Of a stretch of 64,000 nt of DNA, positions 1-64,000 are shown in pieces. The stretch lies in NCBI RefSeq assembly GCF_014284125.1, contig NZ_JACOFX010000014.1, forward strand, positions 62,001 to 126,000. Reading direction: 5' to 3'. The notes beneath the pieces are model-generated. The model did no database searches. It was not told the origin of the DNA and was given only the letters and a program-made list of their open reading frames with translations. The stretch's first letter is position 1; each line of letters opens with the position of its first letter. This DNA comes from Undibacterium umbellatum. Its GTDB lineage: Bacteria; Pseudomonadota; Gammaproteobacteria; Burkholderiales; Burkholderiaceae_D. Position numbers and translations under genes: made by a program.

Positions 1-234
1 TTTGACATATAACTGCGGTACGGTAGGCCAGTTGGAAAAATCCTTGATACCCTGGCGTACTTCAGGGTCTTCCAGCACATTCACCGTGACCATGTTTTGC
101 ACGCCGCAGGTCTTCAACAGTTGAATTGCACGACCAGAAAAGCCGCATTGCGGGAATTGGGCAGTGCCCTTCATAAATAAAACTACAGGGTTTGCAGTAA
201 CAGTTTCTTTGATCCAGCTTTGTACGTCGCTCAT
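1..234 (-). CDS. grxD: Monothiol glutaredoxin GrxD (3' part cut by window edge)
   Basis: Seventy-eight codons read from an ATG at 234 down to the window edge, so the C-terminus is missing; the family is usually a little over 100 residues. The monothiol active site CGFS is at residues 30-33, after the typical [10 protein letters not shown] lead-in, and a WPTVPQLYV segment follows, as in Grx4/Grx5 proteins. These proteins bind and transfer [2Fe-2S] clusters with glutathione in the cytoplasm. In Burkholderiales the gene normally follows hemA-prfA-prmC; here those genes are about 55 kb away on the same strand. Family assignment is secure. Confidence 0.95.
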
Positions 235-331
235 GGCTATCTTCCTTGAATACTTGAATTACGAATACCTGCATTATAGTAGAAAGCCAAATATAGTGCC
301 GCAGCACCGTATTTGGTTGTTGGAAACTTAA

Positions 332-393
332 TGCAAATCAATTTGCAGTTTCTGGCACCGTCAGCTAATAGTGTTACATTAAGCGCTTAATGT
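332..393. promoter_or_regulatory. Two perfect palindromes between grxD and the AcoR-like gene
   Basis: The divergent intergenic region holds two dyads. TGCAAATCAATTTGCA lies at 332-347 (7-bp arms, 2-bp centre). ACATTAAGCGCTTAATGT at 376-393 is a perfect 18-bp palindrome ending 17 bp before the activator start codon. Their centres are 45 bp apart. Perfect dyads this close to a start codon suggest operators, perhaps for autoregulation, but no known motif was recognised. Confidence 0.5.
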
Positions 394-410
394 CCTAACT
401 AGAGCCAAAA

Positions 411-2363
411 ATGGCCATGTTGCTGGAGACCCGTATGCAAATGCGTGACACTGGAATTTCCTCTGGGCAAATATTGTCTGGCCCTGGCATAAGTTCTGCT
501 TCATCTGCCCACATGATGATAGAACAGGCACATGAACGCTCCGCCGCCTATGGCTTGCCGCGCACGGCTGCGCCAGACTATGGCTCTTTGGGCAAGACTG
601 ATCTCAAGACCCTGCTGGAACAAAACCGGGTTTTGCATCAGCATGCTCTGCCCGTCATGGAAAACCTGTATGAGCAAATAATCAATACGCACAATATGGT
701 CATCCTGACCGATGTGAACGGGCTCATCATTCACACCCTCGGCGATGCTGATTTCCTGGAAAAGGCGGATAGGGTGGCACTCAGCCCCGGTGTCGCCTGG
801 TCAGAGCGTAGCAAGGGCACGAATGCCATAGGCACCGCCATTGCCGAAAAAACACCCACTATCGTTCATGCAGACCAGCATTATCTTGAAGCTAACAATT
901 TTCTGACCTGCTCAGCTGCGCCTATCTTTGATGTCATGGGCAACGTCATTGGCGTGCTCGATGTGACTGGCGACCAGCATAATTTCCACAAGCACACCAT
1001 GGCCCTGGTGCGCATGTCGGCGCAGATGATAGAGAACCAGTTATTTGCCTCCTCTTTCCAGGATGCCATCAAACTGAGTTTTCATAGCCGCCCGGAATTC
1101 CTGGGCACCCTGATGGAAGGCATTGCCTGTTTCGACGGTGATGGTCGTTTTTTGTCGGCCAGCCGTAGCGGCTTGTTCCAGCTGGGTTTGCCACTATCTG
1201 CCTTGCAGGCGCATACTTTCAGTTCCTTGTTTGGCTTGCCAGTGTCTGCCCTGCATGAGCACTACCGCACCGCGACACCGGGTTTGCTGACGCTCTGCCT
1301 GCACAATGGCGTGCGCGTATACGCCAAGAGCCAGAATCTCAAACGCCAGTCGGCAGCCGCCAGGCATGTACTGGACAATTCGCGTGAACCGCAGTCGGCA
1401 GAAATCAAGCCCAAGCTGTCCAGCCTGCATTATCTGGATACTGGGGATGAACAACTTGCCCGTGCCATTGATAAACTCAAGCGCGTGATAGGCCGTGACA
1501 TTTCCATACTGGTGACAGGTGAGACTGGCACCGGCAAGGAATTGCTGGCCCAGGCTGTACACAATGATTCGCCGCGCAAATCCGGCCCCTTTGTTGCCGT
1601 GAATTGCGCTTCGATACCAGAAACCCTGATTGAGTCAGAATTATTCGGCTATGAAGATGGCGCTTTCACTGGTGCGCGCAAGAAGGGCAATATAGGCAAG
1701 ATATTGCAGGCCAATGGTGGCACGCTATTCCTCGATGAAATCGGCGATATGCCACTGAATCTGCAAGCTCGTTTGCTGCGAGTCTTGCAAGAACGTATGG
1801 TGACGCCGCTGGGTAGCAGCAAATCCATCCCCGTCAACCTGGCCCTGATCTGCGCCACCAACCGCAATTTACGCGAGATGATAGGCAAAGGCGAATTCCG
1901 CGATGACCTGTATTACCGTCTGAATGGCCTGGTAGTGCGCCTGCCACCCTTGCGTGAACGCACTGACCTTGATGTTGTCATTAGCAAAGTCCTGGTGACA
2001 GAAAGCGAAGGCAGGCAATACAGAATTGCCCCTGCAGTCATGCAGTTATTTCATGCCCATGGCTGGCCGGGCAATTTCCGCCAATTAACGAATCTCTTGC
2101 GTACGGCCATCGTCATGACGGATGCCGATATGGAAATCCGTCTCGAACATTTACCCGAGGATTTTCTGGAAGACATGGAAGTGGCATTTGCGCCAAAGGC
2201 CATCTCCAATGCTCAAATCACAGCGAGTCTCGATGCGCTGGAAATCGATGCAATACAACGAGCTCTGCAGCTGCATCAGGGTAATGTATCTGCAGTGTCC
2301 AAGGCACTGGGCATATCGCGCAATACAATTTACCGCAAGCTGGCAGCTTTGAAGAGTGAATAG
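411..2363 (+). CDS. AcoR-like sigma-54-dependent transcriptional activator
   Basis: A 650-residue enhancer-binding protein. A GAF-type sensor region lies at about residues 80-215 (with the GTNAIGTA and CSAAPI segments typical of AcoR). The AAA+ domain has Walker A GETGTGKE at about 370, an intact sigma-54 contact loop GAFTGA at about 417 and Walker B GGTLFLDEIGD at about 436. A Fis-type helix-turn-helix sits near 615-648. Such proteins activate aldehyde, alcohol or acetoin genes from -24/-12 promoters. The gene is convergent with the DUF779 and aldehyde dehydrogenase genes, with no space between stop codons, and the latter carries a consensus sigma-54 promoter, so it is the probable target. 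There is no strong ribosome binding site; an in-frame ATG at 435 is an alternative start. Confidence 0.92.
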   Translation: MAMLLETRMQMRDTGISSGQILSGPGISSASSAHMMIEQAHERSAAYGLPRTAAPDYGSLGKTDLKTLLEQNRVLHQHALPVMENLYEQIINTHNMVILTDVNGLIIHTLGDADFLEKADRVALSPGVAWSERSKGTNAIGTAIAEKTPTIVHADQHYLEANNFLTCSAAPIFDVMGNVIGVLDVTGDQHNFHKHTMALVRMSAQMIENQLFASSFQDAIKLSFHSRPEFLGTLMEGIACFDGDGRFLSASRSGLFQLGLPLSALQAHTFSSLFGLPVSALHEHYRTATPGLLTLCLHNGVRVYAKSQNLKRQSAAARHVLDNSREPQSAEIKPKLSSLHYLDTGDEQLARAIDKLKRVIGRDISILVTGETGTGKELLAQAVHNDSPRKSGPFVAVNCASIPETLIESELFGYEDGAFTGARKKGNIGKILQANGGTLFLDEIGDMPLNLQARLLRVLQERMVTPLGSSKSIPVNLALICATNRNLREMIGKGEFRDDLYYRLNGLVVRLPPLRERTDLDVVISKVLVTESEGRQYRIAPAVMQLFHAHGWPGNFRQLTNLLRTAIVMTDADMEIRLEHLPEDFLEDMEVAFAPKAISNAQITASLDALEIDAIQRALQLHQGNVSAVSKALGISRNTIYRKLAALKSE

Positions 2364-2753
2364 TTAAGATTGCGGGCCGTGCAAAACGGCCGTTCCCAGC
2401 AAATCATTTTCTTCATCCGTGAACAGCCGCGAGCGTGTCAGGAAACGCTTGCCCGTGCCATTGTCGAGTGAAAACATGCCACCCATTCCCGCTACCACAT
2501 CTATGATCAACTGCGTGTGCCGCCAGTATTCAAACTGATCACTGCCCATGTAAAACGGCGTGCCATCCAGGTCACCCAGATACACATCGGCATCGCCTAT
2601 GCCATACTCATTCCTGGCATAACACAGCGGTGAACTGCCATCACAGCAACCGCCAGACTGGAAAAATAATAGCGGGCCGTATTTGGTTTTCAGCGCACTG
2701 ATAAATTCGAGTGCTGCAGGAGTTGCGGTGACACGGGCGGGGGTAGTGGTCAT
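2364..2753 (-). CDS. DUF779 family protein, aldehyde dehydrogenase partner
   Basis: A 129-residue cytoplasmic protein of the DUF779 family, recognised by FFQSGGCCDGSSP near residues 30-42 and the central DVYLGDLDGTPFYM segment. The biochemical function is not known. The adjacent cysteines in GGCCDGS could bind metal or be redox active (inference). Genes of this family commonly sit beside acetaldehyde-type aldehyde dehydrogenases and AcoR-like activators, and that is the arrangement here. It lies 209 bp downstream of the dehydrogenase, with a repeat element between them, and may be cotranscribed. No clear Shine-Dalgarno sequence precedes the ATG. Confidence 0.88.
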   Translation of the reverse strand: MTTTPARVTATPAALEFISALKTKYGPLLFFQSGGCCDGSSPLCYARNEYGIGDADVYLGDLDGTPFYMGSDQFEYWRHTQLIIDVVAGMGGMFSLDNGTGKRFLTRSRLFTDEENDLLGTAVLHGPQS

Positions 2754-2790
2754 TTTTTTTCGGTTGTTTTACGTAAAGACCAAAAAGCTC

Positions 2791-2943
2791 AACACAGAGG
2801 CACAGAGACACAGAGAAGAGCAAGAGAAGGCCAAAAAACTTCTTGTATTCTAACTCTGTGTCTCTATAAAAGTAGAGACACAGAGACAAGTCTAGAAATC
2901 ATCATTACAGGTTTTCTCTTGCCTTTCTCTGTGTCTCTGTGTT
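2791..2943. repeat. Intergenic hairpin repeat built from CTCTGTGTCTCTGTG
   Basis: Between the aldehyde dehydrogenase and DUF779 genes lies a nested inverted repeat. The core hairpin has perfect 13-bp arms at 2854-2866 and 2873-2885 around a 6-nt loop. Imperfect outer arms with the same CACAGAGACACAGAG motif lie at 2791-2819 and 2924-2943. Similar CTCTGTGTCTCTGTG units occur between genes in many proteobacteria (recollection, not checked), so this is probably a non-coding repeat. It lies between two probably cotranscribed genes and could affect mRNA stability. Confidence 0.7.
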
Positions 2944-2962
2944 GAGAGGTCTTAAATGTCAA

Positions 2963-4483
2963 TCAAAAGAACCCCATCGCATTCGGGTTATAGCTCACCA
3001 GCAGGTTTTTAGTTTGCTGATAGTGATCCAGCATCATCTTGTGATTTTCACGTCCTATGCCGGATTGTTTGTAGCCACCAAAAGCTGCATGTGCTGGATA
3101 CAGGTGATAGCAATTGGTCCAGACACGGCCAGCTTCGATTGCGCGGCCAACGCGGAAGGCGCGGGAGCCGTCGCGTGTCCACAGGCCAGCGCCCAAACCG
3201 TATAGGGTATCGTTGGCTATAGCGATGGCTTCTTCTTCATCCTTGAAGGTGGTGACAGAAACAACCGGGCCAAAGATTTCTTCCTGGAAGATGCGCATCT
3301 TGTTGTGGCCCTGGAAGATGGTAGGTTTCACGTAATAGCCCTTGGCCAGATCGCCATCCAGCATATTTCTTTCTCCACCGATCAAGAGCTGCGCGCCTTC
3401 CTGTCTACCTATGTCCAGATAGGACAGGATTTTTTCCAGTTGTTCCTGCGATGCCTGCGCACCTATCATGGTGGTGCTGTCGAGCGGATTGCCTTGCTTG
3501 ATAGCAGCTACGCGTTTGATGGCCCTGGCCATGAACTGGTCGTAGATGGATTCCTGTATCAGCACACGTGAAGGGCAGGTGCAGACTTCACCCTGGTTCA
3601 GCGCAAACATGGCAAAGCCTTCCAGGCATTTGTCGAAGAAAGCATCGTCTTGTTCCAACACATCGGCAAAGAAAATATTCGGCGATTTGCCACCCAGCTC
3701 CAAAGTCACGGGAATGATGTTTTGCGCAGCATATTGCATGATCAGGCGACCAGTGCCGGTTTCACCAGTAAAGGCTATCTTGGCGATGCGCTTGCTGGAT
3801 GCCAGTGGCTTGCCTGCTTCCAGGCCAAAACCATTGACGATATTCAAGACGCCAGGCGGTAATAAATCCTTGATCAGGTCGATCAGCACCATGATGGATG
3901 CCGGGGTTTGCTCTGCCGGTTTCAATACGATGCAATTGCCCGCTGCCAGCGCAGGAGCCATCTTCCACACCGCCATGAGTATGGGGAAATTCCATGGAAT
4001 AATCTGGCCAACGACACCCAAAGGCTCATGGAAATGATAGGCATAAGTCTGGTCATCAATTTGTGCGACTGAACCTTCCTGCGCCCGTATGCAACCAGCA
4101 AAATAACGGAAGTGATCGATGGCAAGAGGAATATCCGCCGCCATGGTCTCGCGTATGGGTTTGCCATTGTCTATGGTCTCTGCGGTGGCCAGCAGGCTCA
4201 GATTGGCTTCCATGCGGTCAGCAATTTTATTCAGGATGTTCGAACGTTCAGCCAGTGAGGTTTTCCCCCAGGCTTTCTTGGCTGCATGGGCTGCATCCAG
4301 AGCCAGTTCCACGTCTTCTGCGGTTGAACGTGCCACTTCGCAAAATGCCTGGCCGATGACGGGACTGATGTTTTCGAAATATTCACCTTTGACCGGGGCC
4401 ACAAATTTACCGCCTATGAAATTGTCGTAGCGTTTGGCGAAAGGATTGCTGATACCGAGTTTGCTGATGTCTGCCATGTTCAT
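2963..4483 (-). CDS. NAD-dependent aldehyde dehydrogenase, ExaC/AcoD type
   Basis: A 506-residue aldehyde dehydrogenase that oxidises acetaldehyde or related aliphatic aldehydes to the acid with NAD+. The catalytic glutamate is E262 in ELGGKSPN and the nucleophile is C301 in [10 protein letters not shown]; a second cysteine follows at 303. The C-terminal [14 protein letters not shown] motif is characteristic. Its closest relatives by appearance are ExaC and AcoD, which pair with DUF779 and AcoR-like genes as here. The ATG at 4483 has GGAG 10 nt upstream; a second ATG at 4477 is possible. A consensus sigma-54 promoter ends about 60 bp upstream, and a 35-bp palindrome lies further out. The exact substrate is not resolved. 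Confidence 0.93.
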
Positions 4484-4543
4484 GATGGTGGTCTCCGTTG
4501 TTTGTTAGATGGTGTGCATGTGATGCAACACAGGGATAACAAC

Positions 4544-4558
4544 GCAAACGGCGTGCCA
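4544..4558 (-). promoter_or_regulatory. Sigma-54 (-24/-12) promoter of the aldehyde dehydrogenase gene
   Basis: On the minus strand the sequence TGGCACGCCGTTTGC matches the sigma-54 consensus TGGCACG-N4-TTGC at every defined base, with GG and GC separated by exactly 10 nt. Transcription would start near 4532, leaving a leader of about 50 nt. The AcoR-like activator encoded next door has the GAFTGA loop needed to work with sigma-54. Confidence 0.88.
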
Positions 4559-4705
4559 TGTTGAAAATGTTTTCCTGACGGGAAAATACAGTGGATGCTG
4601 GCTAGAGAGAGGGAGGCGCAGGAGGGGATTTACTAATGCTGCTGGTGGTGAATTGGCTGACGGGGAGAATGTCAATAATCCGGGTGTCACATTATTTCGC
4701 AACAT

Positions 4706-4740
4706 TGGTCAGACTGTCACAATTTGGGACAGTCTGACCA
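4706..4740. promoter_or_regulatory. 35-bp near-perfect palindrome, probable activator (UAS) site
   Basis: Arms of 17 bp match at 16 positions. The outer 13 bp (4706-4718 and 4728-4740) are perfect complements, and the centre reads TGTCACAATTTGGGACA. The centre is about 165 bp upstream of the -24 element, a usual distance for an enhancer of an AcoR-like protein. It also lies just after the tex stop codon, but no T-run follows on the tex strand, so a terminator is less likely than an operator. Confidence 0.65.
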
Positions 4741-4764
4741 TTAAGCTTTTTGCTTACTTTTTAC

Positions 4765-7113
4765 TTAGCCACGCAATTTCGCAAACGCCGCAGCCATGGC
4801 ATTACCTGCAGGTGCTGGTGTCTGAGCTTGTGAGCGATGTTGATTGAGGCGTTTGGCATCGTTGCGGTCACCACGCTGCTCAGGCTTGCTACCCGCTACC
4901 GGTGCCGAATCTGTCAGGCGCATGGTCAGGGCGATACGCTGGCGTTTGACATCGACTTCCAGCACTTTCACTTTGACGACCTGGCCAGCCTTGACCACGG
5001 TATGCGGGTCTTTGACGAAGGTGTTGGACAAGGCAGAGATATGTACCAGACCATCCTGATGTACGCCGATATCAACGAAAGCGCCAAAGGCGGCGACGTT
5101 GGTAACTACGCCTTCCAAAATCATGTCAGGGCGCAAGTCCTTGATTTCTTCAACGCCGTCCTTGAAGGTGGCTGTGGTGAATTCTGGGCGTGGGTCACGG
5201 CCTGGTTTTTCCAGTTCGCCGATGATGTCGGTGATGGTAGGTACGCCGAATTTTTCATCGGCATATTTGGCTGGGTTCAGGGACTTCAGCAAGCCAGCGT
5301 CGCCGATTACACCTTTTATATCCTTCTTGATATCAGCCAGGATTTTTTCTACCAGCGGATACGATTCAGGGTGGACTGCAGAAGCATCCAGCGGGTTACT
5401 CCCATTCATGATGCGCAAGAAACCGGCTGCCTGCTCGAACGTTTTGTCACCCAGACGCGGTACTGCACGCAAGTCTGAGCGTGAATTAAACATGCCCTTG
5501 GCATCGCGGAAATTAACGATGCTTTGCGCCACGCTGGACGACAGGCCAGACACACGTGCCAGCAAAGGTGCAGAGGCAGTATTCACATCGACACCCACCG
5601 CATTCACACAATCCTCGACGACTGCATCGAGTGAACGTGCCAGTTGCGACTGGCTGACATCATGCTGGTACTGACCTACGCCTATGGATTTAGGATCAAT
5701 CTTCACCAGCTCAGCCAATGGATCTTGCAGGCGACGTGCAATCGATACTGCACCACGAATCGACACATCCAGGTCAGGCAATTCTTTTGAAGCAAATTCA
5801 GAGGCAGAATATACCGATGCACCCGCTTCAGAGACAACAATCTTGGTCAGCTTGAGTTCAGGCTTGAGCTTGATCAGGTCGCCTGCCAGCTTGTCGGTTT
5901 CACGCGAAGCTGTACCATTGCCGATGGAGATCAGCGAGACATTATGCTTGGCCGCCAGTTGCGCCAGGACATGCAGCGAACCATCCCAGTCATTGCGAGG
6001 CTGATGCGGGTAGATCGTCGCATATTCAACGACCTTGCCGGTCGCATCCACTATCGCTACCTTGACGCCGGTACGCAGGCCAGGATCAAGACCCATTGTG
6101 GCGCGTGGGCCGGCAGGTGCTGCGAGCAACAGGGCTTTCAGGTTGCGGGCAAATACATTGATGGCTTCGATTTCTGCTGTTTCGCGCAGCTTGCCCATCA
6201 ATTCTGTATCGAGGTGCATGAAGACTTTGACGCGCCAGGCCCAGCGTACAGTATCCACCAGCCATTTATCGGCAGGGCGGTCTTTTTGGCTCACGCCAAA
6301 GCGGGCAGCGATGCGGCTTTCGCATGGGTTCAGCGGTGCATCCCATTTTGGTTTTTCTTCTTCGCTGTCCAGACGCAGGGTTACGGTCAGCATTTCTTCG
6401 CGGCGGCCACGGAACAGGGCCAGGGCGCGGTGGGAAGGGATAGTGCCCAGGGTTTCTGAGTAATCAAAATAATCGGCGAATTTTTCACCGGCTTCTTCTT
6501 TGCCGGCAACGACCTTGGATTCGACGATGCCGTGGTCATTTAGGTATTCGCGCAGGGCTTGCAACAGCGTCGCATCTTCGGCAAAGCGTTCCATCAAAAT
6601 CTGACGCGCACCATCGAGGGCGGCTTTGACATCTGCTACACCAGGGTTGTCGCCACTGTCGGTGGTGAAGGCTGGCTTCAGGTAGTTGGCGGCTTCAGTA
6701 TCCGGGTTCAGCATCGGGTCGGCCAGCAAGGCATCGGCCAGTGGCTGTAAGCCTGCTTCGACGGCGATCTGGGCCTTGGTGCGGCGCTTCAGTTTGTATG
6801 GCAGGTACAAATCTTCGAGGCGGGTCTTGTCTTCGGCATGAGTGATGGCGTCCAGCAATACCGGTGTCATCTTGCCCTGTTCTTCTATGGACGCGATGAT
6901 GGCAGTGCGGCGGTCTTCCAGCTCGCGCAGGTAACGCAGGCGCTCTTCCAGCAGGCGCAACTGGATATCATCCAGGCCACCAGTCACTTCTTTACGGTAA
7001 CGGGCGATAAACGGGACGGTTGCACCTTCGTCCAGCAAGGCAACAGCAGCGGCAACCTGAACCGGCTTGGCAGCCAGCTCTACGGCAAGTCTTTGTTCAA
7101 TCGAAGGCAACAT
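4765..7113 (-). CDS. tex: Tex family RNA-binding transcription accessory protein
   Basis: A 782-residue protein with the Tex layout: N-terminal helical region, a YqgF/RNase H-like domain around residues 320-430 ([17 protein letters not shown]), helix-hairpin-helix motifs around 500-560 ([20 protein letters not shown]), and a C-terminal S1 RNA-binding domain near 650-720 ([19 protein letters not shown]). Tex is a conserved nucleic-acid-binding factor, related to eukaryotic Spt6, that affects transcription. The ATG at 7113 ([10 protein letters not shown]) is chosen over an upstream TTG at 7143 because it matches the usual Tex N-terminus. It is transcribed alone. Confidence 0.95.
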
Positions 7114-7214
7114 AAATCCAGAATCCAGACATAAAAAAAGCAATCAAGGCGCAGATGATACGCAATTTGTGACTTTGCGCCAGTCTTGACAGGGTAGGCG
7201 ACTAAGGTTAGAAG

Positions 7215-7412
7215 ATGAAAATTGCTAAAAATGCATATAAAATTAGCTCGGTAGCGGTATTGATTATGCTATTAAGCGTTTATTTATCAACTACTTATCG
7301 CTGTCTTCAGATTTCAGGCTTCACTTACCAAGTTTTACAGGAAGATAGTTTTGCTAATGCTAAAGTTAGGAATATTGCCGTTTGTTTTGTTATTTATCTC
7401 AAAAAACCATGA
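7215..7412 (+). CDS. Possible 65-residue protein overlapping the YwqK-like gene
   Basis: A short open frame with an N-terminal hydrophobic stretch (SSVAVLIMLLSVYL) and an AAGG-like site before its ATG. Its stop overlaps the next start codon as ATGA (7409-7412), and the next gene has no visible Shine-Dalgarno sequence, so translational coupling is possible. The AT-rich composition and lack of any recognised family argue that it may be only a leader or noise. Not recognised. Confidence 0.25.
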   Translation: MKIAKNAYKISSVAVLIMLLSVYLSTTYRCLQISGFTYQVLQEDSFANAKVRNIAVCFVIYLKKP

Positions 7413-8611
7413 AAAATCAGTTTCCTTTTTCCATACTGCCCTGTTCTCGCCTGGTAATCGCCGCCACTTTGTTTTCTTCAGCTTCAGTCGTATTTGCGGT
7501 GGAAGATTGTGAAATCAATAAGGAATCTGTCAATCCTGCCAATGGCAGCACCACTGCAGGCAAGACCGGTATCATGAAATGTGTGGACCGGGATACCGGC
7601 AAACTGGTGCGCGAGCAGGAATTGCGCGCGGGCGTAAATATCGGTCTGGTACGCTATTACCGTGATGGCGTATTGCTGAAGGAATATAGTGTCAACGAAC
7701 GCGGCAATAGCCATGGAAAATTGCGTGAATTCGCACCGAACGGGCAAGTGCTGCGTGAAGAGAATAATGAGAATGGCAGTGTGCGGGGCTTGCTGCGTGA
7801 ATGGTATCCCAATGGTGTGCTCAAGCGCGTTGCTTTTATCGGTGACAATCCCAAAGAAAAAGCCGCTGTCAGGTACACCCCGGACAGGCAGTTAAGTGAA
7901 ATTGAATGTGGTGAAAAGGCTATGCTGGCACCGCATGCAAATGATGCCGTACTGTGCGGTTTCCAGGGTAAGCCATCGCAGGTGCAGTTGTTTTCCGACA
8001 GTGGCCGTTTGCGCAGTCAGTTCACTTTGTTGGCTGGTGTCAGCCAGCAAGCAAGTTATTTCCACGAGAATGGCAAGCCTGAAACTGTGGAGGTGCTTGG
8101 TGCCAAACAAAAGACACGCAAGCAATATTCCGACAAAGGTGTATTGCGCAAAGAGACAGTCTGGAATACGGCAGAAAAACCTGTCGTCATCGAGCGGGAA
8201 GTTGAATATCACGAGAGCGGTTCAAAATTGCGCGAGCAGCTTTTTGCCATGATAGACAAGGATGGCCGCAGACAAAACAAGCTGGTATCTGATGCCAGTT
8301 TTTATCTCAATGGCCAGGCCAAACGCAGTGAGAAATTTACGACAGAAGGCAAGGACGACATCAAGGAAGTGCGCAATTATTTCGATGACGGGAAAATGGC
8401 TAGTCTCGAGCGTTATGTGTACGAGGGACGTTATCGTGAACGTCCGCTCGGAGTGCATCAAAGTTTTGCGCAAAATGGCAAACTGCTACGCGAATCCCAT
8501 TACGATGAGCGTGGCCGCATACATCGTGAGCGCACCTGGGATGAAAGCGGCAAACAATTGACTGATGATATGCTCTATGAAGACGGTTCTCGCAAGGCAT
8601 ACACAAAGTGA
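7409..8611 (+). CDS. Exported YwqK/MORN-like repeat protein
   Basis: A 400-residue protein that starts MKNQFPFS, with a signal peptide ending near FAVEDC. It is built of short repeats of the YwqK/MORN-like type, such as YYRDGVLLKE, FAPNGQVLRE, WYPNGVLKR and SFAQNGKLLRE, each a beta-hairpin with a conserved N/D-G turn. Proteins with these repeats are often labelled 'YwqK family antitoxin', but that label is weak and an export signal makes a cytoplasmic antitoxin role unlikely. An envelope or surface protein is more probable. The ATG at 7409 is chosen over one at 7382 because it opens directly into the signal peptide. Confidence 0.75.
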   Translation: MKNQFPFSILPCSRLVIAATLFSSASVVFAVEDCEINKESVNPANGSTTAGKTGIMKCVDRDTGKLVREQELRAGVNIGLVRYYRDGVLLKEYSVNERGNSHGKLREFAPNGQVLREENNENGSVRGLLREWYPNGVLKRVAFIGDNPKEKAAVRYTPDRQLSEIECGEKAMLAPHANDAVLCGFQGKPSQVQLFSDSGRLRSQFTLLAGVSQQASYFHENGKPETVEVLGAKQKTRKQYSDKGVLRKETVWNTAEKPVVIEREVEYHESGSKLREQLFAMIDKDGRRQNKLVSDASFYLNGQAKRSEKFTTEGKDDIKEVRNYFDDGKMASLERYVYEGRYRERPLGVHQSFAQNGKLLRESHYDERGRIHRERTWDESGKQLTDDMLYEDGSRKAYTK

Positions 8612-8645
8612 GTCAGGCGACTTTCTTACCTGAAATGAGGCTCTA

Positions 8646-9032
8646 ATGGAATTGTTATTCGTCAGCATTGCCGCTGGTATTTTGTTGTTGATTGTGATCC
8701 TGTTTCAACTGGCTCTTGCGTGCGGTGCACCCTGGGGCAGCATTGCCATGGGCGGAAAATACCCCGGTAGATTTCCAAATCACATGCGGATTGCTGCCCT
8801 GCTGCAGTCGTTATTGCTGGTATTGATCGGCGTGATTATTTTTACCCGTGCTGGCATTATTCTTTCCGCTTATCTGGATTGGTCGCGCATGGCGATTTGG
8901 GGTGTCGTTGCTTACTCGCTGGTTGGCAGCATTTTGAATTTGATCACACCCAGCAAGTGGGAGCGCAGGATCTGGGCCCCTGTTGTTCTGGCATTGCTGG
9001 CATGTAGTTCTGTCGTCGCATTGTCAGCATGA
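8646..9032 (+). CDS. Small integral membrane protein
   Basis: A 128-residue protein with about four hydrophobic segments (near residues 4-26, 48-70, 80-100 and 108-127) and short polar loops, including GGKYPGRFPNHMR. No enzyme motif is visible and I do not recognise a named family. GAGG lies 5 nt before the ATG. Its stop overlaps the start of the following hydrolase gene as ATGA, so the two are translationally coupled and probably act together at the inner membrane. Confidence 0.75.
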   Translation: MELLFVSIAAGILLLIVILFQLALACGAPWGSIAMGGKYPGRFPNHMRIAALLQSLLLVLIGVIIFTRAGIILSAYLDWSRMAIWGVVAYSLVGSILNLITPSKWERRIWAPVVLALLACSSVVALSA

Positions 9033-10009
9033 AATTGCATTTGCAGTTCTGTCATTGCAGATATCTGCGATGCATGCTGGTTTTAATGCAGTGTTTTTGT
9101 TGGCCTGGTATCAGTGCGGCTGACTCAGGAAAATTTCAGCAAACACCTGTTTATTTGCATGAGTTCCGGTTTGGAGATGGTGGCAAGGCCATTTACTACC
9201 AACTCGAGAAAAAGCCCTGGCAACATGAGTCTGGTAGCAAGAATCTGGCGAACCTGATCTTTGTGATTTCAGGATCAGATTGCATCAGCATGGGGCAGTT
9301 CCTGCCGCAATATTTTTCTGGTCTTGAGGGCGAGTCTGGTCCTACGCAGATTTTCATCCTGCACAAGCGCCATATTCTGCCTGCATCCAATGGCAAGGCA
9401 TGTGGTGATGCCTATGTTCGTGCTGATCATCCTTCGCGCTGGCAGGCAGACCACATGGAATTCATGCGCGCGCAACTGGCTGCATTGAAAGAAGCTGGCA
9501 AGAAACCAAAACGTGTCGTTATTTTCGGTATTTCCGAGGGCGCAGAAATGGCGCCCATACTGGCAAGGCAATTGTCCGCCACACATCTGGTATTGCTATC
9601 GCACGCAGGGATGAATGCGCTGGATGTGTATGCCGCGTTGGCCCGTCAGCACGCCTATATGCAAGTCGCCTGGCAGCAGTTGCAAACGGGTTTGCAGCGA
9701 AAACCAGATGATCCCGACGCGGGCTTGTTGCATGGTCGCAGTTGGCGATATTGGTCAGAGATAGGTCGTATCTCGCAAACAGACAATCTGTTGGCGCTGG
9801 ACAAGCCGATACTGTTAGGACTAGGGGAAGCTGATCCGGTTATTCCGGGCAAGGCTATTGCTCATTTGCAACAGCAGTTTCAGGCGGCGGGAAAAACTAT
9901 CGATATACGTCGTTTCCCCGGGGCAGGTCATAGTCTTGTGAGTGATGATAAAAACTATTTGCCTGATTTTATGCATCAGATAGATAATTGGTTATTGGAC
10001 GCCAAGTGA
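9029..10009 (+). CDS. Exported alpha/beta-fold serine hydrolase
   Basis: A 326-residue protein with a hydrophobic N-terminus resembling a signal sequence (ending near GISAADS). The catalytic triad is readable: S169 in the nucleophile elbow GISEG, D269 in GLGEADPV and H301 in FPGAGHSL, in the right order for an alpha/beta hydrolase. The substrate cannot be told; an esterase, lipase or peptidase of the envelope is possible. It overlaps the upstream membrane-protein gene by 4 nt, so they form a two-gene unit. Confidence 0.8.
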   Translation: MKLHLQFCHCRYLRCMLVLMQCFCWPGISAADSGKFQQTPVYLHEFRFGDGGKAIYYQLEKKPWQHESGSKNLANLIFVISGSDCISMGQFLPQYFSGLEGESGPTQIFILHKRHILPASNGKACGDAYVRADHPSRWQADHMEFMRAQLAALKEAGKKPKRVVIFGISEGAEMAPILARQLSATHLVLLSHAGMNALDVYAALARQHAYMQVAWQQLQTGLQRKPDDPDAGLLHGRSWRYWSEIGRISQTDNLLALDKPILLGLGEADPVIPGKAIAHLQQQFQAAGKTIDIRRFPGAGHSLVSDDKNYLPDFMHQIDNWLLDAK

Positions 10010-10225
10010 TGGTGACTTTTGCAAAATAAGTGCTGTAGAACACATACATATCCAAACAGTATTATTTTTCCGCGATCCCATTACAACTAGTTACAAGAAC
10101 TTTGATTTTGTAGCAGTTAATTCCATGACAAAAATGCAAAGCCTTACTATACTTGTTGGCTGTGCTTATGTATGGATAATTCCCTGCCTTCGTTTTGCAT
10201 TTCCTTTTACTGTTGTTCACCCATA

Positions 10226-11746
10226 ATGATAACCATGCGCCTCTCGACTCTCTCTTATACGCCTATTGTAGCTGCACTGCTGCTGACAGGCTGCGTGACT
10301 ACGCAAACACACGACAGCAAGGTTGCGGCCTCGCTCTCGGTTGCAAAATCCGGACAGATTGATGAAGCGATCAGACAGGTTGAAGCGCAAACGCAAGGCA
10401 ACAACAAAACAGATTTGCTGTTGAATCTGGAAAAAGGCGAATTGATGCGCATAGGCAAGCGTTACAAGGACAGTCTCGATGCCTTTGAAGTGGCAGATAC
10501 CAAGGTGAAAATTTGGGAAGAGACGGCCAAATCTTCTCCGCAAAAATTGATGGGGCAGATCGGTGCCACCATCATGGGTGATGCCAGTCGTGATTATGAA
10601 GGTCAGGATTATGAAAAAGTCATGCTGACTACACGCATGGCAATGGATCGCCTGAACCTGGGTGACCTCGACACGGCGCGTGTCGATATCAAACGTACCC
10701 ATGAACGCGAAGCCGTCATCGCAGAGTTCCGCTCCAAAGAAACAGCGGAAGCCGAAAAAGAGGCCAAAGACAAGGGCGTGGCTTCGACAGGCAAGGAATT
10801 GAATGGTTATCCTGTGGAAACACTGAACGACCCCGAAGTCCTGAAACTGAAAAACGGCTATCAGAATGCCCTCAGTCATTATCTCGCCGGATTTGTTTAT
10901 GAAGCACTGAATGAACCTGGCCTGGCAGCGCCTGGATATCGCAAGGCGATTGAATTGCGCCCGGATTTGCCAGTGCTGGAAGATGGCTTGAAAGGTCTGG
11001 ATCAGCGTACTAGTTTCCGCCGCAAAAAAGGCGTGACAGATGTCCTGTTCGTGATTGAAGCCGGTAATTCACCTGCACGTCAATCCAAGAAAATTGCTTT
11101 TCCCGTGCCAACGGGCCGTGGTCTGGTGACGATTTCTTTTGCCTTCCCAGTGATATATCCAGATCCGAATGCACCGGTGATCAATAGTATTCGTGTCGGT
11201 AATCAGGTATTGCCTACGGCACTGGTGACAGACTTCAATGTCATGGCGCGTAAAGCCCTGAAGGATGAACTGCCTGGTATTTACACACGTGCAGCGATAC
11301 GTGCTGTGACCAAAGGCCTGGTCCAGGATCAGGTGAATAAGAATTTTGGTCCGCTGGCTGGTCTGGCTGCCAATCTGGCAGTTGCTGCGACAGAAAGCCC
11401 GGCAGATGATCGTATGTGGCGTACTCTGCCAGATCGCGTATTTGTGGCCCGCGCATTCTTGCCACCAGGCGACTATGACTTGAATTTTGGTAATCGTGGT
11501 GATGTCAGTAAAATCACCGTGGATGGCCGCTACATGGTTGTGCCTGTGCGTGTTTATCAGGATAAAACCTATCTGGGTGACCTGGCAAAATTCGGTAGTG
11601 TGACGCCTGTGGCACAATTGGAGGCTGAGCCGGAAGTCAAAGCGGTAGCACCTAAGTCAACTGGCAAGTCCAAACCAGTGGCCAAAGCAAAAACAGTGAC
11701 AAAAACGACTGCCACTGGTACGACCACGACAACAAGCACCAAATAG
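10226..11746 (+). CDS. COG3014 family lipoprotein
   Basis: About 506 residues, starting MITMRLSTL (a second ATG lies at 10235). The signal peptide ends in the lipobox LLTGC, so the mature protein is lipid-anchored. A helical, TPR-like N-terminal half (residues about 30-270) precedes a beta-rich domain, and the C-terminus is lysine/threonine rich (TKTTATGTTTTT), perhaps reaching into the peptidoglycan. I recall COG3014 proteins encoded beside YcfL and LpoB in other proteobacteria, and that order is seen here, suggesting a role in peptidoglycan synthesis (inference). Confidence 0.8.
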   Translation: MITMRLSTLSYTPIVAALLLTGCVTTQTHDSKVAASLSVAKSGQIDEAIRQVEAQTQGNNKTDLLLNLEKGELMRIGKRYKDSLDAFEVADTKVKIWEETAKSSPQKLMGQIGATIMGDASRDYEGQDYEKVMLTTRMAMDRLNLGDLDTARVDIKRTHEREAVIAEFRSKETAEAEKEAKDKGVASTGKELNGYPVETLNDPEVLKLKNGYQNALSHYLAGFVYEALNEPGLAAPGYRKAIELRPDLPVLEDGLKGLDQRTSFRRKKGVTDVLFVIEAGNSPARQSKKIAFPVPTGRGLVTISFAFPVIYPDPNAPVINSIRVGNQVLPTALVTDFNVMARKALKDELPGIYTRAAIRAVTKGLVQDQVNKNFGPLAGLAANLAVAATESPADDRMWRTLPDRVFVARAFLPPGDYDLNFGNRGDVSKITVDGRYMVVPVRVYQDKTYLGDLAKFGSVTPVAQLEAEPEVKAVAPKSTGKSKPVAKAKTVTKTTATGTTTTTSTK

Positions 11747-11784
11747 GTTTGTCAGCACCAAATCCAACTGATATTAGAGGGTAT

Positions 11785-12186
11785 ATGAAACAGATTTCCA
11801 AACAATTTGCCGCATGCGCTGCCCTGGTCGCCGCCTGTATCGCAGCTCCAGTCATGGCTGATACCATACCAAATGCGTCTTCTCCTGGTATCGCCTCGAA
11901 ATTGATCGTGCGTGGCACACTGGAAGGTGTGCAAGTGACGGATCTGCGTTCGCAGCGCAAAAATGATGTCATGGTAGTGCAGGCAGAGACCGTCAATCTG
12001 ACCAACTACGATGTCCGTATCTATTATCGTTTTCGCTGGACCGATGCTGCCGGCATGCAAGTCGGCGATGGTGAAGTCTGGAAGCCATTGATGATACTGG
12101 GTCAACAAAGCCAGTTCATCAAAGGCACAGCCTATGGCCCGCAAGCGACGGATTTCAAGATCGAAATGAGTGCAGAGCCACGCTAA
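11785..12186 (+). CDS. ycfL: YcfL family periplasmic protein (DUF1425)
   Basis: A 133-residue protein with a signal peptide (MKQISKQFAACAALVAAC, cleavage near VMADT). The rest is a small beta-sandwich with the YcfL hallmark NLTNYDVRIYYRFRWTD and GEVWKPLMI. E. coli YcfL is encoded next to LpoB, and the same neighbour follows here. The function is unknown, probably accessory to the cell-wall machinery. The ATG at 11785 is preceded by AGAGG; an in-frame upstream codon at 11749 is less likely because it would bury the signal peptide. Confidence 0.82.
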   Translation: MKQISKQFAACAALVAACIAAPVMADTIPNASSPGIASKLIVRGTLEGVQVTDLRSQRKNDVMVVQAETVNLTNYDVRIYYRFRWTDAAGMQVGDGEVWKPLMILGQQSQFIKGTAYGPQATDFKIEMSAEPR

Positions 12187-12226
12187 TCGACAATAACAGT
12201 AACAAGATTATTTTTACGGAGTACAT

Positions 12227-12841
12227 ATGAAACGCATTTCCTCATTATCCAAAAGCTGCGCCCTGGTGGTGTTGCTCGGCCTGACACTTACTGCCTGCCA
12301 GACCAGGCTGTCCCAACCTACGGTCAGCCTGGCTCGCCAGACTACGTATGGTGATAACAAGGCAGTAGAAACTGTCACCAATGAGTTTGGTTCCACCGAC
12401 TTGCAAATGATCGCCGAAAAAATGGTTGGTTCCCTGCTGGAAGATCCGGTGCTGGCAAATCGCCCGACCATGACTTTGGCTGGTGTACGCAACAAGACCA
12501 GCGAATACATCGATACCAAATCCATCATGAACAGTATTCAGACTGCATTGGTGAAAAGCCGCAAGGTGAAATTCACCCGTAGTGCAGATGAAATGCAACA
12601 AGGTGTCGATGAATTGCAACGCCAGAATCAAAGCGGTTTGTATAAAGCCCAGGGTAAGGCAAAGATCGGCAACATGGCGGCAGCCAAATATTCTCTGGAA
12701 GGTGAAATTGTTTCCATCGTTAAGCAAAATGCCAACACCAAAGACGTTTTTTACAAAATGACCTTGAAACTGTATGACGTTGAAGAAGGCTCCATCGAAT
12801 GGCAAGACGAAAAAGAAATTCGTAAAACTTCCAAGCGCTAA
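12227..12841 (+). CDS. lpoB: Penicillin-binding protein activator LpoB
   Basis: A 204-residue lipoprotein with lipobox LTLTAC at residues 19-24. The globular part has the LpoB pattern: tryptophan-poor alpha/beta fold with RPTMTLAGVRNKTSEYIDT, SRKVKFTRSA, AAKYSLEGEIVSI and a C-terminal SIEWQDEKEIRK. LpoB sits in the outer membrane and reaches through the peptidoglycan to stimulate the class A synthase PBP1b. The linker between lipid anchor and domain is short. ACGGAG precedes the ATG. It is third in a four-gene envelope operon. Confidence 0.88.
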   Translation: MKRISSLSKSCALVVLLGLTLTACQTRLSQPTVSLARQTTYGDNKAVETVTNEFGSTDLQMIAEKMVGSLLEDPVLANRPTMTLAGVRNKTSEYIDTKSIMNSIQTALVKSRKVKFTRSADEMQQGVDELQRQNQSGLYKAQGKAKIGNMAAAKYSLEGEIVSIVKQNANTKDVFYKMTLKLYDVEEGSIEWQDEKEIRKTSKR

Positions 12842-12860
12842 TCCTTAAAAGGGAAATACG

Positions 12861-13682
12861 ATGTTGAATCTTAAAAAACTGATGGCAGGTTTGTTCTGCT
12901 CTGCAGCGGCATTCAGTGCCTATGCATCAGAACCAAAAATTGCCGTGACCGATCTGACTTATGAAGAAAAAGTCAGCGAATATTTCCGCGTGGTGTCTGC
13001 TTCCAGCAAGAGTAGCGTCAAGGGAAGTTATAGCGAGCGTGAAACCGACCGCAGCTACTCGCAGCGTGGCAATATCAACGCCAAGAGCGAAAGCAATTAC
13101 TACGAGGCAGAAGGTTTTTATACCTATATTGACCGTGGCGAATTGAAAACCTATACGGCTGACCTGAAGGGTGCCTTGATCAAGGGCGGCGGTGTTCGCC
13201 TGGTGCAAGCGCGTCCTTACGTCGGCAAGCCCATGGAAAAAATTTACGACATCATCGGTCGTATCAAACAGGGCATGTATCCAGGTGCTGACTACGTCTT
13301 GTTTGGCACAGTCAGCAATATCCAGTTCCGCCAGGAAAGCAATCAACTACAATACGGCAATTCAATGACAGCCAGTTTGTCGCTGGACCTGGTTGCTGAT
13401 TTCAGTCTCATCAACACCAAGACTTATGAAATCAAGGCGGCTTTCAGTGCCAGTGGTTCTGGCGTTGATACTAAGATCATCAGCCGTGCTGGTGACCGTG
13501 TTGTCTTCAATCGTGGCAAAGTGATGCAAGAAACATCTCGTAGTCTGGCTGATGCGGCCTACGATGAAATTCTTGTGCAGTTTGGTGCACCGCGTGGTGC
13601 CAACCGTGGCCAGAATGTCCGTATCCAGGGACAGCCAGTCGTTCCAGTGCAAAACACCGAGCCTGTGACCGTGTACAGATAG
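12861..13682 (+). CDS. Exported LpoB/CsgG-like protein
   Basis: A 273-residue protein with a cleavable signal peptide (cleavage near AYASEP) and no lipobox cysteine. The fold pattern (KIAVTDLTY, then GADYVLFGTVSNIQF, then ADFSLINTKTYEIKAAF) matches the LpoB/CsgG superfamily. A serine/arginine-rich insertion lies around residues 48-80. It follows lpoB by 19 nt and ends the operon before a terminator. It is probably a soluble periplasmic partner or a diverged duplicate of LpoB; the exact role is unknown. Confidence 0.75.
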   Translation: MLNLKKLMAGLFCSAAAFSAYASEPKIAVTDLTYEEKVSEYFRVVSASSKSSVKGSYSERETDRSYSQRGNINAKSESNYYEAEGFYTYIDRGELKTYTADLKGALIKGGGVRLVQARPYVGKPMEKIYDIIGRIKQGMYPGADYVLFGTVSNIQFRQESNQLQYGNSMTASLSLDLVADFSLINTKTYEIKAAFSASGSGVDTKIISRAGDRVVFNRGKVMQETSRSLADAAYDEILVQFGAPRGANRGQNVRIQGQPVVPVQNTEPVTVYR

Positions 13683-13701
13683 TTTTACAGGCTTCATAAA
13701 A

Positions 13702-13731
13702 TGGCTGACACCTCGTGTCAGCCATTTTTTT
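13702..13731 (+). terminator. Rho-independent terminator of the LpoB operon
   Basis: A perfect 10-bp stem (TGGCTGACAC at 13702-13711, complement at 13715-13724) with a 3-nt loop is followed by seven T residues, 20 nt after the last stop codon. Confidence 0.93.
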
Positions 13732-13732
13732 G

Positions 13733-14097
13733 TCCACTGTTCTGTGCTACATGCGTACTGTCGGCCATGCATCAGGCATGGAAAGGTGAATTAATGTTGA
13801 AGTCAGGATTATTGCCGTCAACTTGCATTAAGATTTAATAACGTTAAATTTTTGCTATGTATGGTGGCACATGAGTGCAAACTACTTACCCATCTTTTCC
13901 AGGAATTTCCACTTGGAGCCTGTGGGCTATAACAGTGGAATCGAAAGTGAAGAAGAGGGGGCCGTCGAATCAGGGCAAGGCAAGCGTAATTGCCATGCTA
14001 ACGATAGCGCAGCCAATGAGAGCATTTGCAAGACTGCCGTGATCGTCACGCATATGGCAGGCAAGCCGATTATCCACCGTTACTTTGTACTAGTGCC
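13733..14097. other. Gene-free stretch before the ATP-grasp gene
   Basis: No supported gene. An 84-codon open frame at 13871-14125 has no recognisable protein features and runs into the next gene. AT-rich sequence around 13795-13860 could hold the promoter for the ATP-grasp gene. Confidence 0.5.
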
Positions 14098-15237
14098 ATG
14101 TCTAAGCCTGCACAGCGCGTGTTGATCGTATGCCACGCATTTTGGGAGGGGCTATCCCGTCTGCCCTATGTCCTGCATCAGACTGGTTGTGAAATCAGCG
14201 TATTTGGGCCACCCAAAAACTATGTGTCACGATCAAAATTTATCCGGCATCGTTTCTATTCCTCCAAGGAAATTGAGACGGCAATGGATCAGTTGCAGCA
14301 ACACTTAAATCAGGTGGCAGAACCCTATGATTTCGTGTTGATTGGCGATGATCCCGTTTTGTATGCACTTGAGCGGCGGCGTGAAGAAGCCTGGGTAAAG
14401 GAAATTTTCCCCAGTCGCGCCGGTTTGGGAGGAATGGATTTCATTACCTCAAAGGCGAGTTTCATACAGCGCTGCCAACAGGAGCAAATTGCCGTACCGG
14501 ATTTCGAGATATGCCATGACAAACCATCTTTGCGCGTGGCGGCGAGCCGTTTAGGGTATCCGTTGGTGATCAAGGAGGCGCAGGGATATGCCGGGTTGGC
14601 GGTGAGCATCGTTGCCGATCAGAAAAACCTTGAACTATACCCACTGGATATGCCAGTCATCGCGCAGCGTTTTGTCGCGGGGCGTCTGGGGAGCGCAGCA
14701 GTCTTCTACAAGAATGGACAATTACTTGCCTGGTTTTCTTATTACCGTGCCCGAACCTGGGGCGCTTTGGGACCATCGGCCGCGATAGAATTCTGCCATT
14801 TTCCCGAGCTGCAACAAATCCTGGAAAAACTGGGGTGCTTATCTGGTTTTCATGGTGCATGCGGTGTTGACTTTATTCAGGATGACAAGTCTGGTGGGCT
14901 GGTGTTACTGGAACAAAATTTTCGCCCTACACTGACGGTGGGACTAGGTCTGCACGCAGGTGTGGACAGTGTCGCTGCGTTGGCCGGCATACTGGGAATT
15001 GCGGGCTCGTCGCAAACAGATTTCCGCCAGGATACCTCGGTGAGCAAGTTACTCCCACTATTTCCGCAAGATGTATTCAGAGCGATAGAAGCAAGGGACT
15101 GGCGAGGACTATTGGCGTGGTGTACGCATGTTAGCTGGTGGCGGGAAATGAACTGGCGCGAATCCAAACTTTTTCTGTTTAATTGGCGCCAGATCATACG
15201 TCGTCTTCTTTCCAGTCAGGTTCGTCCGCTTCGGTGA
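14098..15237 (+). CDS. ATP-grasp enzyme of unknown substrate
   Basis: About 379 residues, starting MSKPAQRVLIV. An N-terminal Rossmann-like pre-ATP-grasp domain (to about residue 110) is followed by an ATP-grasp domain: the nucleotide-binding lysine in GYPLVIKEAQGYAGLAVS and the Mg2+-binding acidic residues in CGVDFIQ and LLEQNFRPT. This is the carbamoyl-phosphate-synthase-like layout found in carboxylate-amine ligases. The C-terminus is basic and aromatic. No neighbour identifies the substrate; the convergent gene is a phosphatase whose stop codon abuts this one. The ribosome binding site is poor, so the start is uncertain. Confidence 0.78.
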   Translation: MSKPAQRVLIVCHAFWEGLSRLPYVLHQTGCEISVFGPPKNYVSRSKFIRHRFYSSKEIETAMDQLQQHLNQVAEPYDFVLIGDDPVLYALERRREEAWVKEIFPSRAGLGGMDFITSKASFIQRCQQEQIAVPDFEICHDKPSLRVAASRLGYPLVIKEAQGYAGLAVSIVADQKNLELYPLDMPVIAQRFVAGRLGSAAVFYKNGQLLAWFSYYRARTWGALGPSAAIEFCHFPELQQILEKLGCLSGFHGACGVDFIQDDKSGGLVLLEQNFRPTLTVGLGLHAGVDSVAALAGILGIAGSSQTDFRQDTSVSKLLPLFPQDVFRAIEARDWRGLLAWCTHVSWWREMNWRESKLFLFNWRQIIRRLLSSQVRPLR

Positions 15238-16866
15238 TCAAGCTTCAGGCGCAATATCGACTTTATACAAATTCTTGCCATCGATATCGTGCAAGGAAAC
15301 GGTCATCGCCTTGGTCCTGGCATCGATTTTTGCGATACCAAAAAATTGCAGCAGTTCTGTAGGCGGCCGGTTTTGCTTCATGCCCTTCGGTACGCTGACA
15401 TATTTCACATCTGGGCCAAAGGTCCGGTCAATTTCGTTAGGGCCAAAAGTGCCTGCATTCAACGGGCCACCGACAAATTCCCAAAAGGGCTTGAAGTCGG
15501 TGAAGCTGGCTTTGTCTGGTGAGTAAAAAGTCGCAGCCGCATAGTGAACGTCTGCGGTCACCCAGACGACATTCTTGATATTGTGCCGCTTGATGAACCT
15601 CAGTATCTCGGCAATTTCCAGTTCCCGTCCCAGTGGTTTGCCATGCTCGCCATTGGCCCAGGCTTCAGAATTGCCTTTGGGCACATCAGGGTTGAGGTCA
15701 GGCACGATGATGGAAATAGGCATATCACTGGCGATGACTTTCCAGGTTGAGCGTGAGCGCAACAATGCCTGCTTTAGCCATTGCAATTGAGGCTTGCCCA
15801 GGAAGCTTGCATCCTCATTAAAACTGCTTTGCAGATTCGGCGTATTCTTGCCGCGATAGCTGCGCTCATCCAGCATGAACACTTCCAGCAAGGGGCCGTA
15901 ACTGAACATGCGGTAGATGCGGTCGGGATCATGCTGGTCTATGCGATAAGGATTGTATTCAAACATGGCGCGACGCGCGTTCGCCGCCAGGGTATTCAAG
16001 TCGCGTTGCTGGTAACGTTTTTCTGCTTCGCCTATCTGTTGGCCGGGATACCAGTTATTGCGCACTTCATGATCATCCCATTGCACCAGGAAAGGCACTT
16101 CCGCAGCAAAGCGGCGCTTGTTGGCATCCAGGAAGTTATAGGCAAAGTTGCCGCGATACTCGTCCAGGGTTTCTGCCACTTTGGCCTTGGCTGGCGTGAC
16201 GATATTATTCCAGAGGCTGCCATCCTCCAGTTTGACTTGTGCCTGTATTGGGCCGTCGGCATAAATCTGGTCGCCGGAGTGGATAAAGAAATCAGGCTGG
16301 AAACGTCGCATGCTTTCATAAATGCGGTAGCCGCCAAAGGCTTCATTGATACCCCAGCCCTGGCCAGCTTCGTCACCAGAAAAGGCAAATGTAATATCTC
16401 GTTCTGTGCCGCCGGGGAGAAGCAAGCTGCCTTGCACTACTTCACTGCTGGCCGAAGGGTTTTGCAAATCCTGGAAACGTACGCGGTAAAAGGTACGCTG
16501 ACCGGCAGGCAAGTCGCTGAGATCTACGCGCGCAGTGTAATCGCTGCTGGGAAGTGCCAGCGGACCACTGATGCTGTGGGAATTCTTGAATGACTCATTA
16601 TTGGCATATTCGACCAGCATGCGGGCTGGTCTGTCGGTGCGGCTCCAGATGATAGCCTTGTCTTTATTAATGTCACCACTCATGACGCCACAAGGTATTT
16701 GCGGCCGCGACTTGTCGGCGGTGATGATGGCAGGAGCGCTGTTTTGAGCGCGTACAAACCTGGGCAGGGCCGCTCCGGCAATCAGTGCACCAGCGCCAGT
16801 GGTGGCATGACACAGAAAGCGGCGACGTTGCTGATGGCTCTTGTTTGATTCATGATCGTTTGACAT
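15238..16866 (-). CDS. phoD: PhoD-type alkaline phosphatase (Tat-exported)
   Basis: A 542-residue secreted phosphomono/diesterase of the PhoD family. The N-terminus carries a twin-arginine signal (QQRRRFLCHATTG, cleavage near FVRAQN). A PhoD N-terminal Ig-like domain (about residues 55-145) precedes the metallophosphatase domain, with FAFSGDEAG, FFIHSGDQIYADG, QWDDHEVRNNW and VWVTADVHYAA supplying the metal-binding residues. It releases phosphate from organic esters in the periplasm. The ATG at 16866 is preferred over one 15 nt upstream because a GGGA site fits it. Confidence 0.93.
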   Translation of the reverse strand: MSNDHESNKSHQQRRRFLCHATTGAGALIAGAALPRFVRAQNSAPAIITADKSRPQIPCGVMSGDINKDKAIIWSRTDRPARMLVEYANNESFKNSHSISGPLALPSSDYTARVDLSDLPAGQRTFYRVRFQDLQNPSASSEVVQGSLLLPGGTERDITFAFSGDEAGQGWGINEAFGGYRIYESMRRFQPDFFIHSGDQIYADGPIQAQVKLEDGSLWNNIVTPAKAKVAETLDEYRGNFAYNFLDANKRRFAAEVPFLVQWDDHEVRNNWYPGQQIGEAEKRYQQRDLNTLAANARRAMFEYNPYRIDQHDPDRIYRMFSYGPLLEVFMLDERSYRGKNTPNLQSSFNEDASFLGKPQLQWLKQALLRSRSTWKVIASDMPISIIVPDLNPDVPKGNSEAWANGEHGKPLGRELEIAEILRFIKRHNIKNVVWVTADVHYAAATFYSPDKASFTDFKPFWEFVGGPLNAGTFGPNEIDRTFGPDVKYVSVPKGMKQNRPPTELLQFFGIAKIDARTKAMTVSLHDIDGKNLYKVDIAPEA

Positions 16867-16938
16867 GGCTATCCCGAACAATGGCTTTAGAAGTGACGTA
16901 TTCTAAAGTGCCAGTATGACCAAGCTATGTCAATTCAT

Positions 16939-17334
16939 TCAGCTAGCCAGCGCTATCAATGTCGCAGTCTCGTCATCACTCCTGTTTTTGCGGAAATCGA
17001 TGACAGTGATCACTGTTGTCACCAGCATACCCAAGGGGAGCAGGCAGGCGCAAAGCATGATGATCCAGTTCAGATAAGGGGTGCGGGCCAGTATTCCTTG
17101 GTAGGGTGTGAATGGATGCTCGTTGGTGCTGCCTGCGTGGCTGGACTGATCATGAATATTGACCATTAACACTGTCAAGTCGTTCACCAGATGGGGGTGA
17201 CTGCTGTTGTTATTCTCTGCGGGTGATGCGGTTGTTGCTGGCGGTAGCATTGCAAAGGCATGCGAGGCCAGAAACAAGTTCGTGACCAGACAGAGTAGTT
17301 GAAAGCAAGTGCGGATATGTCGATTGATGTCCAT
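16939..17334 (-). CDS. Hypothetical membrane protein
   Basis: A 131-residue protein with an N-terminal signal-like segment (CFQLLCLVTNLFLASHAFA), a polar histidine- and asparagine-containing middle, and one transmembrane segment near residues 88-112 (LNWIIMLCACLLPLGMLVTTV) followed by a charged tail. No family recognised. Probably an inner-membrane protein with a periplasmic N-terminal part. The ribosome binding site is weak. Confidence 0.5.
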   Translation of the reverse strand: MDINRHIRTCFQLLCLVTNLFLASHAFAMLPPATTASPAENNNSSHPHLVNDLTVLMVNIHDQSSHAGSTNEHPFTPYQGILARTPYLNWIIMLCACLLPLGMLVTTVITVIDFRKNRSDDETATLIALAS

Positions 17335-17363
17335 GGCATTTTTTGTGTATGGATACTAAATAG

Positions 17364-17461
17364 GACTTACGAAAAACCGCCCCAGCAGCGTTGCAGCTCC
17401 TAGCCGTGCTAAAGCGCTGTCTTCGTTGCTGACGCCTTGCTGGGACAATTTTGCGTAAGTC
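17364..17461. repeat. 98-bp imperfect inverted repeat (REP/MITE-like)
   Basis: The element starts GACTTACG and ends CGTAAGTC. The complementarity continues inward imperfectly through an A-run (T-run on the right) and CCCAGCA/TGCTGGG. It lies between two minus-strand genes in otherwise non-coding DNA. The tidy ends suggest a small non-autonomous mobile element or REP-type hairpin; there is no coding capacity. Confidence 0.6.
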
Positions 17462-17543
17462 TATTAAAAAAACTGCCTGCCACTCGCAAGGCGAAAAGGC
17501 TGGCAGCAAAAGGGTGGGATATTCTGGCCGTGGCGGAAACTGA

Positions 17544-18209
17544 TCAGTCGATTTTCCAGACGTATTGCACCTTGGTCCAGCTTTGTTGCGCCACGCCGTC
17601 TATCGTGCCTGGTGTGAAACGACATAGCGACAAGGCCTGGCTGGCAGCTCTGTCGAGTGCGCGATAGCCACTGCTTTCAAGGGTTTTGGTTTCGATAACC
17701 TTGCCATCGGTGCCTATCAGCATCGATAAAGTCACGGTGCCGGTTTCGCCAGTGCGTATGGAACTGCCCGGGTAGGCCGGTTTGTCGCAGGCATTCAGGT
17801 TGATGACTGCAGCGACATGGATGGGATTTTTTGGAACCGCTACAGCGGCCACTACTGTACCGTCCAAGGTGCCGCCCACTGTGCTTTTTCCGGTATCTTT
17901 TATACCAGTCTCGGTACTTGTAAGACCACTTTCATCTAGATTTTTCGGAAAACCTGAGGGGGGCTCCGGGACTATCAGCGGAGGATTTATCGGATTTTCC
18001 AGTTTGGTATCAAATTCAGGTGGTGGAATCTTTTCTTTTTCCACGGGCTTTTCGATCTGACTTATTTGGATTGGGCCTTCTGTTTTTGAGGTGATCTTAA
18101 TCTTCATGCTACTCAGCAATACAGCAAGCAAAGCCACATGCAGCAAGGCGACGACACCCAAACGTGACATGCGCTGCAGGGGGTGTTGTTGGTTTTGTGT
18201 GAATTCCAT
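17544..18209 (-). CDS. TonB family energy-transducing protein
   Basis: A 221-residue TonB-like protein. One N-terminal transmembrane anchor (about residues 17-35) is followed by a proline/glutamate/lysine periplasmic linker (PVEKEKIPPPEF, PINPPLIVPEPP) and a C-terminal TonB domain with YPGSSIRTGETGTVTLSMLI, GYRALDRAASQAL and a final VQYVWKID. It would couple the proton motive force to outer-membrane transport. No exbB, exbD or receptor gene is nearby, so it must use partners encoded elsewhere. GGAG lies 6 nt before the ATG at 18209. Confidence 0.85.
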   Translation of the reverse strand: MEFTQNQQHPLQRMSRLGVVALLHVALLAVLLSSMKIKITSKTEGPIQISQIEKPVEKEKIPPPEFDTKLENPINPPLIVPEPPSGFPKNLDESGLTSTETGIKDTGKSTVGGTLDGTVVAAVAVPKNPIHVAAVINLNACDKPAYPGSSIRTGETGTVTLSMLIGTDGKVIETKTLESSGYRALDRAASQALSLCRFTPGTIDGVAQQSWTKVQYVWKID

Positions 18210-18639
18210 ATTGTTCTCCAGGTTTGGGGTCAGGCCAGCTACGGTCTTTCCGTAACTGGGACTAGCTGGGATAAGCAACATGCATTTCCATCCTTTTATA
18301 GTTTCAGGAAGTTGAAAATGGTATTTGCGTGCAATCCATGTGCTTTAAGATAGCAATAAATATGTCACTTGAAAAGTATTATTAATTATTTTTTTTGGAA
18401 ATTAGGCTTCTTGTGCATGGCAGGCATGGACTTTTTTCGGATAAGTTCAGGAAGATAAATAGTTTTGGCATGGAGATCATGCTGCCAAATATCAGTCTTA
18501 AGGAGAATGGGCGCCGTGCTTGCTGGCAATTTATAGCCCCAAAGTTGGCAGAATCAATGACAATGATGTGATTGCTAGTAAAAAGTATTATCATTGCACC
18601 TAAAAGGTAAATTGATTTGCTAATCTATAAGGTGTTGTA
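18210..18639. other. AT-rich divergent promoter region
   Basis: No gene seen. The stretch separates the divergent TonB and response-regulator genes and must hold both promoters. The motif AAAGTATTAT occurs at about 18376 and again at about 18584. I could not assign a known operator; the sequence is only loosely Fur-like. Confidence 0.4.
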
Positions 18640-19284
18640 ATGATGCAAAATGGCATAAGAGTATTGCTGGCGGATGATCATCCCATCGTGATGACAGGCT
18701 TTGCCATGTCTCTCAATAATCTGGGTATCAAGGTGCTGGGGCAGGCCAAAACGCCGCAAGAGGCATTTGAGCAATATGCTGCCTTGCAGCCAGACGTGGT
18801 AATACTGGACATACGCTTTGGAGCAGACCTGACGGGCCTGGATGTCGCCCGCGATATTCTGGCGCAATATGCCGATGCCAGGATTATTTTCCTCAGTCAG
18901 TTTGATCAGGATGCATTGATCAAGGAGGCTTACCGCCTGGGAGCAAAGGCCTTTGTGACCAAGGATTGTGATCCAGCAGATCTGGCGACCGCGGTGCAGC
19001 GTGCCCACCAGGGTGAATTGTATTTCTTGCCGCAGATCGCTGAGCGGCTGGCAAATTTATCAGTGCGCGGTGATGAGTCGCCACAATCGCTGCTCAATGA
19101 GCGTGATCTGGAAATTTTCAAGCTCATGGCAGAAGGTCTGACCAATGCCGAGATCGCCGAAAGACTGGATTTGTCCTTGAAGACCATCAGCAATGTCAGT
19201 CAAACCATCAAGGAGAAACTGGGCGTACACCGTCCTGCCTATATTACCAAGCTGGCAGTCAAACATGGCCTGATTGCGCCATGA
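18640..19284 (+). CDS. NarL/FixJ family response regulator
   Basis: A 214-residue regulator with a receiver domain (acidic pocket ADDH at 11-14, phosphorylation site D57 in VVILDIRF, lysine in FVTKDC) and a C-terminal LuxR-type helix-turn-helix (LMAEGLTNAEIAERLDLSLKTISN). AAGGTG lies before a double ATG; the first is taken as start. The partner kinase begins 52 nt downstream. Target genes are unknown. Confidence 0.92.
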   Translation: MMQNGIRVLLADDHPIVMTGFAMSLNNLGIKVLGQAKTPQEAFEQYAALQPDVVILDIRFGADLTGLDVARDILAQYADARIIFLSQFDQDALIKEAYRLGAKAFVTKDCDPADLATAVQRAHQGELYFLPQIAERLANLSVRGDESPQSLLNERDLEIFKLMAEGLTNAEIAERLDLSLKTISNVSQTIKEKLGVHRPAYITKLAVKHGLIAP

Positions 19285-19336
19285 TGCAGTTGAAGGTACA
19301 GGCAAGCTTGCAGACTAACGCGCAGGCAGAGGCGCA

Positions 19337-20863
19337 ATGAATTTGTCTGCGCTACTCTGGCGCAACTGGAATTTGCGCTCGCGCCTCTTGCTGATCATCT
19401 TGCTGCCAGTGATCTATATGTTTTGTTCCATGGTCTGGTACACCTACCATTCCAGACTGGAAGAAGGCAAAGGCGAGTTGGCAGAGCGCGCCTATGTGGT
19501 ATCGACTGCACTGGCAGAAAGTGTGGAATACAATCTGCTGACCAGGAACCTGGCCGGGCTGAAAAGCACCATGACCGATGTCATGCTGTCAGATCGCAGC
19601 ATCTACAGAATTGATGTGCTTGATGCTGACAGGACTCATGTTTTGCATGTTATTTCTTCTGAAAAAGCCCTCAGCACGGAACGCTTTGTCGAAGTTCCGG
19701 TCAGACGTCAACTGGTGTGGGTTAATTTGCTTAACGACGCACAAAATGTCAGGGCAGATGGTTTGGCGCTGGATGCAGGCAAGGCCGATGGAAAAAATGC
19801 CGCAAAAAATGCCAGTGTATTAGGCTACGTCAGAGTCACCATGACGGCTACGCGCATGCTGGCCAGGCATAGTCAGCGTTTCATGTTTGAGCTGGCCATC
19901 AGTGCGCTGGCCTTGTTTGTAAGTGCCGTGCTGGCCGTCTACTTGTCGCTGAGTTTGACGCATCCCTTGCAGATGGCGATAGAAACCCTGCGCGAAATAC
20001 GGGAGGGTGATTATTCCAGTACACTGGAAGTGACTACCGGTGGAGAGATAGGTGATTTGCAGACTTCCATCAATGCCATGTCGGTCAGCCTGCAGCAAGC
20101 CAAACAAGACCTGGAAAACAAGGTACAGGAAAGAACGCAGGACTTGATGGCATCCCGCAACGAAGCCTTGAAAGCCAATGCAGAAAAACGCAAGCTGATA
20201 CAAAAAGTGCATAGCATAGTGGAAGATGAACGCAAAAGCATTGCCATAGAAATTCATGATGAACTGAATGCTTCACTGATTGCTGCCAGACTAGAGGCAC
20301 AGCGCATACAACACCTGGCCGCACAGATAGAAACGAGCGAAGTCAATGGTGAAGCCGCAGGCGAAATTCAGGAGCGCGCCAAAGCCATCACCAAGATGAC
20401 TCTGGATTTATACGCAAATGGCCGTAATCTGGTCAGGCGCCTGCGCCCTGAAGTGCTGGACATGCTGGGTTTGCAGGGAGCTGTGGAAGATATGCTCAGG
20501 CATTACAACAGCAATGCACAAGGCTGCCAGTTTCATTTTGATAGCGAAGGTGATTTTTCAGGGCTCGATAGCGGCCTGGCGATTTCAGTCTACCGCATCA
20601 TACAAGAGGCTTTGTCCAACGTCATGAAGCATGCGCAAGCGACGCAGGTAGAAGTGGCTTTGACCATGCTGGAAGCGCAGCACAGTTTGCAGATAGAAGT
20701 CAGTGACAATGGCCAGGGTTTTGATATTCACCATAGTTCAGCAGGGATAGGTATTACAGGCATGCGTGAGCGCGTGGCTGCCTTTCATGGTGAGATTGAT
20801 TTGCAATCGTCGGCAGAAGAGGGTACGCAGCTCATCATACGTTTCCCTGTGGCTACAACTTGA
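19337..20863 (+). CDS. NarX/DesK-type membrane sensor histidine kinase
   Basis: A 508-residue kinase, partner of the upstream NarL-type regulator. Transmembrane helices near residues 17-35 and 178-202 enclose a periplasmic sensor of about 140 residues, then a HAMP domain, a coiled coil, a HisKA_3 dimerisation domain with the phospho-acceptor H in IEIHDELNASL, and a HATPase domain (NVMKHAQAT, DNGQGFD, GIGITGMRERV). The signal is unknown. Confidence 0.92.
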   Translation: MNLSALLWRNWNLRSRLLLIILLPVIYMFCSMVWYTYHSRLEEGKGELAERAYVVSTALAESVEYNLLTRNLAGLKSTMTDVMLSDRSIYRIDVLDADRTHVLHVISSEKALSTERFVEVPVRRQLVWVNLLNDAQNVRADGLALDAGKADGKNAAKNASVLGYVRVTMTATRMLARHSQRFMFELAISALALFVSAVLAVYLSLSLTHPLQMAIETLREIREGDYSSTLEVTTGGEIGDLQTSINAMSVSLQQAKQDLENKVQERTQDLMASRNEALKANAEKRKLIQKVHSIVEDERKSIAIEIHDELNASLIAARLEAQRIQHLAAQIETSEVNGEAAGEIQERAKAITKMTLDLYANGRNLVRRLRPEVLDMLGLQGAVEDMLRHYNSNAQGCQFHFDSEGDFSGLDSGLAISVYRIIQEALSNVMKHAQATQVEVALTMLEAQHSLQIEVSDNGQGFDIHHSSAGIGITGMRERVAAFHGEIDLQSSAEEGTQLIIRFPVATT

Positions 20864-20942
20864 GTGCAGGGGATGATAAATATGGCTAAAGCAAGCAAGC
20901 CTGTTTTTTTGTTGTGAGTGAATTTTTAAACGGATAAGCAAG

Positions 20943-21215
20943 ATGAAGCGCTTGTTGAAAATTTTTCTGGCCATCATGCTGCTAACAGCATGCGTCGGCA
21001 TTGCGATACTGCAGAACTGGATTTCTGATCCTGCCGATGCCTACCTGGTTTTCTTTGCCGTGTTTGCAGTTTTCACTATCTGGGTAATCTTCAAGGTACT
21101 TACTACCGTTTTCCGCCACAATGAAAGCTTGATTGCATGTCCGAAATGCAAAATGCGTACAGATAGCCTGAGAGAAGAATGTATGTGGTGTGATCAGGGG
21201 CTGCCCGAAAGTTAA
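20943..21215 (+). CDS. Small membrane protein with C-terminal zinc ribbon
   Basis: Ninety residues: two transmembrane segments (about 5-23 and 34-55) followed by a cytoplasmic CPKC-x12-CMWC pair that should bind one zinc ion. No named family recognised. It follows the sensor kinase by 79 nt and may be part of the same transcript. A strong hairpin lies just after the stop codon. Confidence 0.7.
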   Translation: MKRLLKIFLAIMLLTACVGIAILQNWISDPADAYLVFFAVFAVFTIWVIFKVLTTVFRHNESLIACPKCKMRTDSLREECMWCDQGLPES

Positions 21216-21220
21216 GAAAT

Positions 21221-21252
21221 CGAAGCACAACATCCTGAGATGTTGTGCTTCG
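21221..21252. terminator. Strong hairpin between convergent genes
   Basis: A perfect 14-bp stem (21221-21234 and 21239-21252) with a CTGA loop sits between the stop codons of the zinc-ribbon gene and the ABC-F gene. No T-run follows on the plus strand and only a weak one on the minus strand, so it is a likely but atypical bidirectional terminator. Confidence 0.6.
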
Positions 21253-21317
21253 TGCCGATCTATGCGAATCAAAAAGAGTATGCAGGAAGCCGTGTCAACA
21301 GGCTGTCTTTAGCAAAC

Positions 21318-23063
21318 TTAATCCAGCCCCAGCAAGCTATTCAAGCCAGACATTTCTTCACGCCACAGGACTTGCTGTTGCACTTTTTGGTGCCTGGGTT
21401 TGCGTGCAAGATCTGCTTGCAGCAATTCCTCCAGTTCACACAATCTTTGCAAAGCCAGTTCGGTGTCATTGATAACAGGCTCCGCAACTTTGACAGTTCC
21501 TGCAACATGCCCTTGCAGTTCTGAACCTGGAGAGGGTTTATTGCGCAAACACTGGTAAGCGCTTTCTGCATCCAGCCATCTTTCCAGATGGCCATCCTGG
21601 ACCACCCAGAATTCCTGGCAACTTTGCTCTATCAAATCCCGGTCGTGTGATACCAGTAAAAAGGCGCCAGCAAATCCCGCCAGCGCGGCTGTCAATTCCT
21701 GCTTGCCCTGCATGTCCAGATGATTGGTAGGTTCATCCAGAAACAGTAGATGATAGCTGGCCATCGATAGTGCCAGGAATAACAGGCGCGCTCTTTCACC
21801 ACCACTCAGCGATGCCACTTTTTGCTGATGCCGGTGATACGGGAAGCCTGCCGAAATCAGGGCCTGCTTGCGCGCAAGCTCTGTTCTGGCAGTCTCCGAG
21901 CTGGCGACAAAGGGATAGAGCGCTTCTGGCAGGCTGGCATCACTGTTGAGCTGCTGCAAAGACTGGTCGTAATAACCTATTTGCGCTGCCGCATGCCAGC
22001 GTATTTGTGAAGAAATTTCTCCTGACAGTATCGCTTGCCAGCATTGCCTGAGCAGGGAAGATTTGCCTGTGCCGTTCGCGCCCAGCAAAGCGATTTTGTT
22101 GCCCGGTCGTATGCTGAATTGCTCCAGCATGAATAAACCAGGCAAGTCCGGCATGGCTCTGACGGTCAGGTTTTCCAGTTGCAGCAAATGATTGGCCGCT
22201 GAAGCCTTGCCATGCAATTGCAAAGTCCAGGGCTGGCCTTCTGTGACAGTGGTTTGTTCTTCCTTTAGCCGGTCAGCGCGTCTTTGCATGGTCTTGGCTT
22301 TGCGTGCCAGTTTTTCATTGTCGTAGACACTGCCCCAGATAGCCAGACGCTTGCTACTGGCAGTCACACGGTCTATCTCTGATTGCTCGGCGTCACGCCT
22401 GGCCTGTGCTGCTTCATCTGCCAGAGCCAGAGACTGCAGGGCTTCTGAGCATGGCTGGTCGAAACAAGTGATTTGCCTGTCACGCAAGATCCAGCTTTGT
22501 CGTGTCACACGGTTCAACAGGCGCTGATCATGTGACACCAGCACGAAAGCGCCTTTCCAATTCAGCAAGAATTCTTCCAGCCATAACAAAGATGGCAAGT
22601 CGAGGTGATTGCTGGGTTCATCCAGCAGCAAAAGATTAGGGTCGCGCAGCAAGGCACGCCCCAACAGCAAGCGGGTATGCTGACCACCGGATAGTGATTG
22701 TACTGGGACTTCAGCAGTGGCAGCATCGATGCCCAGCTCGTGCAAGAGGCTGTCAACGCGCCAGTGCAATTCCGGCATGTCGTCTATGGCATCTAGCATG
22801 GCATTGTAGAGGCTGAGCGCATGCAGGGCAGGTGGTAAATGTTGCTCCACATATTGCAGACGACATAGTCGTGCCATTTGTATGCCACCGCTATTGGCGC
22901 TGCGTTGTCCGGCCAACAAGGAAAGCAGGGTGGACTTGCCGCTGCCATTGTGGCCTATCAAGCCTATGCGCTGGCCAACTTGCAGGGTGAAGTTAAGATC
23001 CTGGAATAAAACGCCGTGGGTGGTTTCCAGTTGTAATGCTTGTGAAGATAATAAGGTAGTCAT
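21318..23063 (-). CDS. ABC-F family ATPase (ribosome-associated type)
   Basis: A 581-residue protein with two ABC domains and no membrane segments. Domain 1 has GHNGSGKST, LSGGQ and LLLLDEPSNHLDLPS; domain 2 has GANGTGKSS, LSGGE and LLFLDEPTNHLDMQG. The linker near residues 235-290 is rich in charged residues (KLARKAKTMQRRADRLKEE). ABC-F proteins act on the ribosomal E site in translation control or antibiotic protection; which applies here cannot be told. The ATG at 23063 (MTTLLSSQA) is taken because upstream in-frame codons lack a ribosome binding site. A short open frame with a perfect Shine-Dalgarno sequence lies 109 nt upstream. Confidence 0.9.
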   Translation of the reverse strand: MTTLLSSQALQLETTHGVLFQDLNFTLQVGQRIGLIGHNGSGKSTLLSLLAGQRSANSGGIQMARLCRLQYVEQHLPPALHALSLYNAMLDAIDDMPELHWRVDSLLHELGIDAATAEVPVQSLSGGQHTRLLLGRALLRDPNLLLLDEPSNHLDLPSLLWLEEFLLNWKGAFVLVSHDQRLLNRVTRQSWILRDRQITCFDQPCSEALQSLALADEAAQARRDAEQSEIDRVTASSKRLAIWGSVYDNEKLARKAKTMQRRADRLKEEQTTVTEGQPWTLQLHGKASAANHLLQLENLTVRAMPDLPGLFMLEQFSIRPGNKIALLGANGTGKSSLLRQCWQAILSGEISSQIRWHAAAQIGYYDQSLQQLNSDASLPEALYPFVASSETARTELARKQALISAGFPYHRHQQKVASLSGGERARLLFLALSMASYHLLFLDEPTNHLDMQGKQELTAALAGFAGAFLLVSHDRDLIEQSCQEFWVVQDGHLERWLDAESAYQCLRNKPSPGSELQGHVAGTVKVAEPVINDTELALQRLCELEELLQADLARKPRHQKVQQQVLWREEMSGLNSLLGLD

Positions 23064-23171
23064 GCTCTTGTCTTTGATTTGGGATGCAAGCATCCACGTC
23101 AACAGGAGCGCTAACGATATGAGCCGAGAACAGGCCCGGAGGGTAAGTGGGATAAATGTGCTCTCGTCTGA

Positions 23172-23258
23172 TTATCGCAGCGCGATGGAACCGGGACAAG
23201 AGTGGGCAAATATACCAAAGTTAGATACGCGCCAAACTGCGTATTTAATTACTTCCAT
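23172..23258 (-). CDS. Candidate 28-residue leader peptide of the ABC-F gene
   Basis: On the minus strand AAAGGAGG stands 4 nt before an ATG that opens a 28-codon frame (MEVIKYAVWR... to a TAA at 23172). This is by far the best ribosome binding site in the region, and the ABC-F start lies 109 nt further on. An inverted repeat with GGATGC/GCATCC arms is found at 23082-23095, just before the ABC-F ribosome binding site. The arrangement resembles leader-peptide control known for several ABC-F resistance genes. The rest of the 23064-23388 gap holds a short GC-rich hairpin at 23318-23337. Confidence 0.55.
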   Translation of the reverse strand: MEVIKYAVWRVSNFGIFAHSCPGSIALR

Positions 23259-23388
23259 GTTTCCTCCTTTCTGTAAAAAGAAGTTGATCGAAACTCGATT
23301 TTATTGAAGTTTTCTGTGCGGGGCAAGTTCGCCCCGCTTACTTTCTCACTTGTCGGCTCACTTACCTGAACGCGCACTTGCCGCATAA

Positions 23389-24255
23389 TCATGCTGAAAT
23401 ACCAACCGTCAGTGTGACGACATAGCCCATGCTGGCACTGCCAGTAACGCTGACCATTTGCAGGCCGGTGCCATCGCTGAAGACATTGTCAGTTGCATAG
23501 CTGATACGCGAGAGATTGCGCACGCTGTTGGTGTAGCCAGTAGCCTGGTAGGCTTCATTTAAGGTTGTCATGGGGAAAGTGAATTGTGAAGTCTTGACCT
23601 TGTTAATGGCACTGCTAGTCTTGGTCAGACTGGGATAAACCTCGAAATGCACATGGGGCATGCGTCCGTCGTAGCAGCCAGGGAAAATCGTGGTAAAACT
23701 AACATTGCCGTTGCTATCGGTTTCTTGCACGCCGCGTAGATAGTTTTCTGCAGTGACGCCGGCTGAATACATGGAATAATTGCCATCACGGTCACAATGC
23801 CAGAGATAAATCGCGTATCCAGCCAGCGAAGCACAACTGCTTTTGGTATTCACCAGTTGCAGTTTGATTGTCAAAGGCACGCCTGCTGCCACACCACTTG
23901 CTCCCGCGATGCTGGAGCGTATGTCGCTGCGTACGATGCCAGACAATGTCAGGGAGTTGGCGATGCCGCCTGCATTGCTATTGCTGCCATCACCAGGGTA
24001 AGGGCCAGCAGTTTCTTCAGGGATGATGCTGCAAGAGGCGCTGCTGGCACCAGTCGTTGTACCGGTTGTCGTACTGGTCGTGGTACCGCTGCTGGTCGCT
24101 GCGCTTGTGGATGCCGTGCTGGCATCACTGCCGCCACAGCCCAGCAGGGTAATGGCGCCACCGGCTGATAGCCAGCGCAGCATTTTCCTGCGTGATGCTG
24201 CTGTTTGCATGAGAGTCTTAAGGTCGTTTTCCAGTTGGTTGCTATGCATATCCAT
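23389..24255 (-). CDS. Intradiol ring-cleavage dioxygenase-like lipoprotein
   Basis: A 288-residue protein of the intradiol dioxygenase family. The N-terminus has SRRKMLRWLSAGGAITLLGC, combining a twin-arginine motif with a lipobox, so it should be exported folded and lipid-anchored. A serine/threonine linker rich in TTTSTTTGTTTG follows. The catalytic domain keeps the usual signature: ETAGPYPGDG, IYLWHCDRDGNYSMY, and the iron-ligand region GCYDGRMPHVHFEVY with tyrosine and two histidines. The substrate (catechol-like aromatic) is not known, and no other aromatic-degradation gene is nearby. Confidence 0.88.
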   Translation of the reverse strand: MDMHSNQLENDLKTLMQTAASRRKMLRWLSAGGAITLLGCGGSDASTASTSAATSSGTTTSTTTGTTTGASSASCSIIPEETAGPYPGDGSNSNAGGIANSLTLSGIVRSDIRSSIAGASGVAAGVPLTIKLQLVNTKSSCASLAGYAIYLWHCDRDGNYSMYSAGVTAENYLRGVQETDSNGNVSFTTIFPGCYDGRMPHVHFEVYPSLTKTSSAINKVKTSQFTFPMTTLNEAYQATGYTNSVRNLSRISYATDNVFSDGTGLQMVSVTGSASMGYVVTLTVGISA

Positions 24256-24447
24256 GATGTCTTTTCCTGATGGGGGTGGGCTTGCTGCATTGTGTCGTGG
24301 CGGCTTGTTAAGCGCAGTAAAGCAAAGGTAAAGTTAGGTAAGGATTTTGTGTCATGTGCGAATGGGAGTGTAAAAGCAGGTAAATTTTTCCAGGTGCAGT
24401 GACGGCTTTGCTATCATCAAGACATAAAATTTACTGTCCTTCAAAAC

Positions 24448-25137
24448 ATGACCAAGGTATTGCTCGCAGACGATGATGTCGAACTGGTAGGGATGCTCAA
24501 GGAGTACCTTGAGCGTGAAGGCTTTGTCATTACGACAGCGTACGATGGTGAGCAGGCTGTGAAAGAAGCGCTGTCTGGCCAGCATGCGATTGTCGTGCTG
24601 GATGTCATGATGCCGCGCATGAATGGGATTGATGCCCTGCGCCGGATACGTGAACACAGCCGCATGCCAGTGCTGATGCTGACCGCCCGGGGGGACGATG
24701 TAGACCGCATTATCGGACTGGAACTGGGAGCCGACGACTATGTCCCCAAGCCTTGTACGCCGCGTGAATTACTGGCCAGACTCAGGGCAATCTTGCGACG
24801 CACAGAAATGGGCATGGCGGCTGACCAGGACAGGCAATGTCTGGTCGTAGGCGCACTGCAATTATGGCCGGGCCAGCGTCGGGCAGAATGGAATAACAAA
24901 TTGCTGGACCTGACCAGCACGGAATTCAGCTTGCTGGAACTGCTGGCCAGAAATGCCGGGCAAACCGTCAGCAAGAATGACTTGTCTGAACAAGGGCTAG
25001 GTCGCCCTCTCGCCAGATTTGACAGGAATATCGATGTCCACCTGAGCAGCATACGCCAGAAAATCAGTGCCTTTGCCGATGGCCGCACCATCATACAGAC
25101 AGTGTACCGCCAGGGTTACATGCTGACACGAGAGTGA
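24448..25137 (+). CDS. OmpR family response regulator, CpxR-like
   Basis: A 229-residue regulator: receiver domain with ADDD at 7-10, phospho-acceptor D52 in VVLDVMMPRMNG and the KPC lysine near 102, followed by a winged-helix DNA-binding domain (LTSTEFSLLELLARNAG, VDVHLSSIRQKI-like segment, TVYRQGYML). The layout and LGADDYVPKPCTPRELLARLR-type linker resemble CpxR. The stop overlaps the kinase frame, so the two are coupled. Confidence 0.9.
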   Translation: MTKVLLADDDVELVGMLKEYLEREGFVITTAYDGEQAVKEALSGQHAIVVLDVMMPRMNGIDALRRIREHSRMPVLMLTARGDDVDRIIGLELGADDYVPKPCTPRELLARLRAILRRTEMGMAADQDRQCLVVGALQLWPGQRRAEWNNKLLDLTSTEFSLLELLARNAGQTVSKNDLSEQGLGRPLARFDRNIDVHLSSIRQKISAFADGRTIIQTVYRQGYMLTRE

Positions 25138-25139
25138 GT

Positions 25140-26333
25140 ATGCTAAAACTGGGACGACTATTCTGGAAATTCTTTTTCTTCATCTGGCTGGCGCAGTTGA
25201 CCGCAATCGCCGGTATCAGCATCACTTTCTGGATCAAACACAGCAACGAAGAACTTGCCAGATCAGCCGCCACGAGCATGAATGCCAGCAAACTCGTGGA
25301 AGAGGGGCGCTATGGACCAGGCCCAGGGCGAGTTTTCCATCACGGTGAAGGCCCTGGGAAACCACCTGGCGATTTTGCGTCGCCAGCAATGGGGAAACGC
25401 AAACCGCCACCTGATAACGGCGGGATGCGCACTCTGATCCCCATGACATGTGCTTTGCTAGCCAGCTTGCTGTTTGCAGCTTTGATGGCCTGGTATATGT
25501 CCAAACCCATACGCAGGCTGAGTGAAGCATTTCAGGCGCTGGCGGGTGGCAAGCTGCATGCGCGCATAGGAGACAGCATGGGACAGCGCAAGGACGAGCT
25601 GACTGAACTTGGCCGCGACTTTGACCGCATGGCCGAGCAATTGACAGGCGCCTTGCAAAATCAGCGCCGTCTTTTGCACGATGTCTCGCACGAACTGCGT
25701 TCACCACTAGCACGTTTGCAGGCTGCTATCGGTCTGGCCCGCCAGCAGCCCGACAAGGCTGAAGAGTACATGGTACGTATGGACAGGGAAGCCGTGCGCA
25801 TGGACAAACTGGTGGGCGAAATCCTGACCCTGTCGCGCCTCGAAGCAGGCGCGCAAGCCGGGCAAGACTTGATCTATATGGATGAGTTATTTGCCGAGCT
25901 GACCGACAATGCACAGTTTGAAGCCAGCAATGCAGGCAAAGTTTTCAAGGTTGCATTTTCTGCTGATGAAATCAGCAAGACTTGTGTGCGGGGCAGTTAT
26001 GAACTGCTACATCGAGCGCTGGAAAATGTCTTGCGCAATGCCATCCGGCATACCGCGCCAGATACTGCCGTGAGTTTGCAGGCACACGTCAAGCAGGGGC
26101 AACTGCATATTCAGGTGCTGGATGAAGGAAGTGGTGTGCCGGAAGCTGAATTGCAGAGCATCTTCCAGCCTTTTTATCGCAGTGTGCTGGCAGAACATAC
26201 CGGTGATGGTTATGGCCTGGGTCTGGCGATTACCCAGCGGGTGATACTGGCACACGCTGGCAGCATTACTGCCAGCAATCGCCAGCCTGCTGGACTCTGC
26301 ATGCAGATGATACTGCCAGTTGCCTTTGCTTAG
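25140..26333 (+). CDS. CpxA-like sensor histidine kinase
   Basis: A 397-residue membrane kinase. Two transmembrane helices (about residues 8-30 and 95-115) flank a short periplasmic region rich in glycine, proline and histidine (GPGPGRVFHHGEGPGKPPG). HAMP, HisKA (H in LLHDVSHELRSPLARLQ) and HATPase (NVLRNAIRHT, GYGLGLAI) domains follow. The His-rich sensor could bind metal (inference). The ATG at 25140 is used; a GTG at 25134 overlapping the regulator stop is also possible. Its last 4 nt overlap the convergent kinase gene. Confidence 0.9.
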   Translation: MLKLGRLFWKFFFFIWLAQLTAIAGISITFWIKHSNEELARSAATSMNASKLVEEGRYGPGPGRVFHHGEGPGKPPGDFASPAMGKRKPPPDNGGMRTLIPMTCALLASLLFAALMAWYMSKPIRRLSEAFQALAGGKLHARIGDSMGQRKDELTELGRDFDRMAEQLTGALQNQRRLLHDVSHELRSPLARLQAAIGLARQQPDKAEEYMVRMDREAVRMDKLVGEILTLSRLEAGAQAGQDLIYMDELFAELTDNAQFEASNAGKVFKVAFSADEISKTCVRGSYELLHRALENVLRNAIRHTAPDTAVSLQAHVKQGQLHIQVLDEGSGVPEAELQSIFQPFYRSVLAEHTGDGYGLGLAITQRVILAHAGSITASNRQPAGLCMQMILPVAFA

Positions 26334-27700
26334 GTTGGCAAAGGCAAGAACAGGCTGACTGTCAAACCGCCCCCTTCACGGTTTTGCAGGCTGATCCTGC
26401 CACCATGGGCTTCGATGATTTCACGCACCAGTGCCAGCCCCAGACCTGTGCCGCTGCGTTTGGTGGAATAGAAGGGGATCAGGGCATTCGACATCACTGT
26501 ATCTGTCATACCGCTGCCCCTGTCCATGACTTCTATGCGCGTTACGCCTTGCAATGCCCTGATGCTGAGGCTGACATCATCGGCCCGGGAGCCAGATTCA
26601 TGGGCATTCTTCAAGAGGTTCAGCAAGGCATGTTCCATCTGCGCACGGTCCATGCTGACGACTTCATCCGGCAGGCTGTCAACGACGGTGAAAATGACTT
26701 GCGACTTCAAGCCTGCAATGAAGCTGTGCCAGTGCGTGCTTTCCAGCCTGGGTGTCGGCAATTTGGCGAAGCGTGCATAACCATCGATAAAACTTTCCAG
26801 ATGGCGGGTACGTTCCTCTATGGTCTGCAAGATGCCGGGCAGGCGTTCAGTCTGCCCACGCCCTACAAGTACGGCAGCAGAATTTGCCAGCGAGGCAATG
26901 GGTGCGAGCGAATTATTCAATTCATGGCTGATCACACGTATGACTTTTTTCCAGGTCTGCACTTCCTGGCGACGCAACTCCACCGTCAAATGGCGAAGCA
27001 GGAATAATTCATGGTGACGGCCATTCAGGCTGAAGTGGCGGCGTGCCAGATGATAAACTTCTTCCTCCTCTTCCGGGTCTTTGGCTGCGACAGTGAACAG
27101 GCCATCGCCACCGCGCAGTATGGCTTCTCGCAATGAGGCCGAAACTTGCATCATCACTTCATTGAAGCTGAAACCTTCCAGCTTGCGACCCTGGTTCAGT
27201 AATTGTCTGGCAGCGATATTGGCAAACACGATGGGCCCGTGGTCAGCTACCAGCATCATTGCTACCGGGGTATTCTGCACCATGGTATCAAGCAGTAATT
27301 CGCGCTGGACCAGATCCAGTCTTTGCTTGCGCAAGACATCACCCAATGCATTGTGGGCATCCACCAACTCACCCAGTTCATCTTTCAAGGGCCAGTGCAC
27401 ACCGATGGAAAAGTCATTGTCCTGATAACTGATGACCGTGCCAGCCAGGGTATGGAACAAACGTATCATGTCGAGCAACTGGCTGCGCATCATGCCGACC
27501 CCCAGCGGCAAGATGATCAGCAGGCTGAGGCCAGCAGCCAGCCAGATTTGATCTGGCAGCAAATGCAGCATCAGCATGCTGATGGCGACTGCCAGCAACA
27601 ATATTGCCACCATCAACAAACTAAGACGAGTCAATATGGAAAACAGCGAGCGTTTTCCAGGCACGCTGCCGCTGGCTGGTGGAGGTGTCTGGAAAGTCAT
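26330..27700 (-). CDS. NtrY-like sensor histidine kinase of the ABC-exporter operon
   Basis: A 456-residue kinase: two transmembrane helices near residues 26-70, a HAMP-like stretch, a PAS-like domain (about 135-235), a HisKA domain with H in VISHELNNSLAPIASL, and a HATPase domain (NLLKNAHESG, DRGSGM, GTGLGLALVREI). It overlaps the upstream sigma-54 regulator gene by 4 nt, so they form a cognate pair. It is the last gene of an apparent six-gene unit for a MacB-like exporter. Confidence 0.9.
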   Translation of the reverse strand: MTFQTPPPASGSVPGKRSLFSILTRLSLLMVAILLLAVAISMLMLHLLPDQIWLAAGLSLLIILPLGVGMMRSQLLDMIRLFHTLAGTVISYQDNDFSIGVHWPLKDELGELVDAHNALGDVLRKQRLDLVQRELLLDTMVQNTPVAMMLVADHGPIVFANIAARQLLNQGRKLEGFSFNEVMMQVSASLREAILRGGDGLFTVAAKDPEEEEEVYHLARRHFSLNGRHHELFLLRHLTVELRRQEVQTWKKVIRVISHELNNSLAPIASLANSAAVLVGRGQTERLPGILQTIEERTRHLESFIDGYARFAKLPTPRLESTHWHSFIAGLKSQVIFTVVDSLPDEVVSMDRAQMEHALLNLLKNAHESGSRADDVSLSIRALQGVTRIEVMDRGSGMTDTVMSNALIPFYSTKRSGTGLGLALVREIIEAHGGRISLQNREGGGLTVSLFLPLPT

Positions 27701-29031
27701 GCGCTGCGGCTGATGCCCAGTCTGTCCATGCGGCGATACAGAGCCTGGCGGCTCAGGCCCAGTTCGGCAGCAGCCTGCGCTACTACGCCGCGAGCTTTTT
27801 GCAGTGCGCGTTCTATCGCATCCTTGTCTGGCTCTTGCTCGTTGACCCAGCTATTCGCCAATGGCAGGCCCAGATCCGTGGGCATGATTTCAGTTTTGGC
27901 GGCCAGCAGGCAGGCGCGTTGCATGACATTTTTAAGTTCCCTGACATTGCCCGGCCAGGCATATTGCACCAGTGCCGATGCCGTGCTGGGATGCAGGGTC
28001 TTGCCATTGCTGAGGAAGTATTCAGCCAGCGGCAAGATGTCGCCCGTGCGTTCTGCCAGCGTGGGCAAATGCAGTTCTATGACGTTTAATCGGTACAGCA
28101 AATCCTGGCGGAAACTGCCAGCTTTGATCATGGCGGCCAGATCGGCATTGGTGGCGCTTAAGACACGTACCTTGACCTGCCTTTCCTTATTCGAGCCCAG
28201 CCTTTCAAAACGCCCGGTTTCCAGCACGCGTAATAATTTCATTTGCCCGGCCAGTGGCAGGTTACCGATTTCATCAAGGAACAGGGTGCCCCCGTCTGCG
28301 GCTTCAAACTTGCCTTCGCGCGCTTTGCTGGCACCTGTATAGGCACCGGCTTCGGCACCAAACAGTTCTGCTTCTATCAGTTCGGCTGGCAGTGCACCGC
28401 AATTGAGCACCACAAAAGGGCCATCCTTGACACTGGAATTGGCCTGTATGATTTCAGCAATTCTTTCCTTGCCCGCGCCATTCGGGCCGGTGATCAGCAC
28501 TGGCACATCAGCGCGCGCTACCTGACACGCCATGCCAAGCACGCGTTCGGTAGCTGCATCATTCCAGACCAGATTGCAGAGATTGAATTTTTGCTCCAGC
28601 TCGCGCTTTTGCTTGCGTTCGCGTTGCAGTCTTTGTTGCAGGGCGCGGTTGCTTTGTCCCAGTTCGATCAAATTCCTGACTGTGGTCAGCAGTTTCTGGT
28701 CATTCCAGGGTTTGCCGAGATAGTCAGCCGCGCCTGACCTGATCAATTCCACCGCCGCATCCAGATGCGTCCAGGCTGTCAGCAAGATGACGGGCAGATC
28801 AGGGTAGCGTTTGCGTATTTCTGTGAACAGGGCACGGCCTTCATCACCAGAGGTGGTGTCGGCCGTGAAGTTCATGTCCTGTATCACCAGGTCGACAGTC
28901 TGGTGCTCCAGCATCGCCAGCCCTTGTTCTGGCGATGTGGCGCAGACTGCATCAATATCATGCAGGGAAAACAGCACTTCCAGTGCCACCGCGACGGTGG
29001 CGTTATCATCGATAATTAATACGGTAGGCAT
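27697..29031 (-). CDS. Sigma-54-dependent response regulator of the ABC-exporter operon
   Basis: A 444-residue NtrC-type regulator. Receiver domain with IIDDN at 6-10 and D52 in VIQDMNF; AAA+ domain with Walker A GPNGAGKE, sigma-54 loop GAYTGA (tyrosine in place of phenylalanine, a common functional variant), and Walker B GGTLFLDEIGN; C-terminal Fis-type helix-turn-helix (AAAELGLSRQALYRRMDRL). It probably activates its own operon, whose first gene has a -24/-12 promoter. Confidence 0.92.
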   Translation of the reverse strand: MPTVLIIDDNATVAVALEVLFSLHDIDAVCATSPEQGLAMLEHQTVDLVIQDMNFTADTTSGDEGRALFTEIRKRYPDLPVILLTAWTHLDAAVELIRSGAADYLGKPWNDQKLLTTVRNLIELGQSNRALQQRLQRERKQKRELEQKFNLCNLVWNDAATERVLGMACQVARADVPVLITGPNGAGKERIAEIIQANSSVKDGPFVVLNCGALPAELIEAELFGAEAGAYTGASKAREGKFEAADGGTLFLDEIGNLPLAGQMKLLRVLETGRFERLGSNKERQVKVRVLSATNADLAAMIKAGSFRQDLLYRLNVIELHLPTLAERTGDILPLAEYFLSNGKTLHPSTASALVQYAWPGNVRELKNVMQRACLLAAKTEIMPTDLGLPLANSWVNEQEPDKDAIERALQKARGVVAQAAAELGLSRQALYRRMDRLGISRSA

Positions 29032-29070
29032 TGTCAGTGTTCAGGTTTTCAGGGCATCAGGCTCAAGGTT

Positions 29071-30318
29071 TCAGGTACTGCGGGTGGCAGTCGCGGGTGA
29101 AATCGAAGCAGCACGGGCTGCTGGCCCCACCACCGCGATAATACCAAGTATCCAGAAAATTACACTGCCTCCCAGCAAATAAGGGGTCGGCAATTTCGTC
29201 AATTCCAGTTTGCTGACCAATAATTGATTCAGAGCGATTGCCAGTGCCAGGCCGCAGCCTATGCCAAAGCTGGTGATCATCAGGTTTTCCGTGACGAAAT
29301 AACGCAAGATATCGATACGGCGCGCACCCAGGGCGCGGCGTACCCCTATATGTTTGCGGCGCTGGGTCACCCATAAGCTGGAGATGCCGACGATGCCACT
29401 GGCGGTGACCAGCAAGAGCAAGACGCAGACGGCGATCAGCATCCATGCCAAGCCATTGTCGGCGCGATAGCGTTTGCGGCGGTCATCTTCCATGCTGCGG
29501 ATTTTGACGATGATGGGTGCTGCTGAGGCTGCGCGCAAAGCGACATCCACGTCTTTCATGACCTTGTCCCTTTGCCCGGCCTCAGTGCGTACTGAAAAGA
29601 TCGCGTAGGGATTGTTGGACATGCGTATCGGCAAAATGACAGATTCTTCACCTTTGCTTCCTTTATTCGCTCCATGAGTTTGCAGACGTTCAACCACGCC
29701 AATAACGCGCGTTGCTTCAGCGTCATCACCAAGACCAAAATAAATGGTTTTTCCTATGGCGCTGGCATCACCAGGAAAGAGTTTTTGCGACAGTGCCTTG
29801 GTGATGATGACGACATCGACAAATTCCTTACTGGAACTTTGGTCAATTTCTAAATATTCACCCGGGTTAAAATCGCGACCTTCGACCAGCTTCAAGCCCC
29901 AGTGTTTGATCGCAGAGTCACCCGTCATGTAATAGGAAACATGGGCACTGGCACTGGTTTGCTTTCTTTGCAGAGCAATACTGGTGGTACTGCCTGATCG
30001 CGACAAGGGCGACTGGCTGGAGCGGATAACAGAAGCCACGCCAGGTACTGCACGCATGGTTGCCTCATCCTGTTTTTGCATGGCGATTTGTGTGGCATGA
30101 TCATCCAGTTTGCGGTTGTCGATGCCAACAGAAAACACCTCATTTTCTGCAGCGACACCACTAGGGCGGGCCACCACGGCCAGACGCTGATTGACGATGT
30201 ACACAGCATTGACCAGGATGGCCAGACTGATGGCAACCTGAATGGCTACCAGGATGGCACCTGTCTTGCTGCGCAATAATGCAGACAAAATTGGCCGGAT
30301 TTCCAAGCTTATTTTCAT
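29071..30318 (-). CDS. MacB/FtsX-type ABC transporter permease (second)
   Basis: A 415-residue permease with one N-terminal transmembrane helix (about 18-40), a large periplasmic MacB-type domain (about 45-285), and three C-terminal helices of the FtsX domain, including RRKHIGVRRALGARRIDILRYF-type coupling sequence. With the adjacent permease, ATPase and adaptor it should form a tripartite efflux or peptide/lipoprotein exporter. It sits 7 nt after the first permease. Confidence 0.9.
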   Translation of the reverse strand: MKISLEIRPILSALLRSKTGAILVAIQVAISLAILVNAVYIVNQRLAVVARPSGVAAENEVFSVGIDNRKLDDHATQIAMQKQDEATMRAVPGVASVIRSSQSPLSRSGSTTSIALQRKQTSASAHVSYYMTGDSAIKHWGLKLVEGRDFNPGEYLEIDQSSSKEFVDVVIITKALSQKLFPGDASAIGKTIYFGLGDDAEATRVIGVVERLQTHGANKGSKGEESVILPIRMSNNPYAIFSVRTEAGQRDKVMKDVDVALRAASAAPIIVKIRSMEDDRRKRYRADNGLAWMLIAVCVLLLLVTASGIVGISSLWVTQRRKHIGVRRALGARRIDILRYFVTENLMITSFGIGCGLALAIALNQLLVSKLELTKLPTPYLLGGSVIFWILGIIAVVGPAARAASISPATATRST

Positions 30319-30325
30319 GTTGTTC

Positions 30326-31633
30326 TCATTGTGATTTAAGTTGTATGGCAGGCGTTACCTGGCAGGCACGCCAGGTCGGGAACAAGCCTGCAAGAATGGC
30401 AGCGCAAATCGACATGACAAAGGTCAGTGCCAGCATTTCCCAATCCATGTGGGCAACCACGGTCAATTCCTTCGACTGCATTGCAATCAGCGCCAGTGCA
30501 CCAAATGCCATTAGCAGGCCAAGCACGCCACCCACCAGGCCGATGACACTACTTTCAATCAGAAACTGGGTAAAAATCTCGCGGCGTGAAGCACCCAGGG
30601 CGCGACGGACGCCCACTTCTGAAGCCCGCACGGAAAATTTGGCCAACAGCAAACCGACAGTATTCACCAGGCAAAGCAGCAAGAAACCGAATGCCAGCCA
30701 GGCCGACAGGCGGTTGTCGTTACCCACAACCTTGGCTTCTTCCAGCCATTCCATGACATTGAATAACTGATTTTTTGCCTGACGCTGGAAGCGGCCGAGT
30801 TTGTACTGTTCTTTGGCATAATTATCGAGATAAGCTTGTAAATCCTGTCTTTGCGATGGCGACTTCAGTTCAATCCAGAAACTCAGCCAGGTGCATTCAG
30901 ATTCCAGGCGTCCTTGCCAGCCCGGTTTAGTGGCGCCACCTGAACAGCTCATGCCGCCATCGTGGGTAATCTCATGGCGTATGGCGGTACTGAAGGGGAT
31001 AAAAAACTGGTCGTAGACACCGAAGGCGTCAGACGCGCGATAAAAGCGCGGGCTGGGTTCCCAGGTGTCAAGCACGCCAACGATCTTGAACTGATGGCCT
31101 ATCATGACCAGGGATTGACCAACCGGGTTGCTGTTGCCAAATAGCTTTTCTGACAAACTGCGGCCAAGTACGACCACATCTTCTGCCTTGGTATCACTGT
31201 CTGCATTCCAGGCCTGGCCGTACAAAAACGGTGTGTCAAGCATGGCAAAGAAGTCGCTGCTGGCTGCTGATCCTGCTGACGACATGGCCCCCAGGTCCTT
31301 GCGGGCTGGTTCTATCGCCATTTCCACACCATACAAGGCAGCTCGTCTCTCACCTTGTTTGCTGGCCAATAAATTCATGGCATCGGTATAACTCAATTGC
31401 GTATCACCAGGCTTGGCACCGGGCACATATCCTTTGGTAGTGCCATTGTCGAGCACAGGCGTGAACAAGCGATTGCTCTTGTGGGGAATGGGGTCCCCCG
31501 ACATCACATGCAGGATGGTCAGGGTAGAGACGCTGGCCGCAACGCCGACTGCCAGGGTCAGTATCATCAAGGCAGTCAGTGCGGGGTTACGGCGCAGGCT
31601 GCGCAAGCCCAATAAGAAATAATACTTCAACAT
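30326..31633 (-). CDS. MacB/FtsX-type ABC transporter permease (first)
   Basis: A 435-residue permease with an N-terminal helix (about 18-40), a periplasmic MacB-type domain and three C-terminal helices; the FtsX coupling region includes SEVGVRRALGASRREIF. It differs clearly in sequence from the following permease, so the pair probably forms a heterodimer. It follows the ATPase gene by 11 nt. Confidence 0.9.
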   Translation of the reverse strand: MLKYYFLLGLRSLRRNPALTALMILTLAVGVAASVSTLTILHVMSGDPIPHKSNRLFTPVLDNGTTKGYVPGAKPGDTQLSYTDAMNLLASKQGERRAALYGVEMAIEPARKDLGAMSSAGSAASSDFFAMLDTPFLYGQAWNADSDTKAEDVVVLGRSLSEKLFGNSNPVGQSLVMIGHQFKIVGVLDTWEPSPRFYRASDAFGVYDQFFIPFSTAIRHEITHDGGMSCSGGATKPGWQGRLESECTWLSFWIELKSPSQRQDLQAYLDNYAKEQYKLGRFQRQAKNQLFNVMEWLEEAKVVGNDNRLSAWLAFGFLLLCLVNTVGLLLAKFSVRASEVGVRRALGASRREIFTQFLIESSVIGLVGGVLGLLMAFGALALIAMQSKELTVVAHMDWEMLALTFVMSICAAILAGLFPTWRACQVTPAIQLKSQ

Positions 31634-31644
31634 GCTCTTGCTCC

Positions 31645-32400
31645 TCAGGCCACAGCCGAACGATCAACTTCATTGGCAGAGTCGGTTTCTACATGCCCGT
31701 CTGCTTTGGCGTCATACAGCGAAGGCATTTTGCGCACCAGATCGCTGACCTGGCCGTCAATGATGTGCACATTGCGCTGCGCTCTTACGGCCAGCTCAGG
31801 GTCATGCGTTACCATCAGAATGGTGGTTCCCTTGGCGTTGATATCTTCCAGCAATTCCATGACACTGCGCGCCATCTGGGTATCAAGGTTGCCAGTCGGT
31901 TCATCGGCCAGCAAGAGTTTGGGGGAGCCAGCCAGTGCGCGGGCAATGGCTACTCGCTGTTGCTGACCACCCGACAATTCAGCCGGGTAATGCTTCATGC
32001 GCGAAGCCAGTCCTACCTGCACCAGCGCCGCTTCTATGCGGTCCTTGCGCTCGGTCGCATTCAGGCCGCGGTAGCGAAGAGGTACATCGACATTGTCGAA
32101 CAGGTTGAGGTCAGGAATCAGGTTAAAACCCTGGAAGATGAAACCCAGTTTTTCATTACGCAAACGGGTACGGGCATTGTCATTCATGCCTTTGACATTG
32201 ATGCCATCAAGCAGGTAATCACCATCATTGAAATCTTCCAGTAAACCGGCGATGTTCAAGAAAGTCGTCTTGCCGGAGCCAGAAGGCCCGGTAACAGTGA
32301 CAAATTCACCTTCCTTGACATGAATATCAAAGCCGCGCAGAGCATGGGTTTCTATCAAATGGGTGCGATATACTTTGCTCAAATTTTTCATACGTAACAT
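31645..32400 (-). CDS. MacB/LolD-type ABC transporter ATP-binding protein
   Basis: A 251-residue ATPase: Walker A GPSGSGKT, signature LSGGQQQR and Walker B KLLLADEPTGNLD, the pattern of the MacB/LolD family. The ATG at 32400 (MLRMKNLSK) has AAGGA at a good distance; an upstream in-frame codon at 32472 is discarded because it would overlap the adaptor gene. It energises the two downstream permeases. Confidence 0.93.
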   Translation of the reverse strand: MLRMKNLSKVYRTHLIETHALRGFDIHVKEGEFVTVTGPSGSGKTTFLNIAGLLEDFNDGDYLLDGINVKGMNDNARTRLRNEKLGFIFQGFNLIPDLNLFDNVDVPLRYRGLNATERKDRIEAALVQVGLASRMKHYPAELSGGQQQRVAIARALAGSPKLLLADEPTGNLDTQMARSVMELLEDINAKGTTILMVTHDPELAVRAQRNVHIIDGQVSDLVRKMPSLYDAKADGHVETDSANEVDRSAVA

Positions 32401-32431
32401 GGGATATTCCTTCTTGAATGAATGATGGATG

Positions 32432-33700
32432 TTAGTTATTGATAGAAACGCTATTGGCGTTTTCAAATGCATCGGTACCGGATATCACGACTTTGTCGCC
32501 GTCTTTCAAACCACTGAGAATTTCTACTGCTGAGATACTGGTTGCTCCAATCTTGATAGGGCGGCGCTGGGCGACGCCATTTTCCACGACATAGGCAAAA
32601 CGCCCGCCTTCTGCTTCAACAAAGGGGCCGCGTGGCAAGATCATGACATTGGCTTTTTCTTCCATTAGCAAGCGGGCCGAGACGCGCTGGCTTTGGCGCA
32701 GACCTTCAGGTTGCTGGCCGCTGAAACGGACACGGGCGAGTATCTGGTTTTTCACCACTTCAGGTGAGATGGCAGTCAAAGTACCCATGATCTTGTTATT
32801 GTTAATCATGATCTCGGCCTTCATGCCCAGACCCAGGTCTGTCATATACGATTCAGGAATTTCGACTTCGACCTCCAGCTGCGAGAGGTCAACCAGGGTC
32901 ATCAGGGCGGTATTGGCAGCCACCACGCTACGATTCGAAATCGCCAGACTGCCGATGATGCCGTCAACTGGTGCGCGCAATTTCAATTCCTCTACACGGC
33001 GCCTGGCATAGTCCATGGTCAGACGCTGGCGCTGCAACTGGCTTACCTTGGTTTTTAACTCCAGGCTGACATCTTCGCTTTCCAGGTCGGCGGCCTGGGC
33101 AGCATGCTTGGCACGCAGTTCGGTTGAATGCATGGCGTCCTGTGCTTTCAGGAAATCATTCTTGGCAACTACACCGATCACACCAGCCGCTTCTATACGC
33201 TGGAAGGCGCGTTGAGCGGCGACACGCTCTATTTCGGCCTGGTCGGCATCACGTCTGGCGATCAGCTTTTGCTTTTTGGCGAGTATTTGCTGGCGCGCGA
33301 CTTCAGCTTCCAGTTGTTCGGTATTGGATTGTTCACGTTTCAACTGGTCATTCAAATCAGGAGATTCTATCTCGGCGACGATATCGCCTTTCTTCACCGC
33401 CTCTCCCGCATTGACTTTCAGGGTCACCGTGCCACCAGCGCTGGAATACAAAGTCGGGCTGACCGCAGCGACTATCTTGCCATTCACCGAGGCATCCCTG
33501 ACAAGATTGCCATGGCTGACAGCAGCAATGCGCAAGCGTGAAGCATTCACAGACTGGCTGCTGCCGCGCCAGGCCGACATCAGTAATACCAGGGCTGTGA
33601 TACCCACCAGCGTGACAGCACCCGCAATGATCACACGCTTGCTTTTTTGTCCCTTATTGGTGGACATAAGCATGTCCTGGCCTGAAGTGTCTCTTATCAT
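32432..33700 (-). CDS. HlyD/MacA-type periplasmic adaptor of the ABC exporter
   Basis: A 422-residue membrane-fusion protein with one N-terminal helix (about 23-43), a lipoyl-like barrel half (VNAGEAVKKGDIVAEIESP), a long coiled coil (about residues 120-250) and the second barrel half (LRAPVDGIIGSLAI), then beta-barrel and membrane-proximal domains. It links the ABC permeases to an outer-membrane channel that is not encoded here. First gene of the unit; a sigma-54 promoter lies about 35 nt upstream. Confidence 0.92.
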   Translation of the reverse strand: MIRDTSGQDMLMSTNKGQKSKRVIIAGAVTLVGITALVLLMSAWRGSSQSVNASRLRIAAVSHGNLVRDASVNGKIVAAVSPTLYSSAGGTVTLKVNAGEAVKKGDIVAEIESPDLNDQLKREQSNTEQLEAEVARQQILAKKQKLIARRDADQAEIERVAAQRAFQRIEAAGVIGVVAKNDFLKAQDAMHSTELRAKHAAQAADLESEDVSLELKTKVSQLQRQRLTMDYARRRVEELKLRAPVDGIIGSLAISNRSVVAANTALMTLVDLSQLEVEVEIPESYMTDLGLGMKAEIMINNNKIMGTLTAISPEVVKNQILARVRFSGQQPEGLRQSQRVSARLLMEEKANVMILPRGPFVEAEGGRFAYVVENGVAQRRPIKIGATSISAVEILSGLKDGDKVVISGTDAFENANSVSINN

Positions 33701-33732
33701 GATGTTTCCGTTAAACAGTTTGCATACTGTTT

Positions 33733-33748
33733 AGCAGAAACCGTGCCA
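33733..33748 (-). promoter_or_regulatory. Sigma-54 (-24/-12) promoter of the ABC-exporter operon
   Basis: On the minus strand TGGCACGGTTTCTGCT matches the consensus with one change (CTGC for TTGC) and the exact GG-N10-GC spacing. Predicted start near 33722, giving a leader of about 20 nt. The operon encodes its own sigma-54-dependent regulator, which fits. Confidence 0.8.
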
Positions 33749-33791
33749 GTTTCAAGTGATTGATTTATATGGGTATTTTATATTTCTCCAT

Positions 33792-33821
33792 TGTCCGGCG
33801 TGTCCGTACGCTTGTCCGTAC
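33792..33821 (-). promoter_or_regulatory. Three CGGACA direct repeats, candidate enhancer
   Basis: CGGACA (TGTCCG on the plus strand) occurs at 33792, 33801 and 33813; two of the copies extend to GTACGGACA. They lie about 45-75 bp upstream of the -24 element, where the operon's own NtrC-type regulator could bind. The motif is not one I recognise. Confidence 0.45.
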
Positions 33822-33833
33822 AGGAGACGCGTA

Positions 33834-33864
33834 CAAAAAAATCCCGCCTTGAGAGAGGCGGGAT
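33834..33864 (-). terminator. Rho-independent terminator of the M48 peptidase gene
   Basis: A 9-bp stem (ATCCCGCCT at 33841-33849, complement at 33856-33864) followed on the minus strand by a run of seven or more T residues, 22 nt after the peptidase stop codon. Confidence 0.9.
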
Positions 33865-33886
33865 TTCGCTTGGGAGCATGCGGCGC

Positions 33887-35731
33887 TTACTGCAATGCTT
33901 GCTGATGCCGCATAACCTGATGTCTGTGCCAGTAATGGCCGGAGACATTCTTGAATTCTTCGCGTACTTTCTTGATACCTGGCAATTTCACCTTGGTACT
34001 TTTGGCACCAAGCATGCCCTTTTCTGGATGCTTGATGGTGAGTACATCCGACATCATGCCGTCTTCATATTCATAGGTCGCTACTCTGTCCCAGGGTACA
34101 GGTTCAGATTCATCTGGCAGGATCCAGCCAGCATAGGTGACCTGTATGGCCTTGCCCTCTTTCAGGGAAAATTCTACCGGCGGGAAGTAGCGCAACACCA
34201 GGGCTTGCTCTTCTTCATTTGCAGGTTCATAGCGATAAGCAAGGCTATGCTCATGAGACTGGGAAAAATCTTCTTCATAGCTGGCCCACAGGCGCGATTC
34301 AATTTCGTCGGCAGTTTGTATATCTGCCGCCCAGGTTTGTGCTGGCACGCTGGTGACGACCATACCATAGCCTGCCTCAGTAATGATGTGACCGACATTT
34401 TCCATGCGCTCTATCATCCTGGGGTGGCTGTCGTAAGGGTGCGGCACACGGGCATCTTTCATGATGGCCAGGAAATCGGATGAGCGGGCATAAGGATGCA
34501 GGCCAGATGCCACAAATTGCGCTATGCCCAGACTGGAGCCCTGTCTTTCATTGCGTGAAAATAATTGGCTCTCGATTTCTGAGCGATAGTTGGCGTATGC
34601 TGCAATCTTGATGAGGGAATGGGTGACGGCAGCAGGTGCAATCACTTTGGCGGCGATGCGGTCAGCCAGAAATTCACGGTTGCGGCTATTGCGTGCCGAA
34701 GCAATTTCAAAAATCATCCGGTACAGGCACATCAGATAAAACACAGTCGGCACGTGGGCGCTGCGCATTTCAAAACAATATTGATCATATTGCGCCAGCT
34801 TGGGACCAAGTGCAGCACTGTGAGCGGTATCGCCTCCACGGAAATGAGCCAGCTCATGCGCCAGCACCGCATCTGCTTCAGACTGGCTGAGCAGGCGCAG
34901 CAAGGGTATGCTGATGAACAGGCTGCGACCACGCAAGCTTCTGCCGCTGACATTTAAGGGTGATTCGGTCACAAAGAAATTGGCATCAATACCCGCGACG
35001 ATATTATCCGGCGCGGCCGTCTTCAGACGGGTAGCCAGATCGCGTATGCGCCGCCATAAGCCGGGTGCGGCCTGTTCGGAAATTAATTCCCCCTGGATCT
35101 GATGATCTGTTTTGGCACGCTTGAAGATACTGACAATCACGTAAAAGACTGCTATCGCGACAAGGATCACGGCGACCGCTATCAGTTTGATGGAATAACG
35201 GTGCATGAAAAATGCGGTGACCCAGAATGAGAGCCACATCAGCATGGCTCCCTGGGCAATGGTTCCAGCGGTGCAGCTTAAAGTCAGCACGCGCCAGCCA
35301 GTCACAAAACTCAGGTATTGGGCTTTTTCATTCAGGAATGCAAGGGCATTCAGTACCAGCACGCTGAACAACAAAACCACGCCGCCGATGATGGTCCAGG
35401 CAGCAACTTTTTTGGCCATGGTGAATTGCCAGTTATCGGAATAAGGTGCGCACACCCTGTTCCGGTGATTGCTCGCTTCTATACTGGTGTTGTCGCAGAT
35501 TCTGGATGGAGGATAGAGACGGAAAAATTCTTGTTGCTGAAATTTCTCATCGACTGTCAATTTGCTGTCACTGGAAATTTCCTGCGTTACATAGGCAAGA
35601 AATTTTTCATCCTGTTTGTTTTCCACATGCTGGGCAAACCAGTAAGTAAATACAGGAATAAGAAATAGAGAAAGCAGGGAATACAGCAGTATTTTTGCTA
35701 AATCTTTTTTAAGGGTAAGTCCGGCAGACAT
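33887..35731 (-). CDS. M48 family membrane metallopeptidase
   Basis: A 614-residue membrane protein with an N-terminal helix (about 12-30) and several more helices between about 95 and 215. The zinc motif HELAH is at 292-296, with H292, E293 and H296, and a downstream EFLADRIAAK segment supplies the third ligand region. It belongs to the HtpX/Ste24-like M48 group that handles membrane proteins at the inner membrane. The C-terminal 200 residues are soluble. It stands alone, with a terminator after it and the DnaA-box-like array about 260 bp upstream. Confidence 0.88.
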   Translation of the reverse strand: MSAGLTLKKDLAKILLYSLLSLFLIPVFTYWFAQHVENKQDEKFLAYVTQEISSDSKLTVDEKFQQQEFFRLYPPSRICDNTSIEASNHRNRVCAPYSDNWQFTMAKKVAAWTIIGGVVLLFSVLVLNALAFLNEKAQYLSFVTGWRVLTLSCTAGTIAQGAMLMWLSFWVTAFFMHRYSIKLIAVAVILVAIAVFYVIVSIFKRAKTDHQIQGELISEQAAPGLWRRIRDLATRLKTAAPDNIVAGIDANFFVTESPLNVSGRSLRGRSLFISIPLLRLLSQSEADAVLAHELAHFRGGDTAHSAALGPKLAQYDQYCFEMRSAHVPTVFYLMCLYRMIFEIASARNSRNREFLADRIAAKVIAPAAVTHSLIKIAAYANYRSEIESQLFSRNERQGSSLGIAQFVASGLHPYARSSDFLAIMKDARVPHPYDSHPRMIERMENVGHIITEAGYGMVVTSVPAQTWAADIQTADEIESRLWASYEEDFSQSHEHSLAYRYEPANEEEQALVLRYFPPVEFSLKEGKAIQVTYAGWILPDESEPVPWDRVATYEYEDGMMSDVLTIKHPEKGMLGAKSTKVKLPGIKKVREEFKNVSGHYWHRHQVMRHQQALQ

Positions 35732-36075
35732 AAGCGTGATCTATCCTAGTCGTAATCAAGCGGAGGAAGCAATGCTGATGTACTGGCCGGGATGACAAAG
35801 ATGGCAGTGGACTCAGCAGACTGGATTCAGGCAGATCTGGCACTGTGCACAGATCCACCATTTATTGAACAAAAGTATATGGTCATACTTTTGCTAAAAC
35901 AATCAAACTAAAGTCTGCTTACAATTAATACATTTTGTTTTTTCTGTACAGATACATTTGCACACATTTCATCGATAAGGCATCTGCTACTTATCTACAG
36001 CCCGCCCACAGCTTACCCACAGGAAGACACCGGTTTATCTACAGCTTGTCCACCGACTTATCAACAGGAGATGAC
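35732..36075. other. Intergenic region with AT-rich tract and DnaA-box-like array
   Basis: No gene seen between the M48 peptidase and ABC permease genes. It holds an AT-rich tract (about 35862-35960) with an inverted repeat AAAAGTAT/ATACTTTT at 35871-35892, followed by the DnaA-box-like array described separately. The order AT-rich tract plus box array resembles a replication-origin layout. Confidence 0.6.
35991..36068 (+). promoter_or_regulatory. 11-bp-phased array of DnaA-box-like sequences
   Basis: Seven units lie head to tail: TTATCTACAGC (35991), CCGCCCACAGC (36002), TTACCCACAGG (36013), a degenerate unit (36024), TTATCTACAGC (36035), TTGTCCACCGAC (36046) and TTATCAACAGG (36058). Steps are 11 bp with one of 12. 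Four units differ from the DnaA box TTATNCACA by one base, and all point the same way. This is what low-affinity DnaA arrays look like; the function (titration, reactivation, origin or gene control) is inferred. Confidence 0.65.
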
Positions 36076-37653
36076 TTATGCGGCAGCGCGGCGGTTGTAG
36101 AAATATCCGGCGATCAGTGTGCACAGGCCCAGCATGACCTGCCAGCTGATGGACTGGCTGTTTGCAACTCCATTGAAACCAAATATATCAATCACCGGAA
36201 CCTTCACCGCATTCACTGCTACATACAGGCCAAACAGAAATAGCGATAAAAACGTGCGCGGCGTCCTGGATAAGCGGCCCAGCAAAGAGGCCACAGCACT
36301 CATGCTGAAGATGCCAGTCAGCAAGGCCAAGCTGCGTACTGGTTCATGTATGGACCAGCGGAGTGCGATCACACCAGTCAACAACAAGCCCAAGATGGCA
36401 GTCGCTGCAAACTGGCGCAGATAGCGCTGCCTGATACCGCCGTTCAGCGCCCCTGTCATTTCCCCTAAGGCGGCATGATGATCACGGCTGGCAATGTCAC
36501 TCACCAGGATGCCCCACATGGCGACGCTGATCGTCAGCAAACCAGGCAAGCTGCCTGATTCGCAGAACATGGCGAAAAAGGGCAGCACTAATAGTGCCAG
36601 GCCAGCAAGGGGATTGCTGGCCACAGTCAGGGCAAGATCGGCACATATCTGTCCTGCCAAGCCAGGCAATGCTTGTGCCAGCCGGAACAAGGCTTGTGCA
36701 AGACCTGCGAAGGGGCGCAGCCATTGATTCAACACAATCAATGGCGAGCGGCGTTGGCGTGTCTGGCTCACTTGAACACGATCAGGAGAGAACCGATGGA
36801 ACAAGGCAATCGCTGGCAGCAGTGGCAGCAATGCCAGGAGTGCACTCGCGCCGCGTATCAGCAGCAATTTGTCCGACCACATGACATTGGGCAAAAGTAT
36901 CGGCGGGATGGCGGCATTGAATGTGGCTGTCCCAATCGAAAAGTGGTTGGTCCCCATATGTATCTTCAAATTTGCCATCGACGTGGCCGCTCCTATGAAA
37001 TCGATGTACACAAAGGGATTGATCTGGCCCACTATTCCACTCTCTACCTTGTTCATCATGGCAATTTGCGCCATCCAGATAAAAAAGAAGATGAGGTCAC
37101 CGAGCTTGCCCATCAAGGGCGCAAAGCTGTCAAACAGAATTGCACAACTGACGGCAAAAAACACCATGGGCAACAGGATTGCAGCATATGTCTGGATGTA
37201 CACAAATAGTTCTATACTGCCTTCGCCACGCAGCAAATGACAGACCAGCATCGCTCCCAGGAGTGCTGCCAGCAAAGCCAGCAAATACACCACGCCACCC
37301 AGCCAGCGACCCAGCAAAAAAATGCCATTGCCTACCTGCGTGGCGGCGATGACTCCACCGCAGCCACTGCGCATATCTTCGGCAATGCGGCCACGCACCA
37401 GGTAAAAGCCTGCCAGGCCAAACAGCAGGCTGGCCAGCGCCGAGCTGCCATAGGCCAGAGTAGAGCTGGTGTATAGAACTCTGGCATCGTCAATCGCCAT
37501 CAGAGTCACGCCTGTTTGCGGGTCAGGGATCATTACCCAGGCAAGGGCGATAACAGCCAGCACAGCCACTACGCTGCTTAAGCGGCGCAGGCGCAGGCGT
37601 GCTTCATTCAATACCAGAGTGCTTAGCAGTGCAGTATTCAGTGCAGTATTCAT
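36076..37653 (-). CDS. ABC-2 type transporter permease
   Basis: A 525-residue membrane protein starting MNTALNTALL, with about twelve hydrophobic segments across its length and only short loops. It overlaps the upstream ATPase gene by 4 nt (ATGA), so the two make one exporter. The type with an ATPase of the drug/antimicrobial-peptide group and a long single permease is common, but the substrate is unknown. An in-frame upstream start is discarded because it would lie within the ATPase gene. Confidence 0.85.
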   Translation of the reverse strand: MNTALNTALLSTLVLNEARLRLRRLSSVVAVLAVIALAWVMIPDPQTGVTLMAIDDARVLYTSSTLAYGSSALASLLFGLAGFYLVRGRIAEDMRSGCGGVIAATQVGNGIFLLGRWLGGVVYLLALLAALLGAMLVCHLLRGEGSIELFVYIQTYAAILLPMVFFAVSCAILFDSFAPLMGKLGDLIFFFIWMAQIAMMNKVESGIVGQINPFVYIDFIGAATSMANLKIHMGTNHFSIGTATFNAAIPPILLPNVMWSDKLLLIRGASALLALLPLLPAIALFHRFSPDRVQVSQTRQRRSPLIVLNQWLRPFAGLAQALFRLAQALPGLAGQICADLALTVASNPLAGLALLVLPFFAMFCESGSLPGLLTISVAMWGILVSDIASRDHHAALGEMTGALNGGIRQRYLRQFAATAILGLLLTGVIALRWSIHEPVRSLALLTGIFSMSAVASLLGRLSRTPRTFLSLFLFGLYVAVNAVKVPVIDIFGFNGVANSQSISWQVMLGLCTLIAGYFYNRRAAA

Positions 37654-38528
37654 GCAGCCAGCTCCTGTGTGTTTTGTATGGCATAGCGTTGTGCCATCAA
37701 GGCTTCTTCCAGGCTGGGAGTGGCATGCTGCGCACCGGCGCAAGGCTGATGTGGATGGGCAATCCGCAAGTTCATTTTCATGCCCTGTTTTTGCGTTTGC
37801 AAGACATGCACCTTGTGACGCAAAGCATCATATTCATGGCTGGCAACTTCGGCAGTCCAGATCTGCCCATGTGCTTGTGCCAGGATGTCATCTGGCGTGG
37901 CACAGGCGATCAGTTTGCCCTGGCGCATGATGGCCAATTGGCTGGCGATGCTTTCAACGTCTGAGACGATATGGGTGGACATGATCACCAGTTTGTTGAA
38001 ACCGAGTTCGCCCAGTAGATGACGGAAGCGCAGACGTTCTTCCGGGTCCAGGCCAGCAGTTGGTTCATCGACGATGAGGATGTCGGGATCATTCAGCAAG
38101 GCTTGAGCGATGCCCAGGCGTCGCCGCATGCCGCCAGAAAAGGTCGATGCCTGGCGCTTGGCTTGTTCATGCAAGTTCACCAATTCCAGCAAATGCCTGA
38201 TCCTGGCAGGGTCACGTACACCTTTGAGTGCTGCAAAATACTGCATGAATTCCAGCGCCGTCAGATTGGGGTAAATGCCAAAATCCTGCGGTAAAAACCC
38301 CAGCCGCTGACGGATGGCTTGCGGCTTTTTAACAATATCCTGCCCTTGAAAAAGTATGTTGCCACTGCTGGGCCGTGTCAGCGTCGCCACCATTTGCATC
38401 AGGGTGGTTTTACCTGCACCGTTATGCCCGATCAGGCCGACTACTCCATGGCTGAGATTGAGTGACACGTCATTCACCGCCGTCAGTTTTTTGCCAAAGC
38501 TCTTTGTGATATTCCGGATTTCCAGCAT
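37650..38528 (-). CDS. ABC transporter ATP-binding protein (CcmA/BcrA-like)
   Basis: A 292-residue ATPase: Walker A GHNGAGKT, Q-loop FLPQDFGIYPNLTA, signature FSGGMRRRLGIAQ, Walker B ILIVDEPTAGLDPEER and H-loop MSTHIVSDVE, as in drug or peptide exporters of the ABC-2 group. The last 60 residues carry a linker with histidines and cysteine. GGGGGA precedes the ATG. Coupled to the following permease. Confidence 0.93.
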   Translation of the reverse strand: MLEIRNITKSFGKKLTAVNDVSLNLSHGVVGLIGHNGAGKTTLMQMVATLTRPSSGNILFQGQDIVKKPQAIRQRLGFLPQDFGIYPNLTALEFMQYFAALKGVRDPARIRHLLELVNLHEQAKRQASTFSGGMRRRLGIAQALLNDPDILIVDEPTAGLDPEERLRFRHLLGELGFNKLVIMSTHIVSDVESIASQLAIMRQGKLIACATPDDILAQAHGQIWTAEVASHEYDALRHKVHVLQTQKQGMKMNLRIAHPHQPCAGAQHATPSLEEALMAQRYAIQNTQELAA

Positions 38529-38736
38529 CTTGTCCCCCGCATGATTGATCTGTTTGAATACGGGGGACTGTAAAGAATTGTGCCTGGTTTTGCCCTGGCC
38601 TTCAGACAGAGTGCAGAAATCACGGTATGAAACGGGGTTTGGGCGCGGAGATTATATTTTTTATAAAACGTTTAATGCGGTAATTGAAGCTTATACTGGC
38701 TTATCACCAAGACCTTGGTGTTCCCGGGAGTAAATC

Positions 38737-38871
38737 ATGAGTAAAGTGCAACAAAGCAATAAAGAAACCAAGAAGCAGGCGGCCAGTACGCCTAAAGAAA
38801 AGAAAGCCGCCAAGCAAGCCAAGAAAGAGGCTGGGACGGCAATTCCATGGACACAGCGCACTGGTGCATAG
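38737..38871 (+). CDS. Small lysine-rich protein (44 residues)
   Basis: An ATG with GGGAG 7 nt upstream opens a 44-codon frame (MSKVQQSNKETKKQAAS...) ending in TAG. The protein is about one quarter lysine and rich in alanine, glutamine and glutamate, with a KEKKAAKQAKKE core and a C-terminal AIPWTQRTGA. It is highly charged, probably disordered and cytoplasmic. No family recognised; a nucleic-acid-binding role would be a guess. It is shorter than usual gene-finder cut-offs. Confidence 0.6.
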   Translation: MSKVQQSNKETKKQAASTPKEKKAAKQAKKEAGTAIPWTQRTGA

Positions 38872-38881
38872 AGTTGATCTG

Positions 38882-38969
38882 CACCAGGCAGGATATTTCT
38901 GCCTGGTGAGAATAGGTGTTTCAAAGATAATCTATGTGCGGAATTTCTTTTGAGGGAAACTCCGCACAT
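38882..38969. other. Two strong hairpins downstream of the giant gene
   Basis: The first has 10-bp arms at 38882-38891 and 38899-38908. The second has perfect 9-bp ends (38934-38942, 38961-38969) that continue inward after one G/T pair. Neither has a T-run, so they may end or stabilise transcripts of the giant gene (minus) or the small lysine-rich gene (plus) without being classic terminators. Confidence 0.5.
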
Positions 38970-39015
38970 CAATACTGCACATCATTAATGTACATCAGTA
39001 ACGCATATCAGTAAC

Positions 39016-42000
39016 TCAGCCAGCCATAAACCTCGCCAGATACTCAGGTGAATTAATAAACTGCCCGATCAGCGTCACCGTATCAGTACCTGACTGCGCC
39101 AGCAGTGCATCAAACGTCGCCTGATCTGGCGCACGACCCAAGAGACCGATGTAATCCAGCGTCAGCGATACTTTGGATTGCGAATTCGCCTTGAACTCCG
39201 TCGATTCCGTAAAGCCTGCCAGCATATCGCCACGGGACAGACCATTCCCTAACTGACCCAACCAGTAAGCTTTACCTGCTGCGTCTGAACCACGGTGCAG
39301 CACATTCTGGTAGACACGGTCTACAAATGCCGTATTGTCCAATGCCCCGTAAGTCTTCTGGAACTCAGCACTGGCCACGAATGAGCTACTGATCTTGGAC
39401 AGGTTCATGCCATCCTTTTGCGCCTGCATCCAGTACGCCAGGCCCTCACGGTCAGGCAAACGGTCAAAGGCGCCAAAGTACAGGCGTGTGATACCGCCTA
39501 TGCCACTCTGGAACTCAGCCGACTCCATAAAGGATGCCGCCACCTGAGCCCGGCTCATCTTGCCACTGTCGATTTGCTGCTGCCAGTACTGCACACCTGC
39601 CGCATCCGCCTCACGGAACAGCACATCGCGGTAGAGCTGCATGGCAAACAAGTCAGAGCGGTGTAGTACATCATTGTCTTTGACATCGACCTTGGTGCCG
39701 ACTTTTGCTTCTATCGCATCGGGGATACCATCGCCATCTTTGTCACCTGGCAGTGATGTACTTGGATTGGTCGGAATCGTGGTTTTAAAGCCCAGACCAC
39801 CAACAAGGCTGATCTTGCCATCGACCTTGCCGTCAGCATCAAAGAGTCCGCCATCAGTGATCTTGAAATCCACTTTCAGTTTGCCGTTCACTGTCGCAAT
39901 ATTAGTGGCAATATTCGTCCAGGTGCCAGCCTTGTCCTGTACCCAGTAACCATTCACAGGTCCGATGGCGTCCGTGTAGAGCGACATTGTGGTTTCCTGC
40001 CCTGCAGTCAGGTCGGTCAGTTGGGTAGTGATCATGCCGTACTGCATGCTTAGTTCTGCCGGCAGCGTCGCTGGCGCTACCGTCGTGTTCACATTGGTTT
40101 GTGACAGGAAATTGCTATTGGCCAGCGTCACATAATGCTGAGTCGCAGCCGTATTGTTATGCCACATCAGGGAACTGACATTCTTCTGTGACTGATCCGG
40201 TATGCCGTCGCCATTACCATCGCCATTGCCCTCACCTTTCAGATTGGGGACTTCCGCCTCTGTCCCTTGAGTAATACCATCACCGTCGGCATCGCTACTG
40301 CCACTATTGGGATTATCTGTTCCGGTGTTGATGCTAAAGGGCTGCGCCACTTCCAGGCTGCTATTACCTGCCAGGTCAATGACCCTGACCTTGAGGGTGT
40401 TGCTGCCAGAAAGTAATTGATTCGGTAAATTCCATGTTGTGCTGCCCGCGGTCGCCAGCGTATTGATCCAGTTGGCACCATTATCCAGCGAGACCTGCAC
40501 GGTTTCCCCCGCCAGCAGACCGGCAGTGAGGCTACCCGAAATGGTCTGGTTGCTGATGGTGGTGATGAAGTCAGTAGCGCTGACACCATCATCATTCGAC
40601 AGACGGACAGAGCCTATGCCCGTTGTCGGCGCGGTATGGTCTACCTGATACAACTGCCCGGTAAAGCCGCCATTGAGTGGCAGACTGGACGTATCCACAA
40701 TGCCTGTGCCACTGCCCTTGAGGTTCAGGCCCAGGGTACCATCACCTGTCAGGCCCGTGATCCTGACGCTATAGGTAGAAGGGTCAAGCTGGGTGACGCT
40801 GCTGATGGTGCCTGCCGCAGTGCCTGTGGTGGCCAGGGCAAAGGCAGCCGCATTCACACCCGTCACCGCTTCACTGAAGCTCACTTTGTACTCTATCGTA
40901 CCCAGACTGGTGTTCTCAGGCTGGATACGGGTAATACCGGTAGCAACAGGCGCAACATTATCGCCAACAGCGATAGTAAAACTCTTCTCATAGGCAGCAC
41001 CCAAGGCATCGGTGGCGCGCACAAAGACACTGTAATTACCCGGCGTCATGCCCACAGGGTTCTTTGCCACCAGGCTATTGCCTGAGATGGTGAACTTGCT
41101 ATTGTCCTTATCATTCGTGCCATTGCCTGTTACCAGCGTGAACGCTGCCGTATCACCAGGATTAGGATCAACCGCAGTCAGCGTACCAACACTGGTATTG
41201 TCAGCAGAGCCCTGCTGTACAGCCGCATTCGACAGTGTGATATTGGTCGGTGCGGCATTGACACCTGTGGCAATCACGGTGGTGGTGTTATTGAGTACCG
41301 CAGAAGCAATACCATCATTGGCACTGATGGTAAACGTCGTGGTTTCTGTGCCACCGACAGGGACACGGCCCGCCGCAGGCTGGAATACCAGGCCACGGAT
41401 GGCGGCCTCAACGGCAGCCGGGGTACCGGCTGCATGGGTATAGGTCAGACCGCCATCGGCGGTTGAGAAACCTGTGGCTGCCAGGGAGGCGGCAGTAAAG
41501 GCTCCTTTGGCGGCGGTATCGAGGCTGATGATGATGGTTTCCGACGCACCCACATCAGGATCGGTGATGGTGACACCGGTGAACGGAGAAACCGTGGTGG
41601 TTTCGGTCACAGTCTGGCCGGCGACAACACCGCCGATGACGGGAGCGACGTTGTTGCCGGTGACGGTAATGAAATTGCCAAACAGGTCTGCGATGACGAC
41701 AGCAGTAGCGGCACCGGTATTCCAGTCTTCCAGCATGCCGATGTTGTAGGTGGTGCTGTCGGTGGAAGAATTGCCATCCTTGTTGAGCTTCAGTGCCAGT
41801 TGCGTCTTGTCGGCGACACTCATGGTCATGGTGAAGCTGGTGTTGGAGGTGATGTCTATATTCGGGGTATCGGTCAGGGTGTAGTTAATGGCACCCTGGC
41901 CGAGGAAGCGGATACGGTTGGCGGTAATGTCGTTGCTGGCCCCTGTCAGGCTCAGGAAGTTGTTGCCCGTGACCACCAGTACGCCCGTGCCGACGTTGTA

Positions 42001-45000
42001 GGTAGCCGAGGTGACGGTAGGTGCCACCACATTGGTAACGGTAACGCCATTGCCGGTCAGATCAGCAATGACGACAGCGGCATCAGCCCCGGCATTCCAG
42101 TCTTCGTTGGCGATCAGGTTGTACGTATTGACACTGGTGGAACTGGTGCCATTCTTGTTCATGATGAGGTTGGCACCCAACCTGTCTGCAGCACTCAAGG
42201 TCAGTGTGAACGAAGTGGCGGAGGTGATCTCGACATTGCTGGTGGTGGTGAGGGTATAGCTGGCACCACCTTCACCTTGCAGGCTGAACTTGTTGGCGAC
42301 GATGTCATTGGTGGCCCCTGTCAGGCCGGTCAGCCCGGTACCTGTGACGGTCAGTACACCGGTGCTGGCGTTGTAGACCGAGGAGGTGATGGTCGGCACT
42401 GCGACATTGGAGACGGTAATCGGGGCCGTGGTGACGGCAATGTTGCCACCGGTAATGACGCTGTCCCAGTCGTCTGCTGCGGCCAGATTGTAAGTCGTAC
42501 CACCGGTTGAGGTCGTACCATTCTTGTTGAACAGGCCTTCAACGGTAGTCTGGTCGGTACCGGCCAGTGTTACAGCAAAGCTGGTGGCGGAGGTGACTTC
42601 GACATTGCCGGTGGTCGACAAAGTCCGGACGACACCGCCTTCGCCTTTGATGGTCAGGGCAGAGACGGTGATGTCATTGGTGGCACCGAGGGTGCTGACG
42701 AGGCCTGTGCCGGTGACGGTCAGGACGTGAGTGGTGACGTCGTAGGTGGCTGAGGTAATGGTTGGGGCAGATACATTGGAGACGGTGACGGCATTGCCGG
42801 TCAGGTCGGCACCCGATGTGGTGGTGGCGTCCCAGGAAGCAGCAGCGGCCAGGTTGAAGGTGGTGGCATCAACGGCCGTGGTGCCAGTCTTGTTCAACAG
42901 GCCATTGACGGCGAGTTTGTCGGCGGCGTTCAGGGTCACGGCAAAGGCGGTACTGCTGCTGGCGGTGACGTTGGGGGTGGTTAAGGTATAAGAACCACCA
43001 CCCTGGCCGACGAGTGAGAGTTTGCTGACATCAATGGTGTCGCCACCGACAATATTGACGGCAGTGACACTCAGAATACCTGTGGCTGCATCGTAGGTAG
43101 AGCTGATGATGCTCGGTGCAGCGTTGGAAACGGTGATGCCATTGCCAGTCAAATCCTGGATGTTGCCACCGGTGATGGCGCTGTTCCAGTCATCGGCAGC
43201 GGCGATGTTATAGGTGGTACTACTGACCGAAGAGGTACCATTTTTATTCAACAGCGCGGCAACACCACCGATATCAGCACCAGTCAGGGTGACGGTAAAG
43301 CTGGTGGCAGAAGTGACTTCAACGTTACCAGTGGCGGACAGGGTGTAGGTCGCACCGCCTTCACCGGTGATGGTGAGCTTGGACATCGTGACGTCATTGG
43401 TCGCACCGATGGTTTTAACAAGGTTGGTGCCAGTGACGGTCAAGACGTTGGTGGTACCGTCATAAGTCGCGGACGTAATCGTTGGTGCGGTGACATTCGA
43501 TACAGTCACAGCATTGCCGGTCAAATCTGCACTGGATGCGGTGGTGGCGTCCCAGTTAGCAGCAGCGGCCAGGTTAAATGTGGTGGTATCAACGGCGGTG
43601 GTGCCGTTGTTGTTCAAGATGCCGTTGATGGCCAATTTGTCGGTAGCGTTCAGAGTGACTGCAAAGGCGGTACTGCTGCTGGCGGTGACGTTGGCAGAGG
43701 TCAGGGTGTAGGAGCCAGCCTGGCCTGTGATCGAGAGTTTGCTGACATCGATGGTGTCGCCACCGACGATGTTGACTGCCGAGACGGACAATATGCCAGT
43801 CGCTGCATCGTAGGTAGAACTCAATATGCTTGGCGCGGCATTGGAAACGGTGATGCCGTTACCAGTTAAATCCTGAATGTTGCCACCGGTGATGGCGCTG
43901 TTCCAGTCATCGGCAACGGCGAGGTTGTAGGTGGTGGCACTGCTGGCAGACGAGGTGCCGTTCTTGTTGAGCAAGTTATCGACTGCGACAATATCGGCAC
44001 CAGCCAGGGTGAAGGTAAAGCTGGTGGCGGAGGTGACTTCGACGTTGCCCGTTGTGGACAGGGTGCGGGTTGCACCGCCTTCGCCAGTGATGGTCAATGT
44101 CGAGATGTTCACATCGTTTGTTGCACCGATGGTCTTGACGAGGTTGGTGCCAGTGACGGTGAAGACGTGGCTGGTACCGTCATAAGTCGCGGACGTAATC
44201 GTTGGTGCGGTGACATTCGATACAGTCACAGCATTGCCGGTCAAATCTGCACTGGATGCGGTGGTGGCGTCCCAGTTAGCAGCAGCGGCCAGGTTAAATG
44301 TGGTGGTATCAACGGCGGTGGTGCCGTTGTTGTTCAAGATGCCGTTGATGGCGAGCTTATCGGCGGCATTCAACGTGACTGCAAAGGCTGTACTGCTGCT
44401 GGCGGTGACGTTGGCAGAGGTCAGGGTGTAGGAACCAGCCTGGCCTGTGATCGAGAGTTTGGAGACATCAATGGTGTCTCCGCCGACGATGTTGACTGCC
44501 GAGACGGACAATATGCCAGTCGCTGCATCGTAGGTTGAGCTCAATATGCTTGGTGCGGCATTGGAAACGGTGATGCCGTTACCAGTCAAATCCTGAATGT
44601 TGCCACCAGTGATGGCGCTGTTCCAGTCATCGGCAACGGCGAGGTTGTAGGTGGTGGCACTGCTGGCAGACGAGGTGCCGTTCTTGTTGAGCAAGTTATC
44701 GACTGCGACAATATCGGCACCAGCCAGGGTGAAGGTAAAGCTGGTAGCGGAGGTGACTTCGACGTTGCCAGTTGTGGACAGGGTGCGGGTTGCACCGCCT
44801 TCGCCAGTGATGGTCAGCGTCGAGATGTTCACATCGTTTGTTGCACCAATGGTCTTGACGAGGTTGGTACCCGTGATGGTGAAGACGTGCGTGGTGCCAT
44901 CGTAAGTTGCAGACGTAATTGTTGGTGCGGTGACGTTGGAGACAGTCACTGCATTGCCGGTCAGGTCGGCACCGGAAGTTCTTGTCTGATCCCAGGAAGC

Positions 45001-48000
45001 AGCGGCAGCCAGGTTAAAGGTGGTGGTGTCCACCGCCGTGGTGCCGTTCTTGTTCAAAATACCGTTGATGGCAAGTTTGTCGGCAGCACCCAGCGTAACG
45101 ATGAAAGACGTGGCACTGGCCGCACTTGGATTGCTGGTAGCCGCTGTCAGCGTGTAAGAACCACCTTCTCCAGTCACACTTAATTTGGTGACATCAATGA
45201 CGTCGTTGGTGGCGATGTTGGCGGCAGAAACCGTCAACATCCCAGTCGCTGCATCGTAAGTAGAACTCAATATGCTAGGCGCGGCATTGGAGACGGTGAT
45301 GCCATTGCCGGTTAAATCAGCAATATTACCGCCGGTGATGGCGCTGTTCCAGTCGTCGGCTGCTGCGATGTTATAGGTGGTGGAACTGCTGGCGGAAGAC
45401 GTGCCGTTTTTATTGAGCAGGCTATCCACGGCCACAATGTCTGCGCCAGCCAGGGTAAAGGTAAAGCTGGTGGCGGAGGTGACTTCGACGTTGCCCGTTG
45501 TGGACAGGGTGCGGGTTGCACCGCCTTCGCCAGTGATGGTCAGCGTCGAGATGTTCACATCGTTTGTTGCACCAATGGTCTTGACGAGGTTGGTACCGGT
45601 GATGACGAACTGATGCGTTGTACCATCGTAGGTCGCAGAGGTAATCGTTGGTGCAGTGACGTTGGAGACGGTCACACCATTGCTGGTCAGGTCAGCGCTC
45701 GCATTGACAGTGCTATCCCAACCAGCCGCAGCAGCGAGATTAAAGGTTGTGGTATCAACGGCAGTCGTACCATTTTTGTTGAGTACACCATTGACGGCCA
45801 GTTTGTCGACTGCACCCAACGTGACTGTGAAAGAGGTAGCACTGCTGGCGGTTGGATTGCTGGTGTCAACTGTCAGTGTGTAAGAACCACCTTCGCCGGT
45901 AAGGCTTAATTTGGTGGCATCAATCGCATCACCAGTCAGCATATTAGTACCAGTGACGGTCAATACACCTGTGCTGGCATCATAGGTCGCCGATGTAATC
46001 GTAGGCGAAACGACATTTGATACCGTAATACCATTGCCTGTCAGGTCAGCAACATTGAGCGCTGCATCAGCGCCGTTGGCCCAGTCATCCGCTGCTGCCA
46101 GATTGTAAGTCGTGCCACCTACTGACTGCGTGCCATTATTATTGAGCAAGGTACGCAATCCAGATTTGTCGGCGGTCGAAAGTACCAGAGTGAAGCTGGT
46201 GTCAGAAGTGATCTCGACGTTGGCAGTATCCGTCAATGCATAAGTGCTGCCACCCTGACCAGTCAGCGTGAACTTATTGGCGATAATATCGTTGATAGCG
46301 CCTGCACGATGGGTAAATCCGGTACCTGTTACTACCAGCGTACCTGTGCTGGCATCATAAGTGGCTGATGTGACGTCAGGTGCCGCCACCGTGTTGGCCG
46401 TGATGCCGTTACCAGTCAGGTCGGCAACGACGACTGCCGGATCAGCACCGGCTGCCCAGTCTTCGGCGGCGGCCAGGTTATAAGTGGTGCCACCAGTGGA
46501 ACTGGCACCATTTTTGTTGATGATCTGATTGACGCCAGATTTGTCGGTCGCGCTCAGAAGCAGGGTAAACGTTGTGTTTGAGGTAATTTCTACATTTGCT
46601 GTGTCGGTTAGCGTATAGGTCGAACCACCTTCGCCAGTCATGGTGAATTTGTTGGCGACGATGTCGTCTGTTCCTCCATTATTCAGGTGAGTGAAGCCCG
46701 TTCCGGTTACCACCAGGCTTCCCGTGCTGGCATTGTAGGTGGCGGAAGTAATGGTCGGCACCTGAACATTACTGACGGTAATGAAGTTGTTGACAATATC
46801 TTTAATGTCGCCCCCTGTGATGACGGTGTTCCAATCGTCAGCACCTTTAACGAGGTATAGTGAAGAGGCAGATGTTGGGAGAGTGCCGTCTTTGTTAATG
46901 TATTGGTTGAGGCCAGCCTTGTCAGCAGCGCTCAGGATGAGTGTAAAGGAAGTAGCAGACGTGATGTCCACATCTGGGGTATCAGTCAACACATAAGTGA
47001 CGTTGCCCTCGCCGCGTATAGATATTTTGTTGGCAGTGATGTCGTTGTTTGACCCAATGGCACTGACTAGATTTGTGCCCGTAACAACGAGTGTGCCTGT
47101 GTTGGCGTCATAGGTGGCAGACTCGAGCGTCGGCGCTGTGACATTGGAGACGGTGACGCCATTGCCGGTCAAATCAGCTGAGGCGGCGGCCGTTACATCC
47201 CAGTTGGCCGCTGCCGCTAGGTTGAACGTAATGGCACCGGTCGCAGACGTAGTTCCGTTGTTGTTCAGTACGCCATTGACCGCAATTTTGTCCGCTGCAC
47301 CTAGTGTGACCGTGAAAGAGGTAGCGCTGCTGGCAGTGGGATTACTGGTAGCTCCAGTGAGAGTATATGAGCCACCCTGCCCAGTAAGTGTAAGTTTGGT
47401 GACATCGATCGTGCCGCCATTGGTGATGTCGGTGCCGGTGACTACAAGAACGCCTGTGCTGGCATCGTAGGTGGCACTGGTAATACTGGTTGGGATGGCA
47501 ATGGAAGTAAACGTCCAGGTCGCATTGGAACTGATGCCGTTATAGGTATTGCTGCCACCATCCTGGAAAGCACCGCTGTCAATCAAGACATAGTAACCAG
47601 TGTTACCTGCAAACGTGGCGGTTGGATTAATGGTGACCTTGCTGTTGGCCCCACCTGTGCCAGCGCTGAAAGTGACTTTTGCGCCATCATTAGCCGCGAT
47701 GGTTTCGAGAACGGCATTGTCAGACTGACGATAAATAACTATATTTTTGGCGGCAACAGCAGTGACGGCCGTGCCAAATTCAATGACAAGGTCGTAATTC
47801 GCTGGCACATCAATGGCACCGGTATTCGGAGACACCACACCAGCAAAATTGAAGGTATTGTTGTCACTGAATTCGTAAGCACCTATATCTACTGTACCGC
47901 CACGTCCAGCACCACGAGCATCGGTCGTGGGCGCACCTGTGGTAGTGCCTGCACTGATTGCATTGCTGCTTGCTGCAATGGCTATGGTTTGAACTGGACC

Positions 48001-49662
48001 ACCGTTAAATGCCAGAGAACCTAAAGCCGAACCCAGAGTAGTGATCGTTCCCGTCAAAGAATTAGTTCCACTTGCTCCTATTGTCGTGAGAACGATGTTG
48101 TTGCTGCCAGTTAAGGTGCCGCTGGTACCTACAAAAACGTCAGTATCGTTAGTCGTGCCATTCGTACTGGAGTTATTAGCGATGATCGTGTTTTTTAAGG
48201 TTAGATTGGTACCTCTTAAATAGAGTCCACCGCCGCCGCTGCTTGGAGCATTTGCCCCAGTAAATGAATTACCAACAATCGTTGAATTGACTATTGTCGT
48301 TAGTCCTGAACCTTGGATTGAGATACCTGCCCCACCTCCAGCGGCATCTGCAGGGGTGCCTGTCGAGTTATTGGCGATGGTTACATTGGTCAATGTGGCA
48401 CTGGTGGATGACCCAACTGCAATCCCGCCTCCATACCTACCCAAGCTACTGCCAGAATTGCCGCTAATCGTCGTATTGCTGATGACAACTTGTTTACCTG
48501 AAACATATGCTCCACCACCATTTCCGCTAGAAAACGTAGCGGTTGATGTGTTATTCGAAATGGTGCTATTACTGATCGTTACATTACTGTTGGTGTCAGA
48601 AAAGAGAAGGCCTGCCCCTTGTTTTGTTGCTGTGCTATTGGTAATGATGACGTGATCCAGTGTCAACGAACCTGAATTCTGGAAAGTAATTGCACCGCCG
48701 CCATAACCTGAATCCGCATTGATGCCCTTGCCATTAGTGAAGGTCATGCCAGAAAGCGACAATGGTGAAGTATCGCCTCCTCCATAGGCGGCAAAAATCC
48801 TTGAGTTATTGTTGCCACTGATAGTCAATAAATTTTCACCAGGACCAACGATGGTCAAGGCGTCGGCATTGCTAGCCGAAGCGGCAACATTTATCTCGCC
48901 AGAAGTTAGTGTCAAGGTGGCTGCGCCACTGGCAAATAATGCCGGATCAAAAACAATGGTATCGGCAGCCGCATTGCCCGTAGCTGATGTAATTGCGGCA
49001 CGCAAAGAGCCTGCACCACTGTCATTCAGATTGGTGACCTTAATAGTTGCAAGATCATATTCATACTGCTGTGCGGAGATGGCTGTGCTTTCCACTGTGC
49101 CGCTATGATATTCCAGTGTCCAGTCGCCACGCACACCAGTGTCATTGGTGGACGCTGCCACATCTGCGCCAGTCGCTTTTGCCAGTTGATTGACAAAGCT
49201 GCTGCCAGCTTCACCTTTGGCAACATCACAGCCATATAGCAAAATATCTGCCCCTGGTGCCAGCGCCTTGTGTATGCTCGCCATGCTGACTTGATAGTCC
49301 GCCAGGTTATATGAGGACAGCATGGTATTACCCATGACCAGATAACCCTCACCGCCATGCGAGACTATGTGAACGGCAGTGATGTCTGCCTTGCCCTGCA
49401 AGGCGTCTGCCATTTGTTGCACGCCATTTTTCAAAGGATCAAGCGTGATCACTTCAGTGCCAGGTTTGATATCCTTGATCAGGCTTTGCCAGTTCTGCAA
49501 AGTGGTATCAACAAACACGATCTCATGTGGACCAACCTGTGCTGGTGAGGGTGCTAGCGCTGGTGCTGCTGCCTGTAAAACAGGTGTTGGCTGCACTACT
49601 GGGAGAGATGCATGATCAGCATCTTGCGCTTGGTTGTTCGGGGATGTGTTAGTTGGGATCAT
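39016..49662 (-). CDS. Giant repeat-rich surface protein (DUF4347, Ig-like repeats, DUF4214)
   Basis: A 3548-residue protein without a standard signal peptide. In order: a DUF4347 domain (about 45-195, with VSHGGEG and [10 protein letters not shown]); a right-handed beta-helix (about 205-600) starting with the [15 protein letters not shown] motif; an SbsA-type Ig-like domain (about 605-710); sixteen tandem repeats of about 120 residues, each opening (I/V)TSATYD-like; cadherin-like domains; acidic calcium-binding stretches ([22 protein letters not shown]); and two to three DUF4214 domains at the C-terminus. The layout is that of type I-secreted adhesins, though no secretion genes are nearby. 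TAGGAA precedes the ATG, 2 nt after the sulfotransferase stop, so the two are cotranscribed. An in-frame TTG at 49668 is less likely. Confidence 0.9.
41650..47490 (-). repeat. Sixteen tandem Ig-like repeats, with 720-bp near-identical dyads
   Basis: Within the giant gene, repeats of about 120 codons follow one another. Repeats 6-13 alternate between a longer type with [12 protein letters not shown] and a shorter type with STYDAATG, so the true period there is about 240 codons. The 60 bases from 43501 are identical to those from 44221, and most bases match over the whole 720-bp unit. This points to recent duplication or gene conversion and to likely copy-number variation. Confidence 0.85.
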
Positions 49663-49664
49663 GA

Positions 49665-50513
49665 TCAATTTCCTATCGCAGTCGGAACAAATTTGGCGGT
49701 AATGACATTGGCGCGGCTACCAGTCGTGTCTTTCCAAAACGATAGCTGGCTATATTGGTGAAACAAATCGGGAGGCAGTATGGTGTCGCGCTCCTGGAAA
49801 CTCACTTCTGGCCTGACCTTGTGCAGGCCTCGCATGCCCAGAGGGGCATCAAATTCAGGTGCGTCATACTGGATATTCTGGAAGTCATGCTCGAATGGTT
49901 CTGCACCGATGAAGTCATAAATCAGGGGCAGCACTTTTTGTGGCGCTTGCGCCAGCAAGTCATAGTCGATCAGCAGCATGGAGCCAGCGTGTTCACTATA
50001 GAAGGCACTTTTCAAGGCCGCCCAGGGGTAACCGACCATGCGGTTGCGCAGAGCCAGGGTCTCTACCCGGCTATAGACCGTTGCGCGTTCATTGTCGTCA
50101 TTGAAGAGGCGGGTGATTTCATAAGGGTCTGCTGCGTATTTACGCTCTATGCTGTCCATGACCCAGGCCACATTGCGTACACAAGCGATCACTTTGGAAC
50201 CGGGGAATTGATCCATCAACATCGGCAGATGGGCTGTCCACATGCGGTTGGTGTCAAACACCACACTCTTCTCAGCGTGTTCAGCATAATAAGAATCAAA
50301 CAATCCACGTACCAGGCGCTTGCGTTCGGCCTTGGTAATTACCGGGCCAAATTCTGTACCTGCGCCAAATTGATGCAACATGCTGGTATATAAAGTGCCA
50401 ACCGGGCTGGTCATGCCCGCATGAAAGCGCGGGTTTTGCAGCAGCAAGGCTGCCAGTAAGGTAGAACCGGAACGGGGCAAACCTGAGATGAAATGATATT
50501 TTGTATGAGTCAT
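49665..50513 (-). CDS. PAPS-dependent sulfotransferase (first)
   Basis: A 282-residue sulfotransferase. The 5'-phosphosulfate loop [11 protein letters not shown] is at residues 10-20 and the 3'-phosphate motif near 107-122 ([15 protein letters not shown]). It would transfer sulfate from PAPS to a hydroxyl on a protein, glycan or small molecule in the cytoplasm. The stop codon is 2 nt before the start of the giant surface protein, the closest possible linkage and the best clue to its target (inference). A PAPS-forming APS kinase is encoded just upstream. Confidence 0.88.
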
Positions 50514-50713
50514 GAGGTCTTCGCGTTCAAACTGAAAATGGCATTAGTGCAATAAATATTAAATTGCTTATCGGCTAGATAATGAAAAATTGATCAATTT
50601 AATAGAGTCCCGTAAGCTCATCGTAAGAAGATAGGAAAGCGTCTATAGTCTGAGATAAAGCCTGCGAGCCGTACCCATCTGATATGAAATGTGTTTTCAT
50701 GTATGTAATATGC
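50514..50713. promoter_or_regulatory. Upstream region of the sulfotransferase-giant operon with a palindrome
   Basis: A 200-bp AT-rich gap. The perfect palindrome AAATTGATCAATTT lies at 50587-50600, about 75 bp before the sulfotransferase start codon. A promoter here would drive the sulfotransferase and the giant gene; no specific regulator is recognised. Confidence 0.4.
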
Positions 50714-51274
50714 TCACATTCTCAAGAAAGTAGTCAGTTGATCAATTGCATCAGCCAAGTCTGTTTGACTGGTATCTATCACACACTCTGCTGAGGTTGG
50801 CGCTTCATAAGGCGCAGAGACACCGGTGAGTTGCAGTGCAGGGTTTTGTTTTGCTTTGGCGTACCAGCCCTTGGGGTCGCGTTGCTGGCAGATGTGCAGA
50901 GGTGTCGAGATATAGGTTTCAATAAATTTGTCATGACCTATGATGCTGCGCGCCAGCGCCCGCCCACGCATGCTGGGAGAAACCAGAGCGACGACGGCAA
51001 AAATGCCATTGAGATTGAGCAGGCGGGCCATTTCAGCGGTCCTGCGGCCTTGTTCTTCACGGTCAGCCAGGCTAAAGCCCAGGTCCTTTGACAAACCCTG
51101 CCTTATTTCATCACCATCAAGCACGCACACTGCAATAGATTGTTCGCGTAGATGCCTGGCTAGGTTTTGCGCAAGTGTTGTCTTCCCCGCCCCGGGCAAG
51201 CCACTTAGCCACCAGGTTTTGACTTTGTTTGCAGCAAGTTCTGTACTGCTTTCTGTTTGATTACTTCCAGGCAT
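50714..51274 (-). CDS. cysC: Adenylylsulfate (APS) kinase
   Basis: A 186-residue kinase that converts APS and ATP to PAPS, the sulfate donor of sulfotransferases. P-loop GLPGAGKT at 25-32, LDGDEIRQGLSKDLGFS, and ALVSPSMRGRALAR are typical of CysC. No cysD, cysN or PAPS reductase gene is near, which separates it from assimilation and fits a dedicated PAPS supply for the two sulfotransferases in this locus. The ATG at 51274 is chosen over a GTG at 51280. A terminator-like hairpin lies just upstream. Confidence 0.92.
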   Translation of the reverse strand: MPGSNQTESSTELAANKVKTWWLSGLPGAGKTTLAQNLARHLREQSIAVCVLDGDEIRQGLSKDLGFSLADREEQGRRTAEMARLLNLNGIFAVVALVSPSMRGRALARSIIGHDKFIETYISTPLHICQQRDPKGWYAKAKQNPALQLTGVSAPYEAPTSAECVIDTSQTDLADAIDQLTTFLRM

Positions 51275-51286
51275 CTGCACACCACC

Positions 51287-51324
51287 GATAAGCTAAAAAA
51301 ATCGGGACTAAGCAGAAACCCGAT
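51287..51324 (-). terminator. Terminator or attenuator just before the APS kinase gene
   Basis: On the minus strand a 6-bp stem (ATCGGG at 51301-51306 with its complement at 51319-51324, 12-nt loop) is followed by a T7 tract, ending about 20 nt before the cysC start. It could attenuate cysC. The T-tract lies in a 16-bp sequence (GATAAGCTAAAAAAAT, 51287-51302) repeated exactly at 51574-51589. Confidence 0.55.
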
Positions 51325-51423
51325 ACGTAACAGATCAGAAATCAGCAGGGGCTGTTTGAATTGGCTTATTGCAAAACTCACAGATGGTGCCAGTCAGTTT
51401 GAAAGGCCAATATTTCTGACTTG

Positions 51424-51456
51424 CAATTTATCTTGGAAAATCAAGAAGATAAATTG
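51424..51456. other. Intergenic hairpin with 11-bp arms
   Basis: CAATTTATCTT (51424-51434) and its exact complement (51446-51456) flank an 11-nt loop, in the middle of the AT-rich 329-bp gap between cysC and the DUF6916 gene. No gene is seen in this gap; it may be a structured leader or promoter region for cysC. Confidence 0.4.
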
Positions 51457-51580
51457 TTAAGTGTTAAATAATTAACTGTAATACTAACATTGAAAACTTT
51501 TTTTGCGCGCAAATGTAACAAAAAAACTGCTAATTAATTAAGTAATTTAGATGAAAAATTTGCATGGCACTGAGATAAGC

Positions 51581-51603
51581 TAAAAAAATTTTCCCCAGGG
51601 AAA
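51581..51603 (-). terminator. Rho-independent terminator of the DUF6916 gene
   Basis: On the minus strand TTTCCC and its complement form a short stem (51590-51595, 51598-51603) directly after the stop codon, followed by a T7 tract. The loop is very small, so the predicted strength is moderate. Confidence 0.6.
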
Positions 51604-51933
51604 TTAATTGAAGATAACCTGATAGTAAACACAAGTGCCGCCATCTTCATGTGGGCGCTGATATTGCCCTTTGGAATGGTCGGCCAGGGTGGGGGCGACA
51701 GTCCAGATGTGTCTGCCCAAGGCGGGGTGCTCGACAAAATAATTATCTTGTGCCAGCGGTTGACTGGAAGATCCTGCAAAAATCAACAACAAAGGGGTGC
51801 GGAATATTTCTGGAAGGCCACGGCGTGGGCGTTCTTCTGCTTCTACCAGTTCGAGGTGAATGATGCCATTCGAGGTTTCGAGTTGAAACTTGTTACCGAT
51901 GAGGGGGTGGACTTGTTCTAAGCTGATGGTCAT
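51604..51933 (-). CDS. DUF6916 family protein
   Basis: A 109-residue soluble protein starting MTISLEQVHPLIGNKFQLET, with the family's pattern of beta strands: LELVEAEERPRRG, TPLLLIFAG, YFVEHPALGRHIWTVAP and a final YYQVIFN. The function is unknown. From memory, this family is often encoded beside phage-tail-collar (MdpB-like) proteins, one of which lies 2.6 kb away. It is divergent from the GNAT gene, with about 90 bp between starts. No strong ribosome binding site. Confidence 0.75.
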   Translation of the reverse strand: MTISLEQVHPLIGNKFQLETSNGIIHLELVEAEERPRRGLPEIFRTPLLLIFAGSSSQPLAQDNYFVEHPALGRHIWTVAPTLADHSKGQYQRPHEDGGTCVYYQVIFN

Positions 51934-52022
51934 GATCAATGTTGTGAAAAGTTTCACTTGCAAGAAAGCACAAGCATAGGCAGGATAATATACATGTTAT
52001 TTTAACCAGCTTGGGAGTGCTT

Positions 52023-52598
52023 GTGTATAAATTACCTGCTGCGCTTGCATTGCGTGAAGTGTATGACGACGATCAGGCTTTTCTGGATGCTCTGTATGCC
52101 AGCCGCCGTGAAGACTTGCGGCAAATGCCGATGGATGCCGCATTCATTGCGCAAATGATCAAAATGCAACAGCATGTGCAAATGGAGGGTGTCAGGATGA
52201 ATTATCCTGATGCCATGCATAGGGTGATTGAGCGCGCTGGTCAGGCTGTAGGGCGCGTCATTATCAATGCAGGCAGTGATGATATACGCCTGATCGATAT
52301 AGCGATTATTCCTTCAGTGCAACGCCAAGGTATTGCCAGGGCTATTTTGCTGGCACTACAGGCCGATGCACAAGGCCAGGGAAAGGGTGTCAGCCTTGCT
52401 GTTGAACAAACCAATTTTGCAGCGCGCGGCCTGTATTTACAATTGGGCTTTGTTGCCATAAGTGCTGATGCCCTGTTTGAACAAATGCACTGGCGTTCAC
52501 AGGCAGCCGCAGAGGAGCAAGCCATGATCGATTTATTGCCAGCCACCACCCTCGCTCACAAGATCACACAACAAGGGCAGTTTGATGCGACAGCCTAG
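52023..52598 (+). CDS. GNAT family N-acetyltransferase
   Basis: A 191-residue protein with a GNAT fold: LIDIAIIPSVQRQGIARAIL carries the acetyl-CoA loop (RQGIARA, consensus Q/RxxGxG/A) at about residues 98-105, and NFAARGLYLQLGF forms the typical helix. It would acetylate an amine on a small molecule or protein. GGGAG lies 5 nt before a GTG at 52023, the chosen start. It overlaps the hydroxylase gene by 14 nt, so the two are coupled. Confidence 0.82.
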   Translation: MYKLPAALALREVYDDDQAFLDALYASRREDLRQMPMDAAFIAQMIKMQQHVQMEGVRMNYPDAMHRVIERAGQAVGRVIINAGSDDIRLIDIAIIPSVQRQGIARAILLALQADAQGQGKGVSLAVEQTNFAARGLYLQLGFVAISADALFEQMHWRSQAAAEEQAMIDLLPATTLAHKITQQGQFDATA

Positions 52599-53304
52599 CC
52601 GTTATCTGAAGTTGCCCTTCAGTTTTGATTTAGGACGCCTGCGTGCCGAACTGCACCAACTCGAAGCCTCAGAATGGATCAGGCATTTCAATACCAATGC
52701 CTACATCAACAACTGGACCTGCCTGCCCTTGCGCGCGGTGGATGGCCGTATTGATCACATCATGCCTGTCAATGAAGGCAATTTTCAGGATACGGCGCTC
52801 ATGCAAACCTCCCCTTATTTGCGGGAAGTTGTCGATACGTTTCTATGTGAAAAAACGTCTGTGCGCCTGATGTCGCTGGAGGCAGGCGGTGTTATCAAAG
52901 AGCACAGGGACGATGGTACTTCGCTGGAGGATGGTATTACCCGTTTGCATATCCCCATCACCACCACGCCGGATGTGCTATTCAAAATCGATGGCGAAGA
53001 AGTGCATTTTTCAGCGGGCGATACCTGGTATCTGAATGCCGCCTGCCTGCATGGTGTAGTCAACCCCAGTAGTCATGCCAGGGTACATTTGATGCTCGAT
53101 TGTGTCAGCAATGCCTGGCTGGAGCAGGTGTTCCTCGATGCTGGCTGGATTGCCAGACCCAAACCAAAATATGATGACCCGGCTATTCATGACGGTAATG
53201 TGCAGGAAGTGATCGCCATGTTGCGCGCGACCGGGCAAAGTGCGGGCTTGCAAATTGCCAGCCGCCTGGAAGCCATACGGCTGGGGCAGGCGATACCTAA
53301 TTGA
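52585..53304 (+). CDS. Aspartyl/asparaginyl beta-hydroxylase-like dioxygenase
   Basis: A 239-residue Fe(II)/2-oxoglutarate oxygenase of the aspartyl/asparaginyl hydroxylase family. Iron ligands are probably H107 in KEHRDDG and H156 in CLHGVVN; R166 in HARVHLMLD would bind 2-oxoglutarate. The family hydroxylates Asp/Asn side chains or related amino acids. AAGGG precedes the ATG at 52585. It lies between the acetyltransferase and a sulfotransferase, so a modification role is likely. The substrate is unknown; the acidic calcium-binding stretches of the giant protein are one possibility. Confidence 0.87.
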   Translation: MRQPSRYLKLPFSFDLGRLRAELHQLEASEWIRHFNTNAYINNWTCLPLRAVDGRIDHIMPVNEGNFQDTALMQTSPYLREVVDTFLCEKTSVRLMSLEAGGVIKEHRDDGTSLEDGITRLHIPITTTPDVLFKIDGEEVHFSAGDTWYLNAACLHGVVNPSSHARVHLMLDCVSNAWLEQVFLDAGWIARPKPKYDDPAIHDGNVQEVIAMLRATGQSAGLQIASRLEAIRLGQAIPN

Positions 53305-53313
53305 ATACAAGAA

Positions 53314-54366
53314 ATGGATAGCATGGAAATCAAACCCGGCTTCGCCGCCGAAGAAAGGGCTTTGCTGCGCGGGCAGCAAATCGATGCGCGAGACTTGCCA
53401 AGCATGCTGGGCTGGTTCCCTGTGGCTATTGAGGCGGGTGCAGGCACACTCTGCTGGCGGCATCTGGGTGAGGCCAGGTTTCTGGAGTCATTTTTTCTTG
53501 ACACATTGAATCAGCAAAGCCGTGAGCACAGGCAAGTTTGCCTGACGCCGCTGGCGAGTTTGCCAGAACAACTGGCCAGCTTGCCGCAGGTGCCTCCAAT
53601 GGCGTTTATCTTTCATGTATCTCGCTGTGGTTCTACCTTGTTGACACAGATGCTGGCATCGCTGCCGCAATGCGTGGTGATGTCGGAGCCACCAGTCATC
53701 GATGCATTTTTCCGCTACTACCATGCGCATCCCGAACTGCAAAATGCGACCATCATTTTCCAGAATCTGATTGCCGCATTGGGTCAAAGACGTTCACCAG
53801 ACGAAAGTCATTTCTTTGTCAAATTCGATAGCTGGCATTTGCCCTGGTTGCCCTTTGTGCGTGCCGCGTTTCCCGCTATACCCATCATTTTTTTATACCG
53901 CGAACCGCAAGCCGTGCTGGCTTCGCATCAGCGTCAGCGCGGACCGCAGATGATACCGGGGTTATTGAATACCACCCGGCTCCAAGCTGCAGCCTCGCAT
54001 GAGCAAGCGGCAAATTTTGATGCTTATGCTGCCAGCATGTTGGTGAGCATGTTACAGGCCGGTTTTGAAAGCGCCGTCTCGCAAGATTTGATTTTATTGA
54101 ATTACAGCCAATTACCAGAAGTCTTATGGGCTGAATTGCTGATGCAGTTTCGACTCGATTGCAGTGAGCAAGATTTGATGAAACTGCAAGCACGCTCTGC
54201 CTTGCATTCCAAGCACAGGCATACCGGCTTTACAGGCGATCCTGCGCCTGCCGTATCTGCGCAGGAGTGGGAGGTATCTACTTGCCTGCAACATTGCAAT
54301 CAAATTTTTCTGCAACTAGAGGAATTGCGATCAAAAGTTAAAATTTGTAAAGTTGTATCAGGATGA
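53314..54366 (+). CDS. Sulfotransferase family protein (second)
   Basis: A 350-residue protein with an N-terminal extension of about 95 residues before the 5'-phosphosulfate loop HVSRCGSTLL (101-110; arginine and serine kept, cysteine in place of serine). A central IPIIFLYREPQAVLAS supplies the 3'-phosphate motif. It follows the hydroxylase by 9 nt in one operon. It differs from the first sulfotransferase, so two different acceptor sites or acceptors are likely. Confidence 0.83.
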   Translation: MDSMEIKPGFAAEERALLRGQQIDARDLPSMLGWFPVAIEAGAGTLCWRHLGEARFLESFFLDTLNQQSREHRQVCLTPLASLPEQLASLPQVPPMAFIFHVSRCGSTLLTQMLASLPQCVVMSEPPVIDAFFRYYHAHPELQNATIIFQNLIAALGQRRSPDESHFFVKFDSWHLPWLPFVRAAFPAIPIIFLYREPQAVLASHQRQRGPQMIPGLLNTTRLQAAASHEQAANFDAYAASMLVSMLQAGFESAVSQDLILLNYSQLPEVLWAELLMQFRLDCSEQDLMKLQARSALHSKHRHTGFTGDPAPAVSAQEWEVSTCLQHCNQIFLQLEELRSKVKICKVVSG

Positions 54367-54554
54367 AAATATTGCAGTGTTATTTCTATATAACAGTTGT
54401 AGAATTGGTTTGCTTTTTTTGAAATTGCTTGTTTGTTTGCATATTGAAAGCCATTGATGAAAGCTCTGAATTCAGACCCGTATCTGGGGATGGATGCAGA
54501 AGAGACTAGATAGCAAGATCCCTGTTTAAACGATAACTTGAATTGGAGTATGCA

Positions 54555-55235
54555 ATGGATGCATTTATGGGTTCCGTATTGGCGGTTGGCTTTAATTATC
54601 CCCCACGTGGCTGGCTTTTCTGCAATGGGCAAACCGTGCCTATCCAGCAAAATTCTGCCATGTTTGCCTTGCTGGGCACCATGTATGGCGGCGATGGCCA
54701 AAATACATTTGGCATCCCTGATTTACGTGGTCGCGTAGTCGTTGGTTCGCAGGCACAAGGGCCAGGTCTGGCCAATGTTTCACAAGGTGAGAAAGCGGGT
54801 AGCAATAATGCGACAGTGATCTCCAACGGTACGGCGACTATCACATTGTCAACAGCAAACATGCCTTCTCATACCCATACCGGAACAGTTACTCTGAGTG
54901 GCATCACCGCAAGCACAACTATAAACGTTGGTGCTGGAACGAATGGTGGTGTTGCTGCTGTCCTGAACAATGGCGGGCTGACCAGTACCGCAACTGGTTC
55001 AGGGACAGCTGCTGCCATATTCTTACCAGCAGGAACTGCGCCAACCAGCCCGGTCGCTTTGGGTGGCGTTACTACGACAGTTTCAGGCTCTGGCACTGTC
55101 AATAACTCAAATACCGGCAGTGGAACTCCATTGACAGTACCTGTCGTATCAAGCGCTACTATCTCCAATATGCAGCCTTATCTGGGTTTGAACTACATCA
55201 TCGCGATGGAAGGTATCTTCCCATCCAGGAACTAA
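54555..55235 (+). CDS. Phage-tail-collar (MdpB-like) protein
   Basis: A 226-residue protein. The N-terminal tail-collar domain (to about residue 80) has GFNYPPRGWLFCNGQ, LFALLGTMYGGDG-like and FGIPDLRGRVVVG, the signature of 'microcystin-dependent protein' MdpB and phage tail fibres. The C-terminal half is rich in glycine, threonine and serine (TVTLSGITASTT, GSGTVNNSNTG), with many possible modification sites, and ends YLGLNYIIAMEGIFP. No phage structural gene is near, so this is a chromosomal member, probably surface-located. GGAG precedes the ATG at 54555. Confidence 0.85.
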   Translation: MDAFMGSVLAVGFNYPPRGWLFCNGQTVPIQQNSAMFALLGTMYGGDGQNTFGIPDLRGRVVVGSQAQGPGLANVSQGEKAGSNNATVISNGTATITLSTANMPSHTHTGTVTLSGITASTTINVGAGTNGGVAAVLNNGGLTSTATGSGTAAAIFLPAGTAPTSPVALGGVTTTVSGSGTVNNSNTGSGTPLTVPVVSSATISNMQPYLGLNYIIAMEGIFPSRN

Positions 55236-55251
55236 TTTTCCAGCATAAGAA

Positions 55252-55284
55252 AAATGGCGCCAGTATCAAGGGCGCCATTTTTTT
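55252..55284. terminator. Bidirectional terminator
   Basis: A 10-bp stem (AAATGGCGCC at 55252-55261, complement at 55271-55280) with T-runs on both strands lies between the convergent tail-collar and prmC genes and overlaps the prmC stop codon. Confidence 0.92.
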
Positions 55285-56125
55285 ATGTCTGTATCTGCAG
55301 TTTGCCGCCTGAGACTCTTTCTATACCTGCCAGATCACGCCAGCTTTGTACTTCAGTAAAGCTGGCCTGCACCAATAAATCGCGCACCGCTTCTGCCTGG
55401 TCATAACCATGTTCCAGCAAGATCCAGCCATCTGCCAGCAAGTGCAAATGTGCCTCGCCTATGATCTGGCGATAGGCAGACAAGCCATCTGCGTGGTCAG
55501 TCAGCGCATCGACGGGTTCAAAGCGTAAATCACCTTGTTGTAAATGAGCATCATTTTCAACGATATAGGGTGGGTTGCTAACGATGGTCTGGAATTTTTT
55601 ATCTGCAAGTGCTGTGTACCAATTGCTGCAAAAAAATTCCACTTTATCTGCGGGCAGATGTCGCCTGGCATTTTCCCGGGCGACTGCTAATGCAGTGGGG
55701 CTGACATCCAGGGCCGCGACTTGCAAGTCTGGTCTTTGGTGGGCAATTGCCACGGCAATTGCACCAGAGCCGGTGCCCATGTCCAGCAGCCTGGAATTGG
55801 CTGGCGCATATTGCAGTGCCAGTTCCACCAGCAATTCTGTATCGGGGCGTGGGATGAGTACGGCAGGGGTGACATGAAAATTCAAACCAAAAAAATCTCG
55901 TTCCTGCAGTATGTAGGCAATGGGTTCGCCTTTGATGCGACGGCTAAATAACTCTTGCACGATGGCGAGTTGTTCAGCATCGAGTACAAGTTCAGACTGG
56001 GTGATCAGTTGTATGCGCGTCATGCCCAGCCCGTGCATGAGCAGCAGGCGGGTGTCTATCCGTTCGAGCGGGCTGCTGTTTTCACAGGCAGCCAGGGTGT
56101 TACCAGGCTGTAGCCAGTCCAGCAT
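55283..56125 (-). CDS. prmC: Peptide chain release factor N5-glutamine methyltransferase
   Basis: A 280-residue methyltransferase that methylates the glutamine of the GGQ motif in release factors RF1 and RF2. The SAM-binding motif LLDMGTGSGAIAVAIA and the catalytic NPPYIVEND are intact, and the N-terminal helical domain is present. Its substrate RF1 (prfA) is encoded upstream. The start overlaps the dsbB stop as TAATG. In relatives grxD follows; here it does not. Confidence 0.95.
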   Translation of the reverse strand: MLDWLQPGNTLAACENSSPLERIDTRLLLMHGLGMTRIQLITQSELVLDAEQLAIVQELFSRRIKGEPIAYILQERDFFGLNFHVTPAVLIPRPDTELLVELALQYAPANSRLLDMGTGSGAIAVAIAHQRPDLQVAALDVSPTALAVARENARRHLPADKVEFFCSNWYTALADKKFQTIVSNPPYIVENDAHLQQGDLRFEPVDALTDHADGLSAYRQIIGEAHLHLLADGWILLEHGYDQAEAVRDLLVQASFTEVQSWRDLAGIERVSGGKLQIQT

Positions 56126-56631
56126 TAGCGTGAGGGGCCAAACATGCCGCGCTTGGTTTTTTGATTGCGTATCAACACAATCAGCAAGGTCAGGCTAAAT
56201 AATATAAAAAATATGGCGGCCCAGGCTGGCAGTGACAGGCCCAAGGTAGGTGGATAAGGTGTTTCGCACAGGCCATCGGCCTTGAACATGGCTGGCCACC
56301 ATTGCGCCAGGAAGAAACTGTTCAAACCAGTTTCCAGTGGGTCGATGCCACAGGAGAGGGCTGGGTGTTCAAGTATCCAGAAATGCTTGCCAGCCGCACC
56401 CAGGCCAATCAGGCTGGATAACAAAGCCATGCCAGTTGTGATGCGGTGCACGATGCCATCCGTTGTAACAGCAATCAGGCAGAAAATCGCAATCAGGGCA
56501 AAGGCATAGCGCTGGAATACGCAATACGGGCAAGGCAGCATTTTTTCCACGATTTGCAAATACAGGGCAGCTGCCAGCAAGCCTATGCAAGTAACAGCAA
56601 CCGATAGCAGAATTTTTTTCGACAGATTCAT
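56125..56631 (-). CDS. dsbB: Disulfide bond formation protein B
   Basis: A 168-residue inner-membrane protein with four helices. The two redox cysteine pairs are C34/C37 (CPYC) and C94/C122 (ALSCGID, DGLCETP). It reoxidises DsbA and passes electrons to ubiquinone. It lies between prfA and prmC and overlaps prmC by one base, an unusual insertion in this cluster as I recall it. Confidence 0.95.
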   Translation of the reverse strand: MNLSKKILLSVAVTCIGLLAAALYLQIVEKMLPCPYCVFQRYAFALIAIFCLIAVTTDGIVHRITTGMALLSSLIGLGAAGKHFWILEHPALSCGIDPLETGLNSFFLAQWWPAMFKADGLCETPYPPTLGLSLPAWAAIFFILFSLTLLIVLIRNQKTKRGMFGPSR

Positions 56632-56790
56632 GGTGAACGCGGTGAAAGTATAGGTGTTGGACGCAGTTCTGGCGTTTTAGTTCTGCATCGCATGATAGTG
56701 GCAGCGAGTATCCGACAGTTTGATGCAATTGCGCAATCAAAAATTCATGATATTACGCGAAAGCTTGCTTTACCCTGCGGATAGGCTATA

Positions 56791-57870
56791 TCAATCGTCA
56801 CCCAGCTCAGCCAGTAATTCGGCCTGGTGCTCTGCCACCAGGGCAGTTGTTAATTCTGTCAGTTCGCCATCCATGATGAAGTCCAGTTTGTAGAGCGTCA
56901 GATTGATGCGGTGATCCGTCATGCGTCCCTGCGGATAGTTGTAGGTGCGTATGCGCTCACTGCGGTCGCCGGAGCCTATCAGGCTCTTACGGGTGGCTGC
57001 TTCCTTGGCTTGCTTTTCACGCAACTGACCATCCATGATGCGGGTTGCCAGCACGCGCATGGCTTGCGCCTTGTTTTGATGCTGGCTGCGGCCATCCTGG
57101 CATTCGACCACGATGCCGGTAGGAATATGTGTCAGGCGCACGGCAGAGTCGGTCTTGTTGATATGCTGACCACCAGCACCACTGGCGCGGAAGGTGTCTA
57201 TGCGCAGGTCGGCATTGTTGATGACGACGTCCGCCAGTTCATCTGCCTCGGGCATGACGGCCACGGTACAGGCTGAGGTATGGATACGGCCCTGGGTTTC
57301 TGTCGCAGGTACACGTTGCACGCGGTGACCGCCAGATTCAAATTTGAGTTTGGAATACACACCCTGGCCAGCCAGGCGCACGATCACCTCTTTATAGCCG
57401 CCTAGTTCAGATGGCGACTCGGACATGATCTCGGTCTGCCAGCGGTTGCGCTCAGCAAAACGCATATACATGCGCAGCAGGTCACCGGCAAACAGGGCAG
57501 CTTCATCGCCACCGGTACCCGCACGGATTTCCATGAGGATGTTGCGCTCATCATTCGGGTCCTTGGGCAGCAGCATTTTTTGCAAATCACTTTCCAGTGC
57601 CTGCATGGTGTTTTTTGCGGCCTCGATCTCGTCCTGGGCAAAGGCTTTCATGTCGGGGTCGCTGAGCATGAGCTCGGCTTCGGCAATATCATCCTGGGCT
57701 TGCTTGTAATTGTTGTAAAGGGCGACTAGCGGGTCGAGTTCGGCATGCTCACGATTGAGTTTGCGGTAGGTATCCATGTCATTGGTGGCACCTTCCTGCA
57801 TGAGCAGGTGGCCGACTTCGTCCAGGCGTTCGGCAAGCTGGTCGAGCTTGTGTAGCATTGATGGTTTCAT
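56791..57870 (-). CDS. prfA: Peptide chain release factor 1
   Basis: A 359-residue RF1 that reads UAA and UAG. The GGQ tripeptide is at 233-235 in GAGGQHINK, the same position as in E. coli, and the codon-recognition tripeptide PAT appears in [13 protein letters not shown]. The ATG at 57870 (MKPSMLHKL) matches the usual N-terminus; an in-frame upstream start 213 nt earlier is discarded. Part of the hemA-prfA-dsbB-prmC group. Confidence 0.97.
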
Positions 57871-57991
57871 GATGTACTCTTTTGCTGTATAGCGAATGAT
57901 GCTAATGGTAGGGCGGGTCAGTCTGACCCAGATGAGATGTGCCTGTATATAATCCGCGCTTAAGCGGACAGGCCAGCGGCGTAGCGAATCG

Positions 57992-59272
57992 CTAACGCTT
58001 GGTGCGGAATAATTGAGGTAACAGTGTTGCCAGACGGGCGCGTTCATCGCCACTGGCTTGATGCAGTGCTTGTTGAGGGCCATGCAGGAATTTGGCGGTA
58101 ATGCCTTTGGACAAGGCTTCCAGCACCGCGTCTATGTCATCGCCACGGGCCAGCATCTTGCGTGCGCGTTCGAGTTCCATCAGGCGCAGTTGCTCGCTGC
58201 TTTCATGCAAATCCTGTATCACTGGCACAACAGCGCGACCATCTACCCAGTGCATGAAGGATTGCACCCGGGTTTCTATGATGGCTTCTGCCTGCGCAAC
58301 TGCAGCCTGACGGCTTTCCAGGCCAGTTTGCACAACAGTGCCGAGGTCATCGACAGTATATAAAAAGACGTCATCGAGTTTGGCGACTTCAGGTTCTATG
58401 TCGCGTGGCACCGCCAGGTCAACCATGAAAATGGGGCGGTGCTTGCGCGCCTTGACCGCACGCTCCACCAGACCAAGGCCGATGATGGGCAGGGAAGAAG
58501 CCGTGCAGGAAACGATGATATCGAATTGCGCCAGTTGCTGCGGCAAGTCTGCCAGGCGTATGGCCTTGCCGCTGAAGCGGTGGGCCAGTGCCTCGCCACG
58601 TTCCAGCGTGCGATTGGCGATCGTCAGCGACTTGGGGTTTTGCGCCGCAAAATGGGTGGCGCACAACTCTATCATTTCGCCAGCGCCAATAAACAAGACA
58701 TGCTGTTCGGAGATCTTGTCAAAAATACGTTGTGACAGGCGTACCGCTGCGGCGGCCATGGAGACGCTGTGCGCGCCTATTTCTGTGGTAGTGCGTACTT
58801 CCTTCGCGACAGCGAAACTGCGCTGGAACATCTGGTGCAAATAAGTACCGAGGCCACCGGCCGCTTCTGCCTGGCGCACGGCATCTTTCATTTGCCCCAG
58901 GATTTGCGGTTCACCGATGACCATGGAATCCAGGCCAGAGGCAACGCGAAAGGCATGCCTTACCGCATTGTCTTGCGGCAGGGTATATAGATGAGGGCGT
59001 AAGTCTGTGTATGACAGCTTATGAAAATCCGCCAGGAAATGCGCCGTAGAATCAATTGCATTGGCACCAGTGCAAGCGGCGTACAGTTCTGTACGATTGC
59101 AAGTTGATAATATGGCTGCCTCATTACCATGCCTTGCCACATTGGCATCGCGACCAAACCAGGCACGCGCAGCCACTACCGCCTGAGATATTTGCTCAGG
59201 CGAGAAGGCGACCTTTTCGCGCAGGGACAGCGGCGCGGTCGTGTGGTTGAGGCCAACGGCAGACAGTTGCAT
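57992..59272 (-). CDS. hemA: Glutamyl-tRNA reductase
   Basis: A 426-residue enzyme that makes glutamate-1-semialdehyde from glutamyl-tRNA, the first step of haem synthesis in these bacteria. The N-terminus [17 protein letters not shown] and the catalytic cysteine region [12 protein letters not shown] are intact, as are the NADPH-binding [14 protein letters not shown] and the C-terminal dimerisation helices. First gene of the group, with a 173-bp upstream region. Confidence 0.97.
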
Positions 59273-59445
59273 GCAATTAATTGTGGCGGGATGTAAGGCT
59301 CCATTATAGCGCTTTGCGAGAGCATTTTCCTGAGCACTGGTGTTTGATGCATATCAAGGAAGGCTACAGGGTAAAAAATATGTCGTTTTTGCAACGTGCA
59401 AATGGGCAAGAACGTATCTTCTTGCCAACTGGAACAGCAATGTTC

Positions 59446-61851
59446 TTATTCCAGATCTGCCGGAATGCGAATATTAAAAGTCGTACCTTCATTGGGGACA
59501 CTGCTAAAGTCTATTGTTGCCTGATGCCTGTCCAGCACCGCCTTGACGAAAACCATACCCAGTCCTATGCCATCATTCTTGGGCTGTTCATTGGTCCTGA
59601 AGCGCTGGAAGCGCTGGAACAGTCTGGTCTGGTCTGCATGGGTAATGCCATAACCCTGATCGCTGATAGAGCAGACAATGATGGAATCGGCCAGCCGCTG
59701 TTCACGTACCAGCGAACAGGTGATGGTGGTGTCCTTGGGACTGTATTTGATGGCATTTGACAGCAGGTTTGTGAGCACTCTGGTCATCAATGAGTTATCT
59801 ACCAGTACAGGGAATTCCTCATCCTGGATTTTGGTTTTTATGCAGATGTTCTTGCTGCGCGCCAGTGACCACATTTCTTCGGTTGCCACCAGCAGGATGT
59901 CCTGGAAGTCGGCTTCTTCATAGCGATAATTCTGCGACTCTGCCTGCGCCAGTTGCACAAAATTGTCAGCCAGGCCCAAGGTGGAACGTGAAGCTCTTTC
60001 TATGCGTTCCATGAATTCTTCGGCAGGCAGTGCAGTGACACTGTCTCTTTGCAATTCCAGTAAAGCCAGTATGGATGCCTGCGGGGCGCGCATATCGTGG
60101 GAAATGAAATTCAGGGTTTCGTCACGGCTGCGCTCTGCTGCCCGCACGCTGGTGATATCGATGAGGCTGACTATCCAGCCCACCAGTTGTTTTTCACCGT
60201 TGTAACTGGGGGCGCTCTTGATCAGCAAATCCTTGCCCTGCGGGTCGCGCACTTCTATGCCCTGCGACATGGTCTTGGTATGTTTGATGTCGAGCAAGTC
60301 CCACCAGCTAAAGCTGGAATCTGGGCCCGATTCTCCATTTTGTGGTGGCGACATCTTGGCAAACAGATAGGGCACCAGGGCATCATTGACCTTGGGCATA
60401 CCTATGCCGGCAAAGTAGTCGAGGGCAGGCTGGTTGGTTAGCAAGACATTGCCATCTGTGGTGGTGACCATGGTGGCATCGGGCAGGCTGGTCAGGCTGT
60501 CGCTGACAAACTGGCGCAAGTCACGCACGCGGTCGACGGCTTCGCGCATGGCATTGATGCTTTGCTCCAGGGTGTCGGTCAGGGCGCTTGCTGGTTGCTC
60601 TTCATCTTCATCGATAAATTCTGGCAAGAGGTGCGGTTCCTGGTCGAGGATGCGGAATTCTTCTGCCAGGAAACGAATTGCCGCCTCCAGCCGGCGCCAG
60701 CTCCATAAAGGATAGGCGATCACCAGTGCCAGCAAGGCCGCGGTTGGTGCGGCCCAATAACCAGCATATCGCAGCATCGCCCAGCTACCCAGTACGGTGG
60801 CGGATGCAACGATGGCAGTTGCCAGCAATGCCTTGCGTGGCGACAACATCTGGTAAGCCATCAGTGTCACGGCCACTGCCAGCAAATTGAGTAAATACAG
60901 GTAGGCAGGCGGTGCTGATCGTATGTTGCGCTGATCCAGCAGGGCAGCGAGGATGTTGGCATTGATCTCGACCCCGGAAATCATGCCTTCATTGCCAGAT
61001 ACCGGAGTAGGGAAGGAGTCTGCCATCGCGCTTGCCGTCGGGCCCACCATGACATACTTGTTCTTGAAGAAATCGGCCGGTACTTCGCCCCGCAGAACGC
61101 TGACATAGGGCACAGTGCGGAAATGGCCACTGCTGCCAGCAAACGGAATATGCATGAGGTAGTCGCGTTGCCAGGTGCCAGGATCGGCCGGGGCATTGCG
61201 TACTGCGGCTGCCAGGCGTTCGCCTGGCAAATCTGTCTCTGTGCCCGGCGTGATGCTTTTGGCGACATCGGCCATTGCCAGGGAAAAATGGGGCCACCAT
61301 TCCCCATTCATGCCCTCGCGCAAAAAGACGCTACGTGCGACGCCGTCCTTGTCCAGTTCCAAATTGATATGGGCCAGGTGGCGTGCGGCACTGGCCAGCA
61401 AGGGTATCGGGCGCACCGTCGTCAATCCCTTGCCCGCATTTTCCGAGATCAGGGGCAAGACCACATTATTGCTGCGTACCATTGCTTCGGCCAATTGCTG
61501 GTCACCATTTTGTGCCTGCTCATCACGTTCCTCTGCTTCGGTAAATACAAAGTCCATGCCGATAGCCGCAGGCTGGGCCGCACTGATTTGTTTGATCAAT
61601 TGTGCATGGCGCAGGCGCGGCCAGGGCCATTTTCCGAGTTCACTAAGACTATGGCTGTCTACGCCAACGATGATGATGTCATCCCGCGCTGGGCGGGAGT
61701 TGAGTTGCATGAGCCTGTCATACAGGACCAGGTCTGACCGCTCCAGCACCTTGTAATACAAGACGCCAGCGGTGAAGAAAAAAATCAGGGTACTGAGAAC
61801 CAGCCACTCCCGTAATGCAATACGCTCTACCTGTAAGTGGCTGTTTTTCAT
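59446..61851 (-). CDS. CHASE2-domain sensor histidine kinase
   Basis: An 801-residue membrane kinase. An N-terminal helix (about 15-33) is followed by a periplasmic CHASE2 domain (about 40-310), three helices (about 315-395), a PAS-like region (about 450-560), a HisKA domain with H in LNFISHDMRAPQASIL, and a HATPase domain (NLLSNAIKYS, DQGYGI, GIGLGMVFVKAV). It probably works with the LysM-FecR protein and OmpR-type regulator next to it, all on the minus strand. The signal is unknown. Confidence 0.92.
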   Translation of the reverse strand: MKNSHLQVERIALREWLVLSTLIFFFTAGVLYYKVLERSDLVLYDRLMQLNSRPARDDIIIVGVDSHSLSELGKWPWPRLRHAQLIKQISAAQPAAIGMDFVFTEAEERDEQAQNGDQQLAEAMVRSNNVVLPLISENAGKGLTTVRPIPLLASAARHLAHINLELDKDGVARSVFLREGMNGEWWPHFSLAMADVAKSITPGTETDLPGERLAAAVRNAPADPGTWQRDYLMHIPFAGSSGHFRTVPYVSVLRGEVPADFFKNKYVMVGPTASAMADSFPTPVSGNEGMISGVEINANILAALLDQRNIRSAPPAYLYLLNLLAVAVTLMAYQMLSPRKALLATAIVASATVLGSWAMLRYAGYWAAPTAALLALVIAYPLWSWRRLEAAIRFLAEEFRILDQEPHLLPEFIDEDEEQPASALTDTLEQSINAMREAVDRVRDLRQFVSDSLTSLPDATMVTTTDGNVLLTNQPALDYFAGIGMPKVNDALVPYLFAKMSPPQNGESGPDSSFSWWDLLDIKHTKTMSQGIEVRDPQGKDLLIKSAPSYNGEKQLVGWIVSLIDITSVRAAERSRDETLNFISHDMRAPQASILALLELQRDSVTALPAEEFMERIERASRSTLGLADNFVQLAQAESQNYRYEEADFQDILLVATEEMWSLARSKNICIKTKIQDEEFPVLVDNSLMTRVLTNLLSNAIKYSPKDTTITCSLVREQRLADSIIVCSISDQGYGITHADQTRLFQRFQRFRTNEQPKNDGIGLGMVFVKAVLDRHQATIDFSSVPNEGTTFNIRIPADLE

Positions 61852-61900
61852 GTAACGTTGCTATTGATCTGACCTTCTGTGATTGTAACGCAATAGTATC

Positions 61901-63601
61901 TCAATAATTGGTGCCCACTGGCCCGCTACCACTTTGTATCGCTGTGCCATCACCACTGGTCCAGCGTGGTAGCAGGGTGATTTTCTGGGTCGACGTGAAG
62001 GCACTGACATAGCCGTCCGGGTCGGTGGAGCGGACGCGGATGAAATAAGTACCTGCCTCAGGGCGATTGATCTTCAGCTCTGCTTTGTCTAGCTCCTTGT
62101 CCAGATACAGCTTCTTGAACCCGGCATCGGTACTGATCTGTATCAGAAATTTTTGCCCCGGTTCGGAAGCCCAGCTAAAGGACAGCAGATTGCCATTGCC
62201 TTCATCTGGCGGTGCCAGGCTGGTGACTGGCAGGACAGCAAATTTCTGCACATCGCTATACGGCCCATGCTCAGCTTTGCCATTGTTGCTCGCTATTGTT
62301 GCCACGCGCCAGTAGTATTCACCATCCTTGGGACGGTCAGCACTGAATTGCACTTCTTTCAGATCAGGCTTGTCGATCAGCAAATCCTTAAACGCTGCAT
62401 CCCTGGCAAACTGCAAATGGTAGCTGACGGCATTGCTGGCTTCGGTCCAGGCAAAATCCAGGCGTTCGGCTCTCACTTTGTTTTTAGGTTGTACGGTGAA
62501 TGGCGGTTCCGGACGGGCTTTCAGCGTCACGGCTTTTACCATTGGCAGACCTTCCAGGCCCAGTTTGTCGATGGCGGTGATGCGTACAAAATAATTGCCA
62601 TCGGCAAAGCCGTCAAACTTGAAGCGGTTGTCCTTATAGCGGTTTTCTGCCAGGACATTGATGATCTCTTTGTCTTGCGCAATTTGCACGCGATAGCCAG
62701 CAGCATCCGGGCTGGCTTCGACCTGGAATTGCATGGTAGGGCGCTCTTGCAGCAAATAGCGGTCGTTCATTAGCGGTGGTGGCAGCAAATCAACGACTTT
62801 GCCTATGCCAGCAGCAGAAATGATATTTCCCTTGCCTGATGTCAGCACCAGCTCATCCTTGACTTTGGCAAGTGCATTACTGACAGCAACGCCGCCTTCC
62901 AGCACTTCATTGGCAATACCGTCTTCATTTACGCCAACGCGGAAATTGGTGCCACGTACACCCGCGACAGCCAGATTGGTGCGCACTTCAAAGCGTCCCT
63001 TGTTGCTGACCAGCGAAGATACACGTGACTCGACCTTGCCTTGCAAGAGCGTGACTTCAGTACGTGGACTGGCCGTGTACTTGGTCTTGCGCAATTTGGA
63101 GAGGCTGACATTGCTATTTGAAGGAATGGAAATGCGCGATTCGTCCGGCAATGCCATGGTCAGGAAAGCGTTTTTATCGGTACTGATTTGCGCGCCTTCC
63201 TTCAATACGCTGCCCAAGGCCAGATTGCCAGTCGTGCCGTCAGCGGCTTTATAGGCCGGGTTGCCCGTCATGGCGATGACCTTGGCTTCACTGGCTTCTT
63301 CTGGCAATAACTCCAGCGGTATCAGGATGGCCGTGCCTATGGGGATGGTCCTGTCATTGCCGATATTGTTGCGTTTGCCGAGGATTTGCCAGTTACTGGT
63401 TTTCTCGGTGTAGCGTTTGGCAATGGCTGATAGGGTATCGCCTTGCAGGGCGAAATAAGTCATGTCTGGCGGGGTATTGATGAAACTGCCGGGAGTAGCT
63501 GCAGGCTGGTTGGCAAAGACGTAGGCAGGTGATACCAGTGCCAGACTGGAAAACAGGCAAAACGGTATTTGTCGCAAGAGTGGGGTGGCGCTTAGTCTCA
63601 T
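61901..63601 (-). CDS. Exported LysM and FecR domain protein
   Basis: A 566-residue protein with a signal peptide (cleavage near VFANQPA). A LysM peptidoglycan-binding domain (about 46-96, YFALQGDTLSAIAKRYTEK) is followed by a FecR domain (about 125-250, with VAGVRGTNFRVGVNE) and two to three fibronectin-III-like domains at the C-terminus. LysM would hold it to the cell wall and FecR could pass a signal. It precedes the CHASE2 kinase by 49 nt and follows the OmpR-type regulator, suggesting a three-part envelope-sensing system. Confidence 0.88.
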   Translation of the reverse strand: MRLSATPLLRQIPFCLFSSLALVSPAYVFANQPAATPGSFINTPPDMTYFALQGDTLSAIAKRYTEKTSNWQILGKRNNIGNDRTIPIGTAILIPLELLPEEASEAKVIAMTGNPAYKAADGTTGNLALGSVLKEGAQISTDKNAFLTMALPDESRISIPSNSNVSLSKLRKTKYTASPRTEVTLLQGKVESRVSSLVSNKGRFEVRTNLAVAGVRGTNFRVGVNEDGIANEVLEGGVAVSNALAKVKDELVLTSGKGNIISAAGIGKVVDLLPPPLMNDRYLLQERPTMQFQVEASPDAAGYRVQIAQDKEIINVLAENRYKDNRFKFDGFADGNYFVRITAIDKLGLEGLPMVKAVTLKARPEPPFTVQPKNKVRAERLDFAWTEASNAVSYHLQFARDAAFKDLLIDKPDLKEVQFSADRPKDGEYYWRVATIASNNGKAEHGPYSDVQKFAVLPVTSLAPPDEGNGNLLSFSWASEPGQKFLIQISTDAGFKKLYLDKELDKAELKINRPEAGTYFIRVRSTDPDGYVSAFTSTQKITLLPRWTSGDGTAIQSGSGPVGTNY

Positions 63602-63658
63602 GCGGGACTCCTTGTTTGGAAAAGCTTTCCGGGGCAGCCTTGGCTGCCCCGGAGGTGT

Positions 63659-64000
63659 TTATTCTGGTGTCATTTGTTCCAGGCGGTAACCGTAACTATA
63701 AACGGGTGCCAGGCGGTAGCCGTTTTCCGGTCGCAATTCCAACTTGCTGCGCACTCTGGAAATATGGGTGTCCATGGTACGGGATGGGATATCCACATCC
63801 CGTGACCATACGGCTTCCAGTATGTAGGCGCGCGACAATGGGCGGCCGAGATTGCGGAACAGCAGCAGGGCGAGGTCGAATTCTTTTTGTGTCATTTCTA
63901 CCGGTACTTCATTGACACTGACGCGACCAGCGCGGGTTTCAAACTTGTAGATGCCAAATTGCAAATGCTCGGATGCTGCCTGGGTAGGGTAGGCGCGGCG
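63659..64000 (-). CDS. OmpR family response regulator (5' part beyond window)
   Basis: The last 113 codons of a regulator that continues past the window edge; no stop is met before 64000. The visible part is the winged-helix DNA-binding domain: EMTQKEFDLALLLFRNLG, SRAYILEAVWSRDVDIPSRTMDTHI and a final ENGYRLAPVYSYGYRLEQM. Probably the partner of the CHASE2 kinase. Confidence 0.88.
   Translation of the reverse strand, partial: RRAYPTQAASEHLQFGIYKFETRAGRVSVNEVPVEMTQKEFDLALLLFRNLGRPLSRAYILEAVWSRDVDIPSRTMDTHISRVRSKLELRPENGYRLAPVYSYGYRLEQMTPE

Follow-up and report, generated by a model that had tools for sequence, protein, structure and literature searches.

To our knowledge, very few cases of bacterial protein sulfation are known, and RaxX is among them. 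In Xanthomonas, the clustered sulfotransferase of the RaxX–RaxST–RaxAB system sulfates an exported bacterial protein (PMC6637879), with RaxX made as a 60-residue precursor that carries a double-glycine leader and with RaxST, modelled on TPST2, taking PAPS as its donor. The sequence-only reading of the Undibacterium umbellatum locus considered here had called bacterial protein sulfation little documented, which does not alter the fact that this precedent exists. The locus resembles Rax in having a TPST-like sulfotransferase (ST1) encoded next to an exported protein, and one related locus, L091, has type I export genes by ST1. It differs in that ST1's adjacent partner is a 3548-residue DUF4347 protein, not a short peptide with a double-glycine leader, that giant and Collar partners are both present along with a hydroxylase, a GNAT acetyltransferase, and a DUF6916 protein, and that no C39-type exporter adjoins the cluster; the likeness of ST1 to RaxST is also an indirect one.

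The individual proteins have described relatives of their own. TPST1 and TPST2 (3ap1, 5wri) are the best matches of both sulfotransferase models, and ST1 and ST2 keep the PAPS-binding Arg and Ser, although they share 14–22% identity with these enzymes and ST1 has no Glu at the aligned catalytic position. AspH shares its family and its iron-site residues with the Asp_Arg_Hydrox oxygenases (4p7w, the proline oxidase entry 1e5r, and the beta-hydroxylase 7v4f) and differs from them by being coupled to a sulfotransferase. Collar and the giant have the same domains and repeat architecture as known tail-collar proteins and DUF4347/DUF4214 giants, the difference here being the modification enzymes linked to them—a linkage absent from the literature matches listed.

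Eight genes in two joined modules

All eight genes that had been read from the window (the whole 64,000-nucleotide stretch of DNA analysed) as two divergent units were found in place by ORF calling and Pfam/NCBIfam searches (Table 1). DUF6916, CysC, ST1, and the giant run on the minus strand and GNAT, AspH, ST2, and Collar on the plus strand; the GNAT and AspH ORFs share 17 nt and, by the listed start codons, 9 nt separate the end of AspH from the start of ST2. The 3548-residue repeat protein said to lie 2 nt after a sulfotransferase does so when read from the ATG at 49662, just past the ST1 stop, and it matches DUF4347 (5.9e-50), DUF4214 (1.9e-43), choice_anch_Q, and choice_anch_U. Across aligned DUF4347 rows, the His of SHG is kept in 68/70 and the Cys of YGC in 69/70. 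Collar has a conserved start, MDAFMG, at 54555 and a conserved C-terminus, EGIFPSRN.

Table 1. Coordinates of the features of the locus, numbered from the first letter of the window
Feature	Position	Strand	Remarks
Terminator-like hairpin 3' of the giant	38934..38969	-	14-pair stem; consensus scan only
Giant repeat protein ORF	39016..49668	-	3550 codons from TTG; DUF4347, choice-of-anchor Q/U, repeats, DUF4214
Giant's best DUF4214 stretch, near C-terminus	39184..39387	-	residues 3428-3495
Giant's DUF4347 domain	49069..49521	-	residues 50-200 of the 3550-codon ORF
ST1	49665..50513	-	Sulfotransfer_3 1.1e-11; model closest to tyrosylprotein sulfotransferases
CysC, APS kinase	50714..51280	-	APS_kinase 5e-50
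DUF6916 protein	51604..51963	-	DUF6916 6.1e-15
Intergenic region between the divergent units	51964..52010	.	47 bp
GNAT acetyltransferase	52011..52598	+	Acetyltransf_1 3.5e-11; best NCBIfam match RimI, under its cut-off
AspH, Asp_Arg_Hydrox-family oxygenase	52582..53304	+	Asp_Arg_Hydrox 1.3e-15
ST2, partner of AspH	53314..54366	+	Sulfotransfer_3 8.1e-9
Collar, tail-collar-domain protein	54543..55235	+	Collar 3.7e-26

The genes of this locus very probably form a conserved functional unit. The sequence-only reading had staked itself on co-occurrence in related genomes, and co-occurrence is what the order, phylum, and Collar-locus counts revealed. All 13 loci with a Collar at least 59% identical (from Undibacterium, a Burkholderiales MAG, Methylobacter, Methylovulum, and Acidovorax) hold AspH, GNAT, and DUF6916; their fetched stretches include ST1 in 8, ST2 in 8, CysC in 6, and a DUF4347 giant in 10, and ST2 occurs in all 13 genomes, counting those that keep it outside the cluster. 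(ORFs of fetched loci were called mechanically, and a number of giants run off the end of a contig or fetched stretch; A1–A5 were built from loci already found in earlier locus searches of this analysis.) Collar lies within 6 kb of DUF4347 at 11 of 31 places, against 0.16 expected (14 genomes have both), and a Collar gene is in the mapped region at 20/20 DUF6916 places in a draw of 200 genomes from the order. Farther afield, a Flavisolibacter of the Bacteroidota (L034) has Collar, ST2, CysC, and AspH all within 4 kb, L166 and L171, congeneric genomes from a different order, have AspH–ST2–GNAT–DUF6916–Collar–DUF4347 giant, and L167 brings together ST2, AspH, CysC, OEP, and the giant.

The locus is two joined modules, one of ST1 with the giant and the other of Collar, GNAT, and DUF6916 with AspH and ST2; both are also found apart, and AspH with ST2, GNAT, and DUF6916 occur more often with Collar. 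The dedicated cassette once proposed is supported in its tie to exported surface-type proteins, with the correction that it is made of two modules. Among the 200 genomes of the order, four of the seven ST1 places, the four strongest, are directly upstream of DUF4347 giants, and ST1 is absent at 54 of 58 DUF4347 places (at L129 there is no upstream gene to inspect). ST1-linked DUF4347 domains are dispersed over a 70-row tree, with six changes, at least five of them forced (no row was dropped, and the bootstrap had not settled), and a single clade of ST1-linked giants is unsupported.

An oxygenase coupled to a sulfotransferase

AspH and ST2 are tightly paired. They match the identical 5 of the 200 order genomes and are adjacent in all five; in a phylum draw of 377 genomes, the 11 that have ST2 (7 genera) all fall within the 21 that have AspH (13 genera). 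Besides the window, ten of those phylum genomes have both, spaced 41–328 bp apart in nine and 8.9 kb in one. In three other AspH genomes, from two genera, AspH is fused to Sulfotransfer_3, and two more have a TPR-sulfotransferase adjoining AspH, making AspH coupled to a sulfotransferase in 5/5 order genomes and 16/21 phylum genomes, and on a Diaphorobacter plasmid an AspH match lies within a coding sequence annotated as a sulfotransferase, next to an IPTL-CTERM protein. Such a partner was not found in the parts checked of the remaining five (G403, G513, G404, G398, G552); absences in the phylum searches are soft, because at most seven AspH and five ST2 candidates were scored per genome. ST2 is solitary at L105–L109.

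The oxygenase scores 58 bits against the Asp_Arg_Hydrox cut-off of 22.6, and its iron site, of the form HxD...H, is invariant (H108, D110, H157, and H169 in 13/13 sequences). The label "Asp/Asn hydroxylase" is a family name, and the closest solved relative is an L-proline cis-4-hydroxylase (4p7w, E 7e-16). That relative carries a free-proline name, which counts against a protein substrate.

As modelled (pLDDT 71 from 10 sequences for ST1, 76 from 9 for ST2), the two sulfotransferases are predicted to have sulfotransferase folds, and Foldseek ranks TPSTs first for each (E 2.5e-8 and 2.0e-5; TM 0.36–0.55), as does the ST1 profile. The PAPS-binding residues, the 5'-PSB Arg and the 3'-PB Ser, are R14 and S121 in 10/10 ST1 sequences and R104 and S204 in 9/9 ST2 sequences. 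At the position aligned with the TPST catalytic Glu, ST1 has no Glu; E125 of ST2 (9/9) aligns there, in a weak alignment.

A proposed decorated surface fibre and its rivals

Does the locus make a decorated surface fibre, two modules with CysC supplying the PAPS? We regard this as an even call. What we infer of protein substrates, reaction order, modified residue, export route, and the roles of GNAT and DUF6916 runs as follows. CysC would supply PAPS to the sulfotransferases, AspH would hydroxylate a side chain, and ST2 would transfer sulfate to the new hydroxyl; that AspH and ST2 carry out hydroxylation and then sulfation is, we think, probable. Their substrate would most likely be Collar, the still unfolded giant in the cytoplasm, or both, and we find a protein of this locus as easy to doubt as to believe. 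ST1 would sulfate the giant, as RaxST does RaxX, and the giant would then be exported, probably via type I secretion. GNAT would serve Collar by N-terminal acetylation, and DUF6916 would serve it as a folding or delivery partner.

CysC is not the sole APS kinase, a candidate we rejected since the same genome has a second strong match (G000:C15:389066-389515), and having an APS kinase is by itself uninformative because 19/19 genomes searched and 11/14 controls have one. The Collar N-terminus as GNAT's substrate is a lead only: the second residue in 61 rows is S in 20, D in 19, A in 12, E in 5, T in 3, and R and M in 1 each (from 107 rows, 40 without an anchor and 6 without a start in range, some loci being counted twice). 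As for export, neither a C39/ABC_membrane exporter nor an OEP turned up when 30 window proteins were searched against Pfam, and the HlyD/ABC/MacB set at 29071–33700 is MacAB-like; C39/ABC-like genes are present elsewhere in the same genome. In G036, two ST1 genes have C39-ABC, HlyD, and OEP genes on one side and, on the other, a contig-cut 950-codon ORF that encodes an M10 peptidase domain, and OEP/HlyD or C39-ABC genes are present at related L026 and L091. Type I secretion beside every giant is rejected, four genes at L027 having matched Glu_cys_ligase, HSP70, EAL/GGDEF, and DUF4124.

In the strongest rival, which we still rate as unlikely, ST1 would be a RaxST-type tyrosylprotein sulfotransferase with the giant as its substrate, and AspH–ST2 would serve something else in the cell. 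ST1 does pair with a giant where there is no Collar (L087) and with DUF4347 giants of several lineages, and its profile and model match TPST first; against this, the catalytic Glu position is not kept, and 12 ST1-linked giants show no visible difference in tyrosine density or acidic context from other DUF4347 giants of more than 800 aa (compared without a formal test), leaving a tyrosine or tyrosine-acid signature unsupported. A little less likely still, AspH and ST2 might produce a sulfated small molecule, or act on a free amino acid or a short peptide, with the surface genes mere neighbours. The proline names of AspH's closest solved relatives fit this, as do the pairs with no Collar or DUF4347 label beside them in the fetched stretch (L100–L102, L158, L163, L164), a Streptomyces plasmid on which a related oxygenase keeps company with P450, amidinotransferase, and ATP-grasp genes, and the biarylitide clusters, one of which is reported to have a predicted aspartyl/asparaginyl hydroxylase and 17 of which are reported to have sulfotransferases (PMC13417212). 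It has to reckon with AspH's linkage to Collar in 7/21 and to DUF4347 in 4/21 phylum genomes (window included; several share a genus), and with Acidovorax L110/L111, where an ST2-like enzyme and an oxygenase of a different family, PF13640 2OG (tested in L111), come consecutively before a DUF4347 giant.

A role of the sulfotransferases in decorating a glycan, at the surface or carried by the giant, in place of amino acid side chains seems improbable. Weak NodProtNoeE matches speak for it, as do the heparan sulfate sulfotransferases that come next after the TPSTs in the fold searches; the TPSTs nevertheless rank first for both models, no glycosyltransferase family appears among the 30 window proteins scanned, and the AspH–sulfotransferase fusions suggest the newly made hydroxyl as the site of sulfation. 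Least credible by far is a chance neighbourhood or a prophage remnant. Collar domains are phage-tail-like, and there the resemblance ends: the conserved neighbourhood and the co-occurrence counts contradict it, Collar's neighbours are PrmC-, DsbB-, RF-1-, and GlutR-family genes, and we reject a prophage origin because those 30 Pfam-scanned proteins include no other phage structural family. Chance linkage we reject on AspH–ST2 co-occurrence in both order and phylum (P values 3.9e-10 and 7.5e-16, or 1.9e-7 and 3.6e-10 by genus, kinship ignored), their close spacing, and the proximity of Collar to DUF4347.

Coming back to the decorated fibre, we tentatively imagine, at somewhat less than even confidence, a bacterial two-step decoration by a 2OG oxygenase and a dedicated sulfotransferase that would leave secreted giant adhesins and phage-tail-like Collar tips bearing O-sulfo-hydroxy residues, built from separate genes, from fusions, or with interchangeable oxygenase families. 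What named Undibacterium strains, such as U. pigrum DSM 19792 (L024) and U. hunanense CY18W (L021), offer is a conserved cluster that carries an APS kinase of its own, a tightly coupled oxygenase, and a pair of TPST-like enzymes, in which both the sulfation of large bacterial surface proteins and the very existence of a hydroxylate-then-sulfate pathway become testable, and in which DUF6916, Collar proteins, and DUF4347 giants gain a common functional setting.

Two diverging units and their enzymes

The window (G000:C9:62001-126000) comes from a genome of 6.46 Mb assembled in 103 contigs, and the cluster's closest relatives are found in Undibacterium and one Burkholderiales MAG. A 47-bp region separates the divergent minus and plus units, and the gene spacing (2 nt between ST1 and the giant, counted from the giant's ATG at 49662; a 17-nt overlap of the GNAT and AspH reading frames; 9 nt from AspH to ST2) fits two operons diverging from that region. 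The minus unit ends in a terminator-like hairpin. The genome encodes a second APS kinase besides CysC.

Features of the window, with strand where assigned
Feature	Position	Strand
HlyD-family adaptor, ABC ATPase, two MacB/FtsX-type permeases	29071-33700	
Giant (repeat protein with DUF4347)	39016-49668	-
DUF4347 domain of the giant	49069-49521	
ST1 (Sulfotransfer_3)	49665-50513	-
CysC (APS kinase)	50714-51280	-
DUF6916	51604-51963	-
GNAT (acetyltransferase)	52011-52598	+
AspH (Asp_Arg_Hydrox-family oxygenase)	52582-53304	+
ST2 (Sulfotransfer_3)	53314-54366	+
Collar (tail-collar-domain protein)	54543-55235	+
EGIFPSRN of Collar	55209-55232	

The PAPS-site Arg and Ser are kept in every aligned ST1 and ST2 sequence, and for AlphaFold models of the two (pLDDT 71 and 76, respectively) the first structural match was to tyrosylprotein sulfotransferases (TPSTs), with TM-scores of 0.36-0.55. 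In a weak alignment, an invariant Glu of ST2 falls at the TPST catalytic position; ST1 has no Glu there. AspH retains HxD and a distal His, and the solved structures most closely related to it are L-proline cis-4-hydroxylase, a proline oxidase by entry name, and entries for beta-hydroxylase.

AspH and ST2 across the phylum

AspH and ST2 are one unit. Among 377 genomes drawn from the phylum, AspH was found in 21 (13 genera) and ST2 in 11 (7 genera), all 11 falling within the 21; the two matches lie 41-328 bp apart in nine of the ten genomes other than the window's and 8.9 kb apart in G395. Among 200 genomes drawn from the order (completeness at least 90, the identical draw for every family), AspH occurs in five and ST2 in the same five, side by side. 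Surroundings were fetched for all 20 phylum AspH places besides the window: three AspH proteins are fused to Sulfotransfer_3 (L169, L170 and L174, two from one genus), and AspH adjoins a TPR-Sulfotransfer_3 gene in L172 and L173. Within the parts checked, AspH had no sulfotransferase partner in G403, G404, G552, G513 (where it sits 1 kb from a contig end) or G398 (L175, where TonB-receptor genes flank it on both sides). Because the hydroxylase is mostly paired with or fused to a sulfotransferase, an AspH-type enzyme would, most simply, make the hydroxyl that gets sulfated.

In Acidovorax, another oxygenase family seems to take the same role: in L111 an ST2-like enzyme and a DUF4347 giant flank a PF13640 oxygenase, and in L110 they flank a protein of equal size and place. 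At L165:8544-20000 (G404), a second, PF13640-family oxygenase, AspH, a formyltransferase, Collar and a giant with cadherin repeats stand in a row, a different set of modifying enzymes for a locus with Collar and a giant; a 432-aa protein lacking any Pfam match is also encoded there. On an Asticcacaulis plasmid (L179), three sulfotransferases (the middle one of 636 aa) alternate in a row with AspH and then an unannotated AspH match, after a TonB-dependent receptor.

The company these genes keep

With Collar as query on genome contigs we obtained 21 loci, 13 of them at 59% identity or more (seven Undibacterium, one Burkholderiales MAG, three Methylobacter/Methylovulum and two Acidovorax). In the fetched stretches, all 13 hold AspH, GNAT and DUF6916; ST1 and ST2 are present in 8 each, CysC in 6, and 10 have a DUF4347 giant. 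Five Undibacterium genomes without an in-cluster ST2 each have one strong match elsewhere, with no further labelled cluster gene in the surrounding 20 kb (L105-L109). A Flavisolibacter locus (L034, Bacteroidota) has Collar, ST2, CysC and AspH together; the remaining seven (L035-L041) have no AspH label. The window's genome also has three more divergent Collar matches (L088, contig C48), whose fetched stretch is free of labels for GNAT, DUF6916 and DUF4347.

Collar occurs in 45 of the 200 order genomes and DUF4347 in 34 (58 places); in the 14 with both, Collar lies within 6 kb of DUF4347 at 11 of 31 places vs 0.16 expected. DUF6916 (16 genomes, 20 places) has Collar in the mapped region every time. 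Reading frames of at least 1000 codons appear in 13 of 17 DUF6916 regions of the order draw, a raw count from mechanically called frames that may include spurious ones. The five tested with Pfam are all repeat proteins (Ig, fn3, Calx-beta or beta-propeller), and two of them have autotransporter domains. Collar-GNAT-DUF6916 thus goes together with several kinds of giant surface-type proteins.

How closely is the AspH-ST2 pair bound to such proteins? Fetched stretches of the 21 phylum AspH genomes hold Collar in seven (the window; G236, G392 and G395, one genus; G270 and G348, another; G404) and DUF4347 in four (the window, G270, G348 and G566). Neither label stands in the fetched stretches around the pairs L100-L102, L158, L163 and L164, the lone AspH of L161 and L162, or the fused or TPR-linked L169, L170 and L172-L174. 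In the order draw, AspH stands by Collar in G000 and G080 only, and G096, G163 and G193 carry AspH-ST2 away from their Collar-GNAT-DUF6916 loci. The tie to Collar/DUF4347 surface proteins is therefore frequent, not general. In G566 and G336 (one genus), CysC-AspH-ST2 lies next to OEP and to a protein with Big_12 repeats; DUF6916 labels in L166 and L171 are weak (about 30 bits).

ST1 occurs in five order genomes at seven places. At four of these (G000 twice, G163, G193) a DUF4347 giant follows it directly. In G036, two copies of ST1 neighbour C39-ABC, HlyD and OEP genes and a frame, truncated by the contig end, that contains an M10 peptidase domain; G080 has a single weak match. Because 54 of the 58 DUF4347 places in the order draw are without ST1, it is a specialised partner of these giants, not a general one. 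In a tree of 70 rows, the DUF4347 domains of ST1-linked giants do not group together but fall in several separate positions. The second ST1 of G000 stands immediately upstream of a second giant, cut by the contig end (L087:8584-14130, contig C18), and what was fetched there carries no label for Collar, AspH or CysC. The genome has two further DUF4347 giants, both without ST1 (L155). DUF4347 carries a near-invariant HG (68/70 and 67/70 rows) and Cys (69/70), an arrangement also seen in caspase-like clan CD peptidases, and it is possible that the giants self-process. ST1-like sulfotransferases (27-30% identity) also occur in Synechococcus phages and marine viruses (records H11-H18).

Known systems, export and candidate substrates

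By its description, the nearest known system is RaxX-RaxST-RaxAB; the paper on it notes that homologues of RaxST occur in many contexts, where they presumably act on other substrates (PMC6637879). Among the open-licence PMC matches listed, we found no paper on DUF6916 and no description of this system under Collar with sulfotransferase, giant proteins with sulfation, AspH with sulfotransferase (PMC13417212 included) or DUF4347, which appears in a table row of a Burkholderia thailandensis proteome study (PMC12322963); this argues weakly that the system is undescribed.

Neither an OEP nor an exporter of the C39 or ABC_membrane families is among the 30 window proteins scanned; the transport genes downstream of the giant read as a MacAB-like set, and ABC exporters are encoded elsewhere in the genome. 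Type I export of the giants is likely, because export genes adjoin giants or ST1 in related loci: the giant of L026 is followed by OEP and HlyD genes, the DUF4347 giants of L113 and L118 have HlyD neighbours, and a full type I set adjoins ST1 in L091.

A tyrosine signature was looked for in ST1-linked giants and not found. The Collar C-terminus mostly carries G-[IVL]-[FY]-P, with the strongly conserved EGIFPSRN at its extreme end in 14 of 21 AspH-locus rows. We offer this end as a lead, since it could mark where Collar is recognised or modified. Oxygenase-sulfotransferase pairs accompany giants with no Collar label in L110, L111, L167 and L168. Gene neighbourhoods favour Collar as what AspH, ST2, GNAT and DUF6916 would serve, because all four stand with Collar and no giant label in L031-L033, L157 and L160, as do AspH, ST2 and GNAT in L090; they favour the giant as the ST1 substrate, because ST1 adjoins scattered DUF4347 lineages and, in the window's own genome, the giant of L087, where no Collar lies in the stretch.
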